DNA of 64,000 nt from Halalkalicoccus sp. CG83 (lineage in GTDB: Archaea > Halobacteriota > Halobacteria > Halobacteriales > Halalkalicoccaceae), in assembly GCF_037081715.1 (NCBI RefSeq), contig NZ_JAZDDH010000002.1:558001-622000 (forward strand), given 5' to 3'. Of this stretch, positions 1 through 64,000 are shown piece by piece. Within the stretch, counting starts at the first letter, position 1. The number at the start of each line of letters is the position of its first letter. The notes under the pieces were generated by a model. The model did no database searches, was not told the origin of the DNA, and saw only the letters and a program-made list of their open reading frames with translations. Made by a program: the position numbers and the translations under genes.

Positions 1-645
1 GACGGGCTCGCGATCGACGAGCCACTGGATGAACCAGCCCGGTTCGTCCGGGTTGTTCTCGCCCGCGAGATACTCCGAGAGCCGGTCGAGTGAATCGGCG
101 GTGAAGCCGTAGCAGGCGATCGAGACGAGCGTGCTCTTCGGGTCGTCGGGCTTCTCCTCGAAGTCAACGACACGCTCGCCCTCGAGCTCGACCAGGCCGT
201 AGGAGCTCGCTCGTTCGAGCGAGCCGACGTCGTAGGCCGCCAGCACCGGCGTCTCTTTCTGCTCGAAGAAGTCGATGTACTCGCTGATGTCGAAACTGAT
301 CAGGTTGTCGCCAGCGATGACGATCGTGTCCTGGGTGACGTCCTCCCGGTCGACGAGCTGGGCGAGCGCGCCGACGACGCCGAACTTCTCGTCCTCCTCG
401 CTGGTGTCCTCGACGCTGACCTGTGGCTTCTCGAACCGGCTCTCCTCGATGTGGTCGTCGAAGGCATCGGCGAACCGTTCGTTGGTGCTGACGTACACCG
501 TCTCGATTCGGTCGTCGGCCTCGAGCTCCTCGAAGATGTGGTCGATCACCGTGCTCTCCCCGATGGGAAGGAACATCTTCGGACGGTGCTTCGTGATCGG
601 CCACAACCGGGTCGCATACCCCCCTGCCAACACCACGGCGTTCAT
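1..645 (-). CDS. Sugar-phosphate nucleotidyltransferase, C-terminus beyond window edge
   Basis: Belongs to the NTP-transferase (RmlA/GlmU-type) fold, which joins a sugar-1-phosphate to a nucleotide to give an NDP-sugar for polysaccharide or protein glycosylation in the cytoplasm. The product opens MNAVVLAGGYATRL, the nucleotide-binding loop, followed by RPKMFLPIG, the substrate/metal motif of the family. About 215 residues are visible and the reading frame is open to base 1, so the 3' end is missing. The start at 645 is supported by a TATA-like box 25 bases upstream. The exact sugar and nucleotide cannot be told from the sequence. Confidence 0.88.
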   Translation of the reverse strand, partial: MNAVVLAGGYATRLWPITKHRPKMFLPIGESTVIDHIFEELEADDRIETVYVSTNERFADAFDDHIEESRFEKPQVSVEDTSEEDEKFGVVGALAQLVDREDVTQDTIVIAGDNLISFDISEYIDFFEQKETPVLAAYDVGSLERASSYGLVELEGERVVDFEEKPDDPKSTLVSIACYGFTADSLDRLSEYLAGENNPDEPGWFIQWLVDREPV

Positions 646-666
646 GTGCCGTCATTCACCTCCCTC

Positions 667-674
667 GGATAAGC
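667..674 (-). promoter_or_regulatory. TATA-like box of the nucleotidyltransferase gene
   Basis: On the minus strand the sequence reads GCTTATCC, centred about 25 bases before the ATG at 645. That is the spacing expected when an archaeal transcript starts at or next to the start codon (leaderless). Confidence 0.5.
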
Positions 675-723
675 CCCTTTTCATTGACATAGAAAGACCG
701 ACACGACTGCGACGGAGGTTTCC

Positions 724-1038
724 GTGATCGGCGCGTCGTCCCGATCGATGCGCGAGGACGACGGGACCACCCGCGAACGCATCGCGGACCGACTCCGGGA
801 CGAACCTGCGACGCCGAGCGCGATCGCGAGCGAGTTCGCGATCACCGCCGGAAGCGCGATCTCGCACGTCGAGCACGTCTCCCGGTCGATCGACGGCACC
901 GACGAAACGCTCCTGGTCGCCCCGCCCGAGTGTCACGACTGCGGGTTCAGCGACTTCGACGATCCGCTCAACCTGCCCTCGCGGTGTCCCTCGTGTAAGA
1001 GCGAGTCGATCTCCGAACCCGCCTTTACGATCGAGTGA
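724..1038 (+). CDS. Small HTH / zinc-ribbon transcriptional regulator
   Basis: About 100 residues. The first 60 form a helix-turn-helix-like segment (RERIADRLRDEPATPSAIA). The C-terminal part is a zinc ribbon with two CxxC knuckles, CHDC and CPSC. This matches the archaeal family of predicted regulators with an HTH joined to a Zn-ribbon (COG3357 type). A GTG start at 724 gives 104 aa; the ATG at 748 would give 96 aa and removes a non-conserved-looking leader, so the start is uncertain. It is transcribed away from the nucleotidyltransferase gene. The target is unknown. Confidence 0.75.
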   Translation: MIGASSRSMREDDGTTRERIADRLRDEPATPSAIASEFAITAGSAISHVEHVSRSIDGTDETLLVAPPECHDCGFSDFDDPLNLPSRCPSCKSESISEPAFTIE

Positions 1039-1104
1039 TTCCGCCTTCCCGGCGCCGGCACACGTCCGGAGAAGGCTGATGGTCACGAGAGGTCTCCAAC
1101 GTGT

Positions 1105-2565
1105 ATGGACGAGTTCGACTTCCTAGTGATCGGTTCGGGATCCGGACTGGACGTGGCGAACGTGGCCGCGAACCAGGGGCAGTCGGTCGCCGTCGTAGAG
1201 AAAGGGGCGCTCGGCGGGACCTGCCTCAATCGCGGCTGCATCCCCTCGAAGATGCTGCTCTACCACGCGGAGGTACTCGAGACGATCGAGCGTGCCGAGG
1301 AGTTCGGCATCGACGCGTCGGTCTCGAACGTCGAGTTCGGCGACATCGTTCGCGGGGTCAACGAGGACGTCTCGGGCAACTCCGAGTCGATCCGTAGCGG
1401 GCTGCGTTCCTCCTCGAGCCACGAGCTCTTCGAGGGCGAGGCTCGCTTCATCGACGAACGAACCGTCGAGATCTCGGGCGGCGAGGACGACGGCAGCCGG
1501 CTCCGGGCGGAGACGGTACTCGTCGCGTCGGGCACCCGCCCGGCGATCCCGCCCATCGACGGCATCGAGGAGATCGACTACCTGACCAGCACCGAGGCAC
1601 TCCAGCTCGAGGAGCCGCCCGACCACCTCGTCATCGTGGGTGGGGGGTACATCGCCGCCGAGATCGGACAGTTCTTCGGCACGTTCGGGAGCGACGTGAC
1701 GATCGTCGGCCGACGTTCGAACCTGCTCCCGGACGCGGACGAGGAGGTCGCTGCGGCGTTCACCGAGCGGTACGCCGATCGGTTCGACGTCTATACCGGT
1801 TACGAGGCCATCGCGGCCTCGTCGTCCGACGGAGAGGTGACCGTGGAGGCCCGGCCGTATTCCGAAGCCCCGGCGGTCAGGAACGGTGGGACCGCGGAGT
1901 CGGAGCCCGAGGATGCCAACCCGATCAGCGTCACCGGCGACGCGCTGCTGGTCGCGGCGGGACGCGTCCCCAACACCGACACGCTGAACGTCGAGGCCGC
2001 CGGAATCGAGACCGACGAACGGGGGTTCGTCGAGACCGACGAGTACCTACGAACGACGGCCGACGGTGTCTGGGCGCTCGGCGACGTCGTCGGCGAGTAC
2101 CTCCTGAAACACAGCGCCAACCACGAGGCCCGTGCGGTCGCGGGGAACATCTACGGCGACGATCTCCAGCCCGTCGACTACACCGCGATGCCGTTCGCCG
2201 TCTTCGCCTCCCCGGAGGTCGCCGGAGTCGGCGCCCGCGAACAGGAGCTCCGCGCAGCCGACGACGAGTACGCGACCCGGATCTATCGGTACGAGGATAC
2301 CGCCCGGGGGGATGCAATGAAGGTAGAGGGGTTCGTGAAGGTCCTGATCGACCTCGACGGGGAGATCCTCGGCTGTCACATCATCGGACCCGAGGCCTCG
2401 AACCTCATTCAGGAGGTCGTCGTCGCGATGAAGTCGGGTTCCGGGTCCGTTCGGGACATCCGTGACGCCGTCCACATCCACCCGGCGCTGTCGGAGGTCG
2501 TCCAACGTGCGTTCTCCGGACAGTTCTCCCGCGGCGGCGACCACGACCACCACCATCACGGCTGA
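1105..2565 (+). CDS. FAD-dependent pyridine nucleotide-disulfide oxidoreductase
   Basis: A 486-aa class I flavoprotein disulfide reductase, the family of dihydrolipoyl dehydrogenase, mercuric reductase, mycothione reductase and the haloarchaeal bis-gamma-glutamylcystine reductase. Seen directly: an N-terminal FAD-binding loop (GSGSG), the redox-active disulfide in GGTCLNRGCIPSK near residue 40, a second Rossmann loop (VGGGYIAAE) near residue 175 for NAD(P)H, the FAD motif with ALGDV near residue 325, and the C-terminal catalytic HPALSE motif. The last residues are histidine-rich (DHDHHHHG), which could bind metal. The substrate (lipoyl, low-molecular-weight thiol disulfide or other) is not decidable from sequence; no 2-oxoacid dehydrogenase genes lie nearby. 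Confidence 0.88.
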   Translation: MDEFDFLVIGSGSGLDVANVAANQGQSVAVVEKGALGGTCLNRGCIPSKMLLYHAEVLETIERAEEFGIDASVSNVEFGDIVRGVNEDVSGNSESIRSGLRSSSSHELFEGEARFIDERTVEISGGEDDGSRLRAETVLVASGTRPAIPPIDGIEEIDYLTSTEALQLEEPPDHLVIVGGGYIAAEIGQFFGTFGSDVTIVGRRSNLLPDADEEVAAAFTERYADRFDVYTGYEAIAASSSDGEVTVEARPYSEAPAVRNGGTAESEPEDANPISVTGDALLVAAGRVPNTDTLNVEAAGIETDERGFVETDEYLRTTADGVWALGDVVGEYLLKHSANHEARAVAGNIYGDDLQPVDYTAMPFAVFASPEVAGVGAREQELRAADDEYATRIYRYEDTARGDAMKVEGFVKVLIDLDGEILGCHIIGPEASNLIQEVVVAMKSGSGSVRDIRDAVHIHPALSEVVQRAFSGQFSRGGDHDHHHHG

Positions 2566-2653
2566 CTCGTCGTCATAAAGCGGGGGCGACGTTGCGATAC
2601 CGGCGCACATCCGCCTCCGACGTTTACGTCCGAGGGCACTACGGGGAAACGCA

Positions 2654-3010
2654 ATGGTAAACGCAGCCATCGTCATTCTGGCAGGTACCGAATCGCACAG
2701 CGACGTCGGACGCCTCGCGAACGGTCTCGAGGCCGCAAAGGAGTTCGCCGAGACGGAGGGTGACGAGGTCGAACTCATCTTCGACGGCGCCGGGACCCAG
2801 TGGGTCCCCGAGCTCGAGGACGAGGACCACGACTACCACGACCTCTATCAGGCCGTCAGTGACGACGCGGCCGCCTGTGACTACTGCGCCGGCGCCTTCG
2901 GCGTCGGCGACGCGATCGAGGACGCGGGCGTAGCCCGCATCGACGAGCACGACGGCCACCCCAGCATCCGATCGCTCGTCGACGACGACCACGAGATCAT
3001 CACGTTCTAA
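2654..3010 (+). CDS. DsrE-family sulfurtransferase-like protein
   Basis: A 118-aa protein with the DsrE/DsrF-like alpha/beta fold: a hydrophobic first strand (AAIVILAG), an alpha helix spanning GRLANGLEAAKEF, then a second strand (VELIFDGAGTQW). A CDYC pair lies near residue 78, in the region where DsrE-like proteins carry reactive cysteines. Proteins of this family take part in sulfur relay or persulfide handling; the role here is inferred only from the fold. A TATA-like GTTTACG at 2622-2628 precedes the ATG by about 28 bases, supporting this start. It follows the disulfide oxidoreductase on the same strand but with its own promoter. Confidence 0.8.
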   Translation: MVNAAIVILAGTESHSDVGRLANGLEAAKEFAETEGDEVELIFDGAGTQWVPELEDEDHDYHDLYQAVSDDAAACDYCAGAFGVGDAIEDAGVARIDEHDGHPSIRSLVDDDHEIITF

Positions 3011-3450
3011 GCCGCCGTTTCGAGGACTCCCGCGTCCGAACACGGTTCGGCCCTCCCTCCTCGATCGCCGTTTCTTGCTCGATTCGCTGGCACGAGGAGC
3101 GCTCGTCGACGGCGGGCTCGGTTTCTCTCGTCGGACGAGCGTCTCGTTAGCTCGGTCGAGTAGGCGCCGCCGTCCTCGACGGTGATCTCGACGGCTTTCA
3201 GCGACGCCCCCGTACGGGAGTCGTCGCAGTGCTTCTCGAACGCCGCCCCGTGTTCTCGATCGATGATCCGGTCGTCACGGGTCGTCGCCTCGACCCGCCA
3301 TCGAGACTGACGTCCGTCCTGAGGGCAGGAGTTCTGCCGGTCGTGGATCGTTCGTCGATCCGGGCGGAGGCGGCCTCGCGCCCCTCGGCGTGCCCGTCGA
3401 CACGGTCGTTGCGGACCGCGAACGACGACGCGACCCTCCGCGGCAGCTCC
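3011..3450. other. Intergenic stretch with a protein-like gene remnant
   Basis: No intact gene is convincing here. On the minus strand, about 3130-3300 reads as a protein-like segment (for example DDSRTGASLKAVEITVEDGG) that has no start codon and loses its frame where a TAA appears one base out of register near 3150. It looks like the 3' part of a decayed gene. I do not recognise the family. Confidence 0.35.
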
Positions 3451-4356
3451 TCACTCCACCGGTTCGTAGTGGGCGGCCACCCGTTCGTCGAACGCCCGTC
3501 GGAGCCGGTCGGTCACCGGACCGCAGCCGATCACCGTCCCGTCGACGCTCGCGATCGGCCGTAGCTCCCAGGTCGTGTTCGTGAGGAACCCTTCGTCGGC
3601 GTCGAGCAGCTCCTCGACCGCGTACGTCCCCTCCTCGATCGCGATCCCAGCCGATTCAGCCAGTTCCAGCACGATCGCTCGCGTCACGCCCGGCAGCACC
3701 GGCCCCTCCAGCGACGGCGTCCGCAGCACGCCGTCCCCGACGAAGAAGATGTTGCTCGTCGCCCCCTCGGTGAGGGCGTCGGCGCCGTCGAGCATGATCG
3801 CCTCGTCGGCGTCCGTCTCGCGACACTCGAGACGCGCGAGGATCCCATTGAGGTAGTTGTGGGTCTTCGTCCGGGCGGGGAGCGCGGTCGTGGGGATCCG
3901 CCGCGTCTCGGCGATCGTCGCTCGTGCGGGGCCGTCCCACACCGATTCGCCGCCCGGCCCGCCGCGGGGAAGAGGTGCGACGATCACGACGACGGTCGGC
4001 TCCACCGCGGATCGGGGCGTCAGTTTCCCAGGCTGGACGCCACGGGTAATCGACAGTCGGACGTAGGCGTCCGCGAGGTCGTTCGCCACGAGCGTCGCGT
4101 CGATCCGATCGCGCAGGTCGTCGTCCGCGATCCCGTGATCGAGCCCGATCGCCTCACAGGTGCCCGCCAGCCGGTCGGCGTGGGCCTCCCACTCGAAGGG
4201 CTCGCCGCCGTACACTCGAAGGGTCTCGAAGGCGGCGTCGCCGTACGTGAACCCTCGATCGCGGACGTTCACGGTCGCCTCGGAGGCGGCGACGAGTTCG
4301 CCGTCGACGTGGTAGACGAGTTCGTCCTCGCCCGTTCCGCTCGCGCCCTCAACCAT
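3451..4356 (-). CDS. pabC: Class IV aminotransferase-fold enzyme, probable aminodeoxychorismate lyase (PabC)
   Basis: A 301-aa PLP enzyme of fold type IV, the family of branched-chain aminotransferase and 4-amino-4-deoxychorismate lyase. Seen: RGFTYGDAAFETLRVYGG near the N-terminus, the PLP-lysine motif TKTHNYLN mid-protein, and the phosphate-binding EGATSNIFF. It is the last gene of the pabB-pabA-pabC series. With those partners the expected reaction is release of pyruvate from aminodeoxychorismate to give p-aminobenzoate for pterin/folate-type cofactors. The start at 4356 overlaps the end of pabA by 8 bases; an alternative ATG at 4368 also exists. A branched-chain or D-amino-acid aminotransferase is the alternative reading, which the context disfavours. 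Confidence 0.82.
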   Translation of the reverse strand: MVEGASGTGEDELVYHVDGELVAASEATVNVRDRGFTYGDAAFETLRVYGGEPFEWEAHADRLAGTCEAIGLDHGIADDDLRDRIDATLVANDLADAYVRLSITRGVQPGKLTPRSAVEPTVVVIVAPLPRGGPGGESVWDGPARATIAETRRIPTTALPARTKTHNYLNGILARLECRETDADEAIMLDGADALTEGATSNIFFVGDGVLRTPSLEGPVLPGVTRAIVLELAESAGIAIEEGTYAVEELLDADEGFLTNTTWELRPIASVDGTVIGCGPVTDRLRRAFDERVAAHYEPVE

Positions 4357-4987
4357 CGCCCTCCTCACAGATCCCGACGAAGTTCTCGATCATTCGCTTG
4401 CCGTCGGCGGTCAGGACGCTCTCCGGGTGGAACTGGACGCCGACGTGGGGCCGATCGCGACGTCTGACGCCCATCACCACCTCCCGGTCGTCCGCCGTGC
4501 GCGCGGTCTCGATCAGCCCATCGGGCAGGTCCTCGCGTTCGACGCCCAGCGAGTGATACCGCCCGACCTCGAGGTGCGCGGGCAGCCCCTCGAAGATCCC
4601 TCGCCCGTCGTGGCTCACGATCGAGGGCTTCCCGTGGACGACGTCGGGCGCGTGCCCCACCCGCGTCCCGAGCGCCGCACACAGCGCCTGGTGGCCGAGA
4701 CAGACGCCGAGGATCGGCCGTTCCAGTTCGAACGTCTCGATCGAGATTCCCGCCTCGGCCGGCGTTCCGGGACCGGGTGAGATCACCAGTCCGTCCGGGT
4801 CGAGGTCATGGACCTCCTCCAGCCCGATCGCGTCGTTGCGCCGGACGACCACCTCGCCGGCGAACTCGCCGACGTACTGGACGAGGTTGTAGACGAACGA
4901 GTCGTAGTTGTCGATCACGAGGATCCGCGCCCCGCCGGGGACGTTCCCCGCTACCCCCGATCGAACCGACTCGAAGGTCCGGCTCAT
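4349..4987 (-). CDS. pabA: Glutamine amidotransferase subunit, aminodeoxychorismate/anthranilate synthase component II
   Basis: A 212-aa class I glutamine amidotransferase. The catalytic triad is visible: nucleophile Cys in GVCLGHQAL, and His and Glu in VQFHPES. The N-terminal strand ILVIDNYDSFVYNL is typical of TrpG/PabA. It supplies ammonia to the chorismate-binding subunit encoded just upstream; its start overlaps the pabB stop by 4 bases (ATGA), so the two are translationally coupled. PabA and TrpG cannot be separated by sequence alone; the adjacent fold-IV PLP enzyme argues for p-aminobenzoate synthesis. Confidence 0.88.
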   Translation of the reverse strand: MSRTFESVRSGVAGNVPGGARILVIDNYDSFVYNLVQYVGEFAGEVVVRRNDAIGLEEVHDLDPDGLVISPGPGTPAEAGISIETFELERPILGVCLGHQALCAALGTRVGHAPDVVHGKPSIVSHDGRGIFEGLPAHLEVGRYHSLGVEREDLPDGLIETARTADDREVVMGVRRRDRPHVGVQFHPESVLTADGKRMIENFVGICEEGDG

Positions 4988-6531
4988 TCGCCCGCCTCCA
5001 CGGTGACGGTCATCCGTTTCGACTCGAGCGCCTCGTCGATCGCGGTGATCAGCGCCCGTCCCTTCGCGAGCGTCTCCTCGTACTCGTGCTCGGGCACCGA
5101 GTCGTGGACGATCCCCGCACCGACCCGGAGGTCGTACTCCCCGGCGTGGCGTACGAGCGTCCGGATGACGATGTTACACGTCGCCCGGTCGTCGAACCCG
5201 AAGATCCCGATACTGCCGGTGTAGGGCCCTCGTCGGGTGGTCTCGACCTCGTCGATGATCGCCATCGTCCGCGGCTTGGGCGCGCCCGTGATCGTCCCCC
5301 CGGGGAAGACGGCCCCGAGCGCGTCGGCGATCGAGACCCCCTCGCGGCGCCGCCCCTCGACCAGCGAGACCAGGTGCATCACCTCGGAGTAGCGGTCCAC
5401 GCGGCGGTACTCGCTCACCTCGACGGTGCCGAACGCACAGACCTTCCCGAGGTCGTTTCGCTCGAGATCGACGAGCATCGCGTGCTCGGCTCGTTCCTTC
5501 TCGTCACCCAGGAGTTCGGCCTCGTATCGCTCGTCGGCCTCGGGCGTCCCGCCGCGTGGTCGGGTTCCCGCGATCGGCTCCGTGACGAGCCGGTCGCCGT
5601 CGACCTCGATCAGCAGTTCGGGGCTCGCGCTCACCAGGTCGTGGTCCCGGCGCTCGAGCAGCGCGGAGTAGGGCGCGGGGTTGACCGCCCGGAGCGCGGA
5701 GAACGCCGTGACGGGGTGGACCGCCGCCGGCGCGGAGAGCCGCTGTGAGACGTTGGCCTGGAACGTCTCGCCGTCGCGGATCCGCCGTTTCACGCGATCG
5801 ACGCGCCGGGAGAACGCCTCGCGTCCGCAGTCGCTCTCGAAGCGTGCGGTGGGTGGCGTCGATCTCCCGACGCCGGAGGACACGCCGTCCTCCGAGCCTC
5901 CGGTCGCCCCGTCCTCGGAGACGTCCGGTTCGCCCTCGCGGATCCGCTCCGCGAGCGCGAGCGCCCGCCGTCGGCCCCGGTCGTAGGCCGCCACGGGGTC
6001 CCCGTCGATCCGTGGACAGGCGGTGATCCGGAGCGTCGTCTCGCCCTCCCAGGGCTCCTCCCACGCGGCCAGCCGGTCGTAGACCGCGAGGTCGAGCCTG
6101 GGGAGGCCGCGGTCGTCCGTCGTGGCGTCGGGGAGCGACTCGAGTTCGCGTGCGACGTCGTAGGAGAGCCAGCCGATCGCTCCGCAGGGGTACGGGACCG
6201 TACAGGCACCCCGGACCAGCGACTCGCCGTCTAGCAGCCCCTGAAGGGCCGAAAGCGACGCCGAACCCCCGCCGATCGCGACGGCCTCGGCACCGACCCG
6301 GAGCCGTTCGACGGGATCGACGCCGAAGTAGCCCCAGCCCGGCTGGCCGCCGGTCGTCTCGAGGTAGCTGCCGCCTTCGGCGTCGCGCGCACGCCGGTAC
6401 GCCTCGAAGGGGTCGTCCACGCGCAGGCGGTACTCGATCGGGATCCGAACGTCGGTGTCGCTCCCCGCGGCGAGCGTGAGAAATCGGTCGCGGCTCGTGT
6501 GGAGGACTGCCCCCGTCTCCCCCTCGTCCAT
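4984..6531 (-). CDS. pabB: Aminodeoxychorismate synthase component I (anthranilate synthase I family)
   Basis: A 515-aa chorismate-utilising enzyme. The C-terminal chorismate-binding domain shows PIAGTRPRG, ERAEHAMLVDLERNDLGKV and the PGGTITGAPKPRTM signature. The residue following PI is Ala rather than the Lys of E. coli PabB (PIKGT), so it is the TrpE-like variant in that loop and function rests on context. It probably aminates chorismate together with the downstream amidotransferase. The ATG at 6531 is chosen: an upstream in-frame extension to 6714 runs through the preceding helix-hairpin-helix gene and is low-complexity. Confidence 0.85.
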   Translation of the reverse strand: MDEGETGAVLHTSRDRFLTLAAGSDTDVRIPIEYRLRVDDPFEAYRRARDAEGGSYLETTGGQPGWGYFGVDPVERLRVGAEAVAIGGGSASLSALQGLLDGESLVRGACTVPYPCGAIGWLSYDVARELESLPDATTDDRGLPRLDLAVYDRLAAWEEPWEGETTLRITACPRIDGDPVAAYDRGRRRALALAERIREGEPDVSEDGATGGSEDGVSSGVGRSTPPTARFESDCGREAFSRRVDRVKRRIRDGETFQANVSQRLSAPAAVHPVTAFSALRAVNPAPYSALLERRDHDLVSASPELLIEVDGDRLVTEPIAGTRPRGGTPEADERYEAELLGDEKERAEHAMLVDLERNDLGKVCAFGTVEVSEYRRVDRYSEVMHLVSLVEGRRREGVSIADALGAVFPGGTITGAPKPRTMAIIDEVETTRRGPYTGSIGIFGFDDRATCNIVIRTLVRHAGEYDLRVGAGIVHDSVPEHEYEETLAKGRALITAIDEALESKRMTVTVEAGE

Positions 6532-6535
6532 GCGA

Positions 6536-7204
6536 CTACCTAGAGCGGGCGCGCTCGATCCATCCCCGGATGCGCTTCGTCGAGAGGCCGGTGTCGTCGG
6601 CGAGCGCGTCGGCGTCGGCGTCGGCGAGCTCGTCGACCGTCTCGACGCCGGCCTCTGAGAGCGTGGTTTCATAGGAGGGTCCGATTCCCTTGATGTCCTG
6701 AAGCGCCTCGTCACTCGATCCGCTGCCGTCGCCGGTCGAACCCTCGTCCTCCGTCTCGGACTCGACCTCCGGTGCCGGCCCGCTTCCCGTCTCTCCCTCG
6801 GGTTCGGGTGTATCGACGTCGGGCTCGACGTCGACCGTCCCGTCGACTACGGCGCCGTCCTCGGAGGACTCGCCCGTCTCGGCGGGCGCCGGCTCGGCCG
6901 TCTCGGTTCCGGGGGCGTCCGTCCCCGGCGGGGCCTCCTCGGGGTTCGTCGCCGCCGCCTCGTCGATCGACTCCTCGGCCTCGGTCTCGGCCGGTTCCTG
7001 CTCGATCGATCCGGACTCGGCGCCGGAGTCGATCGGCGGGCCCTCGGACTCCGATCCCGCCGCTGATGCGGATTCGGACGCCGTCCGGTCGTCGCTATGG
7101 TCGTGTTCGACGGTGACGCCGACGGCGTCGTCGTCGGATCGATCGCTGCTCGACCGCCCATCGTCGAGTCCGAGCAACGATTTCAGCTTCGTGAGCAGTG
7201 GCAT
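6536..7204 (-). CDS. Acidic protein with C-terminal helix-hairpin-helix domain
   Basis: A 222-aa protein in three parts: a short basic/hydrophobic start (MPLLTKLKSLLGLDD), a long low-complexity linker of Glu, Asp, Ser, Pro and Thr from about residue 15 to 150, and a C-terminal helix-hairpin-helix domain of about 55 residues (DIKGIGPSYETTLSEAGV) that normally binds DNA non-specifically. It sits between aroE and pabB, 4 bases before pabB, suggesting cotranscription, but a link to chorismate metabolism is not evident. An ATG at 7213 is possible; the TATA-like box at 7230-7237 fits either start. The function is unknown. Confidence 0.75.
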   Translation of the reverse strand: MPLLTKLKSLLGLDDGRSSSDRSDDDAVGVTVEHDHSDDRTASESASAAGSESEGPPIDSGAESGSIEQEPAETEAEESIDEAAATNPEEAPPGTDAPGTETAEPAPAETGESSEDGAVVDGTVDVEPDVDTPEPEGETGSGPAPEVESETEDEGSTGDGSGSSDEALQDIKGIGPSYETTLSEAGVETVDELADADADALADDTGLSTKRIRGWIERARSR

Positions 7205-7229
7205 TGAGAGCAACTAACGTGCCGACATG

Positions 7230-7237
7230 CTTAAAAG
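7230..7237 (-). promoter_or_regulatory. TATA-like box upstream of the HhH-pab operon
   Basis: Minus strand reads CTTTTAAG, 25-30 bases before the start codon of the helix-hairpin-helix gene. It lies in the 37-46 bp gap after aroE, so the HhH-pab genes can be transcribed independently of aroE. Confidence 0.5.
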
Positions 7238-7250
7238 CGTTCGGACTGTC

Positions 7251-8054
7251 CTACGTGAGTTCGCTCCGCAGGACGTCGTTCATCACCTCGACGGGCGCCT
7301 CCTGGCCGGTCCAGCGCTCGAACGCCGCGACCGCCTGGTAGAGCAGCATCCACGCCCCGTCGATCGTCGTCGCGTCGGCGGCAGCGGCGTCCCGTAACAG
7401 TCGCGTCTCGAGGGGCTGATAGACGATGTCCATGACCGTCAGACCCCGGTGTAGCGCGTCGGCGGGCACCGGCGACTCGTCGCCTTCCATCCCGACGCTG
7501 GTGGCGTTCACCAGCACGTTGGCGTTCGCGAGCAGGTCGTTGAGGGCGCTGAGACCGTGGCCGGTCGCGTTCGGGACCGCCGTCGCGAGTTCCTCGGCGC
7601 GCTCCTCGGTCCGGTTGGCGATCGACACCGTCGCGCCCGCATCCGAGAGCGCGAAGGCGACGGCGCGCCCCGCCCCGCCCGCGCCGACCAGCACCGCCCG
7701 CGCGCCGTCGAGCGCGACGTCGTGGCGCTCGAGCGCGCGTCGCGCCCCGACTGCGTCGGTGTTGTGCCCCGTGGGTCGGTCCCCGCCGAAGTCGATCGTG
7801 TTGACGGCCCCGATCCGGTCGGCGAGTTCGTCGAGTTCGACGAACGAGATGGCGTCCTGCTTGAACGGAATCGTGACGTTCAGCCCGCGGACGCCGAGCG
7901 CCCGTGCGCCCTCGATCGCCGTCCCGAGCTCCGACGGCTCCGGCTCGAACGTCGCGTAGCAGGCGTCCATCCCGAACTCCCGGTAGGCGGCGTGGTGGAT
8001 GCGCGGCGACAACGAGTGACCGACGGGATTGCCGAGTAGGCCGTACACCTGCAT
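7251..8054 (-). CDS. aroE: Shikimate dehydrogenase
   Basis: A 267-aa enzyme that reduces 3-dehydroshikimate to shikimate with NADPH in aromatic biosynthesis. Seen: the substrate-binding start [18 protein letters not shown], the catalytic-Lys region [15 protein letters not shown], the NADP loop [14 protein letters not shown], and [11 protein letters not shown] near the C-terminus (the usual YxPxxTxLL motif). The ATG at 8054 puts these motifs in register with the family; a longer reading to 8153 adds an unrelated leader. Being next to pabABC it forms a chorismate-supply and chorismate-use neighbourhood. Confidence 0.93.
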
Positions 8055-8132
8055 GAGCAGGTCGTCGTGATCCTCGCCGATAAACGGACCGGAACACAAG
8101 AGATAGGTACGTGCCTCCCGCCCTTTCGGACG

Positions 8133-9521
8133 ATGCTGCAGCGCCTCCGCCATCCGCTCAACGCAGTCGCTCTGACCGTTCTCCTTACCCTTCCGTGGGT
8201 CTACACGGCGCTCTCACACGGCGGTCACGTCGAGCCGGGCGAACCGTACTCCGCGGCCCTCACCGTCGCCGTATCCGGCATCGCGGTGCTCGGATCGGCG
8301 TTCCTGCTGGCGTGGGGTGCCGAAACCGCCGAGAAGGACGTCCCCCGGGCGTTCGCCATCGCCGTCCTCGCGGTGCTCGCGGTCGCTCCCGAGTACGCCG
8401 TCGACGCGCTCTACGCCTGGCAGGCCGGCGCGCTGGAGGGGACCCAGCGGGGCGCCGACGCCGCCAACCTCGCCGTCGCGAACATGACCGGCGCGAACCG
8501 GATCCTCATCGGCATCGGGTGGTCGGCCATCGCGCTCTTTACCGTCTACCGGTCGGGTGCGTCCGAGGATCCCGCGGTCCGCCATCGCGAGGGGTTCCTC
8601 CGTAACGCGGTCTCGCTGGATCGCGACATCGGCGTCGAGATCACGTTCCTGTTCGCGGCCACGCTGTTCGCGTTCGTCGTTCCGTTCAGCATGGCGACGG
8701 TCGACGGCGGCGGCGCGGCCGGCGGGATCGGCCTCCTCGATACCTTCGTCCTCGTCGGCCTCTACGCGCTCTACATCGCCATCATCGTCCGCGGCGACGT
8801 CGAACACGGTGAGGAACACGTCGGCGTCCCCGCCTACTTACAGACGTTTCCGAAGCCCGCCCGCGTCGCCACCGTGCTCCTGCTGTTCGCCTACTCCGGC
8901 ACGATGATCTACACCGCCGTCCACCCGTTCGCGTCGGGCCTCGAGACCATCGGCCTGCAGAACGGCATTCCCGAGTTCTTCATGATCCAGTGGGTCGCGC
9001 CGCTCGCGAGCGAGAGCCCCGAGCTCATCGTCGTCGCCTACCTCGTCAACAAGGCGCGCTCGACCGCCGGGTTCAACGCGCTCATCTCCTCGAAGCTCAA
9101 CCAGTGGACCCTGTTGATCGGGACGCTCGCGGTGGTCTACTCCATCGCCGCAGGCCATCTCGGTGCACTCCCGTTCGACGAGAAGCAGGTCGCGGAGATC
9201 TGGATCACCGCCGCCCAGAGCCTCTTCGCCATCGCGATCCTCATCAACTTCGAGATCACCATGCGCGAGGCAGTCTCACTGCTCGTGCTGTTCCTCTCGC
9301 AGGTCATCATCGAGTTCGCCATCATCCGCACCTATCCGGAGGCGGTCGCCGAAGCGATCAGCATCGACGTCCTCTACGCGTACACCGCAGTCTACCTCGT
9401 GATCGCCGGCTACCTGCTCGTGACCCGTCGTCACGAACTTCGGGCCCTGTTCGCCCAGGCGGGCACGACCGCGCGAGAGGCCTTTCGGCCCCGAAGCACG
9501 CCAACCGAAGGCGCCGACTGA
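8133..9521 (+). CDS. Sodium/calcium exchanger-family membrane protein
   Basis: A 462-aa integral membrane protein with about 11 hydrophobic segments. It carries two inverted repeats with acidic signature motifs of the cation/Ca2+ antiporter superfamily: [14 protein letters not shown] in the first half and [13 protein letters not shown] in the second, where the Glu residues bind cation. It would exchange Na+ or H+ for Ca2+ (or a similar ion) at the cell membrane. The ATG at 8133 follows a non-conserved 22-codon extension and is preferred. It is divergent from aroE. Confidence 0.85.
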
Positions 9522-9569
9522 CCGGATCGATCCCGACCGGCTTTTGTCCTCGATCCCGTACGGACGGCC

Positions 9570-10901
9570 GTGATCGCCATCGTCGTCAGCCGCGCCGACG
9601 CCGCCTCCGAGCGGATCGGCCAGCAGCTCCTGAACATCGCCGACTGGAACGCCCGCGAGGATTCCACCTACGTCGACGCCGAGGGCGGGGGGACTTACTA
9701 CCGTCTCGACGCCGACGGGAGGACGTTCGAGCTCCGAACGTTCGACGAGTGGCACGTCGAACTCGAGGACACCGCCGAACCCTTCGCGGACCCCGACCTG
9801 CTGGTGTTCGCCTCGAGACACTCGGGCGAGACCGGACCGCTCCTGACGGCACACTTCACCGGCAACTTCGGATCCGCGGAGTTCGGCGGGCACGACCGCG
9901 AACTCGCCGAGGCCGCGCCGGTCGCGCACAAACGACTGCTCGAGCGGTTCCGCGAGCACGCCCCCGAGGGCTACGACGTGGGCACCGAGTGCACCCACCA
10001 CGGGCCGACTACCCTCGCCGTGCCGTCGCTGTTCGCCGAACTCGGTAGCGGCGAGGCACAGTGGTCCGACGACGCGGGCGCCCGTGCGGTCGCTCGCTCC
10101 GTGCTCGACCTCGGAAGCGCGGAGCTCCACGAGGGACGGCGACTCGTCGCGTTCGGCGGCGGTCACTACGCCCCGCGACCCGAGCGTATCGTGCGAGAGA
10201 CGCCGTGGGCGGTCGGCCACGTCGGCGCCGACTGGTGTCTGGAGGCGATGGGCGCGCCCGACCCCGATGTCATCGAGAGGACGTTCGAGCGGAGCGACGC
10301 CGACCTCGCGACGGTCGACGGCGACTACCCCACCCTCGAGTCGACCATCGAGGAGCTCGGTCACCGCGTCGTGAGCGAGACGTGGGTCCGGGAGGTCGGC
10401 GGGACGTCGCTCGACCTCGTCGAGCGGCTCGAGAGCGAGCTGACGCCGATCGACTCGGGGCTCCGGCTGGGCGAGGGTGCCCGCGAGCAGGTCGACGAGT
10501 ACGCCGTCGATCCCTTCCCAACCGAGCTGATCGAAACCGCTCGCGCCGTCGACACCGACGCCGTCAGGGAGGCGGTCGAGACCCACGCGCTGGCGTTCGA
10601 GACCGAGGAGGGCGGCGCCCGGGTCGACGGACGGGCGGCGTTCGTCCCCGGCGAGCGCGAGTCGCTGGTCGAGGCGCTCGCCGGGGTGCTCGAACGCGAG
10701 TACGAGGTCCGCCGCGAGCCGGAGGCGATCGTCGTGCGCGAGCGGGCGTTCGATCCCGAGAAGGCCGCCACCCTCGGCGTTCCCGAGGGGCCGGCGTTCG
10801 GCCGGCTCGCTTCGGGCGACAGCGTCGAGGTCGACGGCCGGACGATCGAGCCCGAGGCGGTCCACACCGAACGCGTCAGACGCCTGTCCCGCTCCGCGTG
10901 A
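9570..10901 (+). CDS. dtdA: D-aminoacyl-tRNA deacylase, archaeal DTD2/GEK1 type
   Basis: A 443-aa protein whose N-terminal 270 residues match DTD2, the archaeal/plant enzyme that hydrolyses D-amino acids from mischarged tRNA. Diagnostic pieces are [29 protein letters not shown] and FGGGHYAPR, which hold the conserved histidines. The remaining 170 residues form a C-terminal extension common in haloarchaeal members. The start is GTG; a TATA-like GCTTTTGT at 9540-9547 lies about 26 bases upstream. It precedes ftsZ1 on the same strand with a 65-base gap. Confidence 0.9.
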
Positions 10902-10966
10902 GCGTCGGACGCGCGTCGGACGAGAAGGGAAAAGCCATTACGGTGGATACGCAACAGGTCGCAAGA

Positions 10967-12130
10967 ATGGACTCAATCATTCAGGACGCCGTCGAGAACG
11001 CCGACGAGGACGAGTCGGCGGCGACGGCACCCGAGACCGAGGACGAGGACGGCGACGGCGTCGCCCCCGAGGTGAGTCGGTCGGGACAGATGACCGACGA
11101 GGAGCTGCACAGCGTACTCGAGGACCTCCAGACCAACATCACCGTCGTGGGCTGTGGCGGCGGTGGCGGCAACACCGTCCACCGGATGGAGGAGGAGGGG
11201 ATCCACGGCGCGAAGCTGGTCGCCGCGAACACGGACGTCCAGCACCTCGTCGAGATCGAGTCCGACACGAAGATCCTGCTGGGCGAGCAGAAGACCCGTG
11301 GCCGCGGCGCGGGCTCGCTCCCGCAGGTCGGCGAGGAGGCCGCCCTCGAGAGCCAGGACGAGATCTACGACGCGATCCAGGGTTCGGACATGGTGTTCGT
11401 CACCGCGGGGCTAGGCGGCGGCACCGGCACCGGCGCCGCACCGGTCGTCGCGAAGGCCGCCCGCGAGTCTGGCGCGCTCACCATCGCGATCGTCACGACG
11501 CCGTTCACGGCGGAGGGCGAAGTCCGAAGAACGAACGCCGAGGCGGGCCTCGAGCGGCTTCGCGACGTCGCCGACACCGTGATCGTCGTTCCGAACGACC
11601 GGCTGCTCGACGCGGTCGGCAAGCTCCCCGTGAAGCAGGCGTTCAAGGTCGCGGACGAGGTGCTCATGCGCTCGGTGAAGGGGATCACGGAGCTGATCAC
11701 CAAGCCAGGCCTCGTCAACCTCGACTTCGCGGACGTCCGCACGGTGATGGAGAAGGGCGGCGTCGCGATGATCGGGCTGGGCGAGAGCGACTCCGAGTCG
11801 AAGGCGAAGGACTCCGTCAAGAGCGCGCTTCGCTCGCCGCTTCTCGACGTCGACATCTCCGGGGCGAACTCCGCGCTGGTGAACGTCACCGGCGGCTCGG
11901 ACATGTCCATCGAGGAGGCGGAAGGCGTCGTCGAGGAGATCTACGAGCGGATCGACCCCGACGCGCGCATCATCTGGGGCACCTCCGTCGACGAGGAGCT
12001 CGAGGGCGCAATGCGCACGATGATCGTCGTCACCGGCGTCGACTCCCCACAGATCTACGGCCGGGGCGAGGAGACCAAACAGCAACAGCAGAGCAGCGGG
12101 CAGATCCAGGACATCGACTACGTCGAGTAG
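10967..12130 (+). CDS. ftsZ1: Cell division protein FtsZ1
   Basis: A 387-aa tubulin-like GTPase that polymerises at midcell. The N-terminus ([12 protein letters not shown], then an acidic stretch and MTDEEL) is that of haloarchaeal FtsZ1 rather than FtsZ2. Seen: nucleotide-binding [13 protein letters not shown], the tubulin signature [10 protein letters not shown], and the catalytic T7 loop with [12 protein letters not shown]. The C-terminus ends in a Gln-rich tail. The ATG at 10967 is chosen because the reading frame upstream is a shadow of the deacylase gene. FtsZ1 with SecE and Spt5 close by is a familiar haloarchaeal order. Confidence 0.96.
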
Positions 12131-12136
12131 CCCTCT

Positions 12137-13279
12137 CTATTCGACGGTCAGCTCGATCGACGGCATCTCCATGAACGCGGTCTCGTAGCCGTCGTGACGG
12201 GCGGCCTGGGGCACCGACTCGATCCCGATCGTCAGCTCGTCGCCAGGCCGTAGTTCTCCGATCTCCGTCGTCCCGTAGTGAAAGCCGACTTCGGGGTCGA
12301 GCGTGCTCTCTAGCGGGCCCTCGAACGCCCTTTCGCCGTCGCGTTCGACCGTCGCCGACAGCGACATCAGCGGGAGCATCGTCCGGTTCTCCGGGGTCCG
12401 CGGGGAGACCACCAGGTGAACGCCCCCGCCGAAGCGATCGTCCTCGAGAGCGGCGACGACGAACGCCGCACTGCCGCTCTCGCCGGTCCCGACGACCCTG
12501 CCCGGGAACGCCTCGGCGGGCGGGACGGTGGGCGCCGGCAGCCGGTGGCCCTGGCCGTCGTCGTGGTCGCCACCCTTGCCGCCGTGATCGCCGCCGCTTC
12601 CGTGTCCGCCGTCACCGTTCTCGAAGTGGTCCATGAGTTCGAGTTCGCCCGGTCGGCCCCGGCGCTCCTCGTCGATCGTCGAGAACTCCAGATCGTAGAC
12701 GTCGTCGCTCGCGTACTCGAACTCGATATCCACGGTGGCGGGCTCCTCGAACCGTCCCTCCAGGTCGCCGACGAGGCGGGCGTCCGGGGGGCTGATCCGC
12801 AGCGTGGCGACGTACGTTCCGTCCTCGTCGATTCCGAGGTTGTCGCCGTAGTGAAAGCCCATGCGTTGGGCGAGCATCGGCCAGAGCTGGCCGTCGTACG
12901 GCGTTCCGTTCTCGCCCTCGAGTGACATCCGGACGTCGGTCGGGACGACCGTCCCCGTCTCGACGTCGTGGACGCTCGCCATCAGGTGGAGCGAGTCCTC
13001 GTCGCCGATCTCGACCCTGTTGGTCTCCCGGCCGGTGATGGTCCAGAACCGGTGGGGGAAGGTGTAGGTCAGGGCGACGCCGTACCCGTCGACCTCGGCG
13101 ACGCCGTACGTTCCCATCTCCTCGGTCGATCCGGGGACGTAGACGCCGTCGGGGCGGTCCTCGACCATCGGCGGATCGCGCCACGCCGACTGGGTCTCGA
13201 AGCCCAGTGCGTCGAGACAGCCCGCGAGACCGACCGTGCCGAGGGCGCCGCCGGCGCGGAGTAGCTCACGGCGGTGCAT
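12137..13279 (-). CDS. Tat-exported P19/Tp34-like iron-transport lipoprotein
   Basis: A 380-aa exported lipoprotein: RRELLRAGG at residues 3-11, a hydrophobic stretch and the lipobox LAGC ending at Cys21. The mature part resembles the periplasmic Fe-binding P19/Tp34 family (haloarchaeal DUF7350): WPMLAQRMGFHYGDN and GTYVATLRISPP match its PM...HYGDN motif. A second repeat has VGFHYGTTEIG. Between them is a His/Gly/Asp-rich linker (about residues 220-245) that could bind metal. It forms an operon with the membrane protein upstream (39-base gap) and converges on ftsZ1, ending 6 bases from its stop. The metal is inferred, not shown. Confidence 0.78.
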   Translation of the reverse strand: MHRRELLRAGGALGTVGLAGCLDALGFETQSAWRDPPMVEDRPDGVYVPGSTEEMGTYGVAEVDGYGVALTYTFPHRFWTITGRETNRVEIGDEDSLHLMASVHDVETGTVVPTDVRMSLEGENGTPYDGQLWPMLAQRMGFHYGDNLGIDEDGTYVATLRISPPDARLVGDLEGRFEEPATVDIEFEYASDDVYDLEFSTIDEERRGRPGELELMDHFENGDGGHGSGGDHGGKGGDHDDGQGHRLPAPTVPPAEAFPGRVVGTGESGSAAFVVAALEDDRFGGGVHLVVSPRTPENRTMLPLMSLSATVERDGERAFEGPLESTLDPEVGFHYGTTEIGELRPGDELTIGIESVPQAARHDGYETAFMEMPSIELTVE

Positions 13280-13318
13280 CGTTCGCGACTCGGGGACTCG
13301 GAGGAATAGCGCTTCCGT

Positions 13319-14713
13319 TTAGCCCACGAACGCGGCATCGGCCGTCGGCATCGACACCAGCCAGAGGCTCGCCATCGTGTAGAGGACCATCACGGCGACG
13401 AACGGGTACTGGCTGCGGATCGCCTGCAGCCGGCCGGGGAACACGTCGAAGGAGATCGCGTGGGCCGCCCAGACCGCGAGCAGGTGACCCGCGAGGATGA
13501 ACGCGACGTCGAGCAGGCCGAACCAGACGGGCAGCACGAGGGTCAGCGGCGGCAGCGGCGGCGACAGCGGCGACGCGAGCGCCAGTGCCAGCGACGGGCT
13601 GAGCGAGACGAAGAACGTGAAGAAGTGCGCGAGGTGGTAGCCCGCTGCGATCGCCAGAAGCGGCGGCGCGAAACGGATCGCCAGCCATTCGGCGGTGACG
13701 TAGGTCTCGGCCAGCCGTTTGGCGTACCGCGTCGCGAGCCAGTAGCTCCCGAGGAAGAGCCCGTAACCGGCGAGCAGCAGGCCGAGGTAGACCGCGAGCG
13801 GCGGGAGGCCGACGCCGACGAGCGTCTCGACGGTCGCGATCCCCGGCGGCGTGACGATGAAGGCGCTGTAGGTGAGCTCCCAGACCAGCAACAGGACGAA
13901 CGCGACGCCGTCGAGTCCCTCGATCGGGCCGGCGTCGCGGAGCCTCGCGCCCGGCAGGACGACCTCGAACCCCTCGGACGTCCGCTGGATCGGAGCGACC
14001 GCGCCGAAGAACCGGAACAGCACCGAGACCGGATCACAGTAGGTGAACCACGTACGAGGCGAGAACACGACCGCGCCCGCGAGGGTGTAGACGCCGTAGG
14101 CCAGCGCCGCGATCGCCAGCACCGTCGGGGCCGTGTTGACGGGGACGACGATCTCGACCCAGAGGACGACGAGCAGGCCACAGACGGCGGGCCAGATCCC
14201 GAACCGCTCGGGGTACTCGACGACCCCCGAGGGGAGGACGCGCGCGAGCGTCCGCCAGGGATCGATCGCGGGCCAGGGGTTCGCGAGGAGATAGGCGACC
14301 ATCACCAGTCCGGCCCGTCCCCCGACGAAGACGACCAGCACCGCGAGGTTCGCGTTCGCGAGTCTCGGTCCCGTGAAGCCGGTGTAGACGATCAGTCCCA
14401 ACAGCGCCACGGCGAGCGCGCCCGTCGCGATGCGGAGCCGTCGCATCGTGGCGGACCGGATCGACACCTCGTAGGACTCGCGGTGGAGGCGGTCGACCCA
14501 GCGTCGATCGGTGACGAACATCGCGAGCAGCGCCGACGCGCCAACCGCGGCCCCGCCGGTGAAGAGGTAGAGCCACGTCGGCACCTGGAGGTCCCGTCCC
14601 TCGTCCTGGAGTCCGGTCGCGACGTTGCTCGCGCCGGCGGCGTCCGAGAGGACGGCCAGCAGGGCACACGCGCCGAGCAGTATCGCGAGAGAACGGACGG
14701 ATCGTCGCGCCAT
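13319..14713 (-). CDS. Polytopic membrane protein of unknown function, partner of the iron lipoprotein
   Basis: A 464-aa protein with a likely N-terminal signal (LAILLGACALLAVLSDAAGA) and roughly 10 further hydrophobic segments. I do not recognise a transporter signature. Conserved-looking polar features within the membrane part include NPWPAIDPWRT, SPRTWFTYCDPVSVLFRF and GYHLAHFFTFF. Its position directly before the P19-like lipoprotein gene, with a short gap and the same strand, suggests they act together, perhaps in metal uptake or membrane redox chemistry. It is divergent from secE. Confidence 0.7.
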   Translation of the reverse strand: MARRSVRSLAILLGACALLAVLSDAAGASNVATGLQDEGRDLQVPTWLYLFTGGAAVGASALLAMFVTDRRWVDRLHRESYEVSIRSATMRRLRIATGALAVALLGLIVYTGFTGPRLANANLAVLVVFVGGRAGLVMVAYLLANPWPAIDPWRTLARVLPSGVVEYPERFGIWPAVCGLLVVLWVEIVVPVNTAPTVLAIAALAYGVYTLAGAVVFSPRTWFTYCDPVSVLFRFFGAVAPIQRTSEGFEVVLPGARLRDAGPIEGLDGVAFVLLLVWELTYSAFIVTPPGIATVETLVGVGLPPLAVYLGLLLAGYGLFLGSYWLATRYAKRLAETYVTAEWLAIRFAPPLLAIAAGYHLAHFFTFFVSLSPSLALALASPLSPPLPPLTLVLPVWFGLLDVAFILAGHLLAVWAAHAISFDVFPGRLQAIRSQYPFVAVMVLYTMASLWLVSMPTADAAFVG

Positions 14714-14809
14714 CCTCGGGCGGTCCGTGCCGGAGGTGCCTCTACCTGTCGGATCGCGGTGGCGTGAGCCAATAGATAGAAAACCCCTCCTCCCCTATCG
14801 CCGCGCAGA

Positions 14810-14983
14810 ATGAACGTTCCGTACGATCTCACCTCCTACGTCCGCGTCCTGAAGTTCGCCACCACGCCCGAGTGGGAGGAGTTCTCCCGCATCGCCCTGA
14901 TCGCCGGCGCCGGCATCTTCCTCGTCGGTACCCTCGGGTTCCTCATGTTCGTGCTCATGAGCTACCTCCCCGGTGGACTCTGA
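14810..14983 (+). CDS. secE: Preprotein translocase subunit SecE / Sec61-gamma
   Basis: A 57-aa tail-anchored subunit of the SecYEG/Sec61 channel. It begins MNVPYDLTSYVRVLKFATTP, has an amphipathic helix (TPEWEEFSRIALI) and one membrane helix (GAGIFLVGTLGFLMFVLM). It ends one base before the spt5 ATG, so the two genes are surely cotranscribed. This short size is normal for archaeal Sec61-gamma. Its stop codon TGA is at 14981-14983. Confidence 0.94.
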   Translation: MNVPYDLTSYVRVLKFATTPEWEEFSRIALIAGAGIFLVGTLGFLMFVLMSYLPGGL

Positions 14984-14984
14984 G

Positions 14985-15422
14985 ATGGCGGTCTACGCCG
15001 TCAAGACGACCGCCAGCCAGGAGCGAACGGTCGCCGACATGATCGCGAACCGCGAACAGCCCGAGATCCACGCGGTGCTCGCGCCCGACTCGCTGACGAG
15101 CTACGTGATGGTCGAGGCCGACGACCACGCGATCATCGAGCGCGTGCTCGACGAGATTCCCCACGCGCGATCGATCGTCCCCGGCCAGAGCTCGCTCGCG
15201 GAGGTCGAGCACTTCCTCTCGCCGAAACCCGACGTCGAGGGGATCGCCGAGGGCGACATCATCGAGCTGATCGCCGGCCCGTTCAAGGGCGAGAAGGCCC
15301 AGGTCCAGCGGATCGACGAGGGCAAGGACCAGGTCACCGTCGAGCTCTACGAGGCGACGGTCCCGATTCCGGTGACGGTGCGCGGCGACCAGATCCGGGT
15401 GCTCGATAGCGAGGAACGCTGA
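14985..15422 (+). CDS. spt5: Transcription elongation factor Spt5 (NusG homologue)
   Basis: A 145-aa protein with an N-terminal NGN domain (residues 1-85, MAVYAVKTTASQERTV) and a C-terminal KOW domain (IAEGDIIELIAGPFKGEKA). It binds the RNA polymerase clamp with Spt4 and aids processivity. The ATG at 14985 is chosen over an in-frame GTG at 14973 that would lie inside secE. The last codons fall in a short repeat that continues into the intergenic region. Confidence 0.95.
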   Translation: MAVYAVKTTASQERTVADMIANREQPEIHAVLAPDSLTSYVMVEADDHAIIERVLDEIPHARSIVPGQSSLAEVEHFLSPKPDVEGIAEGDIIELIAGPFKGEKAQVQRIDEGKDQVTVELYEATVPIPVTVRGDQIRVLDSEER

Positions 15423-15512
15423 GGCGTTCTTCTGGCTCCCGCTCACTTCGTTCGCGAGAACAGCGAGGAACGCTGAGCAAAGCGAAACGGTCCTCGGGAA
15501 CAGCGAGGAACG
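15408..15512 (+). repeat. Three imperfect direct copies of AGCGAGGAACG(CTGAG)
   Basis: AGCGAGGAACGCTGAG occurs at 15408-15423 (covering the spt5 stop codon) and again at 15462-15477; AGCGAGGAACGG occurs at 15502-15513. Spacing is 54 and 40 bases. The rest of 15423-15690 holds no gene that I can see. Confidence 0.7.
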
Positions 15513-15698
15513 GAGCAACCCGCGAGAACACCGGAGAGCGGTAGTCCCTCGAGTCACGCGAACGGGCCGGTAGCCCGCGAACGGACTCCGATCCTACTTT
15601 TAATCGTACGGTGGCTGGCCGGGTGAGAGCGCAAACGGCGCCATCGCCGTGGGCCGTGGCGAGTAAACTCGAGTTCCCTCGGTCACGGTTGTGCCGGC

Positions 15699-15706
15699 GT
15701 TTAAGG
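15699..15706 (+). promoter_or_regulatory. TATA-like box of the thiolase gene
   Basis: GTTTAAGG, centred about 27 bases before the ATG at 15730. It is too close to the upstream ATG at 15721 for a transcript to include that codon, which supports 15730 as the start. Confidence 0.5.
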
Positions 15707-15729
15707 TACCGAGGAACGAAATGGGGACA

Positions 15730-16872
15730 ATGTCTCCCGATACCACTCCCGTGATCGCACAGGCGCTTCGGACCCCCCAGGGGAAGGAGGGCGGCGCACT
15801 CGCCGACGTCCGCAGCGAGGACCTCTCGATCCCGCTGATCGACGAGATCCTCGCCGAGACCGGACTCGGAAGCGACGCGATCGACGACCTGATGTGGGGC
15901 TGTGCCCAGCAGCGCGGCGAGCAGGACAACAACGTCGCACGCGTCATCGCGCTGCTCTCCGAACTGGGCGAGGGGACGCCGGCGACGACGATCAACCGTT
16001 GGTGTGCCTCCTCGATGCAGGCGATCATCTCCGCCAGCGACGCGATCCGCGCGGGCCAGCGTGACGCCATCATCGCCGGCGGCGTCGAGTCGATGAGCCG
16101 CGTCCCCAAGGACGGCCAGTCCTACGAACACCTCCACCCGGGGCTCGCGGAGCACTACGACGTCCCCGACCTCCAGATGGGCATGACCGCCGAGACCGTC
16201 GCCGAGGAGTTCGACGTCTCGCGCGAGGACCAGGACGAGTACGCCCTGCGGAGCCACCGGCGCGCGGCGGAGGCGACCGACGAGGGGCGCTTCGACGACC
16301 AGATCGTCCCCATCGAGACCGAGGACGGCACCGTGAGCGAGGACGAGGGGATCCGCCGGGACACCTCGATGGAGGCGCTCTCGGAGCTGCCGACGGTGTT
16401 CAAGGACGACGGCACCGTCACCCCGGGCAACGCCTCCCAGATCACCGACGGCGCCGCGGCGACGCTGGTGACGAGCCGCGGGTTCGCGGAGGACCACGGT
16501 CTCGACGTGCTCGCCGAGATCGGCTCGAACAACGTCGCGGGCGTCGACCCAACGGTGATGGGGATCGGACCGGTCCCCGCGACCGAGGGACTACTCGAGC
16601 GAACCGGTCAGGAGATTGACGACTACGACCTGGTCGAGCTCAACGAAGCGTTCGCGAGCCAGACGCTCTACAGCCAGCGCGAACTCGGCGTTCCCGACGA
16701 GAAGTTCAACGTCAACGGCGGAGCGATCGCGCTGGGCCATCCGCTCGGCGCGAGCGGCGCGCGCCTGCCGGTGACGCTGGTCCACGAGCTCATCGAGCGC
16801 GATGCCGACCGGGGACTCGCGACGCTCTGTGTCGGCTTCGGCCAGGGTGCGGCGATCGAGCTCTCGCGGTAG
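15730..16872 (+). CDS. Thiolase (acetyl-CoA C-acyltransferase)
   Basis: A 380-aa type II thiolase-fold enzyme that cleaves 3-ketoacyl-CoA with CoA, or condenses two acetyl-CoA. The three catalytic regions are present: nucleophile Cys in [11 protein letters not shown] near residue 90, His in [17 protein letters not shown] near residue 335, and Cys in [13 protein letters not shown] close to the C-terminus. NEAFASQ is also intact. The length fits the family. It could complete beta-oxidation for the enzymes encoded at 24-35 kb, although it has its own promoter and lies 2 kb outside that island. Confidence 0.92.
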
Positions 16873-16898
16873 GGCGCGGTTCGGACGTCCGTTCGCTC

Positions 16899-16904
16899 TT
16901 TTTT
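16899..16904 (+). terminator. T-tract terminator after the thiolase gene
   Basis: A run of six T (within GCTCTTTTTTCG) begins 27 bases after the thiolase stop codon. T-runs of this kind terminate archaeal transcription. The rest of 16873-17142 shows no gene. Confidence 0.45.
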
Positions 16905-17112
16905 CGAGAGTGAGAGTTTCCGGCACCCCTTCGACGGTGCGAGGACCCGTTCCTTCGGGCGAGCCTGAATCGTCGGCTCCGTCGCTGCGAATCGCCGGAG
17001 CACACACCCCGTCGGGAACTCCCGCCTCTTCGACGCCCCAAGCGAAACGGCCGTTGGGAAGTTCGTGCGGACGTACCGCCGAGTCGTTCCGAGCGATACC
17101 CGACACACGAGC

Positions 17113-17119
17113 GTTTATG
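17113..17119 (+). promoter_or_regulatory. TATA-like box of the MOSC gene
   Basis: GTTTATG centred about 27 bases before the ATG at 17143, the leaderless spacing. Confidence 0.45.
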
Positions 17120-17142
17120 CCCCGTCGAACGGCATAGCTCGT

Positions 17143-17634
17143 ATGACCGGGAGCGGCACCGTCGAACGGGTTTTCATCGCACCTGACGCCGAAGCGGAGA
17201 TGGAGGAACGGACCGACGTCGAAGCGATCGCCAGGAAGGGACTCCGAGGTGATCGCTACTTCAGCGAGATCGAGAGAGGAACCTTCGTCGAGTGGGAGTC
17301 GGACGAGGAACGCCACAACGGGTACGACCTCACCTTGATCGAACAGGAGGCCGTGACGGCGATCGAACGCGAATCGGGAATCGAACTCGCACCGGGAGCG
17401 CACCGACGGAACGTCGAAACCCGCGACGTCGCACTCAATCATCTCGTCGGACGACGATTCCGGGTCGGTGACGCCGTCTGTCGAGGGAATCGATTGTGTG
17501 AACCGTGTAACCACCTTCAGCGCCTCACTCAGGACGGCGTACTGCAGGCGCTCGTTCACCGAGGAGGGCTCCGAGCGGACGTTCTCGAAGACGGGACGAT
17601 TCGCCCCGGAGACGTCATCGAGCCGCTCGAATAA
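17143..17634 (+). CDS. MOSC-domain protein
   Basis: A 163-aa protein matching the MOSC (molybdenum cofactor sulfurase C-terminal) domain. Seen: GLRGDRYF near residue 40, NGYDLTLIEQEAV, RRNVETRDVALNHLVG, and a cysteine pair in RLCEPCNHL; a reactive Cys of MOSC domains carries persulfide sulfur or binds molybdopterin. Stand-alone MOSC proteins reduce N-hydroxylated bases or handle sulfur. No cofactor genes are adjacent. The ATG at 17143 is supported by the TATA-like box; a longer reading to 17065 adds an unrelated leader. Confidence 0.85.
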   Translation: MTGSGTVERVFIAPDAEAEMEERTDVEAIARKGLRGDRYFSEIERGTFVEWESDEERHNGYDLTLIEQEAVTAIERESGIELAPGAHRRNVETRDVALNHLVGRRFRVGDAVCRGNRLCEPCNHLQRLTQDGVLQALVHRGGLRADVLEDGTIRPGDVIEPLE

Positions 17635-17689
17635 TCCACACTCTTTCGTTCGGAACGGCCTCGCATTCCCGTTTGCGGATCGAGATAGC

Positions 17690-17965
17690 GGGGAAGAAAG
17701 GGACCGGTAGTGCCGTCCGGACGTCCTCACAGAGATCGTCGACGTGTTCGATGCCGACCGACAGTCGGACCAGGGTCTCGGGAACGTCCGCGGTAGCCGA
17801 TCCGTGGCTGCCCTCCTCGGAGACCATCAGCGACAGCACCTCGACGAGGCTCTCGACGCCGCCGAGGCTGGCCCCCGGAGTGAACGTCTCGAGGCCATCG
17901 ATGAACGATTCGAGTTCGACGGCACGCCCGTCGAACTCGAAGGAGAGCATCCCACTGTACCCCGT
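17690..17965 (-). pseudogene. 3' remnant of a cystathionine gamma-synthase-type gene
   Basis: The minus strand encodes GYSGMLSFEFDG, then LETFTPGASLGGVESLVE and ETLVRLSVGIEHVDDL, the conserved end of Cys/Met-metabolism PLP enzymes (MetB/MetC/MetY family), where G-GMLSFEL and SLGGVESL are signatures. Only about 85 of the usual 390 residues exist; the PLP-lysine domain is missing and the frame then runs on without a proper C-terminus to 17615. The break lies a few bases from the stop of the next gene at 17971, suggesting a deletion or insertion event at this junction. Confidence 0.8.
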
Positions 17966-17970
17966 GCTTG

Positions 17971-19656
17971 TCAGTCGTGGACCAGCACGTCCAGCACGGT
18001 CGGTCCGTCGCTCTCGAGCGCGTCCTCGAACGCGGGGACGATCCCGTCGGGCGTCTCGACCAGCCGACCCTCGGCGCCGTGGCTCTCGGCGTTGGCCGGG
18101 ATGTCCACCGGCGGCTCGAAGTCCATCCCGACGTACTCGTGGTCGGCGTCGCTACCGCCGAACAGCTTGATCGTGTTGTCCTTCAGGATTCGGTAGTTGC
18201 GGTTGTCGGAGACCACGACCGTCACGTCGATCCCGTGGCGTGCCGCCGTGTGGAGCGCGTGGGGGTAGTAGAGGTAGGAGCCGTCGCCAACGAAGCCGAG
18301 AACCTCCCGAGAATCCTCGCGCTGGCCCTCGGCAACGGCCGCACCGATCGCCGCCGGGAGCCCGTAGCCGAGACCGCCTCCCTTGTTCGAGATCATCCCC
18401 TCGGCTTCGAGCGGCCACCGGTTCAACAGCGCGTACTTCGACGTGACTCCCTCGTCGACGACGTAGGCGTCGGAGGCGACCTCGCGAAGCCGGTCGACGA
18501 GTTCGGCCTTCGAGGCGCGCGGGTCGTCCTCCGCGTCGCCCGTCCCGATCGACTGTAGTGTCGAGGCGATCGACTCGCGGAACTCCCCGACGCGCTCGAT
18601 CCGCGTGGCGCGGGTTCGCTCGTCGAGCACCCCTTCGACGCGCTCGGCCAGTTCGGCCATGATCTCGCCGGGATCGCCCAGTACGGCGGCGTCGGCGGGC
18701 TGGTGCTTGCCGAGCTCCCAGGCGTCCTGGCCGAGATGAATGCAGGTCGTCTCCCGGCCGACCAGCGGGTTCTCGTGGCGGACGAGCGTCGTGTTGGTCG
18801 AACAGCCCGCGAACACCAGCGTGTCGACGTCCATCAGCGACGCGGCTAGTCCCTCGTCGGGCGGGACGTACGACACCCACTGGTCGTGCGCCGTCGGGAA
18901 ATCGACCTCGCAGGCGAGGATCTCGCCGTGGACGCGGAGGCCGCCGGCCTCGGCCAGCGCCACCGCGGCCTCGACGGCGTCGCGTCCCGCCCGGGCGACG
19001 TGATCGCCGACGATCATCGTCGGCTCCTCGGCCTCCGCGAGCAGTCCTGCGGCGCGATCGATCTGTGCCCGATCGCCCCGACCGGCAGTGGGGATCTCGC
19101 CCAGCCGTTCGGGCTCGGCGTCGGTCTCGGCCATCATCGTGTCGAGCGGTAGCGCGAGGAAGACCGGACCGGTCGGCGGGGTGAGCGCGACCCGGAAGGC
19201 CCGGCGGACCATCGACGGCAGCGCGCTCACGTCGAGCACTTCCGCGCTCCACTTGGTGAACTGCTCGGCCATGCCCACCACGTCGCCCGAGAGGATCGGC
19301 TCCTCGTGGCGGAAGTCGGTGCTGTGGTTGCCGGCGGTGACGACCACCGGCGCGCCCGCGACCTTCGCGGCGTAGAGGTTGCCGAGCCCGTGGGCGAGCC
19401 CCGGCGCGAGATGCAGGTTCGCCACGCCCACCGGCAGAACGTCCGGGTCGCGGTGGGCGTGGTACCGCCGTGTGCTCGCGTAGCCGCCGGCCATGCCGAC
19501 GGCGACGTCCTCGTGGAGTCCGAGGACGTACTCCGGTTCGCCGTCGGCGAGCGCCTTCAACACCGGAAGCTCGGTCGTTCCGGGGTTGCCGAAGACGTAG
19601 TCGACGCCGTACTCCTCGAGCGCATCGACGAAGCAGTCCGCTCCTGTGTATGTCAT
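17971..19656 (-). CDS. ThDP-dependent 2-oxoacid decarboxylase, benzoylformate decarboxylase-like
   Basis: A 561-aa enzyme of the acetolactate synthase/benzoylformate decarboxylase family. The start MTYTGADCFVDALEEYGVD is followed by FGNPGTTELPVLKAL, close to the NPGSNELP of benzoylformate decarboxylase, then the activating Glu in LHEDVAVGMAGGYA. The ThDP/Mg motif is GDGSYLYYPHALHTAARHG ending in SDNRNY. No regulatory small subunit or other ilv gene lies nearby, so acetolactate synthase for valine synthesis is unlikely. Its ATG overlaps the stop of the TRAP permease (4 bases). Inference: it decarboxylates or carboligates a 2-oxoacid brought in by that transporter. Confidence 0.82.
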   Translation of the reverse strand: MTYTGADCFVDALEEYGVDYVFGNPGTTELPVLKALADGEPEYVLGLHEDVAVGMAGGYASTRRYHAHRDPDVLPVGVANLHLAPGLAHGLGNLYAAKVAGAPVVVTAGNHSTDFRHEEPILSGDVVGMAEQFTKWSAEVLDVSALPSMVRRAFRVALTPPTGPVFLALPLDTMMAETDAEPERLGEIPTAGRGDRAQIDRAAGLLAEAEEPTMIVGDHVARAGRDAVEAAVALAEAGGLRVHGEILACEVDFPTAHDQWVSYVPPDEGLAASLMDVDTLVFAGCSTNTTLVRHENPLVGRETTCIHLGQDAWELGKHQPADAAVLGDPGEIMAELAERVEGVLDERTRATRIERVGEFRESIASTLQSIGTGDAEDDPRASKAELVDRLREVASDAYVVDEGVTSKYALLNRWPLEAEGMISNKGGGLGYGLPAAIGAAVAEGQREDSREVLGFVGDGSYLYYPHALHTAARHGIDVTVVVSDNRNYRILKDNTIKLFGGSDADHEYVGMDFEPPVDIPANAESHGAEGRLVETPDGIVPAFEDALESDGPTVLDVLVHD

Positions 19657-21704
19657 GGTTGGTTTCTGGTCGGGATGGGAAGTCGAGAGTCGGTTCCGAC
19701 GTTCGCGAACGTGAGCAGCAGGAGGACGGCCGCCGCCGCGGCGACCTGGAGGGCGACGTGGACGACCGGCCCGAACATCGCGCCGAAGGCGAGGGCCGCG
19801 TACAGCGTTCGATGGGGGTAACCGAGCGCTCGCGAACCGTCGTAGCCGACGGTGGCGACGATGAGCGCGACCGTCCCGACGAGCACGAGCGGGAACGCGA
19901 GCAGCGTGGCCGGGAACGACCAGTAGATCAGGCTTCCGTTGGTGACGAACGCGAAGGGGATGACGAAGCCCGGCGCGCCGAGCCGAAGCGACTGGAGACA
20001 CGAGCGCGTGAAGCTCGTCTCGGCGATCCGCGAGCCGACGGCGACCGAGATCGCCACCGGCGGGGTGATCGCCGAGAGCATCGCGAAGTAGAAGACGAAC
20101 ATGTGGGTGGTGATCTCGGGGACGCCCATCGCGCTCACGCCCGGCGCGACTAGAATCACGACCAGGATGTACGCCGCGGGCGTCGGCATCCCGAGCCCGA
20201 AGAGGATGCTCGCGACGCTCGCGAGCAGGAGGACGACCAGCAGGGAGCCGCCGCCGAGGCCGACGATCAGCGTGCTCACGCGCTGGGCGAGGCCCGTCTG
20301 GGTCAGCAGTTCGATGATGATCCCCATCGCCGCGAGCACGCCCACCAGCGGGGCCATCTCGACGCCGCCCCGGTGGAGCCCGTCGACGGTCCGTTTGAGC
20401 GTCTCGAACGCCGTCTCGCGGGAGGCGCCCTCGACGAGGAGGTCCCGGGCCGGGACGACCAGCACGATCGAGAAGATGGTGTACATGCCGGCCGAGAGCG
20501 GCGTGTAGCGAAGCACGACCAGCGTGTACAGCAGCACGCCGAGCGGGATCGTGAAGTGGATCCCCCCCAGCAGGACCCGCGGTTCGAACTCGGTCAGACG
20601 CTCGGTCGTCCAGCCGAACTTCAACACCGCGAGGTGGACGCCCACGCCGACGCTGAAGTAGAACAGCGCGGCCGGTATCAGCCCCGCGCGGATGACGTCG
20701 ACGTAGGGCACCCCGATGATGTCGGCCATGAGGAACGCCGCGACGCCCATCACCGGCGGGAGCATCTGTCCGCCGGCGCTCGCGACGGCCTCGATCGCGG
20801 CGGCGAAGTCCGGCCGGACGTCCTGGTCCTTGAGCATCGGGATGGTGAAGCTCCCCGTCGTCGCGGTGTTGGCCGCCGCGCTGCCGGTGATCGAACCCAT
20901 GATCATGCTCGAGATCACGGCGATCTGGACGATGCCGGTCCGGAGGCTCGAGGCCAGTTCGCGACCCGCCTCGAGCACGAACTCCATCAGCCCGTAGGCC
21001 TTCGCGATCCCCGCGAACATGATGAAGATCGCGACCCAGGTCGCGCCGATCCCCATCAGCGTATCGTGGTAGACCCCCGTGAGCCCGATCGCGCCGTCGC
21101 GGGCGATCTGCTCCCACGTCATCCCGGTGTGGCGAAGCACGCCGGGCATGCTCGGACCGACCAGCGAGTGGGCGTAGACGATCGCTCCGACGGCGACCGC
21201 GGCGATGACGTTCCCGAACGCCCGCCGGGTCGCGTCGATCGCGAGCGCGATCAGGGCGACCCCGACCAGGAGGTCCGTGCTCGTGTAGCCGACGACCGGC
21301 GCGTCGTAGAACAGCCGGTCGAAGTTGAGTTCGACGTACGCGGCCGACCCGAGCGCGAGCAGGGCGAGTCCGAGCGCGAGGAACGGGTCGATCCGCCGGA
21401 CGAGCGAGCGAAGCCCGCCGAGCGCGTCGCCGTCGCCACCGCCGTCGTCATCGATGGTTCCGGGGGCGTCGACGGCGACCCCGTCGATCTCCTCGACGGC
21501 CTCGTATCGACCGCGGACGTAGTCCAGATAGAACAGCGCGATCCCCATGCCGACGAAGAGGTTCGAGTACCGCAGCCGGATGAAGAACAACGAGTAGGCG
21601 TAGTAGATCGTGTACAGCGTGAAGATCACGCCCAGCAGATAGACCGACGTCCGAAGGACGCTGATCGGGGTCAGCCGCGTCGATACGTTGGACTGGCCCG
21701 CCAT
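19653..21704 (-). CDS. TRAP transporter fused permease (4TM + 12TM), TAXI type
   Basis: A 683-aa integral membrane protein. The N-terminal 180 residues form the small DctQ-like membrane unit, with an acidic Gly/Asp linker at about residues 82-96. From about residue 220 the large DctM-like unit shows the family segments SSMIMGSITGSAAANTATTG, ASAGGQMLPPVMGVAAFLM and LGMPTPAAYILVV. Such fused permeases pair with TAXI-type binding proteins and use an ion gradient to import small organic acids. It sits between the binding protein (4-base gap) and the ThDP enzyme (4-base overlap) in one operon. Confidence 0.93.
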   Translation of the reverse strand: MAGQSNVSTRLTPISVLRTSVYLLGVIFTLYTIYYAYSLFFIRLRYSNLFVGMGIALFYLDYVRGRYEAVEEIDGVAVDAPGTIDDDGGGDGDALGGLRSLVRRIDPFLALGLALLALGSAAYVELNFDRLFYDAPVVGYTSTDLLVGVALIALAIDATRRAFGNVIAAVAVGAIVYAHSLVGPSMPGVLRHTGMTWEQIARDGAIGLTGVYHDTLMGIGATWVAIFIMFAGIAKAYGLMEFVLEAGRELASSLRTGIVQIAVISSMIMGSITGSAAANTATTGSFTIPMLKDQDVRPDFAAAIEAVASAGGQMLPPVMGVAAFLMADIIGVPYVDVIRAGLIPAALFYFSVGVGVHLAVLKFGWTTERLTEFEPRVLLGGIHFTIPLGVLLYTLVVLRYTPLSAGMYTIFSIVLVVPARDLLVEGASRETAFETLKRTVDGLHRGGVEMAPLVGVLAAMGIIIELLTQTGLAQRVSTLIVGLGGGSLLVVLLLASVASILFGLGMPTPAAYILVVILVAPGVSAMGVPEITTHMFVFYFAMLSAITPPVAISVAVGSRIAETSFTRSCLQSLRLGAPGFVIPFAFVTNGSLIYWSFPATLLAFPLVLVGTVALIVATVGYDGSRALGYPHRTLYAALAFGAMFGPVVHVALQVAAAAAVLLLLTFANVGTDSRLPIPTRNQP

Positions 21705-21708
21705 CCGG

Positions 21709-22764
21709 TCACCCCTCCCCGCGTTCGAGGTCGTCGCTCCAGACGCCGATCTCCTCGTAGAAGTCGGCCGCAGCGGGGTGGAACGGGACGTCGTCGTAGG
21801 GGTTCTCGACCCAGAACCCCGCCTCCTCGAGCCGGCTCAAGAGGGCGTGGTACTCCGACAGCCCCTCGCGGTTCTCGTACAACACGTTGAGGAACTCGTA
21901 GACCGTGTCGTAGTCCAGGTCGTTCCGGGAGACGAAGTTGTACGAGAAGGCGATCGACCACACCTCCTCCGGCGCCTCTGCGTCCTCGATCTCCTCGCCG
22001 GGGAACGACTCCGCGAGCAGGCGGTCGTCGTCCTCCCACGCCCCGACGACGTCGTCCGGGACGTCGAGCAGCCGCAGATCGACGGTCCCCATCATCTCCT
22101 GGAGCCAGCCGGGGACGATCTCGAAGTTGAGATAGGTGCCGACGCCCACGTCGAGACGTCCCTCGCTCATCGCGCTACCCTGCTCGCCGTAGTCCTCGCT
22201 CACCCGTTCGTAGTCGTCGACGGCGTAGTCGAGCGCGTGTTCGAGTGCGCTCGCGGTTCCCGATCCTCGCGGGGTCGGCGACACCGTCGTGTCGGCCCCG
22301 ATGTCGGTGATCGACTCCAGGTCACCGCCCGTACAGAAGAACCACGGCAGGTCGTAGTAGTGGAACACCTGGTTCAGCGTGAAGTCGAGGTCGTCGAACG
22401 GCTCGACGCCCTCCCTGATGTCCGCGGCCGACCAGTTCTGGATGTACACCATCTCGGCCTCACCGCTCTGGAGCGCGCCGATGTTCGCCTCGGTCCCGGG
22501 GCTGGTCTGGGCCTCGACGAAGATCGAGTCCGTGTTCTCGTTGACCGCCGCCGCCAACCCCTGGTTCGCCGCGTAGGCGGCCGTTGTCGACGTCGCGGTC
22601 CGCATCCGGAGCTCCGCGGCGTCCCCGCCGTCTCCGCCGTTCCCGCCCTCGCCGACCGGTTCGGGCTCGTCGTCGCCGATACAGCCCGCCAGCCCGAGCG
22701 CGCCGGCGCCGGCCGCGCCGAGGAACCCCCGACGACCGATCCGTTCGCGGGCGTCGTCGATCAT
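21709..22764 (-). CDS. TAXI-family TRAP solute-binding lipoprotein
   Basis: A 351-aa exported ligand-binding protein. Signal: RRGFLGAAGAGALGLAGC, a twin-arginine motif with lipobox Cys28, followed by a Gly/Asp/Glu linker that spaces the domain from the membrane. The mature protein shows the TAXI pattern: MRTATSTTAAYAANQGLAAAVN, then QTSPGTEANIGALQSGEAEM and SPTPRGSGTASALEHAL. It captures the substrate (carboxylate such as an oxo acid, amino acid or aromatic acid; not decidable) for the permease downstream. A pair of operator-like elements lies upstream at 22811-22857. Confidence 0.92.
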   Translation of the reverse strand: MIDDARERIGRRGFLGAAGAGALGLAGCIGDDEPEPVGEGGNGGDGGDAAELRMRTATSTTAAYAANQGLAAAVNENTDSIFVEAQTSPGTEANIGALQSGEAEMVYIQNWSAADIREGVEPFDDLDFTLNQVFHYYDLPWFFCTGGDLESITDIGADTTVSPTPRGSGTASALEHALDYAVDDYERVSEDYGEQGSAMSEGRLDVGVGTYLNFEIVPGWLQEMMGTVDLRLLDVPDDVVGAWEDDDRLLAESFPGEEIEDAEAPEEVWSIAFSYNFVSRNDLDYDTVYEFLNVLYENREGLSEYHALLSRLEEAGFWVENPYDDVPFHPAAADFYEEIGVWSDDLERGEG

Positions 22765-22810
22765 GCCGTTCCCCCGTTCGCGCTTCCATCGTCCTCCGCC
22801 CCAAGAGAAG

Positions 22811-22857
22811 TTACCATCGTTAACATGTGTTTCGAGTTCTCATTCATCGTTAATAAC
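22811..22857 (-). promoter_or_regulatory. Tandem operator-like elements before the TRAP operon
   Basis: Minus strand, in the direction of transcription: GTTATTAACGATG (22857-22845), then GTTAACGATGGTAA (22824-22811). The shared core TTAACGAT recurs at exactly 30 bases. The downstream copy is identical over 13 bases to one at 24215-24227 before the SDR gene. The upstream copy contains TATTAA and may double as the TATA box. The element has weak dyad symmetry, TTAnCnnnGnTAA. Confidence 0.6.
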
Positions 22858-22876
22858 TATGGGGGTGACGTCCCGG

Positions 22877-23986
22877 CTACAACGGCTCCTTCCCGTCGAG
22901 GATGCGAACCGCGCGCTCGGCGAGCGCCGGAACGCGTTCCTCCATCAGCGGGTAGAGGGGGTCGTCAGCGTTGCCCTCGAGGTACCGTCTGAGGAACATC
23001 TCGCCGAGGCCAGCGAGCTTGTAGACCGCGAGCGCCCGGTAGAACCGGTCGTTCTCGAACGTCATCCCCGTCTCGCGCTCGTAGCGGTCGACGAGTTCCC
23101 GCCGGGTAGGATAGCCCTCGCGCTCCATGAACCGTGCGGTCAGCTCGGACATCGCGGGCTCTGGGTCCTTCGGGTCTCGCCAGTAGGAGAGCGTCCAGCC
23201 CAGGTCGACGAGGGGGTCGCCCAGCGCGCTCATCTCCCAGTCGAAGACGGCGACGAGCTCCGGCGGCGACCGGTTCGTCGGACCGTCGTCCCCCCGATCC
23301 GGTGCGGCTCCGGGCGCGAACGAGACGTTGTCGAGCTTGTAGTCGCCGTGGACGAGGGTGTGGGGGTACTCCTCGGGAACGTTCGCCTCGAGCCACTCGC
23401 CGACCCGATCCAGCTCCGGCACCTCGCGTACCTCGTTCGTCACCTCGGACGCCCACTCCAGCTGGCGGCCCCAGCGTTCGACCTGGCGTTCGGTGAAGCC
23501 CGCGGGCCGGCCGAACCCGTCGAGACCGACCGCCTCGTGGTCGACTCCGTGGATCGCCGCGAGGGTGTCGACCAGCTCCTCGCCGATCCGCTCGCGGTGG
23601 GCCGGCTCCGCGAACCGCTCGGGCTCCTCGTCTCTGAGGACGGTCCCCTCGACGCGTTCCATGAGGTAGAAGTCACTGCCCAGCACGTCGTGGTCCTCGC
23701 AGGCCAGCACGGTCGTCGGCATCGGCACCTCGGTGTTCTGGAGGGCGTCCATCACGCGGTACTCGCGCAGCACGTCGTGTGCGGTGTCGGCGGTCTCGCC
23801 CGGCGGCGGCCGGCGGAGCACCAGCTCTCGCTCACCCCACGTCAGAAACAGCGTCTCGTTGGAGTGGCCCTCGGCGTGGCGCTGGATCGAGAACTCGTCG
23901 GTCGGCCCCAGTTCCTCCTCAAGGTACGACCGCAGCGCCTCCTCGTCCACCAGTCGGCGGAAGTACTCCTCGCTGACGTCCGTCAT
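22877..23986 (-). CDS. APH-family phosphotransferase (ACAD10/11 N-domain-like)
   Basis: A 369-aa kinase-fold protein. The catalytic Brenner motif is LVHGDYKLDNVSF near residue 200 and the metal motif is FDWEMSALGDPLVDLG near residue 240. Members near acyl-CoA dehydrogenase genes resemble the kinase domain of ACAD10/11, which phosphorylates 4-hydroxyacyl-CoA so the hydroxyl can be removed before beta-oxidation. That reading fits the surrounding CoA-metabolism genes but is an inference; an antibiotic kinase is unlikely. An alternative ATG lies at 23998. It has its own promoter with two TCGTACGA palindromes. Confidence 0.8.
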   Translation of the reverse strand: MTDVSEEYFRRLVDEEALRSYLEEELGPTDEFSIQRHAEGHSNETLFLTWGERELVLRRPPPGETADTAHDVLREYRVMDALQNTEVPMPTTVLACEDHDVLGSDFYLMERVEGTVLRDEEPERFAEPAHRERIGEELVDTLAAIHGVDHEAVGLDGFGRPAGFTERQVERWGRQLEWASEVTNEVREVPELDRVGEWLEANVPEEYPHTLVHGDYKLDNVSFAPGAAPDRGDDGPTNRSPPELVAVFDWEMSALGDPLVDLGWTLSYWRDPKDPEPAMSELTARFMEREGYPTRRELVDRYERETGMTFENDRFYRALAVYKLAGLGEMFLRRYLEGNADDPLYPLMEERVPALAERAVRILDGKEPL

Positions 23987-24005
23987 GCTCCTACGCACCG
24001 CACCA

Positions 24006-24044
24006 TCGTACGAATAGCTGTGGGTATTATATACCTTCGTACGA
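24006..24044 (-). promoter_or_regulatory. Promoter of the phosphotransferase gene with paired TCGTACGA palindromes
   Basis: The 8-base palindrome TCGTACGA occurs at 24006-24013 and 24037-24044, 31 bases apart, on either side of a TATA-like stretch (minus strand TATATAATA, 24026-24034). The downstream copy would lie at the expected transcription start. This arrangement suggests a repressor binding both sites. The motif differs from the TTAACGATGGTAA element of neighbouring promoters. Confidence 0.55.
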
Positions 24045-24184
24045 GATACAGTCGATTTGATTTACAATGTAGCCAAATTTCGGGTGGCTGCGGGTAACGG
24101 AACCGATCCGAGAGGACGGTCGGACGGCTTCCGGTGGTCGCAGGTCCCTGTCGAGTGCCCTCGACGGTCGTCCCTGAACGTTTA

Positions 24185-24227
24185 TTAACGACGGGCGGGA
24201 AGGTGACGACTGTATTAACGATGGTAA
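24185..24227 (+). promoter_or_regulatory. Tandem operator-like elements before the SDR-lactonase operon
   Basis: TTAACGACGGG at 24185-24195 and TTAACGATGGTAA at 24215-24227, both preceded by TAT and spaced exactly 30 bases, in the same order and orientation as the pair upstream of the TRAP operon. The second copy ends 25 bases before the ATG at 24253. TATTAA at 24213-24218 may serve as the TATA box, so a bound protein would block it. Confidence 0.6.
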
Positions 24228-24252
24228 GAAGAGATCCGACACGGGGACGACG

Positions 24253-25020
24253 ATGACGGACCGATTCGGCATCGACGGCCGGGTGACGATCGTAACCGGC
24301 GGGTCGAGCGGGATTGGCCGGGCGATCGCCGAACGGTTCGCCGACGAGGGCGCGAAGGTGGTCGTCTGCTCGCGCGAGCAGGAGAACGTCGATCCGGTCG
24401 CCGAGGGGATCCGGGAGGCGGGCGGCGAGGCGCTCGCCGTCGAGTGCGACATCACGGACCGGGAGGCGGTCGAGGCGCTGGTCGAGGCCACGGTCGAGGA
24501 GTTCGGCTCGGTCGACACGCTCGTCAACAACGCGGGCGCGAGCTTCATGGCCGGGTTCGACGACATCTCGGAGAACGGCTGGGAGACGATCGTCGACATC
24601 AACCTCACCGGCACCTACCACTGTACCCAGGCCGCCGGCGAACACCTGAAGGACGGCGGCGGGACGGTGATCAACCTCGCGTCGGTGGCGGGCCAGCGGG
24701 GGTCGCCGTACATGAGCCACTACGGGGCGGCGAAGGCGGGCGTGATCAACCTCACGACGACGCTTTCGGCCGAGTGGGCCGGCGACGACGTCAGAGTGAA
24801 CTGCATCGCGCCGGGGTTCGTCGCGACGCCCGGCGTCGAGTCCCAGATGGGCGTCTCCGCGGAGAACGTCGATCGGACCGAGGTCGAACGCCGGATCGGC
24901 CGCTCCGAGGAGATCGCCGACGTCGCGCAGTTCCTCGCCAGTCCCGCCTCCTCGTACGTCGTCGGCGAGACGATCACCGCCGGCGGCGTCCCGCGGGTCG
25001 AGGAGAGCCCCGAGGTCTGA
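24253..25020 (+). CDS. SDR-family dehydrogenase/3-oxoacyl reductase-like
   Basis: A 255-aa classical short-chain dehydrogenase. Seen: the NAD(P) loop TGGSSGIGRA, NNAGASFM, the catalytic Ser region INLASVAGQRG and the YGAAKAG active-site motif (Tyr, Lys). The C-terminal part IAPGFVATPGV is typical. It oxidises or reduces an alcohol/ketone; in this setting a 3-hydroxyacyl-CoA or aromatic side-chain alcohol is plausible. The metallohydrolase gene starts 2 bases after its stop, so the two act in one operon. Confidence 0.88.
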   Translation: MTDRFGIDGRVTIVTGGSSGIGRAIAERFADEGAKVVVCSREQENVDPVAEGIREAGGEALAVECDITDREAVEALVEATVEEFGSVDTLVNNAGASFMAGFDDISENGWETIVDINLTGTYHCTQAAGEHLKDGGGTVINLASVAGQRGSPYMSHYGAAKAGVINLTTTLSAEWAGDDVRVNCIAPGFVATPGVESQMGVSAENVDRTEVERRIGRSEEIADVAQFLASPASSYVVGETITAGGVPRVEESPEV

Positions 25021-25022
25021 CG

Positions 25023-25820
25023 ATGGTCGACCTCGAACTGACCCCCGTCGAACGAGGACACATCCGGACCGACGTCAACCACATTATCGAGGGGTACCGG
25101 ATGGGTTCCGCGAGCGAGCCGAACCCCGAGACGCCGATGGACGAGGGTCCCGTCTACAACCTCGTGATCGAGCACCCCGAGGCGACGATCCTCTGGGACA
25201 CCGGCTCGCACCCCGAGGCCGGCGAGGGCCACTGGCCCGATCCGCTGTACGACGCCTTCGAACACTACGATGCCGACGAGCACCCGCTCGATGTTGCCCT
25301 CGAGCGTGTGGGCTACTCGATCGAGGAGATCGACGCGGTGATCCAGTCGCATCTGCATCTCGATCACGCGGGCGGCCTCCACGAGTTCGCCGGGACGGAC
25401 GTGCCGATCTACGTCCACGAGGAGGAGCTCAAGTTCGCCTACTACAGCGCGAAGAGCGACGCCGGCAGCACCGCGTACGTCGCGGCCGACTTCGATCACG
25501 ACCTGAACTGGCGAGTGGTCCACCGCGATCGCGAGACGCCCTTCAAGGGGATCGAACTCCGCCGCCTGCCCGGGCACACACCCGGTCTGCTGGGGACGGA
25601 TCTCGACGCCGACGACGGCCGGGTGCTCGTCATCGGCGATCAGGCCTACATGCGCGCGAACTACGACGAGGAACGGCCCCTCGGCGCGGGGCTGCTCTGG
25701 AGCAGGCGCGACTGGTACGAGAGCCTCCGGACGGCCAAGGAGATCGAGCGCCGCGAGGGCGCGACGGTGATCTGCGGGCACGACCCCGAGGACCTCGCTC
25801 GCCTCGAGGAGCTCAGCTGA
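25023..25820 (+). CDS. AHL-lactonase-family metallo-beta-lactamase-fold hydrolase
   Basis: A 265-aa dinuclear zinc hydrolase. The metal motif HLHLDHAGG (HxHxDH) lies near residue 112, with further ligands in RRLPGHTPG, GDQAYM and GHDPED. This layout is that of AttM/AiiA-type N-acyl homoserine lactonases, but the family also includes lactonases and thioesterases with other substrates. It is cotranscribed with an SDR (2-base gap) in a CoA-catabolism island, so opening a lactone or unloading a thioester intermediate is as likely as signal quenching. Its stop overlaps the convergent SDR gene by 8 bases. Confidence 0.82.
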   Translation: MVDLELTPVERGHIRTDVNHIIEGYRMGSASEPNPETPMDEGPVYNLVIEHPEATILWDTGSHPEAGEGHWPDPLYDAFEHYDADEHPLDVALERVGYSIEEIDAVIQSHLHLDHAGGLHEFAGTDVPIYVHEEELKFAYYSAKSDAGSTAYVAADFDHDLNWRVVHRDRETPFKGIELRRLPGHTPGLLGTDLDADDGRVLVIGDQAYMRANYDEERPLGAGLLWSRRDWYESLRTAKEIERREGATVICGHDPEDLARLEELS

Positions 25821-26583
25821 TCGAGTAGCCGCCGTCGAGCACCAATCCATGGCCGGTGACGTAGCTCGCCTCGTCGCTCGCGAGGTAGGCGATCGCGTCG
25901 GCGACCTCCTCCGGCCTCCCGAGGCGTTTCAGCGGGTACTGGGCCTCCATCCGCTTTCTCGCCTTCTCGGGATCGTCCTGCTGTGCGAAGAACGCCTCGC
26001 CCAGCGCGGTCTCGATGAAGCCGGGACAGACCGCGTTCGCGCGCACGCCGTAGGGGCCCGCCTCCGCGGCGACGGTGCGCGTGAAGTTGAGCACGGCGCC
26101 CTTCGTGAGGGTGTAGACCGCCTGTTTGGGCAGGCCGATCATCCCCCCGAGCGAGGCTACATTGACGATCGCGCCCGATCCCTGCTCCTTCATGATCGGT
26201 AGCACCGCCCGACAGCCGTTCCAGACGCCCCTGCAGTTGACGTCGATCACCCGGTCGAACACGTCGGGATCCGTCTCCTCGATCGACGCCGCCTCGTGGC
26301 CGATCCCAGCGTTGTTCACGAGGACGTCGAGGCCCCGGTCGGCCACGACCTTCTCGACCACTTCTTCGAACCTCCCGGCGTCGGAGACGTCGAGCCTGCG
26401 GAACTCGGCGTCCCCGCCCGTCTCCTCGATCAGCTCGACGGTCCCCTCGCCGCCCTCGCGGTCGACGTCGGTCACGACCACGTGAGCCCCTTCCCTGGCG
26501 AGCCGTTCGGCGGTCGCCCGGCCGATCCCGGCCGCCGCCCCGGTCACCACCGCGGTCCGGTCCTCGAATCGCGTTCGAGCCAT
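25813..26583 (-). CDS. SDR-family dehydrogenase
   Basis: A 256-aa classical SDR with TGAAAGIGRA, NNAGIGHEAAS, the Ser region VNVASLGGMIG, and a YTLTKGA active-site motif (Tyr and Lys). The family includes 3-hydroxyacyl-CoA, glucose and 2,3-butanediol dehydrogenases. The ATG at 26583 gives the standard length; a reading to 26700 adds a leader that runs through the promoter region. It diverges from the HAD-ECH gene across a region holding operator-like elements. Confidence 0.88.
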   Translation of the reverse strand: MARTRFEDRTAVVTGAAAGIGRATAERLAREGAHVVVTDVDREGGEGTVELIEETGGDAEFRRLDVSDAGRFEEVVEKVVADRGLDVLVNNAGIGHEAASIEETDPDVFDRVIDVNCRGVWNGCRAVLPIMKEQGSGAIVNVASLGGMIGLPKQAVYTLTKGAVLNFTRTVAAEAGPYGVRANAVCPGFIETALGEAFFAQQDDPEKARKRMEAQYPLKRLGRPEEVADAIAYLASDEASYVTGHGLVLDGGYSIS

Positions 26584-26617
26584 GGTTACCAACGACCACA
26601 ATACTCGAACAGATAAA

Positions 26618-26659
26618 TACCGTCGTTGACGGTAATCGGTCTGTAGATAACGATGATAA
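26618..26659. promoter_or_regulatory. Operator-like elements in a divergent promoter (SDR / HAD-ECH)
   Basis: TACCGTCGTTGACGGTAA at 26618-26635 is an imperfect palindrome whose minus strand (TCAACGACGGTA) matches 10 of 13 bases of TTAACGATGGTAA. ATAACGATGATAA at 26647-26659 on the plus strand differs by two. The first overlaps the presumed TATA box of the SDR gene (TATTTATC on the minus strand, 26612-26619). The second lies just before the TATA-like GAGTTAAGT (26672-26680) that is 27 bases from the HAD-ECH start. Confidence 0.5.
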
Positions 26660-26702
26660 AGACCGTCGGTGGAGTTAAGTCGGTCGTGGTGGATCCGCAA
26701 GC

Positions 26703-28697
26703 ATGAACGTCGAGGAGATCGACCGCGTCGCGGTGCTCGGTGCGGGGAACATGGGCCACGGGATCACGGAGGTCGTCGCCATCGCCGGCTACGACGTGAC
26801 GATGCGCGACGTCGAGCGGGAGCTCGTCGAGGACGGCTACGCCTCGATCGAGTGGAGCCTCGAGAAGCTCGCCGAGAAGGGACTCGTCGACGAGTCCTCC
26901 GAGACGGTGCTCGAACGGATCGACACCGCGGTCGACCTCGAGACCGCCGTGAACGACGCCGACCTCGTGATCGAGGCGGCGCCCGAGCGGATGGAGCTCA
27001 AGCGCGAGATCTTCACGGATCTCGACGAGTTCACACCCAGCGAGTCGATCCTCGCGTCGAACACCTCCTCGCTGTCGATCACCGAGATCGCGAGCGCGAC
27101 CGACCGCCCCGAGCAGGTCGTCGGGACCCACTTCTTCAACCCGCCGGTGAAGATGGACCTCGTTGAGGTGATCTACGGGGCGGAGACGACCGACGAGACC
27201 GCCGAGACCGCCCACGGGTTCGTCGAGTCGATCGGCAAGACGCCGATCTACGTCCGCAAGGACGTCAACGGCTTCGTCGTCAACAGCGTGCTCGGCCCGT
27301 TCGGCGACGAGGCCGGCTGGATGGTCTCGGAGGGGCTCTACGACGTCCGGGAGGTCGACGCCGCGATGGTCCACCAGCGCGGGTATCCGATGGGCCCGTT
27401 CGAGCTCGCGGACCTCACCGGCATCGACATCGGCTATCACGTCCGCAAGGAAGCCGGCAAGGAGGTCCCGCCGATCGTCGAGGAGAAGGTCGAGGCCGAG
27501 GAGCTCGGCCGGAAGACGGGCAGGGGCTATTACGAGTACGAGGACGGAGAGGCGTCGGAGACGTCTCAGGCAGACGGCGAAGCCGTCGACGGCGACGGCC
27601 CCGACTACGAGCCCGGACAGGGCGAGGACGTCGACACGCTGCGCATCGAGGCCCGAATGATCAACGAGGCCGCGAAACTGATCGGGAACGACGTCGCGAC
27701 CGCCGAGGCGATCGACACCGGCCTCCGGCTGGGGGCGGGCTTCCCCGAGGGGCCCTGCCGGCGTGCCGACGAGCTCGGGCTCGATACGGTGCTCGAGAAG
27801 CTCGAGTCGCTGTTCGAGGAGTACGGCGCCGAGCGCTACGAGCCCGCCGACCACCTCCGGAAGCTCGTCGAATCGGGCCGAACGGGCGAGGACGCGGGCG
27901 CCGGCTTCTACGACTACGGCTCGGGCGCAGAGCGCGACTACACGACGCTGACCCACACGCTGGAGGACGGACTGCTCGAGATCGAGCTCGACCGCCCCGA
28001 ACGGTTGAACGCGCTCGATCAGGACCTGATGGACGAGATCGTCAACCTGCTCGAGAACGCCGATCTCGACGAAGTCCGGGCGGTCACCTTCGAGGGGGCG
28101 GGCGACCGGGCGTTCTGTGCCGGCGCGGACGTCTCGGGCTTCGCGGGGATCGAGCCCCACGAGAAGGAGGTGACGCAGGTGTTCGAGACGGTCGCGCAGT
28201 TCCCCCGGCCCACGCTCGCGAAGGTCGACGGCTACTGTCTGGGCGGCGGGCTCGAACTGGCGCTCGCCTGCGACCTGCGGGTCGCCACCGAGGGCTCACG
28301 GTTCGGGTTCCCCGAGATCGATCTCGGACTGATTCCGGGCGGTGGGGGTACCCAGCGGACGATCAGGATGCTGAGCGAGGCCCGCGCGAAGGAGCTGGTC
28401 TTCCGAGGGGAGCACGTCGACGCCGAACGCGCCGAGAACTGGGGGCTGATCAACCGCGCCGTCTCCGAGGACGAGTTCGACGACGTCGTCGAGGAGTTCG
28501 TTGACGACCTCGTCTCGGGTCCGCCGATCGCGCTCCGGAAGGCCAAGCGGGTGATGAACGAGGGGCGCGACCAGGACCTCTCCGCGGGCCTGGAGATGGA
28601 GGCACAGGCGTTCGGTCTCCTCCTGGGGACCGAGGACGCTTCGGAGGGGGCCGCCGCGTTCTCCGAGAACCGCGAGCCCGAGTTCCGGGGGGAGTGA
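26703..28697 (+). CDS. Bifunctional 3-hydroxyacyl-CoA dehydrogenase / enoyl-CoA hydratase
   Basis: A 664-aa fusion with the dehydrogenase first and the hydratase last, the reverse order of bacterial FadB. Dehydrogenase: NAD loop GAGNMGHGI, catalytic His region GTHFFNPPVKMDLVEV, and two C-terminal 3HCDH domains around residues 190-275 and 315-410, separated by an acidic linker near residues 283-307. Crotonase domain from about residue 415: oxyanion and Glu regions AFCAGADVSGF, GGGLELALACDLR and FGFPEIDLGLIPGGGG, with both catalytic Glu positions present. It performs hydration and oxidation of enoyl-CoA. The thioesterase gene begins one base after its stop. Confidence 0.94.
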   Translation: MNVEEIDRVAVLGAGNMGHGITEVVAIAGYDVTMRDVERELVEDGYASIEWSLEKLAEKGLVDESSETVLERIDTAVDLETAVNDADLVIEAAPERMELKREIFTDLDEFTPSESILASNTSSLSITEIASATDRPEQVVGTHFFNPPVKMDLVEVIYGAETTDETAETAHGFVESIGKTPIYVRKDVNGFVVNSVLGPFGDEAGWMVSEGLYDVREVDAAMVHQRGYPMGPFELADLTGIDIGYHVRKEAGKEVPPIVEEKVEAEELGRKTGRGYYEYEDGEASETSQADGEAVDGDGPDYEPGQGEDVDTLRIEARMINEAAKLIGNDVATAEAIDTGLRLGAGFPEGPCRRADELGLDTVLEKLESLFEEYGAERYEPADHLRKLVESGRTGEDAGAGFYDYGSGAERDYTTLTHTLEDGLLEIELDRPERLNALDQDLMDEIVNLLENADLDEVRAVTFEGAGDRAFCAGADVSGFAGIEPHEKEVTQVFETVAQFPRPTLAKVDGYCLGGGLELALACDLRVATEGSRFGFPEIDLGLIPGGGGTQRTIRMLSEARAKELVFRGEHVDAERAENWGLINRAVSEDEFDDVVEEFVDDLVSGPPIALRKAKRVMNEGRDQDLSAGLEMEAQAFGLLLGTEDASEGAAAFSENREPEFRGE

Positions 28698-28698
28698 C

Positions 28699-29127
28699 GT
28701 GTCGAACGACCTCGCCGGCGAGGAGCTCCGGGCGTTCATCGACGACCACGGCTACCTCTCGTGGCTCGGACTGCGGCTGGACCGCCTCGAACGGGGGCGC
28801 GTCAGAATGAGCGTCCCCGGCGACGAGAAGTTCCGCAATCCCGGGCCGGGCGGCTCGATCCACGGCGGCATCGTCGCGACGCTGATCGACACCGCGAGCG
28901 GCTTCGCGCTCCGGACGACCTTCGAGGACCCCGGGACGGCGCGGCTCGCGACGACCGACCTCGACGTCTCCTACCTGCGACCGGCGACCGGCGACCTCAC
29001 GGTCGAGGCCGAGGTGCTGCGTGCCGGCGGGACGACGGGGGTCACCGACGTCGCGGTCGAGAGCGCGAACGAGGCCGAGCCGGTCGCGGTCGGACGAACG
29101 ACCTACCGGCTGTTCCGGGACTCATGA
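28699..29127 (+). CDS. PaaI-family hotdog thioesterase
   Basis: A 142-aa hotdog-fold protein with the PaaI signature: GGSIHGGIVATLIDTASGFAL, where HGG and the Asp are active-site residues, and ATTDLDVSYLRPA in the following strand. It would hydrolyse acyl- or hydroxyphenylacetyl-CoA, relieving trapped CoA. The GTG start lies one base after the HAD-ECH stop, and the gene overlaps the next by 4 bases; it is the middle gene of a three-gene operon. Confidence 0.88.
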   Translation: MSNDLAGEELRAFIDDHGYLSWLGLRLDRLERGRVRMSVPGDEKFRNPGPGGSIHGGIVATLIDTASGFALRTTFEDPGTARLATTDLDVSYLRPATGDLTVEAEVLRAGGTTGVTDVAVESANEAEPVAVGRTTYRLFRDS

Positions 29128-29564
29128 CCCGCTTTGCCGAGGTCGAGGTCGGCGATTCCTTCCGGACGAGGGGACGGACGCTCACCGAGGCCGACGTCAC
29201 GAACTTCGCCGGGGTCAGCGGCGACTTCAACCACCTCCACACCGACGCGGAGCTGATGAAGGACTCGAAGTTCGGCGAGCGCATCGTCCACGGCGCGCTC
29301 GTGTTCAGCGCGATGACGGGACTCCTCTGGCAGTCTCGGAGCGAACGGGAGCGGGACGCCGTCGTCGCCTTCTACGGCGTCGACCGACTGCGCTTCGTCC
29401 AGCCGGTCTTCGTGGACGACACCCTCCACGTCGAGGGCGAGGTCGTCGAAACCGAGCCCCGGGACCACCCGGTGGCTAACGGCCTGGTCCGATACGAGGT
29501 GCAGGTCGAGAACCAGCACGGGGACGTCGTGCTCGCTTGCGAGCTCCTGTCGCTGGTCGAGTAG
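29124..29564 (+). CDS. MaoC-family (R)-specific enoyl-CoA hydratase
   Basis: A 146-aa hotdog protein. The hydratase signature is GDFNHLHTDAELMKDSKFGERIVHGAL, with Asp and His as catalytic residues. It adds water to a trans-2-enoyl-CoA in the R direction, or reverses this. The start ATGA overlaps the thioesterase stop. It is the last gene of the HAD-ECH operon and converges on the Lrp-like regulator; 29565-29675 between them holds nothing recognisable. Confidence 0.9.
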   Translation: MTRFAEVEVGDSFRTRGRTLTEADVTNFAGVSGDFNHLHTDAELMKDSKFGERIVHGALVFSAMTGLLWQSRSERERDAVVAFYGVDRLRFVQPVFVDDTLHVEGEVVETEPRDHPVANGLVRYEVQVENQHGDVVLACELLSLVE

Positions 29565-29675
29565 CCGTCCGGTCACGAGACGTCGAACGGGGCGGGATAA
29601 CCCGATCGGGTCCTGCGAACGAACCGAAGGAGGACGACTACGTCCGTGACGCCTCCATCGGCGTCATCCGACTCC

Positions 29676-30194
29676 TCACTCCCCGTGTTTCGAGAGGTCG
29701 TTCAGGAGCTCGGGATCGGTTCGGAACTTCAGGACGTTGTGGATCACCGAGTTGCGGATGTTGTCGATCACCGCCCCGTGTTCCTTGTAGAACTCGTGGA
29801 TCCAGCGAGACTCGGACTCGCGGTCGGGGAACATCATCACCGACTTCCACTGGTACTCGCCGTCCGAGAGGAAGTAGAACAGCGTGTGCTGGTCCTCGCG
29901 GATGTACTCCATGGCGTCGCGCCAGCCCTCCTCGAAGTGCTCGGGGTTGAAGCGGAACTCGAAGAGGCCGAAGATGAAGTACTCCTCGTTGGGGACGATC
30001 GTCTCGCGGAAGACGCCCTCCTCGCGCATCTTGCGGATCGACTCGCTGACGGTGACGTGCGAGACGTCGATCCCGTACTCCTCGTCGAGGATCTCGGTGA
30101 GCTTGCGCGAGGATATCTGTGGGTTCTCCGACATCTCTCGCAGGATGACGATGTCGCGGTCCTTGAACGTCCAGTCGGGGGGGCTCTCTGCCAT
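29676..30194 (-). CDS. Lrp/AsnC-like winged-helix transcriptional regulator
   Basis: A 172-aa protein with an N-terminal winged helix (DRDIVILREMSENPQISSR, then VSHVTVSESIRKMREEG) like Lrp/AsnC proteins. The C-terminal 100 residues are rich in aromatic and charged residues (NEEYFIFGLFEFRFNPEHF) and do not look like a standard RAM domain, so it may sense a different ligand such as an acyl-CoA. It lies 40 bases downstream of an acyl-CoA dehydrogenase in one operon. Inference: it is a candidate regulator for the operator-like elements in the 22-34 kb island. Confidence 0.78.
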   Translation of the reverse strand: MAESPPDWTFKDRDIVILREMSENPQISSRKLTEILDEEYGIDVSHVTVSESIRKMREEGVFRETIVPNEEYFIFGLFEFRFNPEHFEEGWRDAMEYIREDQHTLFYFLSDGEYQWKSVMMFPDRESESRWIHEFYKEHGAVIDNIRNSVIHNVLKFRTDPELLNDLSKHGE

Positions 30195-30234
30195 GGCGTG
30201 CGTTTTTCTCGTCTCGCGTACTGTTCCTTTCGGC

Positions 30235-31374
30235 TCAGAGCAGCTGGTCGGCGATGATGTTCTTCTGGATCTCGCTCGTGCCCTCGTAGATCTTGGTGAT
30301 CCGGACGTCGCGGTAGTAGCGCTCGGCGGGGTGGTCGGTGACGTAGCCCGCCCCCCCGTGGACCTGGATCGACTCGTCGGCGACGTCGATGGCGTGCTCG
30401 CTCGCGAACAGCTTCGCCATGCTCGCGAACTTCATCGCGGCACGCCGGTCGTCCTCCTCGACCTTCCCCGCCGCCCGGTAGGTGAGCGACCGGGCCGCCT
30501 CGACCGAAGTCGCCATCTCCGCGAGCTTGTGCTGGATCGCCTGGAACTCCCCGATCTTCCGGTCGAACTGCTCGCGCTCGTCCGCGTACTCGAGCGCGGC
30601 GTCGAGCGCGCCCTGTGCCGCGCCGACCGCCTGGGCGGCGACGCTCACCCGACCCGACCCGAAGAAGTTCATCAGCTGGTAGAACCCCTCGTCCACCTCG
30701 CCGATGACGTTCTCCTCGGGGACCCGGACCTCGTCCAGCAGTAGCTCCCCCAGATCCGAGGCGCGGATCCCGAGCTTGTTGTCGATCTTCTCGGCCGAGA
30801 ACCCCTCCGCGTCGGTCGGGACGAGGAAGGCGGTGATGCCGCGCTTTCCGGCTCCCGGGTCCGTCTTCGCCATCACGACGGCGACGTCGGCGACGGTGCC
30901 GTTGGTGATCCACATCTTGTTGCCGTCGATCACGAACCCGTCGTCGTCGCGCTCGGCGCGCGTCTCCATCCCCGCGACGTTGCTCCCGTGGGCGGGCTCG
31001 CTGATCGCGCTCGCACACGCCGACTCGCCGCTCGCGATGCGGGTGAGCCACTCCTCCTTCATCCACTCGTCGCCGAACTCGAGGATCATGTTCGAGCCGA
31101 ACCCTCGCGAGCCGATCGCGCTGCCGATGCCGGGGTCGGCCCGCCAGAGCTCCTCGGTGACGACCGTGCTCGAGAGCGTGTCCATTCCCGGTCCGCCGTA
31201 CTCCTCCGGGATGTTGGGCGCGATCAGGTCGTAGCGGGCCGCCCGTTCGATCAGTTCCTCGGGATACGTTCCCTCCTCGTCGTGTTCCCGCGCGACCGGT
31301 TCGATCTCGTTCTCCCCGAAGTCGCGCACCGCTCGCCGGATCGCCCGGTGTTCGTCTGACAGCGTGAATGCCAT
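30235..31374 (-). CDS. Acyl-CoA dehydrogenase
   Basis: A 379-aa FAD enzyme that makes trans-2-enoyl-CoA and passes electrons to ETF. Seen: FAD/substrate motifs CASAISEPAHGSNVAGM and WITNGTVADV, then the RVSVAAQAVGAAQGAL helix, REQFDRKIGEFQAIQHKLAEM, and the C-terminal IYEGTSEIQKNIIA with the catalytic Glu. A TATA-like stretch on the minus strand (GTTATTTTACA, about 31396-31406) is 26 bases before the ATG, so the mRNA is probably leaderless. The Lrp-like regulator is cotranscribed downstream. Confidence 0.94.
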   Translation of the reverse strand: MAFTLSDEHRAIRRAVRDFGENEIEPVAREHDEEGTYPEELIERAARYDLIAPNIPEEYGGPGMDTLSSTVVTEELWRADPGIGSAIGSRGFGSNMILEFGDEWMKEEWLTRIASGESACASAISEPAHGSNVAGMETRAERDDDGFVIDGNKMWITNGTVADVAVVMAKTDPGAGKRGITAFLVPTDAEGFSAEKIDNKLGIRASDLGELLLDEVRVPEENVIGEVDEGFYQLMNFFGSGRVSVAAQAVGAAQGALDAALEYADEREQFDRKIGEFQAIQHKLAEMATSVEAARSLTYRAAGKVEEDDRRAAMKFASMAKLFASEHAIDVADESIQVHGGAGYVTDHPAERYYRDVRITKIYEGTSEIQKNIIADQLL

Positions 31375-31423
31375 GTGGCTGAATCAGGTTCCGATGTAAA
31401 ATAACTTTGGCAAAGATACGAAC

Positions 31424-31433
31424 TTCGTTAACC
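31424..31433 (-). promoter_or_regulatory. Half-site of the TTAACGAT element upstream of the acyl-CoA dehydrogenase
   Basis: Minus strand GGTTAACGAA, sharing TTAACGA with the elements at 22.8 and 24.2 kb. It lies about 20 bases upstream of the TATA-like stretch. The GGTAA half is absent, so this is weaker than the others. Confidence 0.3.
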
Positions 31434-31471
31434 ACTTCGTCGCCGCTCCGGCCGGCGGCGCCCGGAGTCGC

Positions 31472-32278
31472 CTACCGCCCCTCGAACTCGGGCTCGCGTC
31501 CCTCGAGGAAGGCTCGGACGCCCTCCTCGTGGTCTGCGGTGTCGAAGACGATTCCCTGGGCGGTCGCCTCGTCGGTCATCGCTCGCTCGGCGGACTTCCC
31601 CAGCCCCTCGCCGACCAGCCGCTTGGCGTGTCTGAGCGCGACCGTCGGCCCCGAGGCGATCCGCTCGATCAGCGCGTCCGCGCGCTCGTCGAACTCGCTC
31701 TCGGGGTAGACGTGGTTGAACAGCCCCAGCTCCCCGGCCCGCTCGGCGTCGAGGATCTCGCCGGTGAACACCAGCTCCTTTGCGACGTTCTCGCCGACGA
31801 TCCTGGGAAGCAGGTAGGAGGTCCCGACGTCGACGCTCAGGCCGACGTTCCGGAAGACGAACCCCACGCTCGCGTTCTCGCTCGCGAGCTGCAGGTCGCA
31901 GGCGATCGCGAGGTTCGCGCCCGCGCCCACGGCGGGGCCGTCGACCTTCGCCACCGTGGGCAGCGGGAAGGCGACGAGCCGGGCCATCGTCTCGTTGGTC
32001 GAGCGCTCGAGTTCGCGGACCCGCTCGTCCGCCGGCACGTCGTTCTCGATCCACTCGCGCATCGCTCCGATGTCCCCGCCCGCCGAGAAGGCGTCGTCCG
32101 CCCCCTCGATGACGACGCAGCGCGCCTCCGATCCGGGCGCGTCGACCGTCTCGAGCGCCTCCCGGATCCCGGCGCTGACCTCCCGTGAAAGGGCGTTGCG
32201 TCGGTCCGGCCGGTCGAGCGTGATCGTCGCGACGCCGTCGGCGACGTCGAGGGACACCGCCTCGTCCGGGTCGCTCAT
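31472..32278 (-). CDS. Enoyl-CoA hydratase/isomerase, PaaG-like
   Basis: A 268-aa crotonase-fold enzyme. The oxyanion region is DAFSAGGDIGAM and GAGANLAIACDLQLAS. At the second active-site position the usual Glu of hydratases is replaced and the loop reads GLSVDVGTSYLLPRIVG, like the Asp-bearing GLVPDSGGTW loop of PaaG, the ring-1,2-epoxyphenylacetyl-CoA/enoyl-CoA isomerase. So isomerase activity is more likely than hydration. The ATG at 32278 overlaps the ligase stop by 4 bases; a longer reading is a shadow of the ligase gene. Next to a ligase, it likely acts on the CoA ester that enzyme forms. Confidence 0.88.
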   Translation of the reverse strand: MSDPDEAVSLDVADGVATITLDRPDRRNALSREVSAGIREALETVDAPGSEARCVVIEGADDAFSAGGDIGAMREWIENDVPADERVRELERSTNETMARLVAFPLPTVAKVDGPAVGAGANLAIACDLQLASENASVGFVFRNVGLSVDVGTSYLLPRIVGENVAKELVFTGEILDAERAGELGLFNHVYPESEFDERADALIERIASGPTVALRHAKRLVGEGLGKSAERAMTDEATAQGIVFDTADHEEGVRAFLEGREPEFEGR

Positions 32279-33846
32279 TCGGCCTCGACCTCCTCGTCGA
32301 CGAGCTTGAACTTCTGCACCTTGCCGGTGGTGGTGCGGGGGAGCTCCTCGACGAACTCGACCTCGCGGGGGTGTTTGTACTCCGCGAGGTTCGACAGACA
32401 GTACTCCTTGATGTCGCCCTCGCTCACGTCGGCGTCGGGAGTCGAAACGACGTAGGCCTTGACGGTCTCGCCGCGGCGCTCGTCGGGAATCCCGACGACG
32501 GCGGCGTCCGCGACCGCCTCGTGTTCGAACAGCAGCTCCTCGATCTCGCGCGGGTAGACGTTGTAGCCCGCCGTGTTGATCATGTGTTTCTCGCGGTCGA
32601 CGACGTAGTAGAAGCCGTCCTCGTCGTGGTAGCCCACGTCGCCCGTGTGGAACCACCGGTTCCCTCCCGATTGGGTGAACGCCTCCTCGTTCGCCTCAGG
32701 GAGGTTGTAGTAGCCCTTCATCACGTTCGGCCCCGCGATCACCAGCTCTCCCGTTATCTCGTCGAGATCTGCGTCCTCCTCGTCGACCGGGCCCTCCTCG
32801 ACCGGCGGGACGTCCTCGAAGTCGGGGGTGACGACGCGACACTCGACGCCCGGGAGCGTCCGGCCGATGCTCCCGATCCGCCGACCCTCCTCCGGGGTGT
32901 TGAAGTGGGTCACGGGCGAGGTCTCGGTCAGCCCGTAGCCCTCGTAGAGCTTCGCGTCGTAGAGCTCCTCGAAGCGTCTGAGCACCTCGACGGGGATGCC
33001 CGAGCCGCCAACGCCACAGAGCCGCAGCGACGAGAGGTCGAACCCCTCGGCGTCCGGCTGGTTGATCACGTCGTTGTACATCGCCGGAACGCCGTGCATC
33101 AGCGTGATCCGCTCGTCCTCGATCACCGAGACCGCCTGCTGGGCGTCCCACGAGGGAAGGGGGTAGAACGCGCCTCCGTCGAACAGCGTCGCGTTCATCG
33201 TGACGGTCATCCCGTAGATGTGAAAGAGCGGCAGTACCCCTAGCTGTTTGTCGTCCTCGCGGATGCCGTCGGGGATCAGATCGGCCGAGACCTCCGCGTT
33301 CGAGGCGAGATTGCGGTGGGTGAGCTGGACCCCCTTGGGCTGGCCCGTCGTCCCCGAGGTGTACGGCTGGACCGCGTCGTCGTCGGCCCCGCGCTCGACC
33401 ACGTCGGCCCGGCCGTCGACGAGGAACTCCTCGAAGGGCGTCGCACCGTTCGCGGTTCCGCCGACGGAGACGACCTCCTCGACGTCGGTCTCCTCGTCCA
33501 CCTCGTCGACGAACGGGACGAGGTCGGAAAGCGCGACGACGGCCTTCGCGCCGCTGTCGGCGAGCAGGTGGCCGATCTCGCGGCTCTTGTACTGGGGGTT
33601 CATCGGTACGACGACCCCGCCCGCCCGCAGGGTCCCGTGGAACGCGACGAGGAACTGCGGGAGGTTCGGGAGGTAGACCGCGACGCGGTCGTCGGCGCCG
33701 ATCCCGCGGTCGTCGAGCGCGGCGGCGAACTGCTCCGTCCGTGCCCAGAACTCCCGGTAGCTGACCTCCCGGCCCTCGTAGCTGATGGCCGTGTGGTCCG
33801 GCCGTTCGTCGGCCACGCGTTCGACGTTCGTGACGAGGTTCGTCAT
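32275..33846 (-). CDS. AMP-forming acyl-CoA ligase
   Basis: A 523-aa enzyme of the ANL superfamily that activates a carboxylic acid to its CoA ester with ATP. Seen: the P-loop-like YTSGTTGQPKGVQLTHRN near residue 165, GYGLTETSPV near residue 300, the hinge HTGDVGYHDEDGFYYVVDR, and the catalytic Lys in TTGKVQKFKL at the C-terminus. Length and motifs fit medium/long-chain fatty acid or aryl-CoA ligases. It is transcribed with the PaaG-like gene and divergently from a glutaryl-type acyl-CoA dehydrogenase. Confidence 0.92.
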   Translation of the reverse strand: MTNLVTNVERVADERPDHTAISYEGREVSYREFWARTEQFAAALDDRGIGADDRVAVYLPNLPQFLVAFHGTLRAGGVVVPMNPQYKSREIGHLLADSGAKAVVALSDLVPFVDEVDEETDVEEVVSVGGTANGATPFEEFLVDGRADVVERGADDDAVQPYTSGTTGQPKGVQLTHRNLASNAEVSADLIPDGIREDDKQLGVLPLFHIYGMTVTMNATLFDGGAFYPLPSWDAQQAVSVIEDERITLMHGVPAMYNDVINQPDAEGFDLSSLRLCGVGGSGIPVEVLRRFEELYDAKLYEGYGLTETSPVTHFNTPEEGRRIGSIGRTLPGVECRVVTPDFEDVPPVEEGPVDEEDADLDEITGELVIAGPNVMKGYYNLPEANEEAFTQSGGNRWFHTGDVGYHDEDGFYYVVDREKHMINTAGYNVYPREIEELLFEHEAVADAAVVGIPDERRGETVKAYVVSTPDADVSEGDIKEYCLSNLAEYKHPREVEFVEELPRTTTGKVQKFKLVDEEVEAE

Positions 33847-33927
33847 GATCTACCGTTCCACAACGATCCCGTGCGTTAAAAAGATTCACCGATGGAGAAC
33901 TTTCGATCACCGAGAGAGGAGATACAG

Positions 33928-33940
33928 TTAACAACGGTAA
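33928..33940 (+). promoter_or_regulatory. Operator-like element in the ligase / acyl-CoA dehydrogenase divergent promoter
   Basis: TTAACAACGGTAA differs in 2 of 13 bases from TTAACGATGGTAA and keeps the dyad TTAnCnnnGnTAA. It lies about 50 bases upstream of the TATA box of the dehydrogenase gene and in the divergent region shared with the ligase gene (ligase TATA-like CTTTTTAAC on the minus strand, about 33874-33882). Confidence 0.5.
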
Positions 33941-33986
33941 CGTTTGTGCCGTGTTCCGCGTACCGATCGACGTCACATGCCGCAAT

Positions 33987-33994
33987 GTTTTATT
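33987..33994 (+). promoter_or_regulatory. TATA-like box deciding a GTG start
   Basis: GTTTTATT centred 27 bases before the GTG at 34018. It argues against the upstream ATG codons at 33892 and 33985, which would not be in the transcript. Confidence 0.5.
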
Positions 33995-34017
33995 CGGCCC
34001 GTCGCTCATGGTCGTGT

Positions 34018-35181
34018 GTGTTAGACTTCGTTGAACTCGAACAGGAGCTGACCGAGGAGGAACGGACGATCCAGGAGCGCGCCCGGGAGTTCGTCGACGA
34101 GGAGGTCCGACCGATCATCGCCGAGCACTACCTCGAGGGGACGTTCCCCGAGGAGCTGATCCCCAGGCTGGGTGAGCTGGGCTTCTACGCGCCGAACCTC
34201 GAGGGTTACGGGCTCTCGAACGTGAGCGAGACCGCCTACGGACTGTTGATGCAGGAGCTCGAGGCCGGCGACTCCGGAGTGCGGTCGATGGCGAGCGTCC
34301 AGGGCGCGCTCGTGATGTACCCCATCCACGCCTACGGCAGCGAGGACCAGAAGGAGCGCTGGCTCCCCGACATGGGCGAGGGCGAGGCGATCGGCGGGTT
34401 CGCGCTGACCGAGCCCGACCACGGCTCGGACGCCGGGAGCATGGAGACGCGTGCGGAGAAGGACGGCGACGAGTACGTCCTCGACGGCGCGAAGCGCTGG
34501 TGTACCAACTCGCCGATCGCGGACGTGGTGATCGTCTGGGCGCGCGACGGCTCCGCCGAGGACGAGCCGGTGCGGGGCTTCCTCGTCGAGACCGACCGCG
34601 ACGGCCTCGAGATCGACACGATCGAGGGGAAGCTCTCGCTGCGGGCCTCGAGCTCCGGCGAGTTCACGATGAACGGCGTCCGGATCCCCGAGGAGAACGT
34701 TCTGCCCGGCGTCGAGGGCATGAAGGGACCGCTGTCGTGTCTCACACAGGCGCGTTACGGCATCGCCTGGGGCGCCGTCGGCGCGGCCCGGGACTGCTTC
34801 GAGGAGGCCCGCGAGTACGCGCTCGACCGAGAGCAGTTCGGCGGGCCGATCGCGCGCTTCCAGCTCCAACAGGAGAAGCTCGCGGAGATGGCGACGGAGA
34901 TCACGACGAGCCAGCTGCTCGCCCACCGGCTCGCGGAGCTCAAGGAGCGGGGCGATCTGCGACCCCAGCACGTCTCGATGGCCAAGCGCAACAACGTCGA
35001 GATGGCGCGAGACCAGTCGCGCGTCGCCCGGGAGATGCTCGGGGGCAACGGCATCACCGGCGAGTACGCCTCCATGCGACACATGGCGAACATGGAGACG
35101 GTCTACACGTACGAGGGGACCCACGACATCCACACGCTGATCCTCGGCGCGGACCTCACCGGCATCCAGGCCTTCGAGTGA
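34018..35181 (+). CDS. Acyl-CoA dehydrogenase, glutaryl-CoA dehydrogenase-like
   Basis: A 387-aa flavoenzyme. Compared with the other acyl-CoA dehydrogenase here it has the glutaryl type C-terminus YTYEGTHDIHTLILGADLTG, with catalytic Glu in YEGT, and the GGFALTEPDHGSDAGSMETRA and RWCTNSPIADV segments of that subfamily. Glutaryl-CoA dehydrogenases oxidise and decarboxylate glutaryl-CoA to crotonyl-CoA, an end step of lysine, tryptophan and benzoate breakdown; closely similar enzymes act on other acyl-CoAs. GTG at 34018 is chosen as start from the TATA spacing and family length. It is divergent from the ligase. Confidence 0.9.
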   Translation: MLDFVELEQELTEEERTIQERAREFVDEEVRPIIAEHYLEGTFPEELIPRLGELGFYAPNLEGYGLSNVSETAYGLLMQELEAGDSGVRSMASVQGALVMYPIHAYGSEDQKERWLPDMGEGEAIGGFALTEPDHGSDAGSMETRAEKDGDEYVLDGAKRWCTNSPIADVVIVWARDGSAEDEPVRGFLVETDRDGLEIDTIEGKLSLRASSSGEFTMNGVRIPEENVLPGVEGMKGPLSCLTQARYGIAWGAVGAARDCFEEAREYALDREQFGGPIARFQLQQEKLAEMATEITTSQLLAHRLAELKERGDLRPQHVSMAKRNNVEMARDQSRVAREMLGGNGITGEYASMRHMANMETVYTYEGTHDIHTLILGADLTGIQAFE

Positions 35182-35461
35182 TCGGACGAACGGCGTGCTG
35201 ACCCCGGACACTATCGCCATCCCGTTCCGTGGAGCGCTCGGCGGTCAGTCTCGAGGGATTCGTAGCCCACGACGGGGGCCGAGAGCGAGACGACGGGAGG
35301 TGTCCCGGGGACGACGGCGGTCGGATTCGAGACCGTGAGATCGACCCTGGGGTTCCGGGCGCGACGACGTAGTTCGCGTACGCCCTGACGCGTCATACAA
35401 CGGTTCCAACGGAGATACGGTTCAGGGAAATCTCGGCGGATCAACCGGTCGGTGTGCATGC
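35182..35461. other. Gap with no gene I can support
   Basis: The minus strand holds an open frame of 84 codons (35211-35465), but its product is rich in Arg and Pro and lacks the acidic bias of neighbouring proteins, so it is probably not a gene. No repeats or RNA genes seen. Confidence 0.4.
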
Positions 35462-35629
35462 TCATCGATCAGACGGTCCGTTGGCAACGGCGACTTCGTC
35501 GCCATCGGGAGCGGCGTTCTTCTCTTCAGATCCGAGTTCGTCCGGTGAACCACACGTCGTGTCTAGTACGTCCTTCATTCCATCTTCGAAACCACCTATG
35601 AGGCTCTGGACAGACTGTACACCTTCCAT
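35462..35629 (-). CDS. Possible small acidic protein of 55 aa
   Basis: An open frame starting MEGVQSVQSLIGGFEDGMKD and ending in an acidic tail, pI low like true haloarchaeal proteins. Its ATG lies inside the last codons of the truncated membrane-protein gene in another frame (about 30 bases of overlap). No family recognised and no clear promoter; it may instead be a fortuitous frame. Confidence 0.3.
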   Translation of the reverse strand: MEGVQSVQSLIGGFEDGMKDVLDTTCGSPDELGSEEKNAAPDGDEVAVANGPSDR

Positions 35630-36040
35630 CCCACGGCGAGATGAAAGACGATGAGCGCAAAAATGCCGACGGCGGCGATTTCAGAGACAGGACCGGTCAA
35701 AAGGGCAGACACCGCTACGATCCCTGCCACTCCGAGTCCCAGACTCATGCTTCCGAACCACTTGCCGAAGGCCGGAGCGCCGAACATGGCCACCCCGAGG
35801 AGGAGATAACCCATCGGTACAATGAACAGTCCCGTGACGAGCAACGTATCGAACATGCCCTGGCTCACCTCCCACATGAGGACGACTGACTCCCGCTCCC
35901 CGGGGGTCGCCCCAGGGGCGTGGTAGATGTCGGAGAGTCGGTCCTGAACGATATGCGGGATCGCCCCGACCGCGAGCACACCGAGTCCGAGAACAGCTAG
36001 GGCGCTCCCGAAGAGAGCGGGTGCGGCGCTCGAATCGCCC
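35596..36040 (-). pseudogene. Truncated DUF4386-like membrane protein gene
   Basis: About 150 codons encode four hydrophobic segments with the pattern GSALAVLGLGVLAVGAIP, then SQGMFDTLLVTGLFIVPMGYLLLGVAMF and FGKWFGSMSLGLGVAGIV, resembling the C-terminal half of DUF4386-type membrane proteins. There is no start codon in a suitable place: the frame continues upstream only as a shadow of the site-2 protease gene, whose promoter and ATG replace the expected N-terminal half. It is probably a 5'-deleted remnant. Confidence 0.65.
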
Positions 36041-36048
36041 GTCGGCGG

Positions 36049-36056
36049 GCTTATGC
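36049..36056 (+). promoter_or_regulatory. TATA-like box of the site-2 protease gene
   Basis: GCTTATGC centred about 27 bases before the ATG at 36079, inside the broken end of the DUF4386-like remnant on the other strand. Confidence 0.45.
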
Positions 36057-36078
36057 GGACGGGACCGATAGGACGAGT

Positions 36079-37248
36079 ATGCGAAGCTATCGGATCGGGA
36101 GAGCGATGGGGATCCCCATCGAGATCAACGTCTCGCTGCTGCTCTTCGCGCCGCTTCTCGCGTGGCTGCTCTCGCGGCCCGGACAGATCGGGCTGTACGC
36201 CGGGCTGATCGAGTCGGTCTCGGGAACGCCGATCGACGTCGACGCGCTCACGACCGGTGCGAGGCCGGCGGTCCTCGGGATCACGGCCGCCGTCGGACTG
36301 TTCGCGAGCGTGCTCGTCCACGAACTCGGCCACTCGTGGGTCGCCCAGCGCTACGACATCCCCATCGCCCGGATCACGCTGTGGATATTCGGCGGCATCG
36401 CGAGCTTAGAGCGGGTTCCCCGCGAGTGGGACCGTGAGTTCCGGATCGCCATCGCCGGCCCGGTCGTGAGCCTCGCGCTCGGGATCGCGTGCTACTGGCT
36501 GGTCGTTCTCCTGCCGGGCGAGGTTCCCGCGCTGGTCTTCCTGGTCGGCTGGCTCGCGGTCATGAACGTCTCGCTTGCGGCGTTCAACATGCTTCCGGCG
36601 TTCCCGATGGACGGCGGGCGAGTGCTCCGCGCGCTGCTCTCGCGCTCGTCCTCGCGGTCGTATGCCGACGCGACCCGGATCGCCGCCCGGGTGGGACGTG
36701 CGATGGCGGTCGGGCTCGCGATACTCGGCGTGCTCGTGTTCAATCCCGTCCTGATCCTGGTCGCGCTGTTCGTCTACGGCGCGGCCGCCTCCGAGTCGCG
36801 GACGGTGATGCTCGACGACCTGCTCTACGGGGTGAGCGCCGCCGACCTCATGCGCGAGCTCAACACCGTCTCCGCCGAGGAGACCGTCGCCGGCCTCCTC
36901 ACCCGGATGCTCCACGAGCGGCGCACCGGCTACCCGGTCGCCGACGAGCGCGGGCGGATCGTCGGCGTGGTCACGCTGGATCGGCTGCGCGGGGTTCGCG
37001 AGGTCGAGCGCGACGCGGTGCTGGTCGAGGACGTGATGGCCCGCGGCGTCTCACGGGTCGACGCCTCGACGCCGGCGTTCGACGCGCTCGGCGCGTTCGG
37101 CGACCGCGGGACGGCCTGGGTCGTCGTCGAGCGCGACGGCGAGCCGGTCGGTACCCTCTCGCGCGAGGACGTCGCGCGGTCGCTGACGATGCTGCGCGAC
37201 ATCGGGCGGGAGGGCCGCCCACCGGCGTGGTCCGAGGAGGTCCACTGA
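36079..37248 (+). CDS. Site-2 protease-family (M50) metalloprotease with CBS pair
   Basis: A 389-aa membrane protease. Zinc motif HELGHSW near residue 78 inside a membrane helix, and the third ligand region NMLPAFPMDGGRVLRALL near residue 175. About six hydrophobic segments span residues 12-240. The C-terminal 120 residues form two CBS domains (VMARGVSRVDAS and similar), which usually bind adenine nucleotides and may gate the protease. It would cleave membrane-bound regulators. The substrate is unknown; no anti-sigma-like partner exists in archaea. Confidence 0.92.
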   Translation: MRSYRIGRAMGIPIEINVSLLLFAPLLAWLLSRPGQIGLYAGLIESVSGTPIDVDALTTGARPAVLGITAAVGLFASVLVHELGHSWVAQRYDIPIARITLWIFGGIASLERVPREWDREFRIAIAGPVVSLALGIACYWLVVLLPGEVPALVFLVGWLAVMNVSLAAFNMLPAFPMDGGRVLRALLSRSSSRSYADATRIAARVGRAMAVGLAILGVLVFNPVLILVALFVYGAAASESRTVMLDDLLYGVSAADLMRELNTVSAEETVAGLLTRMLHERRTGYPVADERGRIVGVVTLDRLRGVREVERDAVLVEDVMARGVSRVDASTPAFDALGAFGDRGTAWVVVERDGEPVGTLSREDVARSLTMLRDIGREGRPPAWSEEVH

Positions 37249-37288
37249 AACCACAAGGCGCTACTCGCCTGCCGACCAAGCCGCTCCC

Positions 37289-38059
37289 ATGAGCGAGCCA
37301 TCCGGTTCGGGACCGCGGGTCGACTGCCACGTGAAGCTGCTCGACGAGCGCGTCGTCGCACGGGCGCAGCGCCGCGGTCTCGACGTCCTCGTCTACGCGC
37401 CCCACTTCACCCGCTGGCCGGAGATCCGCGAGCGCGCCGAGCGCTTCAGCGACGAGGACCTCCTGATCGTGCCCGCCCGCGAACTCTTCACCGGCGCCTG
37501 GGGCGATCGGAAGCACGTCCTCGCGCTCGACCTCGAGGCACCGATTCCCGACTACCTCACCTTCGAGGGGACGCTCGCCGAACTCGAACGCCAGGGCGCC
37601 GTCGTGCTCGCGCCCCACCCCGAGTTCGCGACCGTCAGCGTCGACGTGATCGACCTCAACCGGCATTCGGGAGCGTTCCACGCGGTCGAGGCGTACAACC
37701 CGAAACACCGCGCGAGCCACAACCGCCGCGCCCGGGAGATCGCCATGGAGACGGGACTGCCCGCCTTCGGCTCCTCGTACGCCCACCTCCGGCGGACCGT
37801 CGGCGAGGTCTGGACGACGTTCGAGACGACGATCGACACCCCTGAGGACCTTCACGACGCGCTGCGCTCGGGGGTCCCTCGACGGGTGTTCCGACGATCC
37901 GGTCCGAGACACCGCCTCCGGCGCGCCACGGAGTTCGCTCATCTGGGCTGGGAGAACTCGGTCGAGAAGGTCGATCGCATCGTGCTGTCGGGCCGGGAGG
38001 CGACCCACCCGCGCCACCTCGCCTATGAGGGCCGGTTCGACGACGTCGCCGTCTACTGA
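37289..38059 (+). CDS. PHP-domain protein with divergent metal site
   Basis: A 256-aa protein of the PHP hydrolase superfamily: DCHVKLLDERVVARAQRRGLD at the start, VLVYAPHFTRW, VLAPHPEF mid-protein, and FGSSYAH in the place of the GSDAH motif. Several usual ligands are changed: the first motif has DCHVK rather than HxHT, and SSYAH rather than SDAH. So metal binding may be partial and the hydrolase activity altered. It is 40 bases downstream of the protease gene on the same strand, probably cotranscribed, and overlaps the convergent YdjM-like gene by 7 bases. Confidence 0.75.
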   Translation: MSEPSGSGPRVDCHVKLLDERVVARAQRRGLDVLVYAPHFTRWPEIRERAERFSDEDLLIVPARELFTGAWGDRKHVLALDLEAPIPDYLTFEGTLAELERQGAVVLAPHPEFATVSVDVIDLNRHSGAFHAVEAYNPKHRASHNRRAREIAMETGLPAFGSSYAHLRRTVGEVWTTFETTIDTPEDLHDALRSGVPRRVFRRSGPRHRLRRATEFAHLGWENSVEKVDRIVLSGREATHPRHLAYEGRFDDVAVY

Positions 38060-38541
38060 GCGCCGATCGCCGCGAGCGCGCGTTCCGCGAGTTCCGGCGG
38101 CAGGCCGTGGACGAGCAGCGCCGCCGCCGCCAGTTCGACGGCGGTCACGAGCACCACGACGTACGGCGCCCACCGGCTGCTCACGGGGACGCCGAACGGG
38201 AGGCCGTACTCCTTCTCCCAGAACGGATAGAACAGCGCGAGTCCGCGCCTCGTTCCCAGCAGGTCGAGCACGTAGTGGGTGAGCACGCCGATCCACACCC
38301 AGTGGAGGTTGGCGAAGTGGATCGGATACGCGAGCACGACCGCCAGCACGGGCAGGTTGTGGAGCGTCTTGCGGTGGCGCCCGAGGACGGCGTCGACGTC
38401 CGGGAACAGCGCGCCGAGGACGATCGGGACGAACAGCTCCGCGATCGCGGTGAGGGTCTCGACGTCGCCCGCGGGGTGAACGACGTAGCCCAACCCGATG
38501 CTCAGCAACACCGCGTTCAGCACGTGCCCACGTTTGTTCAT
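38053..38541 (-). CDS. YdjM/DUF457-type membrane metal-dependent hydrolase
   Basis: A 162-aa membrane protein with four hydrophobic segments. The family pattern of conserved His and Asp residues is visible: HVLNAVL at the start, GALFPDVDAVLGRHRKTLHNL near residue 45, and LTHYVLDLLGTRRGLALFYPF near residue 90. Members are annotated as membrane-bound metal-dependent hydrolases (LexA-regulated YdjM in E. coli); the biochemical role is not established. Upstream it has an AT-rich palindrome-like stretch (TATATTTGATATATTA). Confidence 0.82.
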   Translation of the reverse strand: MNKRGHVLNAVLLSIGLGYVVHPAGDVETLTAIAELFVPIVLGALFPDVDAVLGRHRKTLHNLPVLAVVLAYPIHFANLHWVWIGVLTHYVLDLLGTRRGLALFYPFWEKEYGLPFGVPVSSRWAPYVVVLVTAVELAAAALLVHGLPPELAERALAAIGAQ

Positions 38542-38580
38542 ATATTTGATATATTACGCCGGCGAACGATAACGATTGCG

Positions 38581-39108
38581 TCAGACGCCGGACCGGTCCC
38601 GGTCGTCGATCTCGTCGAGCAGGTCGGCGAGCGCCCGTCGGGCGATCTTCCCCTTGATCTCGGTCCGCGAGCCGTCGAACTCGTGGCGAGAGACGGTGGC
38701 GTAGGAGCTCTCGGTCCCCCAGGGGCCGGCGTAGGCGACGCCGACGTAGACGGTCCCCACGGGGGTCTCCTCGCTGCCGCCGGAGGGGCCGGCGACGCCG
38801 GTGGTGCTGAGCCCCCAGGTGACGTCCGAGACGTCGCGGGCCGCACGGGCCATCTTGCGGGCGACCGGCTCCGAGACCGCGCCGTGGGTGTCGAGCGCCT
38901 CGCGGGAGACGCCGAGGCTCTCGCGTTTGGCGTCGTAGGCGTAGGTGACGAACCCTCGATCGAGGTAGTCGCTCGATCCGGGGACGTCCGTCAGCAGCGA
39001 GCAGACCAGCCCGCCGGTACAGGACTCCGCGACCGCGGCGGTCGCTCCGGCCTCACGCAGCGCCTCCCCGACCCGTCTCTCGACGGGGTCGTTCCCGGTT
39101 TCGTCCAT
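38581..39108 (-). CDS. pncC: Nicotinamide-nucleotide amidohydrolase, CinA C-terminal family
   Basis: A 175-aa protein with the PncC/CinA-C signature AESCTGGLVCSLLTDVPGSS, TGVAGPSGGSEETPVGTVYVG. It deamidates NMN to nicotinate mononucleotide in pyridine nucleotide recycling. The stand-alone domain without the CinA N-terminal part is common. The ATG at 39108 is preferred over 39135 because the extra nine residues precede the expected N-terminus. Confidence 0.88.
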   Translation of the reverse strand: MDETGNDPVERRVGEALREAGATAAVAESCTGGLVCSLLTDVPGSSDYLDRGFVTYAYDAKRESLGVSREALDTHGAVSEPVARKMARAARDVSDVTWGLSTTGVAGPSGGSEETPVGTVYVGVAYAGPWGTESSYATVSRHEFDGSRTEIKGKIARRALADLLDEIDDRDRSGV

Positions 39109-39186
39109 AGTCCCGGCTACGGCGAGCCTCCCCATACCTCCTGCGGAGTCCGAAAGAGGGAGGGTAGATCGCTTCCGAGAGATGAC

Positions 39187-40287
39187 ATGGACTACGAGAA
39201 GCCCCTCTTCTTCCAGGTGATGCGCTACGCCGCCGAGGCGGATCGGGACGTGATCGACATGGTCAGCGGCAACCCCGACTGGGAGCCGCCCGAGGCGCTC
39301 CGCGAGGGGCTACGCGAGTACGCCGACCTCCCGGTCGAGGAGTTCCAGTACCCGCCGAGCGACGGTCTCGCCGAGCTGCGCGAGGAGATCGCCGCTCGAC
39401 GATCGGTCCCGACGGAGTCCGTGATCGTCACCGACGGCACCGGCGAGGCCAACTACCTCGCGATGGCCGGAGCGCTCGAGCGCGGGTCGGGAAGCGAGGT
39501 GCTCCTCACGGATCCGGTCTACCCCTACTACCCTGGGAAGACGAGCATGCTCGGCGGGGAGGCGACGTACGTTCCGGTCGGGGAGGACGGCCGCCTCGAC
39601 CCCGATGCGATTCGCGAGCACGCGAACGAGGGGACCGCGGCGATCGTCGTCAACACGCCCAACAACCCCACGGGAGCGGTCTACGGCGAGGGGACGATGC
39701 GCGAACTCGTCTCGATCGCCGAGGAGCACGACGCGATCCTCGTGAGCGACGAGGTCTACGACCACTTCGATCACTCCGGGCGGTTCGAGAGCGCGCTCGC
39801 GTTCGACTCCACTCACCGAGCGGTCACGAGCGGTTTCTCGAAGTCGATGGCGATCACGGGCTTTCGCGTCGGCTACGCGGTGCTGCCGCCCGCACTCGCG
39901 GAGGGGGCGCGCACCCGTCACATGCTGATCAACGTCGCCGGCTCCCGTCCGGCCCAGTACGCCGTCTTGCGCGCGCTCCGCGAGACCGGCCCCGACTACT
40001 ACGAGCGAAACCGGGTGATGCTCGCGGAACGTCTGGACGCCTTCACCGATGCGCTCGCGGAGGCGGGGGCATCCTACACCCGTCCCGACGGCTCGTTCTA
40101 CGTGCTCGCGCGCTTCGATGGCTATCCGGGAACGATGGAGAACGTCGAGCGACTGATCGACGAGGCCGGCGTCGCGGGGATGCCCGGCGATGCGTTCGGA
40201 TCGAGCCGAGAGGAGTGGATCCGCTTCGCGCTGGTCACGCCACGCGCGGAGGAGGCCGCGGACCGGCTCGCCGAGTACTTCGGTTGA
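39187..40287 (+). CDS. Class I/II pyridoxal-phosphate aminotransferase
   Basis: A 366-aa fold-type I PLP enzyme. The PLP lysine lies in SGFSKSMAITGFRVGY, with NTPNNPTGAVYG and SDEVYDHF as the cofactor-binding segments. The N-terminal DYEKPLFFQVMRYA and SGNPDWEPP are typical of the archaeal aspartate/aromatic aminotransferase group. The amino-acid substrate is not decidable. The ATG at 39187 is chosen since the longer open frame upstream is a shadow of the two genes on the minus strand. Confidence 0.9.
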   Translation: MDYEKPLFFQVMRYAAEADRDVIDMVSGNPDWEPPEALREGLREYADLPVEEFQYPPSDGLAELREEIAARRSVPTESVIVTDGTGEANYLAMAGALERGSGSEVLLTDPVYPYYPGKTSMLGGEATYVPVGEDGRLDPDAIREHANEGTAAIVVNTPNNPTGAVYGEGTMRELVSIAEEHDAILVSDEVYDHFDHSGRFESALAFDSTHRAVTSGFSKSMAITGFRVGYAVLPPALAEGARTRHMLINVAGSRPAQYAVLRALRETGPDYYERNRVMLAERLDAFTDALAEAGASYTRPDGSFYVLARFDGYPGTMENVERLIDEAGVAGMPGDAFGSSREEWIRFALVTPRAEEAADRLAEYFG

Positions 40288-40446
40288 GCGGATCGACGGC
40301 GGTGACCGCCGGACTCCATCTACTGGATAGAGGACGCGTATCGATCACACCGGTCGGTTGCGGATCCCGATCCACGCACCGTCGTCCGGTGTGCACGGTT
40401 TAGCGAACCAGTGGAGATATCCGCAGTTCGTTGGGACTCCCGAGTG
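40288..40446. other. Short gap of lower GC, no gene seen
   Basis: Between the aminotransferase and the DUF1059 gene. Nothing recognisable. Confidence 0.4.
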
Positions 40447-40620
40447 TTATTGGACGTCTTGAATCCTCGAACGGAGGTCTTCGACCGTCCCGTCGTCGAA
40501 CTCCAGCTCGGGATGTTCGCTCTCAGCGTGTTTCTCGGCTTGCGACAGGACCTCCTCTTCGGTTTCGGCTTCGATAGTCGCATGGCATCCATCGAGAGGA
40601 CATTCCAGTTTCTTTGGCAT
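40447..40620 (-). CDS. DUF1059-family small protein
   Basis: A 57-aa protein, MPKKLECPLDGCHATIEAET, followed by EEEVLSQAEKHAESEH and ELEFDDGTVEDLRSRI. The Cys pair plus two His in AEKHAESEH make a small zinc-binding fold, the pattern of DUF1059 (predicted small metal-binding protein). The function is unknown. An AT-rich stretch (minus strand CTATAAATAA, about 40629-40638) lies upstream. It is shorter than the usual gene-calling cutoff. Confidence 0.85.
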   Translation of the reverse strand: MPKKLECPLDGCHATIEAETEEEVLSQAEKHAESEHPELEFDDGTVEDLRSRIQDVQ

Positions 40621-41025
40621 ATGATCGTTATTTATAGGGCAGTCGCGTGGATAGCGCTATCGGTACATCCACCGGGACGTGCCATCGCTCCGGATGCAAC
40701 GGATAGTACGGATCGTTATCCGGCGACTTCACTCAAACTACTTCGACCGACCGCTGTCCTCCTCTGGAATCGGGCCAGCAGTGTAGTGCGATGGTCGATC
40801 GGATCGTGAGGGTTCGGCTGACCTTCCCAGTCACTAGCAGAAATGGCGTGTCGAATGGATGATTCAGAGCTATCGCGTTCGGAGGGAACGTCCGTCTCAC
40901 AGCCACCGGGTATAGCACGCCGATAGTCATCATCTACCAACCGGAAGGCGCATGTTCAGCACAGAGGCGGAGACGCGTCGATCCCAGACGGACGGAAATC
41001 CAACGGGTGATTTGGCACGTGTGAG
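40621..41025. other. Lower-GC gap with only doubtful open frames
   Basis: Two overlapping minus-strand frames (40716-40940, 74 codons; 40733-40933, 66 codons) and one plus-strand frame exist. Codon use is unlike that of neighbours and no family is recognised. The first, starting MVDDDYRRAIPGGCETDVP, is the likeliest to be real, but weakly. Confidence 0.3.
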
Positions 41026-41748
41026 TTACCCGCGTCGGAGCCGGTACCAGTGCTCGTCGGGCTTCAACAGCAGTTCGACCGGTCTTGGTGCCTCGAAGTG
41101 CGTCTCTCCCAGATCGGTCACCGTCCAGCCGGGGAACGCCGCCTCGATCTCGCTGCGGCTCGCCCCCCGCGGTAGCGGCCCTCTGCGCTTTGGCTCCCAC
41201 GTGAGCATGAGTACGCTGGCATCGGGTGCGGCGACCGCATCGACTTCCCGACCCATTGCCTCTCGTTGTTCGCGGTTCAACCCGTGGAAGGTCCCCGTAT
41301 CGAGTATCAACTGGTATCCGGGATCGATTCCGGACGCGCGAAGGTCCGTCACATCACCGAGGACGAGTCCCATCTCGACACCGGTAGTCCCGATCCGGTC
41401 ACGGGCTCGTTGCAGGGCTTTCTCGACGTTGTCGATACCCGTGACCTGCCATCCACGTTTCGCCAGTTCGATTCCCCAGATCCCGCTCCCGGTGCCGACA
41501 TCGAGCGCTCGTCCGTAGGGCGGCTCACGGTCACGCTCTTCTTCCTCGAACAGTTGCGTGATCCTCTCGACGAACAACGGCTCTTCAACGGCGTCCTCCC
41601 ACGGGTGGAAGCCGATTCCGTACGCGAACTCGTAGTTCACCCCTGCCCACCACCGTGTCGCCAGCCTTCGGTTACGACGTTTGGCGTAGTCATGTCCATC
41701 CCCTCGGTGGATATACACGACGTGAAGCCATAAGCTAGCAGATACCAC
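41026..41748 (-). CDS. Class I SAM-dependent methyltransferase
   Basis: A protein of up to 240 aa with the Rossmann methyltransferase motif I GRALDVGTGSGIWGIELAKRG, motif II VTGIDNV, and ILDTGTFHGLNREQREAMG. The IWGIELAKRGWQVTGID stretch and LLKPDEHWYRLRR end resemble small thiopurine/tellurite-type methyltransferases. The substrate is unknown. The N-terminal start is unsure: the first ~25 residues do not look conserved and an internal GTG may be used. Confidence 0.82.
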   Translation of the reverse strand: MVSASLWLHVVYIHRGDGHDYAKRRNRRLATRWWAGVNYEFAYGIGFHPWEDAVEEPLFVERITQLFEEEERDREPPYGRALDVGTGSGIWGIELAKRGWQVTGIDNVEKALQRARDRIGTTGVEMGLVLGDVTDLRASGIDPGYQLILDTGTFHGLNREQREAMGREVDAVAAPDASVLMLTWEPKRRGPLPRGASRSEIEAAFPGWTVTDLGETHFEAPRPVELLLKPDEHWYRLRRG

Positions 41749-41974
41749 GTCCTCCCGGCTATAGTGGGTCGTCTATCGGTAGCTGGGCTCGCGAATCAGT
41801 GAATCTACCCGGAGATGACGTACCGTGTGTGCTGAATGGATCCACCGTATCTCACGCACCCTGAGAGAGCGATCGGGTATCGACTACTCGAACGCGGTGC
41901 TACGAACTCCCCTTGCTGTAGACCTACTGGACCGGGACCGACGGGTACACAACCGCGGATCGAAAAGGGCGGAC

Positions 41975-43033
41975 ATGGCCGAACTGGACGTCGAGCCCGT
42001 CGAACGGGTCGAGGACGCCGGCGTATCGCTCCCTACGGGGGTCGACGCCCCCGACTACGTGCTCTACGGAGGGAAGGGCGGCGTCGGGAAGACGACGATG
42101 GCCGCCGCGACAGCGCTCGCGAGCGCCCGCGACGGTACTGCCACGCTCGTCGTCTCGACCGACCCCGCCCATTCGCTCTCGGATACGCTCGAGACCGAGA
42201 TCGCCGCCGAGCCCGAGCGGATCCGCGAGGCGATCCCGCTGTTCGCCGCCGAGATCGACCCCGATCAGGCGCTCGAGGCGGGAGGACCGCTGGGCGAGGG
42301 CGGCGACCTCGGCGGGTTCGAGGGACTGCTCGGCGGCGAGAACGACGAGGGAGAGAACCCGCTCGGCGACCTGCTGGGCGGCGGGGCGATACCCGGTGCC
42401 GACGAGGCGGCGGCGATGCGCCAGCTTCTCACCTACCTCGACGACGACCGCTTCGACCGGGTCGTGATCGACACGGCGCCGACGGGTCACACCCTCAGAC
42501 TGCTCGAGCTTCCCGAGGTGATGGACACGATGGTCGGTCGGCTCCTCCAGTTTCGCCAGCGGATGCAGGGGATGTTCGAGGGCGTGAAGGGGATGTTCGG
42601 CGGCGACGCCGATCCGGAGGCGGGAATGGCCGATCTCGACGAACTCCGCGAGCGAATCGAGCGCCTCCGATCGGTGCTTCGCGACCCGACGAAGACCGAC
42701 TTCCGGGTCGTGATGGTGCCCGAGGAGATGAGCGTCGTCGAGTCCAAACGACTGCTCTCGCGGCTCGAGGAGTTCGAGATCCCCGTCTCGACGGTCGTGG
42801 TCAACCGGGTGATGGAGAACCTGGCCGACGTCGCGGGCGCCGATCCCGACGCGTTCGTCTCGCCGGATCTCGAGGGCTGTGAGTTCTGCAAACGCCGCTG
42901 GAAGGTCCAGCAGGGCGCCCTCTCGAGCGCACAGGAGCTCTTCCGTGGCCACGACGTCAAACGAGTGCCGCTCTTCGCCGACGAGGTACGGGGCGAGCAA
43001 ATGCTCGAACTCGTCGCCGCCTGTCTCGACTGA
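41975..43033 (+). CDS. ArsA/Get3-family ATPase
   Basis: A 352-aa P-loop ATPase. Deviant Walker A GGKGGVGKTTMAAATA, switch I-like STDPAHSLSDTLE, switch II IDTAPTGHTLRLLELP. A CEFCKRR pair near residue 300 matches the CxxC that holds zinc at the Get3 dimer interface. A long hydrophobic Gly/Met-rich part (residues 100-225) could bind tail-anchored membrane helices as in Get3, or the protein may serve an arsenite pump; no ars genes are nearby, so Get3-like targeting is favoured. The ATG at 41975 is supported by the start of the conserved region; the upstream extension is not conserved-looking. Confidence 0.9.
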   Translation: MAELDVEPVERVEDAGVSLPTGVDAPDYVLYGGKGGVGKTTMAAATALASARDGTATLVVSTDPAHSLSDTLETEIAAEPERIREAIPLFAAEIDPDQALEAGGPLGEGGDLGGFEGLLGGENDEGENPLGDLLGGGAIPGADEAAAMRQLLTYLDDDRFDRVVIDTAPTGHTLRLLELPEVMDTMVGRLLQFRQRMQGMFEGVKGMFGGDADPEAGMADLDELRERIERLRSVLRDPTKTDFRVVMVPEEMSVVESKRLLSRLEEFEIPVSTVVVNRVMENLADVAGADPDAFVSPDLEGCEFCKRRWKVQQGALSSAQELFRGHDVKRVPLFADEVRGEQMLELVAACLD

Positions 43034-43070
43034 CGCCCGGATTTATTCCCCTCGAGCGAGCGTATCCCGC

Positions 43071-43340
43071 ATGGAGATCCGCGAGGCGACGCCGGAGGAC
43101 GCGGAAACCGTTCGGGAGGTCCACGCCGACTCCATCCGCGGGCTCGGCACCGAGGCGTACTCCGAGGAACAGGTCGACGCGTGGGCGGCGGGCTGTGAAT
43201 CGGCGGACTACGCGATGGCGATCGAGTCCGTCGAGGACCGGTTCGTCGTCGCCGAGGGCGGCGAGGGGATCCACGGGTTCGGGACGCTGTCGTTCGATAC
43301 GCCCGCGTTTATCTCGAACCGATCCGAATCCCGGCCATGA
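43071..43340 (+). pseudogene. Truncated GNAT acetyltransferase
   Basis: Starts MEIREATPEDAETVREVHADSI, the usual GNAT N-terminus, and proceeds to VAEGGEGIHGFGTLSF, then stops after 89 codons. GNAT proteins are about 150-170 residues; the acetyl-CoA-binding motif A (R/Q-x-x-G-x-G/A) and everything after it are missing. The stop overlaps the start of the M24 peptidase gene, whose TATA box (43307-43313) lies within this frame. A TATA-like ATTTATTC at 43041-43048 still precedes the ATG, so a short product may be made, but it cannot bind acetyl-CoA normally. Confidence 0.75.
43307..43313 (+). promoter_or_regulatory. TATA-like box of the M24 peptidase gene
   Basis: GTTTATC centred about 27 bases before the ATG at 43337, located inside the truncated GNAT frame. 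Confidence 0.45.
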
Positions 43341-44494
43341 GCGACGACTACGGCTCCGAGTTCGACTACGAGGGCCGAACCCGTGCCTGCCGGAGTGCGC
43401 TCCGCGACGCCGGCGCCGACTGTCTCGTCCTTCTCCCCGGCCCGAACCTCCAGTATCTCACGGGGTTTCGGGACGAGCCCTCCGAACGTCATTTCCTCCT
43501 GTTCGTCCCCCGCGAGGGCGAACCGATTCTCCTCGCCCCGACGATGTACGACGAGCAGCTCTCCGAGACCTGGCTCTCCGACGTGCGGCTCTGGGACGAC
43601 CACGAGGACCCCCGCGACCGTCTCGACGCGATCGTCTTCGAGATCGATCCTGATCGGGTGCTCGTCGACGATCGCATGTGGGCACGCTTCACGCAGGACC
43701 TGCGAGCAGCGACGGACGCCGAGTTCGGGCTGGCGAGCGAGGTGCTCGCGGACCTCCGGATTCGGAAGGACGACGCCGAGATAGACGCGATCGAACGTGC
43801 GAGCGCGCTTGCGGATCGGGTGAGCGAGGAGATCCGCACGCTCGGTGAGGAGGCGATCGACGTGACCGAACGCGACCTCGCCCGCGAGATCGATTCTCAA
43901 CTGGCGAGCGCCGGCGGCGAGGAGCCCGCCTTCGAGACGATCGTCGCCTCGGGGCCCAACGGGGCGCGACCCCATCATCGTCGGAGTAGTCGGGAGATCG
44001 AGGCGGGCGACCCGGTCGTGCTCGACTTCGGGACGCGCGTCGACGGCTATCCGAGCGACCAGACCCGGACCGTCGTCTTCGGCGCGGAACCCCGTTCCGC
44101 GAAGGAGAGCAGCGACGAGCCGCGATCGGGCGAGCCGCCGGCGGGGTTCGAGGACGTTCACGACGTCGTCCGCGAGGCCCAGCGGGCGGCGATCGATCGA
44201 ATCGAGCCCGGCGTCCCCGCCGAGGCGGTCGACGCCGCGGCGCGGGAGGTGATCGAGCGGGCGGGCTACGGCGAGGCGTTCACCCATAGAACGGGCCACG
44301 GCGTCGGCTGCGAGGTCCACGAGCCACCCTATCTCGTCGCGGGTAACTCCCGAGAGCTCGAACCCGGCATGGTCTTCAGCGTCGAGCCGGGGATCTACCT
44401 GGAGGGCGAGTTCGGCGTCCGGATCGAGGACCTCGTGTGCGTCACCGACGACGGCGCCCGCCGGCTCAACGGCTCGTCTCGGGGCTGGCGGTAG
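43337..44494 (+). CDS. M24-family metallopeptidase, Xaa-Pro aminopeptidase-like
   Basis: A 385-aa enzyme with the pita-bread fold. Metal ligands visible in order: Asp in VVLDFGTRVDGY, Asp in PSDQTRTVV, His in THRTGHGVGCEVHEPP, Glu in VFSVEPGIYL and Glu in GVRIEDLV. The N-terminal 140 residues form the creatinase-like domain of Xaa-Pro dipeptidases. It removes N-terminal residues before proline. An insertion of charged residues lies near residues 252-275. Its 3' end overlaps the convergent glycerate kinase gene by 29 bases. Confidence 0.92.
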   Translation: MSDDYGSEFDYEGRTRACRSALRDAGADCLVLLPGPNLQYLTGFRDEPSERHFLLFVPREGEPILLAPTMYDEQLSETWLSDVRLWDDHEDPRDRLDAIVFEIDPDRVLVDDRMWARFTQDLRAATDAEFGLASEVLADLRIRKDDAEIDAIERASALADRVSEEIRTLGEEAIDVTERDLAREIDSQLASAGGEEPAFETIVASGPNGARPHHRRSSREIEAGDPVVLDFGTRVDGYPSDQTRTVVFGAEPRSAKESSDEPRSGEPPAGFEDVHDVVREAQRAAIDRIEPGVPAEAVDAAAREVIERAGYGEAFTHRTGHGVGCEVHEPPYLVAGNSRELEPGMVFSVEPGIYLEGEFGVRIEDLVCVTDDGARRLNGSSRGWR

Positions 44495-45818
44495 CGCCCA
44501 CCACGAGCACCCGGAGGTCGTTGACGTTCGTTCCTGTAGAACCCGTCTCGATCAGCGCGTCCCGCTCGTCGAGATAGGGGTTGGCGTCGTTGTCCTCGAG
44601 CGCGTCGCGCGCCCGCTCGGGATCGGAGACGGTCTCGCCGTCGATCAGCGCGCCCGCGACCTCGGTCGCGCCGTCGATCCCGTCGGTGTCGACGCTCGCG
44701 AGCGCGACGGCCTCCTCGCCGCGCAGTTCGAACGCCGCGCTCAGCGCGAACTCCTGGTTCGGGCCGCCGGTCCCTTCGCCACGGAGGGTGACCGTCGTCT
44801 CGCCGCCCGAACAGATCACGGCGGGGGCCTCGATCGGATTGCCGCTCGCGCGGACCTCCTCTGCGATCGCCGCGTGGGTCTTCGCGGCCTCGCGCGCCTC
44901 GCCCCGAACGCGCGAGGTGAGGATCAACGGCTCGTACCCCCGTTCGCGTGCGAGATCGCGGACGGCCGCGAGCGGGGTGAACCCGTCGGCGAGCACGTGG
45001 TTCTCGATCCGATCGAAGGCGGGATCGTCCGGTCCGGGCGTTTCGGCCACCTCACCCTCGTCGCCGCGTTCGAGCCGCCGTGCGATCTCCGCGGGCGGGT
45101 CGATCCCGTAGCGCGAGAGCACTGCGCGCGCGTCGGCGAACGTCGTCCCGTCGGGCACGGTGGGACCGCTCGCGATCGTGCTCAGGTCGTTGCCGACGAC
45201 GTCGCTGACGATCAGCGAGACGACCGTCGCGGGGGCGGCCCGTCGTGCGAGCCCGCCGCCCTTCAGCGCCGAACAGTGTTTGCGGACGGCGTTGATCTCG
45301 TCGATCGTCGCCCCGCTCGCGAGCAGCGCCTCGGTGATCTCCTGGAGCGCCTCGAGCGAGACGCCCTCGGCGGGCGCGGGCATCAGCGCGCTGCCGCCTC
45401 CCGAGATCGCGACGAGGACGAGCGCGTTCTCAGCAGCGTCGTCGGCGAGTTCGAGCATTCGACGGGTGGACTCGACGCCCCGTTCGGAGGGGACCGGGTG
45501 ATCGCCGGGAAGGACGTCGATCCGCTCGGTCTCCCGCGGCGCGTCCGTGACGATCGCGCCGCGGTCGATCCGGTCGCCGAGGACGCGCTCGAGCGCGGCG
45601 GCCATCGGCCCGCCCGCGTTGCCCCCGCCGAGGACGATCACCTCCTCGTAGTCGGCGAGGCCGTGGCTCGTCCCGTCGACGACCAGCCGGTCGCCCTCGA
45701 TCGAGAGCACCCGTTCGATCGCGCGTTCGGGATCCGCGGCCTCGATGCCGGCCTCGACGCAGTCGAGCGCGAGTTCGCGGGCCTCGGTCCCGCCGAGCGC
45801 CTCGCGGTCGTGGATCAT
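44466..45818 (-). CDS. Glycerate 2-kinase, type II (DUF4147 family)
   Basis: A 450-aa enzyme of the MOFRL/GckA family that phosphorylates glycerate to 2-phosphoglycerate. Seen: VLGGGNAGGPMAAALERVLG, VAISGGGSALMPAPAEG in the N-terminal domain, ETNAVRKHCSALKGGGLAR-like INAVRKHCSALKGG, and the C-terminal MOFRL signature CSGGETTVTLRGEGTGG. Type II glycerate kinases serve the semi-phosphorylative Entner-Doudoroff or glycerate salvage in archaea. The start overlaps the upstream SDR by 4 bases, so they form an operon. Confidence 0.93.
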   Translation of the reverse strand: MIHDREALGGTEARELALDCVEAGIEAADPERAIERVLSIEGDRLVVDGTSHGLADYEEVIVLGGGNAGGPMAAALERVLGDRIDRGAIVTDAPRETERIDVLPGDHPVPSERGVESTRRMLELADDAAENALVLVAISGGGSALMPAPAEGVSLEALQEITEALLASGATIDEINAVRKHCSALKGGGLARRAAPATVVSLIVSDVVGNDLSTIASGPTVPDGTTFADARAVLSRYGIDPPAEIARRLERGDEGEVAETPGPDDPAFDRIENHVLADGFTPLAAVRDLARERGYEPLILTSRVRGEAREAAKTHAAIAEEVRASGNPIEAPAVICSGGETTVTLRGEGTGGPNQEFALSAAFELRGEEAVALASVDTDGIDGATEVAGALIDGETVSDPERARDALEDNDANPYLDERDALIETGSTGTNVNDLRVLVVGATASPETSR

Positions 45819-46639
45819 CCGGCGATCTTGAGCGCCAGCTTGAACAGCGTATCGCGCAGCCCGTCGGGCAGCAGTCGGGCGACCGACCCGACCTTCGCGA
45901 GCGTTCCGATGGGGTAGCGCGCGTTCGGCCGGGTCGAACTCGCGGCGTGGACGATCCAGTCGGCGACCTCCGCGGGCTGGACCGCACCGGGGCCGCCGCC
46001 GCCGACCGCCTGGGTGTCGTCGATGATCCCGTAGATGTCGCTGTACTCCGGCGAGCGGGGGACGTCGTCGGTCTCGTCGGTGGCGCGTTCAGTGAACGCC
46101 GACTCGACGGGACCGGGCTCGATCAGAACGACGTCGACGTCGAACCGACTGGCCTCGACGCGCAGTGCGTCGCTCATCGCCTCGAGGGCGGCCTTCGAGC
46201 CGGAGTAGACGCCGCCGCCGGGGAACGCGACGCGTCCGGCCACGCTGGAGACGTTGACGATCGTCCCTTCCTCGCGCTCGCGCATGTGGGGGAGCACCTC
46301 CTGGATCAGCCGTTGGGGGCCGTAGACGTTGGCGTCGAACTGCCTCTCGACGTCACGGACGGGCACGTCCTCGATCGGACCGAGCTGTCCGTAGCCCGCG
46401 TTGTTGACGAGACAGTCGATCCGACCCTGCTCGTCGATGATCCGTTCGACGACCGCCAGCACCTGGGCGTCGTTTGTAACGTCGAGTTCGGCGGTCTCAC
46501 ACCCCAGATCGGCGAGGTCTGCGACGTCTTCCGGATCACGGGCGGTCGCGTACACCTGCCACTCCTCGTCCAGAAAGGCCCGCGCCGTCGCCCGACCGAT
46601 CCCCGACGAACAACCCGTGATACAGACGGTCTTCTCCAT
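45815..46639 (-). CDS. SDR-family oxidoreductase
   Basis: A 274-aa short-chain dehydrogenase. Seen: ITGCSSGIGRATARAF at the start, NNAGYGQLGP, VNVSSVAGRV and the YSGSKAALEAMS active-site motif (Tyr, Lys). The C-terminal extension after residue 200 is longer than in classical SDRs and typical of 17-beta/retinol-like members. The substrate is unknown. The ATG at 46639 fits the family; the longer reading upstream is not protein-like. Confidence 0.88.
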   Translation of the reverse strand: MEKTVCITGCSSGIGRATARAFLDEEWQVYATARDPEDVADLADLGCETAELDVTNDAQVLAVVERIIDEQGRIDCLVNNAGYGQLGPIEDVPVRDVERQFDANVYGPQRLIQEVLPHMREREEGTIVNVSSVAGRVAFPGGGVYSGSKAALEAMSDALRVEASRFDVDVVLIEPGPVESAFTERATDETDDVPRSPEYSDIYGIIDDTQAVGGGGPGAVQPAEVADWIVHAASSTRPNARYPIGTLAKVGSVARLLPDGLRDTLFKLALKIAG

Positions 46640-46887
46640 GGCCGGTCCGTCGGACGCGGGGGAGTTAACTGTTGGCGGGTTCGCTCGGGCGAACGCTTTT
46701 TGCCGCTTCCGGCCTGCCCTCGCGCGCGAACGAGAACCGAGCGGTTCCAGCGGCGAATCGACGAGGAGTACGTCTCGGTGCCGAGCCCGCGAGGACGAGC
46801 CGTACGCCGTCCTCCGAAGACCGGACTCCGGTTCGCCGTGGACCCACGTGGTGACCGCCGTCACCACCGTCTGGTCTCACTCTCGGG

Positions 46888-47136
46888 GTGGCGAACCTGC
46901 TGTACGCCGTCTACGTCTCCCTCAACTCGCCGACGAAGCTCCTGATCGAGGACGACTGCTTCGACGGACTTCGATCCCGACGCGAACGCATTGGCCCTGT
47001 TGCGCCAGCGCTACACACGGAGAGCTGAAGCGATCGCGAGTTCGACCATCGCCTCGAACGGCTGCTCGGAAGTCGGTACGAACGCGACCGTGACGGTGGC
47101 CGCTCGGAGCCCGAACGCGCTCACGGGCGCTACTGA
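46888..47136 (+). pseudogene. Probable frameshifted gene remnant, family unknown
   Basis: Three consecutive protein-like segments lie in different frames: one beginning at GTG 46888 (VANLLYAVYVSLNSPTKLL, then IEDDCFDG), one from about 46971 (DFDPDANALALLRQRYTRRA), and one from about 47038 (EFDHRLERLLGSRYERD) that ends at the TGA at 47134. Each has the acidic bias of real genes. I do not recognise a family. The preceding 46640-46887 holds nothing clear. Confidence 0.4.
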
Positions 47137-47868
47137 TCACGCATCGATCTCGCGGGCGCGCTCGCCGGCGTACCGGTCCGCGAGCCGGATCGGTTCGGGC
47201 AGCTTGTAGCCCGCACAGTGGGACTCGGCGAGCGAGGCGGCCGTCTCCGCGCTCACGCGGTGGCCGGGGCTCACGTAGAGCGGGTTGATGTAGCGTGATC
47301 CTCCCTCGTACTGGCGGGTCTGGACGGCGTAGCCGAGCACGGTACCCTCGGGGACGTCCACCCGGCCGTCGGCGACGACCGGGACGCGCGTCCCCTCCGA
47401 GAAGGGGTCCTCGGGCGGGTTGCTCAGCCGGCCACAGAGCAGGCTCTTAGCGACGCCGACGCTCGGCAGCTCCAGCGTCACGCCCATGTGGGTGGCCAGG
47501 CCCGCCTGCCGGAAGTGGATCCGGCCGCTGCCGTCGAACAGCGCGAGGTCGGGCTCGCACTCGAGCTTCTCGAACGCCGCGAGGATCGACTCGCCCTCGC
47601 GAAAGGAGAGTAGCCCGGGGATGTAGGGGATCGAGAGCTCCGTGACCGACGAGACGCGTTCTACCACCTCGCCGTCGCGCATGGCGACGACGACGCTCAC
47701 GGCCCGCTCCTCGGGGAACGCCTGGTCGACGCCGACGACGACCGGTGAGTCGGGAAGCGAGACGTCGTCGCCGAAACACGCCTCGGCCGCGAGTTCGCGC
47801 TGGAGGCTCTCCATCTCCTCGCGGGTGAGCGCGGGATCGGGCCGAAACTCCGGACGCGTGACCTCCAT
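47137..47868 (-). CDS. nfi: Endonuclease V
   Basis: A 243-aa DNA repair nuclease that nicks near deoxyinosine. Seen: VVGVDQAFPEERAVSVVVAM with a catalytic Asp, YIPGLLSFREGESILAAFEKL with a catalytic Glu, the wedge/active region DLALFDGSGRIHFRQAGLATHMGV (Asp, His), GVAKSLLCG and the C-terminal YVSPGHRVS. The start ATG overlaps the stop of the rhomboid gene (shared base 47868), so they form an operon. Confidence 0.94.
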   Translation of the reverse strand: MEVTRPEFRPDPALTREEMESLQRELAAEACFGDDVSLPDSPVVVGVDQAFPEERAVSVVVAMRDGEVVERVSSVTELSIPYIPGLLSFREGESILAAFEKLECEPDLALFDGSGRIHFRQAGLATHMGVTLELPSVGVAKSLLCGRLSNPPEDPFSEGTRVPVVADGRVDVPEGTVLGYAVQTRQYEGGSRYINPLYVSPGHRVSAETAASLAESHCAGYKLPEPIRLADRYAGERAREIDA

Positions 47869-48821
47869 TAGAACCCTCCTCGACCGGGGCCGCCGGGCCC
47901 TCCGGGTCCGCCGGGTCCTCCGGGCCCGCCCGGTCCGCCGGGACCGCCGCCGAACCGGAGCTGGTCGGGCGCGCGCTCGCCCTCGCGTCGCAGCTTCTCG
48001 CCGTACCCCAGGCCGATGAACAGCCCCGCGAGGTGCGCGAGGTGGGCGACGCCGCCCGCACCGACGCCGCCGATGCCGACGATACCGACCGACACCAGCG
48101 CGAACCCGAGCGTGAGCAGCCACAGCGGCATCGGGATGAAGAAGAACAGCAGCACCCGGAGCTGGGGGTTCAGCACGGTGAGCACGCCCATGACGGCCAT
48201 GATCGCGCCGCTGGCGCCGAGGACGGGCGACGGCGGCTGGCCGAGCGCCAGCCCGACGCCGATCTGAGCCAGTCCGGCGACGACGCCGCTGACGAGAAAG
48301 AGCACGGCGAAGGCCTTGCTCCCGGCCTTGCGCTCGACGATCGGCCCGAAGAAGTAGAGCACGATGCTGTTGAAGACGATGTGAAAGAAGTTGCCCGGGC
48401 TGTGGGCGAACACCGAGGTGATCCACGTCCAGACGTTCCCGAGTGCGTTCGGATCGAGCAGGAACAGCGTGTTGTGGAGCGCCGTCCCGAAGAGGACGAG
48501 GACGACGAACTGCAGCAGGAACGTGACCCACATCACCCCGAGGAAGACGTAGGTCATGTTGTTCCGGAAGTACGCGAGCGGGCCGCCGGTGCCGGTGTTG
48601 ATCGGCACTCGGTCGCTCAGCCTCCGTTCCTGCTGCCCGCCGGGATCGTTCACGTCATCGTCGAAGCCGCTGTCGAACAGTCCGTCGGGGTCGTCCCACT
48701 CCTGGAGGCCCGGACAGTCGTGGTTCTCCGGCAGTCGGTGTTGGGCACAGAAGACCCCACCGCAGCGTTGGCAGCGGTAGGGCAGGTTCTCGTGTGCGCC
48801 ACACCGATCACACTTCGCCAT
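47868..48821 (-). CDS. Rhomboid intramembrane serine protease with N-terminal zinc finger
   Basis: A 317-aa protein. Residues 1-40 form an AN1-type zinc finger (CDRCGAHENLPYRCQRCGG, then FCAQHRLPENHDC). A short acidic linker is followed by six membrane segments; the catalytic Ser is in GASGAIMAVMG and the His in VAHLAHLAGLF, with the L1-loop pattern HNTLFLLDPNALGNV nearby. The last 30 residues are a repetitive Gly-Gly-Pro tail. It cleaves membrane proteins; the zinc finger may recruit substrates. The ATG at 48821 starts at the zinc finger; 48848 is an alternative. Confidence 0.92.
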   Translation of the reverse strand: MAKCDRCGAHENLPYRCQRCGGVFCAQHRLPENHDCPGLQEWDDPDGLFDSGFDDDVNDPGGQQERRLSDRVPINTGTGGPLAYFRNNMTYVFLGVMWVTFLLQFVVLVLFGTALHNTLFLLDPNALGNVWTWITSVFAHSPGNFFHIVFNSIVLYFFGPIVERKAGSKAFAVLFLVSGVVAGLAQIGVGLALGQPPSPVLGASGAIMAVMGVLTVLNPQLRVLLFFFIPMPLWLLTLGFALVSVGIVGIGGVGAGGVAHLAHLAGLFIGLGYGEKLRREGERAPDQLRFGGGPGGPGGPGGPGGPGGPGGPGRGGF

Positions 48822-48930
48822 TGGCGGGGGTTCGCGGCGGGGCGACAAAAGGGGTTTGGCATCCGACGGAACGACGAAACGGCGAGACGACGAGAGGGGA
48901 TTTTTCTCCCTCGATCACCGAACCCGAGGC

Positions 48931-49368
48931 GTGCAGGAGTACGAACGGAAACAGCTGCTCGAACGGGTCGGTCGCGAGGGGGCGACCATCGGCGCGCAGA
49001 TCCCCGAGGAGATCGACGTCCAGGGCGAGCGCGTCGAACTTCGAGACTTCGTCTTCGAGATCAAGCGCCGCGAGACGATCCCCTCGGGTGAGCGAGAACG
49101 CGTCGAGCAAGCCAAACGCAACCTGCGGCGCGAGCGGATCGAGCGGATGGACCGGCTGGAGGAGGGCGAGATCAGCCGCGAGGAGGGCGAACGCATTGCC
49201 GAGTCGATCATCGGAATCGACCGCGCGCTCGAGGGGCTCCAGAACCTGGGTCCGGCGGACGTCGAGGCCGAGGCCAAAGCCCAGGAGATCGCCGACCGCA
49301 AGCGCTGGACGCGCTTCATGCGCCAGGCGCTCGGGATGGACGAGGAGAACACGCCCAACAGGCGATAG
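48931..49368 (+). CDS. Haloarchaeal DUF5788-like protein
   Basis: A 145-aa highly charged, probably all-helical protein, opening (M)QEYERKQLLERVGREGATIG and continuing with IPEEIDVQGERVELRDFVFEI, then RKRWTRFMRQALGM near the end. It is likely to be coiled in the middle (ERVEQAKRNLRRERIERMD). It resembles a small haloarchaeal protein family listed as DUF5788; the function is unknown. A GTG start at 48931 is preferred: an AT-rich GATTTTTC lies 25-30 bases upstream, and an ATG-start reading from 48856 adds an unrelated leader. Confidence 0.72.
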   Translation: MQEYERKQLLERVGREGATIGAQIPEEIDVQGERVELRDFVFEIKRRETIPSGERERVEQAKRNLRRERIERMDRLEEGEISREEGERIAESIIGIDRALEGLQNLGPADVEAEAKAQEIADRKRWTRFMRQALGMDEENTPNRR

Positions 49369-49456
49369 CGCGGCCCGAGGGTCCCCTCGAACGCACGCCC
49401 CTACCGGCGTTCGCTCGACCGGTGGAAATACCGTCGGCCGGTACGTTCGAGCGGAC

Positions 49457-51256
49457 ATGAGCCGCAACGCCGAGCTCGCCGCCCTCTTCGAGGAGTACGC
49501 CGACTTCCTCGAGGCGAACGACGTCGAGTACAAGCCCAACACCTACCGACGGGCTGCCGACAGCATCCGCGAGCACCCGATCGCGATCGAGGAGCTCGCA
49601 AGCGAGGGCCAGGACGCCGTCGAGGAGATCGACGGCGTCGGCGACGCCATCTCCTCGAAGGCGATCGAGTACCTCGAAACCGGCGAGATCGAGGAGCTCG
49701 AGGAGCTGCGAGTCGAGCTACCCGTCGACATGGACGAGCTCACGAGCGTCGAGGGGGTCGGGCCCAAAACGGCCGGAACGCTCTACCGGGAGCTCGGCGT
49801 GACGAACCTCGCAGACCTCGAGGAGGCCGCGAGCGGCGGGGAGATCCGCGAGATCAAGGGGTTCGGCCCCAAGACCGAGGAGAACGTCCTGGAGAAGCTC
49901 GAGTTCGCCCGCGAGGCTCGCGAACGCGAACTGCTCGGTGACGCCCGGCCGCTCGCGGACGACGTCCTCACCCATCTCCGGGAAGCGGAGGCGATCGAAC
50001 GCTGTGAGGTCGCGGGCTCGATCCGCCGCTGGCGCGAGACGATCGGCGACGTCGACGTGCTCGCCGCGAGCGACGACCTTCAGGGGGCAGTCGAGGTGTT
50101 CACCGGCTGGGAGCGGGTCGAAGGCGTGATCGAGTCCGGAGAGAACAAGGCCTCGATCCGCGTCGGCGGGATCCGGGTCGACCTCCGGGTCGTCGTTCCC
50201 GAGGAGTTCGGCAGCGCGCTCCAGTACTTCACGGGGAGCAAGGCCCACAACATCCGGTTTCGAAACCGCGCGCTGGATCGAGACCTGAAGGTCAACGAGT
50301 ACGGGATCTTCGACGTCACCGAGCGAAGCTCGGCTGGCCAGTCAGAAGCGGACGCTTCTGACGATGTTTCCGATCTCGACGATACGAGCGGCCAGCGCGC
50401 GGGCGAGCGGGTCGCCGGCGAGACCGAGGAGGGGATGTACGACGCCCTCGATCTGGCGTGGATCCCGCCCGAACTCCGCGAGGACACCGGCGAGATCGAC
50501 GCCGCGGCGGACGACGCCCTTCCGAAGCTGATCGAGGAGGGCGACGTCCGCGGCGACCTGCACACCCACACCGAGTGGTCCGACGGCACCACCTCGATCG
50601 AGGAACTCGTCGAGGCCGCCGAGGCGTTCGGCCACGACTACCTCGCCGTCGCCGACCACGCGACCGGCCCGGGGATGGTCGGCGGGGTCGGGCTCTCGGA
50701 CGAGGAGCTGCTCGAACAGATCGAGCGGATTCGTGAGGTCGACGAGGAGGCGGGAATCGACGTGTTCGCGGGCGTCGAGGCCAACGTCGACCGCGAGGGC
50801 GGGCTGAGCGTCGGAAGGGACGTTCTCGAAGAGCTGGATCTGGTGGTCGCCTCGCCCCACAGCGCGCTCGACATGGAGCCCGATGCGGCGACCGACCGGC
50901 TCGTGGCGGCGATCTCACACCCCGAGACCGACGTGCTCGGCCACCCGACCGGACGACTGTTGACTCGCCGTCCCGGGCTCGAACCCGATCTGGAGGCGAT
51001 CGCCGAGGCCGCCGCCGAGCACGGCACGGCCCTCGAGATCAACGCCAACCCCAACCGGCTGGATCTGTGGGGACGGGCGGTGAAGGTCGCGATCGAGGCC
51101 GGTGCGACGGTCGCGATCAACACCGATGCCCACGGACCGGCGGAGTTCGAGCACGTTCGCTACGGCGTCCACACCGCACGGCGCGGGTGGGCCGAAGCGG
51201 GTGACGTGCTCAACGCGGGCTCCGCTGCCGACGTGCGATCGTTCCTCGAGGAGTAG
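49457..51256 (+). CDS. polX: DNA polymerase X / 3'-5' exonuclease PolX
   Basis: A 599-aa repair polymerase. Order: helix-hairpin-helix lyase domain (EEIDGVGDAISSKAIEYL, VEGVGPKTAGTLYRELG and IKGFGPKTEENVLEKLEF), the palm domain with catalytic GSIRRWRETIGDVDVLAAS (DxD), and RVDLRVVVPEEFGSALQYFTGS with the third Asp. A haloarchaeal acidic insertion lies near residues 290-325. The PHP exonuclease domain starts near residue 360 (RGDLHTHTEWSDGTTS; later DHATGPGM, GVEANVD, ASPHSAL and NTDAHGPAEF) and keeps the metal ligands. It fills gaps in base-excision repair. It converges on the next gene. Confidence 0.95.
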   Translation: MSRNAELAALFEEYADFLEANDVEYKPNTYRRAADSIREHPIAIEELASEGQDAVEEIDGVGDAISSKAIEYLETGEIEELEELRVELPVDMDELTSVEGVGPKTAGTLYRELGVTNLADLEEAASGGEIREIKGFGPKTEENVLEKLEFAREARERELLGDARPLADDVLTHLREAEAIERCEVAGSIRRWRETIGDVDVLAASDDLQGAVEVFTGWERVEGVIESGENKASIRVGGIRVDLRVVVPEEFGSALQYFTGSKAHNIRFRNRALDRDLKVNEYGIFDVTERSSAGQSEADASDDVSDLDDTSGQRAGERVAGETEEGMYDALDLAWIPPELREDTGEIDAAADDALPKLIEEGDVRGDLHTHTEWSDGTTSIEELVEAAEAFGHDYLAVADHATGPGMVGGVGLSDEELLEQIERIREVDEEAGIDVFAGVEANVDREGGLSVGRDVLEELDLVVASPHSALDMEPDAATDRLVAAISHPETDVLGHPTGRLLTRRPGLEPDLEAIAEAAAEHGTALEINANPNRLDLWGRAVKVAIEAGATVAINTDAHGPAEFEHVRYGVHTARRGWAEAGDVLNAGSAADVRSFLEE

Positions 51257-51272
51257 CGCCGGACGTCGCCGT

Positions 51273-52085
51273 TCAGCCGTTCGACCGACCGGGGTCCGAC
51301 GGTCGAGCCGGCCGTTCGGGAGCGTTGCTGGTCCACTCCTCGCAGGCGTCTATCGACTCGAGCAGGCGTTCGTGTCGACGGCAGTACGGACGGATGCCGT
51401 CCTCGGTTCGGGCGTAGTCGACGTGGGCGCAGTTCCCGCAGTAGCGGTCGACCGGCGAACCAGGCGGCGCCGTCTCGGAGCCGCCGTCACCGCGGGGTTC
51501 CGCCGACGCGGGTGGGGTGGACGTGGGGACGTCGGACGAGCCAAGGAGGCCGACGCTACCCACGCCCACGGGCCGTTCGACCTCGACGATCCGCGTCTCT
51601 CCCCTGCGGACGACGTCGAGCGAGACGGTCCCACCGGGGGAGTTTCGCGTCTTGAACCGGGCGACGGCGACGAACAGACAGGCGAACGTCGCCGCAGTGC
51701 CGAGCAGGTAGCAGGCGACCACTGGAAACGTCAGATCTCGGCCGTAGCCCGCCCAGTCGGCCGGATACGCCGTCCAGAACCAGACGACGCCACAGCCGGC
51801 GAGCGTCGCCCCGCCGACCGCAGTGGTGCGCACCCGACGTGTCGCCGGCAGGACGGTCACGATCCCTAGAAACGCCGCCGGTACGCCGAACCCGGCGAGA
51901 ACGCCCGCGATGCGACGTGACTCGTAGACCCCGTAACCGACGTCGGCGAGGAGTTCGGTCGTTCCGAAGAGCGCTCCGAGCGCCGCGAGGGTCACGCCGA
52001 GGACGAACAGCCCGCCGCCGAGCGCCAGCCGGCGCGTGCTCGCGTCAGCGCCCGCCCCGCTGTATACCTCCGTGAGACCGGCCAT
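51273..52085 (-). CDS. Membrane protein with C-terminal Cys-rich motif, DUF7139-like
   Basis: A 270-aa protein with four hydrophobic segments in residues 20-145 and a soluble C-terminal part. The latter has a Cys cluster (YCGNCAHVDYARTEDGIRPYCRRHERL, then DACEEW) able to bind zinc or iron. Similar haloarchaeal proteins are grouped as DUF7139; the function is unknown. It is divergent from the acetyl-CoA synthetase-like gene; a TATA-like box (minus strand TTTTTATAGG, about 52105-52114) is 25 bases before the ATG. Confidence 0.7.
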   Translation of the reverse strand: MAGLTEVYSGAGADASTRRLALGGGLFVLGVTLAALGALFGTTELLADVGYGVYESRRIAGVLAGFGVPAAFLGIVTVLPATRRVRTTAVGGATLAGCGVVWFWTAYPADWAGYGRDLTFPVVACYLLGTAATFACLFVAVARFKTRNSPGGTVSLDVVRRGETRIVEVERPVGVGSVGLLGSSDVPTSTPPASAEPRGDGGSETAPPGSPVDRYCGNCAHVDYARTEDGIRPYCRRHERLLESIDACEEWTSNAPERPARPSDPGRSNG

Positions 52086-52104
52086 GCGATAGATACATAC
52101 TCAT

Positions 52105-52132
52105 CCTATAAAAATTTCTCTATAGATATAGG
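52105..52132. promoter_or_regulatory. AT-rich divergent promoter with inverted repeat CCTATA/TATAGG
   Basis: CCTATA at 52105-52110 and TATAGG at 52127-52132 face each other across 16 bases; the first overlaps the TATA box of the minus-strand gene. The TATAGATATAGG stretch also lies 50 bases upstream of the plus-strand ATG at 52181. This may be a dual promoter or an operator. Confidence 0.4.
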
Positions 52133-52180
52133 AAATAAAGTCGGGAAAACCTCTTTGTCGTCCGTGGGGGACCGTTCGCT

Positions 52181-54145
52181 ATGGAATCGCCAGACACTAC
52201 CGAGATCGTCCACGAACCCTCGGAGGAGTTCGTCGAATCGACGAACGTTCACGCGTTCATGCGGGAACACGGCATCGAGGACTACGACACGCTCATCGAG
52301 CGGACCACCGGCGAGATGGAGTGGTTCTGGGACGAACTCGTCGACCACCTGGGAATCGAGTTCTACGAGGAATACGACCGGGTACGCGACGATAGCAACG
52401 GCCCGCAGTTCGCCGACTGGTACCCCGGTGGGCGGCTCAACGTCGCGCACAACGTCGTCGACAGACACGCCGCCCCCGACAGCGAGACCCGCAACAAGGT
52501 CGCCTGCATCTGGGAGGGCGAGCCCGGCGACGTCCGCGAGATCACCTATCACGAGCTCCACCGCCAGGCCAATCGGGTCGCGAACGCCCTCGAGGCGCGC
52601 GGCGTCGAGACCGGCGACACCGTCGGGCTCTACATGCCGATGGTGCCCGAGGTGATCTCGATTCTATATGGGTGTTTCAAGGTCGGTGCGATCGCGGTCC
52701 CGATCTTCTCGGGCTTCGGCGTCGACGCCGCCGCGACCCGCCTCGAGGACGGCGGCTGTTCGGTGTTGTTCACGGGGGACGGCTTCTACCGCCGCGGGAG
52801 CGAGGTCCACCTGAAGGAGTCGGCCGACGAGGCCATCGAGCAGGCCGGAAGCGTCGAGCACACGATCGTCTTCGAGCGGCTGGGCGCCGACTACGACCGT
52901 CAGGAGCGCGACGAGACGTGGGAGGAGGCCGTCGGCTCCCAGCCAGACGAGTACGAGACCAAGTCGCTTCCCTCGAACCAGGAGTCGATGCTGCTCTACT
53001 CCTCGGGCACCACCGGGAAGCCGAAAGGGATCGTCCAGACCCACGCGGGCGTCCAGGTACAGTGTCCCAAGGAGGTCCACTTCGCCTTCGACCTCAAACC
53101 CGCGGATCGGTTCTTCTGGGTGTCGGACATCGGCTGGATGATGGGCCCCTGGACGCTGATCGGCGTCCACACCTTCGGCGGGACGATGGTGATGTACGAG
53201 GGCGCGCCCGACCACCCCCAACCCGATCGGTTCTGGGAGATGATCGACCGCCACTCGATCACGCAGTTCGGCATCTCGCCGACCGCGATCCGCTCGCTTC
53301 GCAAACACGGCGACGAGTACGTGGAGCGCCACGACCTCTCCTCGCTTCGACTGCTGGGCTCGACGGGCGAGCCGTGGGACGCCGAGGCCTGGGAGTGGTT
53401 CTACGAGAAGGTCGGCGGCGGCGAGGCGCCGATCATCAACATGTCCGGCGGGACGGAGATCTGTGGCTGCTTCCTGATGCCGATGCCGATCCAGCCGCTC
53501 AAGCCGTGTACACTCGGCGGACCAGGATTAGGAATGGACGTCGACATCGTCGACTCGAGCGGCGAATCGGTCGCCGACGCCCACGAGCGGGGCTTTCTGG
53601 TCGCTCGTGACTCCTGTCCGAGCATGACGAAGTCGCTCTGGGAGGGAGACGAGCGCTATCTCGAGGAGTACTGGTCGACGTTCGAGGATCCGCCGATGTG
53701 GGATCACGGCGACTGGGCCCAGAAGGATTCTGATGGATTTTGGTTCCTTCACGGGAGAGCCGACGATGCGCTCAACGTCGCCGGGCGGAAGGTCGGCCCC
53801 GCCGAGGTCGAGGGCGCGCTGATGGACCACGGCGCCGTGAACCAGGCCGCCGCGGTCGGCGTGCCCGACGAGACGACCGGAACGGCGGTCGTCACCTACG
53901 TCATCCTCGAGGACGACGCCGAGGAGAGCGACGACCTGCGAGAGGAGCTTCGAGCGCAGGTGGGCGAGGAGCTCGGAAAGCCGTTCCGTCCACGGGAGGT
54001 GCTGTTCGTCGATGAGTTCCCGAAGACCCAGAGCGGGAAGATCATCCGACGAGCGGTGCAGGCCTCGTATACGGGCGAGGAGCTCGGCGACATGAGCTCG
54101 ATCGAGAACCCCGGCGCGATGGAGAAGCTCGAACGGGCGCACTGA
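52181..54145 (+). CDS. Acetyl-CoA synthetase-like AMP-forming ligase
   Basis: A 654-aa ANL-superfamily enzyme of the acetyl-CoA synthetase type. Seen: the ATP motif LLYSSGTTGKPKGIVQTH near residue 270, the Acs-like WVSDIGWMMGPWTLIG near residue 315, NMSGGTEICGCF, GDWAQKDSDGFWFLHGRADD and the catalytic Lys in KTQSGKIIRR near residue 620. It activates acetate or another short acid to the CoA ester. The exact acid is uncertain; the acyl pocket Trp of true acetyl enzymes cannot be judged here. It lies alone downstream of the AT-rich divergent promoter. Confidence 0.92.
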   Translation: MESPDTTEIVHEPSEEFVESTNVHAFMREHGIEDYDTLIERTTGEMEWFWDELVDHLGIEFYEEYDRVRDDSNGPQFADWYPGGRLNVAHNVVDRHAAPDSETRNKVACIWEGEPGDVREITYHELHRQANRVANALEARGVETGDTVGLYMPMVPEVISILYGCFKVGAIAVPIFSGFGVDAAATRLEDGGCSVLFTGDGFYRRGSEVHLKESADEAIEQAGSVEHTIVFERLGADYDRQERDETWEEAVGSQPDEYETKSLPSNQESMLLYSSGTTGKPKGIVQTHAGVQVQCPKEVHFAFDLKPADRFFWVSDIGWMMGPWTLIGVHTFGGTMVMYEGAPDHPQPDRFWEMIDRHSITQFGISPTAIRSLRKHGDEYVERHDLSSLRLLGSTGEPWDAEAWEWFYEKVGGGEAPIINMSGGTEICGCFLMPMPIQPLKPCTLGGPGLGMDVDIVDSSGESVADAHERGFLVARDSCPSMTKSLWEGDERYLEEYWSTFEDPPMWDHGDWAQKDSDGFWFLHGRADDALNVAGRKVGPAEVEGALMDHGAVNQAAAVGVPDETTGTAVVTYVILEDDAEESDDLREELRAQVGEELGKPFRPREVLFVDEFPKTQSGKIIRRAVQASYTGEELGDMSSIENPGAMEKLERAH

Positions 54146-54189
54146 CCGACCGTTCGTCGCCCACCCCGGGGGGATCGCGTGCCGAGGAC

Positions 54190-54909
54190 CTACCGAAGCG
54201 GAACGTCCGCCGGATCGACCGTGACCGGCTCCGGTGTGTCGTCCTCCGCCACGGCGACGTCGGCCTCCGCCTCCGCACCCGGGAAGACGATCGTCGCGCC
54301 GACCGACACCGGCGCGAGCACTCCCGCGACGATCGTTCCGGGTCGCGAGAGAGGCGCGCGGATCGCCACTGCGTCGCCCGAGTCGAGCTCCCACCGCTCG
54401 ACGACGCTCTCCGTAGCCGCGAGTAGCTCACCGTGCTCGTACTCGTCCCCATCGGTCGCCAGAAACGCCGTCTCCGGGCCGATCTCGGGCGGCATCGGAC
54501 AGAAGGGGTTCTCGCTCCAGACGCTCTCGCCGAACGATTCGACCGCGGGATCGTCGCTCTCCCCGTCGTAGGCGACGCGGGTTGCGCTCGGTGGCAGGTC
54601 GTACGTCTCGATCACGTCTGCGGGCGCCACGAGGACGCGGGCGTCGATCTCTCGAGGTGGGTCGAACCGGACGCGCGCGCCGAGCAGCGCCGCCCCGAAC
54701 AGCGAGAGGATCGGCGCGCCGCTCTCGCTCGCGACGATCGCGACCCGTTCGCCGGCGCGTACCCCCCGGTGACTGAGGAAGTTGCCCGTCTTGTGGGCCG
54801 TCGTACAGAGCTGGTAGTAGTCATAACGGGTGTTCACGCCCATCCGCGCCCGAAGCGCCGGCTCGCGCGAGCGCCGGTCGCGGGCGACCAGCTCGCCGAT
54901 GGTGTCCAT
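54190..54909 (-). CDS. Half-length AMP-ligase-like protein
   Basis: A 239-aa protein resembling the N-terminal fold of acyl-CoA ligases: YDYYQLCTTAHKTGNFLSHRGVRAGERVAI and GAPILSLFGAALLGARVRFDP match the part that precedes the ATP-binding loop. The loop itself (SGTTGxPK) is absent, as are the hinge and the catalytic C-terminal Lys, so it is unlikely to be an active ligase. Its clean reading frame and acidic residues argue for a real gene rather than a pseudogene; it may be a regulatory or scaffold relative. The start ATG 54909 is taken over a longer shadow reading. Confidence 0.68.
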   Translation of the reverse strand: MDTIGELVARDRRSREPALRARMGVNTRYDYYQLCTTAHKTGNFLSHRGVRAGERVAIVASESGAPILSLFGAALLGARVRFDPPREIDARVLVAPADVIETYDLPPSATRVAYDGESDDPAVESFGESVWSENPFCPMPPEIGPETAFLATDGDEYEHGELLAATESVVERWELDSGDAVAIRAPLSRPGTIVAGVLAPVSVGATIVFPGAEAEADVAVAEDDTPEPVTVDPADVPLR

Positions 54910-54953
54910 GCCTCCCGTTGATCGTCCCGATAGAAAGCCGCTGTGTGATCCGC

Positions 54954-55544
54954 TCAGTCCGCCGTCGCGGGTTCGGCGTGTTCGACGTCGGTCCCGAGGA
55001 GATCGAGGAACTCGGCGAGCCACGCGGGGTGGTCCGGCCACGCCGGCCCGGTGACGAGGTTGCCGTCGCGCGTGACGTCGTCCTCCCAGCTCCCGCCCGC
55101 GGCGATCACCTCCGCCTTCAGCGCGGGGTAGGCGGTACAGTTCCGCCCGTCGAGGACGTCCGCGGCCGCGAGGATCTGCGCGCCGTGACAGAGCGCCGCC
55201 ACCGGTTTCTCGGCCTCGAAGAAGTGCCGGACGATCTCCAGCACTTCGTCGTACGTCCGGAGGTACTCCGGGGCGCGCCCGCCCGGTACCACGAGCGCGT
55301 CGTACTCCTCGGGATCGACCGCGTCGAAGTCCTGGTTCAGCGTGAAGTTATGGCCCGGCTTCTCGGTGTAGGTCTGATCGCCCTCGAAGTCGTGGATCGC
55401 GGTCTTCACCTGGTCATCGGCGCTTTTCTCGGGACAGACCGCGTGGACCTCGTGGCCAACCGTCTGGAGCGTCTGGAACGGCACCATCACTTCGTAGTCC
55501 TCGACGAAGTCGCCTGCCAACAGCAGTATGTTCTTTCCTGTCAG
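54954..55544 (-). CDS. DJ-1/PfpI-family protein with a probable CTG start
   Basis: A glutamine-amidotransferase-fold protein of about 196 aa. The nucleophile-elbow Cys is in [18 protein letters not shown] near residue 118, with [13 protein letters not shown] before it and [16 protein letters not shown] near the end. Members act as proteases, glyoxalases or deglycases, or chaperones. No ATG or GTG exists near the expected N-terminus: the frame [19 protein letters not shown] needs a CTG at 55544 to include the first beta strand. A TTG at 55520 would remove part of it. A TATA-like CTTATC on the minus strand lies about 30 bases upstream of the CTG. Confidence 0.8.
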
Positions 55545-55593
55545 GGCTCCCCGAACGGTTCGTGGTGCCCCACGATAAGCGTTGGCGCCGACC

Positions 55594-56733
55594 CTATAGG
55601 GAGCTCTTGATCCGCTCGAAGAAGCCCTGCTCGACCTCGATCTCCTCGCCGCCGGCCTCCGCGAACGCCTCGAGTGCCTCGCGCTGCTCGGGACTGAGGC
55701 TCTCGGGGGTGACGACCTGGACGGTCACGTAGAGATCGCCGTGGCCGCGTCGCCGAAGCCGGGGCATTCCCTTGTCCTCGAGTCGGAAGCGCTCGCCGCT
55801 CTGAGTGCCCGATGGAATGTCCATCTCCACGGAGCTCTCCATCGTCGGCACCTCGACGGTGTCGCCGAACGTCGCCTGCGGGAACGAGATGGCGTGACGG
55901 TAGTGGAGGTCGTCGCCGTCGCGCTCGAAGTCGGGGTGGTCCTCGACGACTATCTCGATCAACAGGTCGCCGCTCCGGGCGCCCGGTTCGCCCGGAGCGC
56001 CCTCGCCCTCCATGCGCAGCGTCTGGCCCTCGCGGATGCCCGGCGGGATCTCGACTGAGAGGTTCGCCTCGCGGGTGACCTGTCCCTCGCCGCGACACTC
56101 GCTGCAGGTCTCGTCGTAGACCTGGCCGTCGCCGCCACAGCGCCGACAGGTCTGGGTCTGTTGCATCCGGCCGAAGGGCGTCTGCTGGACCTGGGTGACC
56201 TGGCCCTGGCCGTTACACTCGGGACAGGTGCTCGGGTTCGTGCCGCCCTGGCCGTCGCAGGCCTCGCAGCGCTCGGGCCGGTTGATCGTCATCTGTTTCT
56301 CGACGCCCTCGTAGACGTCCTCCAGCGTGACCGTCAGCCGAGTCTGGAGATCGGCGCCGCCACGGGGGCCGCCCCGTCCGCCGCCCCCGCCGAAGAACTG
56401 CTCGAAGATGTCGCCGAGGCCGCCTCCGCCGCCCGTGCCGCCGAAGGGATCGCCACCGCCGAAGCCGCCGGCGCCCGCGCCGCCGCCGTCGAACCCGCCG
56501 CGCTTCTCGGCCTGCTCGAAGCGATCGTGGCCCATCCGGTCGTACGCCGAGCGTTTCTGCTCGTCGGTGAGCACCTCCTTCGCCTTCTTCGCCTTCTTGA
56601 ACTTCTCCTCGGCGTTCGGGTGGTCGCTGACGTCGGGGTGGAACTCGGCGGCCTTCTTTCGGAACGCCGAGTTGATCTCGTCCTCGTCCGCGTCCCGACT
56701 CACGCCGAGAACGTCGTAGAAATCCTCGCTCAT
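55594..56733 (-). CDS. dnaJ: Chaperone DnaJ (Hsp40)
   Basis: A 379-aa cochaperone. J domain at residues 1-70 with the HPD motif in FHPDVSDHP; Gly/Phe-rich region 75-125; zinc domain with four CxxCxGxG repeats: [27 protein letters not shown] and CSECRGEGQ (residues 150-215); then the C-terminal substrate-binding domains. It stimulates the ATPase of DnaK and delivers unfolded proteins. It lies 3.6 kb downstream of dnaK on the same strand with other genes between, so it is not in a compact grpE-dnaK-dnaJ operon. Confidence 0.97.
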
Positions 56734-56809
56734 CAGTTGTCGGACCTACTCGGCTCATACACTTCAACTGCCCGCTCCGGTCGTTTCGATCGAAGGCCGT
56801 TGAACGACC

Positions 56810-57739
56810 CTACGCCGGCGCCAGCGACCGGATCGACGCAGGGAGCGTTCCCGCCTCCCGCCAGCCGTCCTCGCTCCGCCGGACGACCCGCCCGCCGTTC
56901 GTCCCCGCCGTGACGGTGCCGTCCGCGACGGTCCACGCGAGGATCACCTCCTCGGGGCCGCCCGGATAGGGCGCTCGCTCGAAGCCGTCTCCGTTCTCGG
57001 ACTCGAACAGCGCGGCATCGGCCCCGTTCTCGCCCGACCAGGTGCCGGGCGAGCTCCGGGCGGCCGCGGCGTACAGCCGACCTTCGTGGGTGATCGCCTC
57101 ACGGAAGTAGCGGTGATCGAGCCCGCCGTCCAGTCGGCTCCAGGACCGGCCCGCGTCCGCGGTCCGGTACAGCCCCGAACCGGTCGAGGCGACGTACGTC
57201 TCCGGGCCGCGAACGAGCACGTGGTGGACGTCGTCGTGGACGCCCTCCCGGCGCTCGGTCCACGTCTCGCCCCGGTCCTCGCTGACGTGGACGCCGCCGA
57301 CCTCGACGCCGGCGATCACGCGCTCTGGCGCGTCGGGGTGGGTTCCGAGGCTGCGGACGTGGGCCTCGTTTCGATGCCGCGGCGTGTACCACTCCTCGCG
57401 CGAGGGCAGCTCCTGGAATCCCCCGAGCTCGCGCCACGACTCGCCGTCGTCGCTCGAGACGTACAGATGCGCGGGGTGGGTGCCCGCGTAGAGGCGCTCG
57501 CCGTCGGGGCCCGCCACGACCGAGTAGACCTCCTCGCGCGGAACGCCGAGGTCCGTCCACGAGTCGCCCCCGTCGCGCGATCGATACAGTCCGGTCTCCG
57601 AGGCGGCGAAAACCCCCTCGATCGAGTCGAAGCGCCGGACGCGCATGACGCGCCCGGCATCGAGCACGCGTTGGGCGTCCTCGGTCGTCCCGGTCGACGC
57701 TCGAAAGACGCCGTCGTCGGTTCCGGCGATCAGCGACAT
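56810..57739 (-). CDS. BNR/Asp-box beta-propeller protein
   Basis: A 309-aa protein without a signal peptide. It carries Asp-box repeats (S-x-D-x-G-x-x-W) at regular spacing: SRDGGDSW, SSDDGESW, SEDRGETW and TADAGRSW, plus weaker copies at the ends, giving a likely six- or seven-bladed propeller. Sialidase-type catalytic residues are not evident, so it is more likely a binding or structural protein than a glycosidase. It has a divergent promoter region with the Rieske gene. Confidence 0.82.
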   Translation of the reverse strand: MSLIAGTDDGVFRASTGTTEDAQRVLDAGRVMRVRRFDSIEGVFAASETGLYRSRDGGDSWTDLGVPREEVYSVVAGPDGERLYAGTHPAHLYVSSDDGESWRELGGFQELPSREEWYTPRHRNEAHVRSLGTHPDAPERVIAGVEVGGVHVSEDRGETWTERREGVHDDVHHVLVRGPETYVASTGSGLYRTADAGRSWSRLDGGLDHRYFREAITHEGRLYAAAARSSPGTWSGENGADAALFESENGDGFERAPYPGGPEEVILAWTVADGTVTAGTNGGRVVRRSEDGWREAGTLPASIRSLAPA

Positions 57740-57839
57740 GGCCGGGAGTAGGCCACCCGACCGGATAAGATCGACGTGAACCGCACGTAGCCCGCCGCCC
57801 GCCGGTAGAGGTTAGTCGCCGTTCACTGTACTATGTTCC

Positions 57840-59582
57840 ATGGCAACATCCGACGATGACTTCGTACGCGTCGCCACGACCGCGGACCTCGAGGACGACC
57901 GGACGCTCGTCACCACCGGCGGTCAGTCGATCGCGATCTTCCGCCACGAGGGAGCGCTCCACGCGGTCGACAACCGCTGTCCGCACATGGGATTCCCGCT
58001 GGCGCGGGGATCGGTCGAGGACGGCGTTCTCACCTGTCACTGGCACCACGCTCGCTTCGAGCTCTCGTGTGGCAGCACGTTCGATCCCTTTGCCGACGAC
58101 GTCCCCTCCTACCCGGTCGAGCTTCGCGGCGATGAGATCTGGGTCGATCCCAACCCCGACGCGGACGAACCGCCCGCGGAACGCTGGATCGGCAGGTTGG
58201 AGGACGGTCTCGAGGAGGACCTCCGGCTCGTGCTCGCGAAGTCGATAATCGGTCTGGACGACGCGGGCGTCGAGCCCGGACAGCCGTTGGGAATCGTCGC
58301 GGGGTTCGGCGCCCGGTATCGCGACGAGGGCTGGGGCCCCGGCATGACGATCCTCGGGGCGATGGCGAACCTGCTTCCCGCGCTTGAACCCGAAGACCGT
58401 CGCCGGGCGCTCTACGTCGGCGCCGTTCGGGTCGCCGACGACTGTGCGGGACGGCCGCCGCGGTTCGTTCAGGACCCCCTCGCCGGCTCGGAGCACGATC
58501 CGGCACGACTGGAACGCTGGTTCCGCGAGTGCATCGAGGTCCGCGACCGCCAGGGGGCAGAACGCGTCCTTCGGAGCGCGATCGCGGCCGACCTCCCCGA
58601 GGAGCGGCTCGTCTCGATGCTCGTCGACGCGGCCACCGATCACCGGTATCTCGATACCGGCCACACGATGGACTTCCTCAACAAGGCCTGCGAGACGCTC
58701 GATCACGTCGGCTGGGAGCGCGCCGACGAGCTGCTTCCCGCGCTCGTCCCGGGGCTCGCGAGCGCCCAGCGAAGCGAGGAGCGGTCATCGTGGCGCCAGC
58801 CGGTCGACCTGGCTGCGCTGCTCGAGGAGACGTTCGAGGGCCTTTCCGACCGACTTGAGACCGGTGAAACGGTGGACGAGTGGAGCCCGGACGAGGGGTT
58901 CGAGGGGACGCTGCTCTCCGAGGATCCCGACGCGATCGTCGCCGCGCTAGACGGCGCGATCGAGTCCGGGGCGAGCGCGCAGGAGCTCGCCGATCGGGTC
59001 GCGCGGGCCGCCGCGATCCGAGTCGCGCAGTTCTCGACGGGCAACGAGTTCCGCGACTGGAACACCGTCCACCACACCTACACCTACGCGAACGCGGTCT
59101 GCGGCCTCGCGCGGCGGACGGACGGCGAGGGCGTCTACCGAGCGGTCTACGACGGCGCGATCGACGTCTACCTCGATCGATTCCTGAACACGCCACCCGC
59201 GACGATCCCGGAGCCACGCGAGGTCGACACAGCGCCCGAGAAGCTGCTCGACGCGCTCCTCGGGACGTTCGACGAGGAGGGCGAGGTCAACAGGGCAGGC
59301 CGGCTCGTCGCCGACTACCTCGACTCCGGCGGCGATCCCGACGTGTTGAAGCGAACCCTGGGAGGCGCGCTGCTCCGAGAGGACGCGAACTTTCACACGC
59401 TCCAGAACGTCGAGGCCGCCTTCAGGGGGTTCGACCGTGACGGGCCCGAGACGGGGCGGATCCACCTCGTCGCCACGGCTCGGTATCTCGCCGCCCACAC
59501 CCCCACCCGCAGGGAGCGAGAGCAGACGTTCACCATCGCCTCGCGCCTGCATCGCGGCGAGGAGATCCACGAGTCGGCCTGA
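57840..59582 (+). CDS. Rieske [2Fe-2S] protein with large helical C-terminal domain
   Basis: A 580-aa protein. Residues 1-105 form a Rieske ferredoxin domain with ligands Cys47-x-His49 (CPH) and Cys66-x2-His69 (CHWH). Residues 120-580 are helical and of unrecognised family; conserved-looking His residues occur in TDHRYLDTGHTMDFLNKA (around 265-283) and NTVHHTYTYANAVCG (around 408-422). These HxxxH-type sites resemble metal or substrate ligands, with a faint likeness to questin-oxidase-type helical oxygenases. Inference: an oxygenase in which the Rieske domain supplies electrons to a non-heme centre in the helical part. It is followed on the same strand by an NAD(P)-binding protein. Confidence 0.75.
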   Translation: MATSDDDFVRVATTADLEDDRTLVTTGGQSIAIFRHEGALHAVDNRCPHMGFPLARGSVEDGVLTCHWHHARFELSCGSTFDPFADDVPSYPVELRGDEIWVDPNPDADEPPAERWIGRLEDGLEEDLRLVLAKSIIGLDDAGVEPGQPLGIVAGFGARYRDEGWGPGMTILGAMANLLPALEPEDRRRALYVGAVRVADDCAGRPPRFVQDPLAGSEHDPARLERWFRECIEVRDRQGAERVLRSAIAADLPEERLVSMLVDAATDHRYLDTGHTMDFLNKACETLDHVGWERADELLPALVPGLASAQRSEERSSWRQPVDLAALLEETFEGLSDRLETGETVDEWSPDEGFEGTLLSEDPDAIVAALDGAIESGASAQELADRVARAAAIRVAQFSTGNEFRDWNTVHHTYTYANAVCGLARRTDGEGVYRAVYDGAIDVYLDRFLNTPPATIPEPREVDTAPEKLLDALLGTFDEEGEVNRAGRLVADYLDSGGDPDVLKRTLGGALLREDANFHTLQNVEAAFRGFDRDGPETGRIHLVATARYLAAHTPTRREREQTFTIASRLHRGEEIHESA

Positions 59583-59639
59583 GCGATCCGTGTGGTGCCG
59601 GCCGTACGCTTTTGGAGCCGCCGTTCCTCCCTTATCTCG

Positions 59640-60260
59640 ATGGAAGTACTCATCGCGGGTTCGCACGGAGGGGTCGGACAGCGGATCACCGATCTGCTGG
59701 CCGCGAGCGACCACGGCGTCAGGGCGATGGTTCGCGACGAATCGCAGGTGAACGAGATGGAGGGGTTCGGCGTCGAGGCCGTCGTCGCGGACCTGACCGA
59801 GGACGTCTCGCACGCCGTCGAAGGCTGTGACGCGGTGATCTTCGCGGCGGGCTCGAGCGGCGAGGACGTCGAGGGGGTCGACCGCGACGGCGCGATCCGC
59901 ATCATCGACGAGGCCGAGAAGCAGGGCGCCGATCGGTTCGTCATGCTCAGTTCGATCAACGCGGACAGACCCGAGGAGAGCCCCGACGCCCTTCGAGACT
60001 ATCTCGAGGCGAAGTTGGCGGCCGACGAGCACCTTCAGGAGAGCGACCTGACCTACACGATCGTCCGCCCCGGGGCGTTGACCGACGAGCCCCCGACCGA
60101 GCGGATCGAGGCGGCCCGCCGGGTCGAACGCGGCGAGATCGCCCGGGAGGACGTCGCACGGACGCTGGTCGCTGCGCTCGAGACCGAGAACACGTTCGGA
60201 AAGACGTTCGAGATCGTCGAGGGCGACGAGCCGATCGAGTCCGCGCTGGAGGGTCTCTAG
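59640..60260 (+). CDS. NAD(P)-binding atypical SDR-type protein
   Basis: A 206-aa protein with an N-terminal nucleotide loop MEVLIAGSHGGVGQ (GxxGxxG type), DLTEDVSHAVEGCDAVIFAAGSSGED, MLSSINADRPEES and YTIVRPGALTDEP. This is the atypical SDR group of NmrA-like/BVR-B-like small oxidoreductases. The specific substrate is unknown. It is 57 bases downstream of the Rieske gene; if cotranscribed it could be its reductase partner, but no redox cofactor other than NAD(P) is evident. The start ATG at 59640 fits the beta strand. Confidence 0.85.
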   Translation: MEVLIAGSHGGVGQRITDLLAASDHGVRAMVRDESQVNEMEGFGVEAVVADLTEDVSHAVEGCDAVIFAAGSSGEDVEGVDRDGAIRIIDEAEKQGADRFVMLSSINADRPEESPDALRDYLEAKLAADEHLQESDLTYTIVRPGALTDEPPTERIEAARRVERGEIAREDVARTLVAALETENTFGKTFEIVEGDEPIESALEGL

Positions 60261-60316
60261 ATTCGTCGCTCGAACGGACGTGTTCCCCATACGGTAACGG
60301 CCGTTCGCGGAGGAGG

Positions 60317-60333
60317 TTCGGTTCGGAACCGAA
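60317..60333. promoter_or_regulatory. Perfect 17-base palindrome between convergent genes
   Basis: TTCGGTTCGGAACCGAA: arms of 8 bases with one central base. It lies between the ends of the NAD(P)-binding gene and dnaK (convergent). It may be a hairpin terminator for either or a protein site. Confidence 0.45.
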
Positions 60334-60360
60334 ACGATAGTTCGTTCTCGGTCGCTCGGG

Positions 60361-62292
60361 TTACTGCTCCTCGTCGTCCCCTTCGTCCACGTCCTCGAAG
60401 TCGGCGTCGACGTACTCGCCTTCCTGGCCGCCCGCACCGGCCGCTCCGGCGCCACCGGGACCGCCGGCGCCGCCCATGTCGCCCATGCCGCCGGGGCCCG
60501 CACCGGCACCCGCGCCGGCTCCGCCGGCGCCACCTGCGGCGCCCTCCTGGGCACCCTGGTACATCTGCTTGCCGATCTCCTGAAGTGCCTTGCTCAGCTC
60601 CTCGGTCGCCGACTTGAGCTCCTCGGTTTCGGCCTCCTCGTCCTCGAGGACGGCCTCGACGTTCTCGATCTCCTCCTCGATCTCCTCGACGAGCTCGTCG
60701 TCGACGTTCTCCTCGTTCTCCTCGAGCAGGTTGCGCGCGCGCTGGACCGAGCTCTCGGCGTCGTTGCGCGCCTCGATGCGCTCGCGGCGTTGCTCGTCCT
60801 CTTCGGCGTGCTGTTCGGCTTCCTCCTGCATCTGTTCGATCTGCTCGTCGGAGAGTCCGGCGCCGCCCTCGATGGTGATGTCCTCCTTGTTACCGGAGCC
60901 CTGGTCCTCCGCGCTCACGTTGACGATCCCGTTCTCGTCGATGTTGAAGCTCACCTCGATCTGGGGCGTGCCCGCGGGCGCCGGCGGGATGCCCGAGAGC
61001 ATGAACTCGCCGAGCAGCTCGTTCTCCTCGGCGATCTCGCGCTCGCCCTGGAAGACGCGAACCTGGACGGAGGTCTGGTTGTCCGCGGCGGTGGTGAACA
61101 CCTTCGACTCCTCGGTCGGGATCGTGGTGTTCTTCTCGATGAGCCGCTCGAAGAGGCCGCCCTTGACCTCGATGCCGAGGCTGAGCGGCGTCACGTCGAG
61201 CAGGACGATGTCGTCGACCTCCCCTCCCAGAACGCCGGCCTGGATCGCCGCGCCCAGCGCGACGGCCTCGTCGGGGTTGACGTTCTTCTTGGGCTCCTGG
61301 CCCACGAGGTCCTCGACCTTCTCCTGGACCTGGGGCATCCGCGTCGACCCGCCGACGAGGATGACCTCGTCGATCTCGTCGGCCGAGTAACCGGCGTCCG
61401 AGAGCGCCTGCTGGGTCGGCTCGACGGTCCGTTCGATCAGATCCGAGGTCAGCGACTCGAACTTCGCACGGGTGAGCGAGGTCTCGAGGTGGACCGGGCC
61501 GGAGTCGGTCGCCGTGATAAAGGGCAGGTTGATGTCGGCCTCCTTTCGTGAGGAGAGCTCGATCTTCGCCTCCTCGGCCGCGTCCTTCAGACGCTGGAGC
61601 GCCTGACGGTCCTCGCGTAGGTCGATGCCGTGGTCGTTCTGGAACTCCTGGGCGAGGTGGTCGATGATCGCCTGGTCCCAGTCGTCGCCGCCGAGGTCGT
61701 TGTCGCCGTTGGTGGCGACGACCTCGTAGACGCCGCCGCCGAGATCCAGTACGGAAACGTCGAACGTGCCGCCGCCGAGGTCGTAGACCATCACCGTCTG
61801 GTCGGAGTCGTCGTCGAGCCCGTAAGCCATCGAGGCGGCGGTGGGCTCGTTGACGATGCGTTCGACGTCGAAGCCGGCGATCTCGCCGGCGTCCTTCGTC
61901 GCCTGGCGCTGGCGGTCGTTGAAGTACGCCGGAACGGTGATCACCGCGCGCTCGACCTCGTCGCCGAGGTACTCCTCGGCGTCGCGCTTGAGCTTCTGGA
62001 GGATCATCGCCGAGATCTGCTCGGGGGTGTACTCCTCGCCGTCGACCTCGACGGTGTGGTCCTCCTCGCCCATGTGGCGCTTGATCGACGCGATCGTGCG
62101 CTCGGGGTTCTGGATCGCCTGGTTCTTCGCCGGCTTCCCGACGAGGCGTTCGTCGTCGGTGAAGGCGACGACCGAGGGCGTCGTCCGGTCGCCCTCGCCG
62201 TTGACGATGATCTCGGGGTCGCCCCCCTCCATGACCGCCATGGCGCTGTTCGTCGTTCCCAGGTCGATTCCCAGAATCTTGTTACTCGCCAT
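60361..62292 (-). CDS. dnaK: Chaperone DnaK (Hsp70)
   Basis: A 643-aa ATP-dependent chaperone. Seen: the ATPase phosphate loop [46 protein letters not shown], the linker [17 protein letters not shown] and the substrate-binding lid; the tail is Gly/Ala-rich, ending in an acidic EEQ. It binds exposed hydrophobic segments together with DnaJ and GrpE. The TATA-like CTTAAAC on the minus strand (about 62318-62324) precedes the start by 26-32 bases, so dnaK can be transcribed apart from grpE. Confidence 0.98.
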
Positions 62293-62344
62293 CGTTGTCG
62301 TAGGATTGCGCTCTCGGTCGTTTAAGACTTGCTACCTCGGGGAC

Positions 62345-62363
62345 GTGAGAGAATCCCTCTCAC
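62345..62363. terminator. Hairpin between grpE and dnaK
   Basis: GTGAGAG and CTCTCAC form a 7-base stem with a 5-base loop (AATCC), downstream of the grpE end and upstream of the dnaK promoter. It may be a terminator or attenuator for grpE read-through, or a heat-shock regulator site. Confidence 0.35.
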
Positions 62364-62437
62364 CGGACCGCTGGCGCGAGAATTCCGGGGATTCGTGGCT
62401 CCGGAGGACGGCGAAAAACCGGAACCACAACGCCACC

Positions 62438-63046
62438 CTACTCGCCGTCGGAGCCGTCGCTGACGGTGACCTGCGCCGGGCGGAGCACCCGCTCGCCCAT
62501 CTCGTAGCCGGGGGTGTAGACCTCGTCGATCGCGCCCTCGGGTCGGTCGCTCTCGACGCGCATCATCACCTCGTGGCGCTGGGGGTCGACCTCGCTGCCC
62601 TCGTCGGGCGTGATCTCGCGGACGTTCTCGGCGTCGAGTACGCGGTCGAACTCCGCGAGCGTCATCTTCACGCCCTCGCGAAGCGCTTCGACGTCGTCGG
62701 ACTCCTCCTGGAGCGCCCGGTTCAGGTTGTCCCGAACGTCGAGCAGTCGCTCGACGAGCTCCTCGGTCGCGCGCTCCTCCATCTGCGTCTGGCGCTTCTT
62801 CGCGCGCTTCTTGTAGTTCTGGAAGTCCGCCTGCGTGCGCTTGAGCCGGGATTCGAGTTCGTCGATTCGTTCCTCGCGCTCCTCGAGCTCGGTCTCGAGG
62901 GTCTCGACGCGGTCGTCCGCCGTCCCGCTCTCGTCCGCCTCGATCCGATCCGATTCCTCGGACGGCCGTCGATCGTCCGCCGGTTCCTCGGCGTCCCTCT
63001 CGGTCTCGACCTCCTCCTCGACGGTCCCTGGCTCGTCGTTGCTCAT
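62438..63046 (-). CDS. grpE: GrpE nucleotide-exchange factor
   Basis: A 202-aa homodimeric factor that releases ADP from DnaK. The N-terminal 40 residues are acidic and low-complexity; residues 45-115 are a long coiled coil (LETELEEREERIDELESRLK, then ADFQNYKKRAKKRQ); the C-terminal head keeps PTNEPDGV-like EVYTPGYEMGERVLRPAQVTVS. It lies before dnaK on the same strand. A TATA-like CTTAAC on the minus strand (63071-63076) is about 28 bases before the ATG. Confidence 0.96.
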   Translation of the reverse strand: MSNDEPGTVEEEVETERDAEEPADDRRPSEESDRIEADESGTADDRVETLETELEEREERIDELESRLKRTQADFQNYKKRAKKRQTQMEERATEELVERLLDVRDNLNRALQEESDDVEALREGVKMTLAEFDRVLDAENVREITPDEGSEVDPQRHEVMMRVESDRPEGAIDEVYTPGYEMGERVLRPAQVTVSDGSDGE

Positions 63047-63120
63047 GTCAGAACGGTGCCGCCGGATGCGGTTAAGGGTTACAGAACCCGCTTGCGACGC
63101 AGACTCCTATTTGACAGAAA

Positions 63121-63128
63121 GTATATAT
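63121..63128 (+). promoter_or_regulatory. TATA box of the serpin gene
   Basis: GTATATAT centred about 28 bases before the ATG at 63152. It lies in the short divergent region with grpE. Confidence 0.55.
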
Positions 63129-63151
63129 GTGTCGTCGAAGACCTCCCACAC

Positions 63152-64000
63152 ATGTCCTCCCCGAGTTCTCGTCGGGAGGTGCTCTCACTCTCGGGCGCGC
63201 TGGCGGGGGCGGCGCTCGCGGGCTGTCTCGGCGAGGCGTCGCCCGAGGACCCCGAACCGAGCGTGAGCGACGAGACGCTCTCGGCGCTCGTCCGGGCGAA
63301 CGCCGCGTTCGCACTGGCGCTCCACCGGGAGCTCTCCGCCGGGTCCGACGAACCGAACGTCTTCGCCTCGCCACACAGCGTCTCCGTGGCGATGGCGATG
63401 CTCTTCGCGGGCGCACGCGGCGAGACCGAACGCGAGATGGCCGAGGCGATGCGCTACGAGCTCCCACAGGAAACGCTTCATCCGGCGATCGAATCGCTCT
63501 CCGGGGCGCTCGACGAACGGGCCGAGAACGCCGACGACCTCGGACTCCTCGATCGGCTGCGTGGGCGCGAGGCGACCTTCGACCTCTCGGTCACGAACGC
63601 GCTGTGGGGGAACGAGGAGTACCCCTACCGCGAGGCGTACCTCGAGGCCTTGGACGACCACTACGGGGCCGGCCTTCGGCAGGTCGACTTCACCGAGTCC
63701 GAGGCGACGCGCGCGGAGATCAACGACTGGGTGGCCGGGGAGACGAACGATCGGATCGAGGAGGTCCTTCCTGAGGGGTCGATCCAGCCGAACACCCACC
63801 TGGTGGTGACGAACGCGATCCACCTCCTCGCCGACTGGGCGACGCAGTTCGACCCCAAGGACACCGCGGAGGGGGAGTTCACCGCCATCGACGGAACGAG
63901 TACCACCACACCGATGATGCGACAGAAGGCGGAGTTCCCCGCCGCCCTGAGGGACGGAATCTCGCTCGTCGAACTCCCCTACGTCGGCGAGGAGGTGAGC
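63152..64000 (+). CDS. Tat-exported serpin lipoprotein, partial at the right edge
   Basis: The visible 283 residues start with a twin-arginine signal (SRREVLSLSGALAGAALAGC), so the protein is exported folded and lipid-anchored at Cys23. The mature part begins the serpin fold: ANAAFALALHRELS, NVFASPHSVSVAMAMLFAGARG, and later VTNAIHLLADWATQF. Serpins trap serine proteases by a suicide mechanism; in this organism it could protect against secreted halolysin-type proteases. The reactive-centre loop and C-terminus lie beyond the window, so inhibitor activity cannot be judged. Confidence 0.9.
   Translation, partial: MSSPSSRREVLSLSGALAGAALAGCLGEASPEDPEPSVSDETLSALVRANAAFALALHRELSAGSDEPNVFASPHSVSVAMAMLFAGARGETEREMAEAMRYELPQETLHPAIESLSGALDERAENADDLGLLDRLRGREATFDLSVTNALWGNEEYPYREAYLEALDDHYGAGLRQVDFTESEATRAEINDWVAGETNDRIEEVLPEGSIQPNTHLVVTNAIHLLADWATQFDPKDTAEGEFTAIDGTSTTTPMMRQKAEFPAALRDGISLVELPYVGEEVS

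Follow-up and report, generated by a model that had tools for sequence, protein, structure and literature searches.

A 64,000-nt stretch of the Halalkalicoccus sp. CG83 genome (hereafter the window) carries an island of genes for the uptake and degradation of acyl compounds, flanking a gene for a candidate regulator of 172 aa, referred to here as REG. The genes and the promoter elements discussed below are collected in the table. Of the ORFs scanned in the 15-43 kb part of the window, REG alone was recognised as having a DNA-binding domain.

Table. Genes and putative control elements of the catabolic island (positions in the window)
Feature	Position	Strand	Remarks
TRAP fused permease	19653..21704	-	Pfam DctM, NCBIfam TRAP_fused
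TAXI-type TRAP solute-binding protein (SBP)	21709..22764	-	Pfam NMT1_3, NCBIfam TRAP_TAXI
TRAP promoter, operator box 2	22811..22823	-	TTAACGATGGTAA exact; begins 59 bp before SBP start codon
TRAP promoter, operator box 1 fused with TATA	22841..22857	-	GTTATTAACGATGAATG; 30 bp upstream of box 2
APH-fold kinase, resembles ACAD11 kinase domain	22877..23983	-	Pfam APH; PDB 8v3v/8v3u, E 4e-47, 5e-46
SDR1 promoter, operator box 1 fused with TATA	24182..24197	+	TTATTAACGACGGGCG; 30 bp upstream of box 2
SDR1 promoter, operator box 2	24215..24227	+	TTAACGATGGTAA exact
SDR1, short-chain dehydrogenase	24253..25020	+	
Metallo-beta-lactamase-fold lactonase-like hydrolase	25017..25820	+	
SDR2, short-chain dehydrogenase, divergent from HBD	25813..26584	-	Start codon approximate
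HBD/SDR2 divergent promoter, upstream operator box	26617..26629	-	TCAACGACGGTAT; next box 30 bp off
HBD-proximal operator box	26647..26659	+	ATAACGATGATAA; ~57 bp before HBD start
HBD probable BRE/TATA	26667..26679	+	CGGTGGAGTTAAG; downstream of operator, conserved across genera
HBD, 3-hydroxyacyl-CoA dehydrogenase/enoyl-CoA hydratase fusion	26703..28697	+	
Thioesterase (28699-29127) and MaoC-type hydratase	28699..29564	+	Operon-internal, without motif
REG, candidate regulator, 172 aa	29676..30194	-	Winged helix and RAM-like domain, Lrp/AsnC fold (predicted)
Acyl-CoA ligase, enoyl-CoA hydratase, acyl-CoA dehydrogenase 1 (ACD1)	30235..33846	-	Followed by REG on the same strand
Ligase(-)/acyl-CoA dehydrogenase 2(+) operator box	33928..33940		TTAACAACGGTAA; at -94 of ligase
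Acyl-CoA dehydrogenase 2	34018..35181	+	Start codon approximate

A 13-bp element and its conservation

An initial annotation of the window had singled out a 13-bp element, TTAACGATGGTAA, in several promoters of the island. Both identical copies that it reported, ahead of the TRAP and SDR1 genes, were re-found exactly, as were the two plus-strand copies with two changes in the HBD and ligase/acyl-CoA dehydrogenase 2 promoters; the 10/13 copy that it had placed on the minus strand at 26618-26630 exists as well, one base off, at 26617-26629. When up to three mismatches to TTAACGATGGTAA are allowed, the window contains 7 matches versus 1.67 expected, a number reached in 1 of 100 shuffles, and the exact 13-mer is confined to its two window sites across the whole 3.64-Mb genome; an exact search at the family level likewise returned matches in this genome alone.

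A genome-wide motif scan, one of the checks named in the initial annotation, gave for the loose form of the motif a result near chance: with at most two mismatches, 22 matches were counted in the genome versus 16 for a reversed-pattern control, therefore without clear genome-wide enrichment, and a looser form gave 31 versus 26. The loose dyad TTAnCnnnGnTAA is too degenerate to be informative at this scale. Outside the island, no convincing additional target was found among the matches of this genome, with TGAACGATGGTAA at C2:254456 as a possible exception. Such near-chance counts would suit a fortuitous likeness of AT-rich promoter words within one genome, but we consider this extremely improbable, as it is contradicted by the conservation of the element at orthologous promoters in many genera, and by the contrast between genomes with and without REG.

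The comparison of orthologous promoters in related haloarchaea bore the element out: the TRAP promoter site is kept in all six congeners (TTAACAATGGTAA, TTAACAATGATAA, CTAACAATGATAG, TTAACAGCGGTAA), and numerous haloarchaeal genera retain sites at their promoters for SDR, 3-hydroxyacyl-CoA dehydrogenase, ligase and acyl-CoA dehydrogenase. In 40 regions of at most 20 kb surrounding REG orthologues of numerous haloarchaeal genera, many of these catabolic genes recur, and there the motif precedes SDR1, HBD, the ligase, ACD1, the APH-fold kinase and sometimes REG. Using a position weight matrix seeded from the initially reported motif and trained on a set that includes some of the promoters later scored, sites were detected in 86 of 220 upstream regions (47 loci), versus 8.4 in shuffles. 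Promoter-proximal genes frequently carry such a site (SBP 7/7, SDR1 14/17, HBD 19/27, ACD1 17/28), and the corresponding figures for operon-internal genes are 0/12 for the thioesterase, 0/7 for TRAP, 1/16 for MaoC and 2/15 for the enoyl-CoA hydratase. Site positions are also recurrent, at -56 to -58 for HBD (15 of 19 HBD sites), -38 or -47 for SDR1, and -39 to -59 for the TRAP SBP.

Roughly half of the 242 sampled haloarchaeal genomes (125) were found to encode REG. Genomes are designated REG+ when they encode REG at 60% identity or above (125 genomes), and REG- otherwise (117 genomes). Word counting without any prior motif led back to this motif, and placed TTATTAAC and AACAATGG/CAATGGTA among the top words; these words, as well as GTTAATAA (the reverse complement of TTATTAAC), are absent from the 26 SDR1 promoters of REG- genomes. 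A single box can be described as a 13-bp imperfect dyad, YTAAC(A/G)(A/G)TGGTAA, whose length is roughly that expected for a single Lrp dimer. Because it is conserved in orthologous promoters, the element stands above chance, and on these sequence comparisons the 13-bp word very probably represents a genuine control site, conserved widely, of genes for fatty-acid-type degradation.

Paired boxes and promoter architecture

The initial annotation treated the single 13-mer as the unit, and missed that many promoters have as their unit two boxes spaced by 30-31 bp, one of which is often fused with the TATA box (TTATTAAC). In the window, each perfect site is preceded, at exactly 30 bp, by another copy of TTAACGAY (TTAAC at 22853 on the minus strand and 24185 on the plus strand), and the two-box arrangement of the HBD/SDR2 promoter, with the same 30 bp, is found in other genera. 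After removal of near-identical promoters, a second box was present within 70 bp in 33 of 76 promoters, a count into which a few divergent promoters entered from both sides, and 21 of these 33 second boxes are located at 30/31 bp, versus 0.85 in shuffled flanks. The composite TTATTAAC-N(20-29)-MACRRTGG, which allows ten spacings, gave 47 matches versus 7 for its control, distributed in 42 REG+ and 3 REG- genomes, and 45 of the 47 have a total length of 43/44 bp, corresponding to the 30/31-bp spacing. An exact tandem pair of TTAACGAY was discarded as a class-wide descriptor: besides the genome studied here it returned 3 chance-like matches, versus 3 for the controls, because most lineages have TTAACA and not TTAACG, a problem solved by the degenerate composite. 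For example, in the TRAP promoter of two congeners both boxes read TTAACA (TTAACG in the window) and the spacing is still 30 bp; in the four others, the distance from TATA to the box is 35 bp instead of 30, and box 1 is reduced to a TATA element.

A distance of 30-31 bp amounts to three helical turns, and thus places the paired boxes on one face of the helix, although some of this phasing may stem from promoter geometry, since 30 bp partly overlaps the conserved TATA position. Several arrangements were observed relative to the core promoter. SDR1 and TRAP promoters combine a TATA-fused box with a box near the presumed transcription start, and ACD1 promoters have one box embedded in the TATA element at -26 and another around -57. 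In HBD promoters, the two boxes precede a conserved CGGTGGAnTTAAG core, and alignment across genera designates CGGTGGAGTTAAG as the probable HBD core promoter in the window. At the ligase, loci L088 and L094 harbor the exact TTAACGATGGTAA at -93.

These arrangements bear on the caution, expressed in the initial annotation, that some copies may in part be TATA boxes. It is apt for the copies located 30 bp upstream (TTATTAAC), which both contain TTATTAA in the TRAP and SDR1 promoters, and unlikely to apply to the perfect 13-mers, as the downstream SDR box of congeners (CTACCAATGGTAA) lacks a TATA. Taken further, the TTATTAA-containing copies and their fixed distance to the second box might indicate that the whole element is a core promoter part, namely a TATA/BRE variant for a particular TBP/TFB pair. 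This seems very unlikely to us, given that the HBD 13-mer, at about -57, is followed by a distinct conserved core promoter, that the 13-mer of SDR1 and TRAP lies near the presumed start, that both orientations occur, and that orthologous SDR1 promoters of REG- genomes have neither word.

Association of the motif with REG, a predicted Lrp/AsnC-type protein

The exact pattern YTAACRRTGGTAA occurs at 76 sites in 242 haloarchaeal genomes: 69 sites in 52 of the 125 REG+ genomes, and 7 sites in 6 of the 117 REG- genomes (Fisher 5e-12, an optimistic value that overstates independence because the genomes are phylogenetically related), while the reversed control pattern is evenly shared (25 sites in REG+ versus 24 in REG- genomes). 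More than half of the REG+ sites (37/69) are within 15 kb of REG. A strong site was found in 22 of 34 SDR1 orthologue promoters from REG+ genomes and in none of 26 from REG- genomes, that is in 11 of 16 versus 0 of 15 genera. Even within one genus (g18), the site is present in both REG+ members examined and in none of three REG- members, and this joint presence and absence argues for a functional link. The proposal of the initial annotation that one regulator acts on several island promoters is therefore supported, the element being both conserved at orthologous promoters and concentrated in genomes encoding the Lrp-like protein.

Could the operator belong to another transcription factor, co-inherited with the cluster? 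The SDR1 promoter has no site in the REG+ lineages g20, g25 and g8, where either the regulon or the motif drifts, and REG is a predicted binder. We nevertheless regard another factor as unlikely, since REG alone has a DNA-binding domain among the scanned ORFs of the window, since the motif tracks REG even inside one genus, and since the proteins common to at least 5 of the 40 REG loci included no other recognised DNA-binding family, in a survey in which most unlabelled families were judged by the start of one sequence and not by a profile scan. The Lrp-like protein, already named as the candidate by the initial annotation, is thus upheld as the sole DNA-binding family recognised as common to the clusters.

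Across 31 aligned homologues, identity to REG ranges from 63 to 94%, and the recognition helix hardly varies. The AlphaFold model of REG is of moderate confidence (pLDDT 77.5, pTM 0.59), and shows a winged helix-turn-helix (helices 12-23, 29-38 and 46-58), followed by the beta-alpha-beta-beta-alpha-beta order of a RAM domain (E74-82, H84-99, E104-109, E115-122, H125-139, E143-150). Weak profile matches were obtained for HTH_24 in 31 of 32 homologues and HTH_AsnC-type in 10 of 32. The AsnC ligand-binding profiles of Pfam and NCBIfam gave no match to REG, and phmmer with REG alone against PDB returned nothing useful; a profile built from the REG alignment weakly matched 8q90 and PH1519 (E 0.08-0.6). 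At the structural level, stand-alone RAM domains superpose on the model at 2.0-2.7 A (2e1a: Z 10.7, rmsd 2.0 over 74 residues), and the two-domain order is reproduced along the whole chain by the top 39 Foldseek PDB hits, all Lrp/AsnC or siroheme-decarboxylase relatives (E 3.5e-8 to 1e-4), with a whole-chain rmsd of 11-12 A, indicating that the predicted domain orientation of REG differs from that of known members. Boxes 30-31 bp apart would also provide the phased array of such a protein if REG binds them, the phasing coinciding in part with the TATA position. Taken together, the model suggests that REG is likely an Lrp/AsnC-type regulator composed of a winged helix and a RAM-like domain.

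A proposed regulon and known archaeal regulators

We consider it likely that the element is the operator of REG, controlling a haloarchaeal regulon of acyl-CoA and probably 4-hydroxyacid catabolism, whose proposed scope includes uptake, CoA ligation, beta-oxidation, SDR and lactonase genes. As the spacing of 30-31 bp sets both boxes of a pair on one helical face, a REG dimer-of-dimers or octamer could hold both of them and wrap the DNA. At TRAP and SDR1, where one box is fused with TATA and the other follows about 30 bp later, close to where transcription is expected to start, bound REG would block RNA polymerase; at HBD, with both boxes upstream of the core promoter, repression or activation by REG would be equally allowed. 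REG is probably a repressor released by an acyl-CoA of the pathway: on entry of the substrate, REG would be released by an acyl-CoA-type ligand, the likely candidates being the CoA thioesters and free acids that belong to the pathway. More speculatively, and with considerable doubt on our part, REG might found a haloarchaeal Lrp-like branch that senses acyl-CoA or 4-hydroxyacyl-CoA instead of an amino acid, and whose single three-turn-phased operator would be a roadblock where it overlaps TATA (TRAP, SDR1) but an activating site where it lies upstream (HBD), thereby coordinating the whole catabolic regulon.

Few haloarchaeal regulators have a defined operator plus regulon, and here a single protein is linked with a single operator and with promoters in numerous genera. 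These promoters are directly testable in haloarchaea tractable in the laboratory, and the fusion of box and TATA leads to a clear mechanistic prediction. Lrp regulators and their operators are already known, but REG, the motif and the regulon were not found in the open-access papers searched: a search of this literature with the motif words returned nothing, and no description of a regulator of haloarchaeal acyl-CoA catabolism was found there.

Several known systems can be compared with the one proposed here. A regulator of fatty acid metabolism has been described in another archaeon, FadR of Sulfolobus acidocaldarius (FadRSa, PMC6449355), which belongs to the TetR family and has an unrelated fold. 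Among haloarchaeal Lrp/AsnC proteins, Halobacterium LrpA1 is listed with aspartate as its effector rather than with an acyl-CoA cluster (PMC2995911), and the halophilic Lrp transcription factor 8q90 has a fold in common with the REG model and is ~20% identical to REG. Archaeal Lrp sites are known to be spaced by two or three helical turns (PMC2995911), an anatomy with which the boxes described here agree. BarR, a beta-alanine-responsive dual Lrp-type regulator of Sulfolobales, binds ~15-bp semi-palindromic sites, several per promoter and some three helical turns apart, as an octamer wrapping DNA (PMC10201364), but differs from REG by its motif (TTGTACTTTTTACAA type), its ligand (beta-alanine), and its described targets, which are the adjacent aminotransferase gene and its own gene. 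In Pyrococcus furiosus, the LrpA operator adjoins the downstream edge of the TATA box, and LrpA bound there is compatible with TBP/TFB but stops RNA polymerase (PMC2995911). REG resembles LrpA by its predicted Lrp-type fold and by an operator next to the TATA box, as predicted at TRAP and SDR1; the two proteins are nevertheless distant (1i1g: VIA-align Z 9.3, rmsd 11.6 over 134 residues, 20% identity), and LrpA autoregulates mainly its own gene, whereas REG is predicted to govern a multi-operon regulon of acyl-CoA catabolism.

Transporters within the proposed regulon

An exact TTAACAATGGTAA box precedes the gene for a LivK-like (ABC-type) solute-binding protein in three genomes of two genera (L164-L166; g78, g6), and REG, the candidate Lrp/AsnC-fold regulator, lies about 10 kb away in two of the three, which suggests that the transporter type in the regulon is swapped from lineage to lineage. 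In the window, the TRAP permease gene is followed, in the same orientation, by one for a TPP-dependent benzoylformate-decarboxylase-like enzyme.

REG copies and SDR1 promoters

REG occurs twice in two congeners, G001 and G005 (L046, L047, L085, L086), one copy within the acyl-CoA dehydrogenase 1 (ACD1) cluster, the other divergent from the TRAP solute-binding gene. In genera g20, g25 and g8, the promoter of the short-chain dehydrogenase SDR1 carries no recognisable site despite the presence of REG (L234, L246, L251-L256, L259), reflecting either a shrunken regulon or a diverged operator.

A possible 4-hydroxyacid pathway

The APH-fold kinase matches the ACAD11 kinase domain (PDB 8v3v, E 4e-47), and its gene is divergent from an acyl-CoA dehydrogenase (ACAD) gene in congeners (L048, L049, L084-L086).

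Coordinates of the enzymes discussed
Feature	Position	Strand
TPP-dependent enzyme	17971-19648	-
APH-fold kinase	22877-23983	-
Lactonase-like hydrolase	25017-25820	+

The lactonase-like hydrolase possibly opens gamma-lactones as part of an ACAD10/11-like 4-hydroxyacid pathway. Compared with the ACAD10/11 system (PMC12440821, PMC11342911), the kinase and ACAD look like its archaeal counterpart, in which the two are split.
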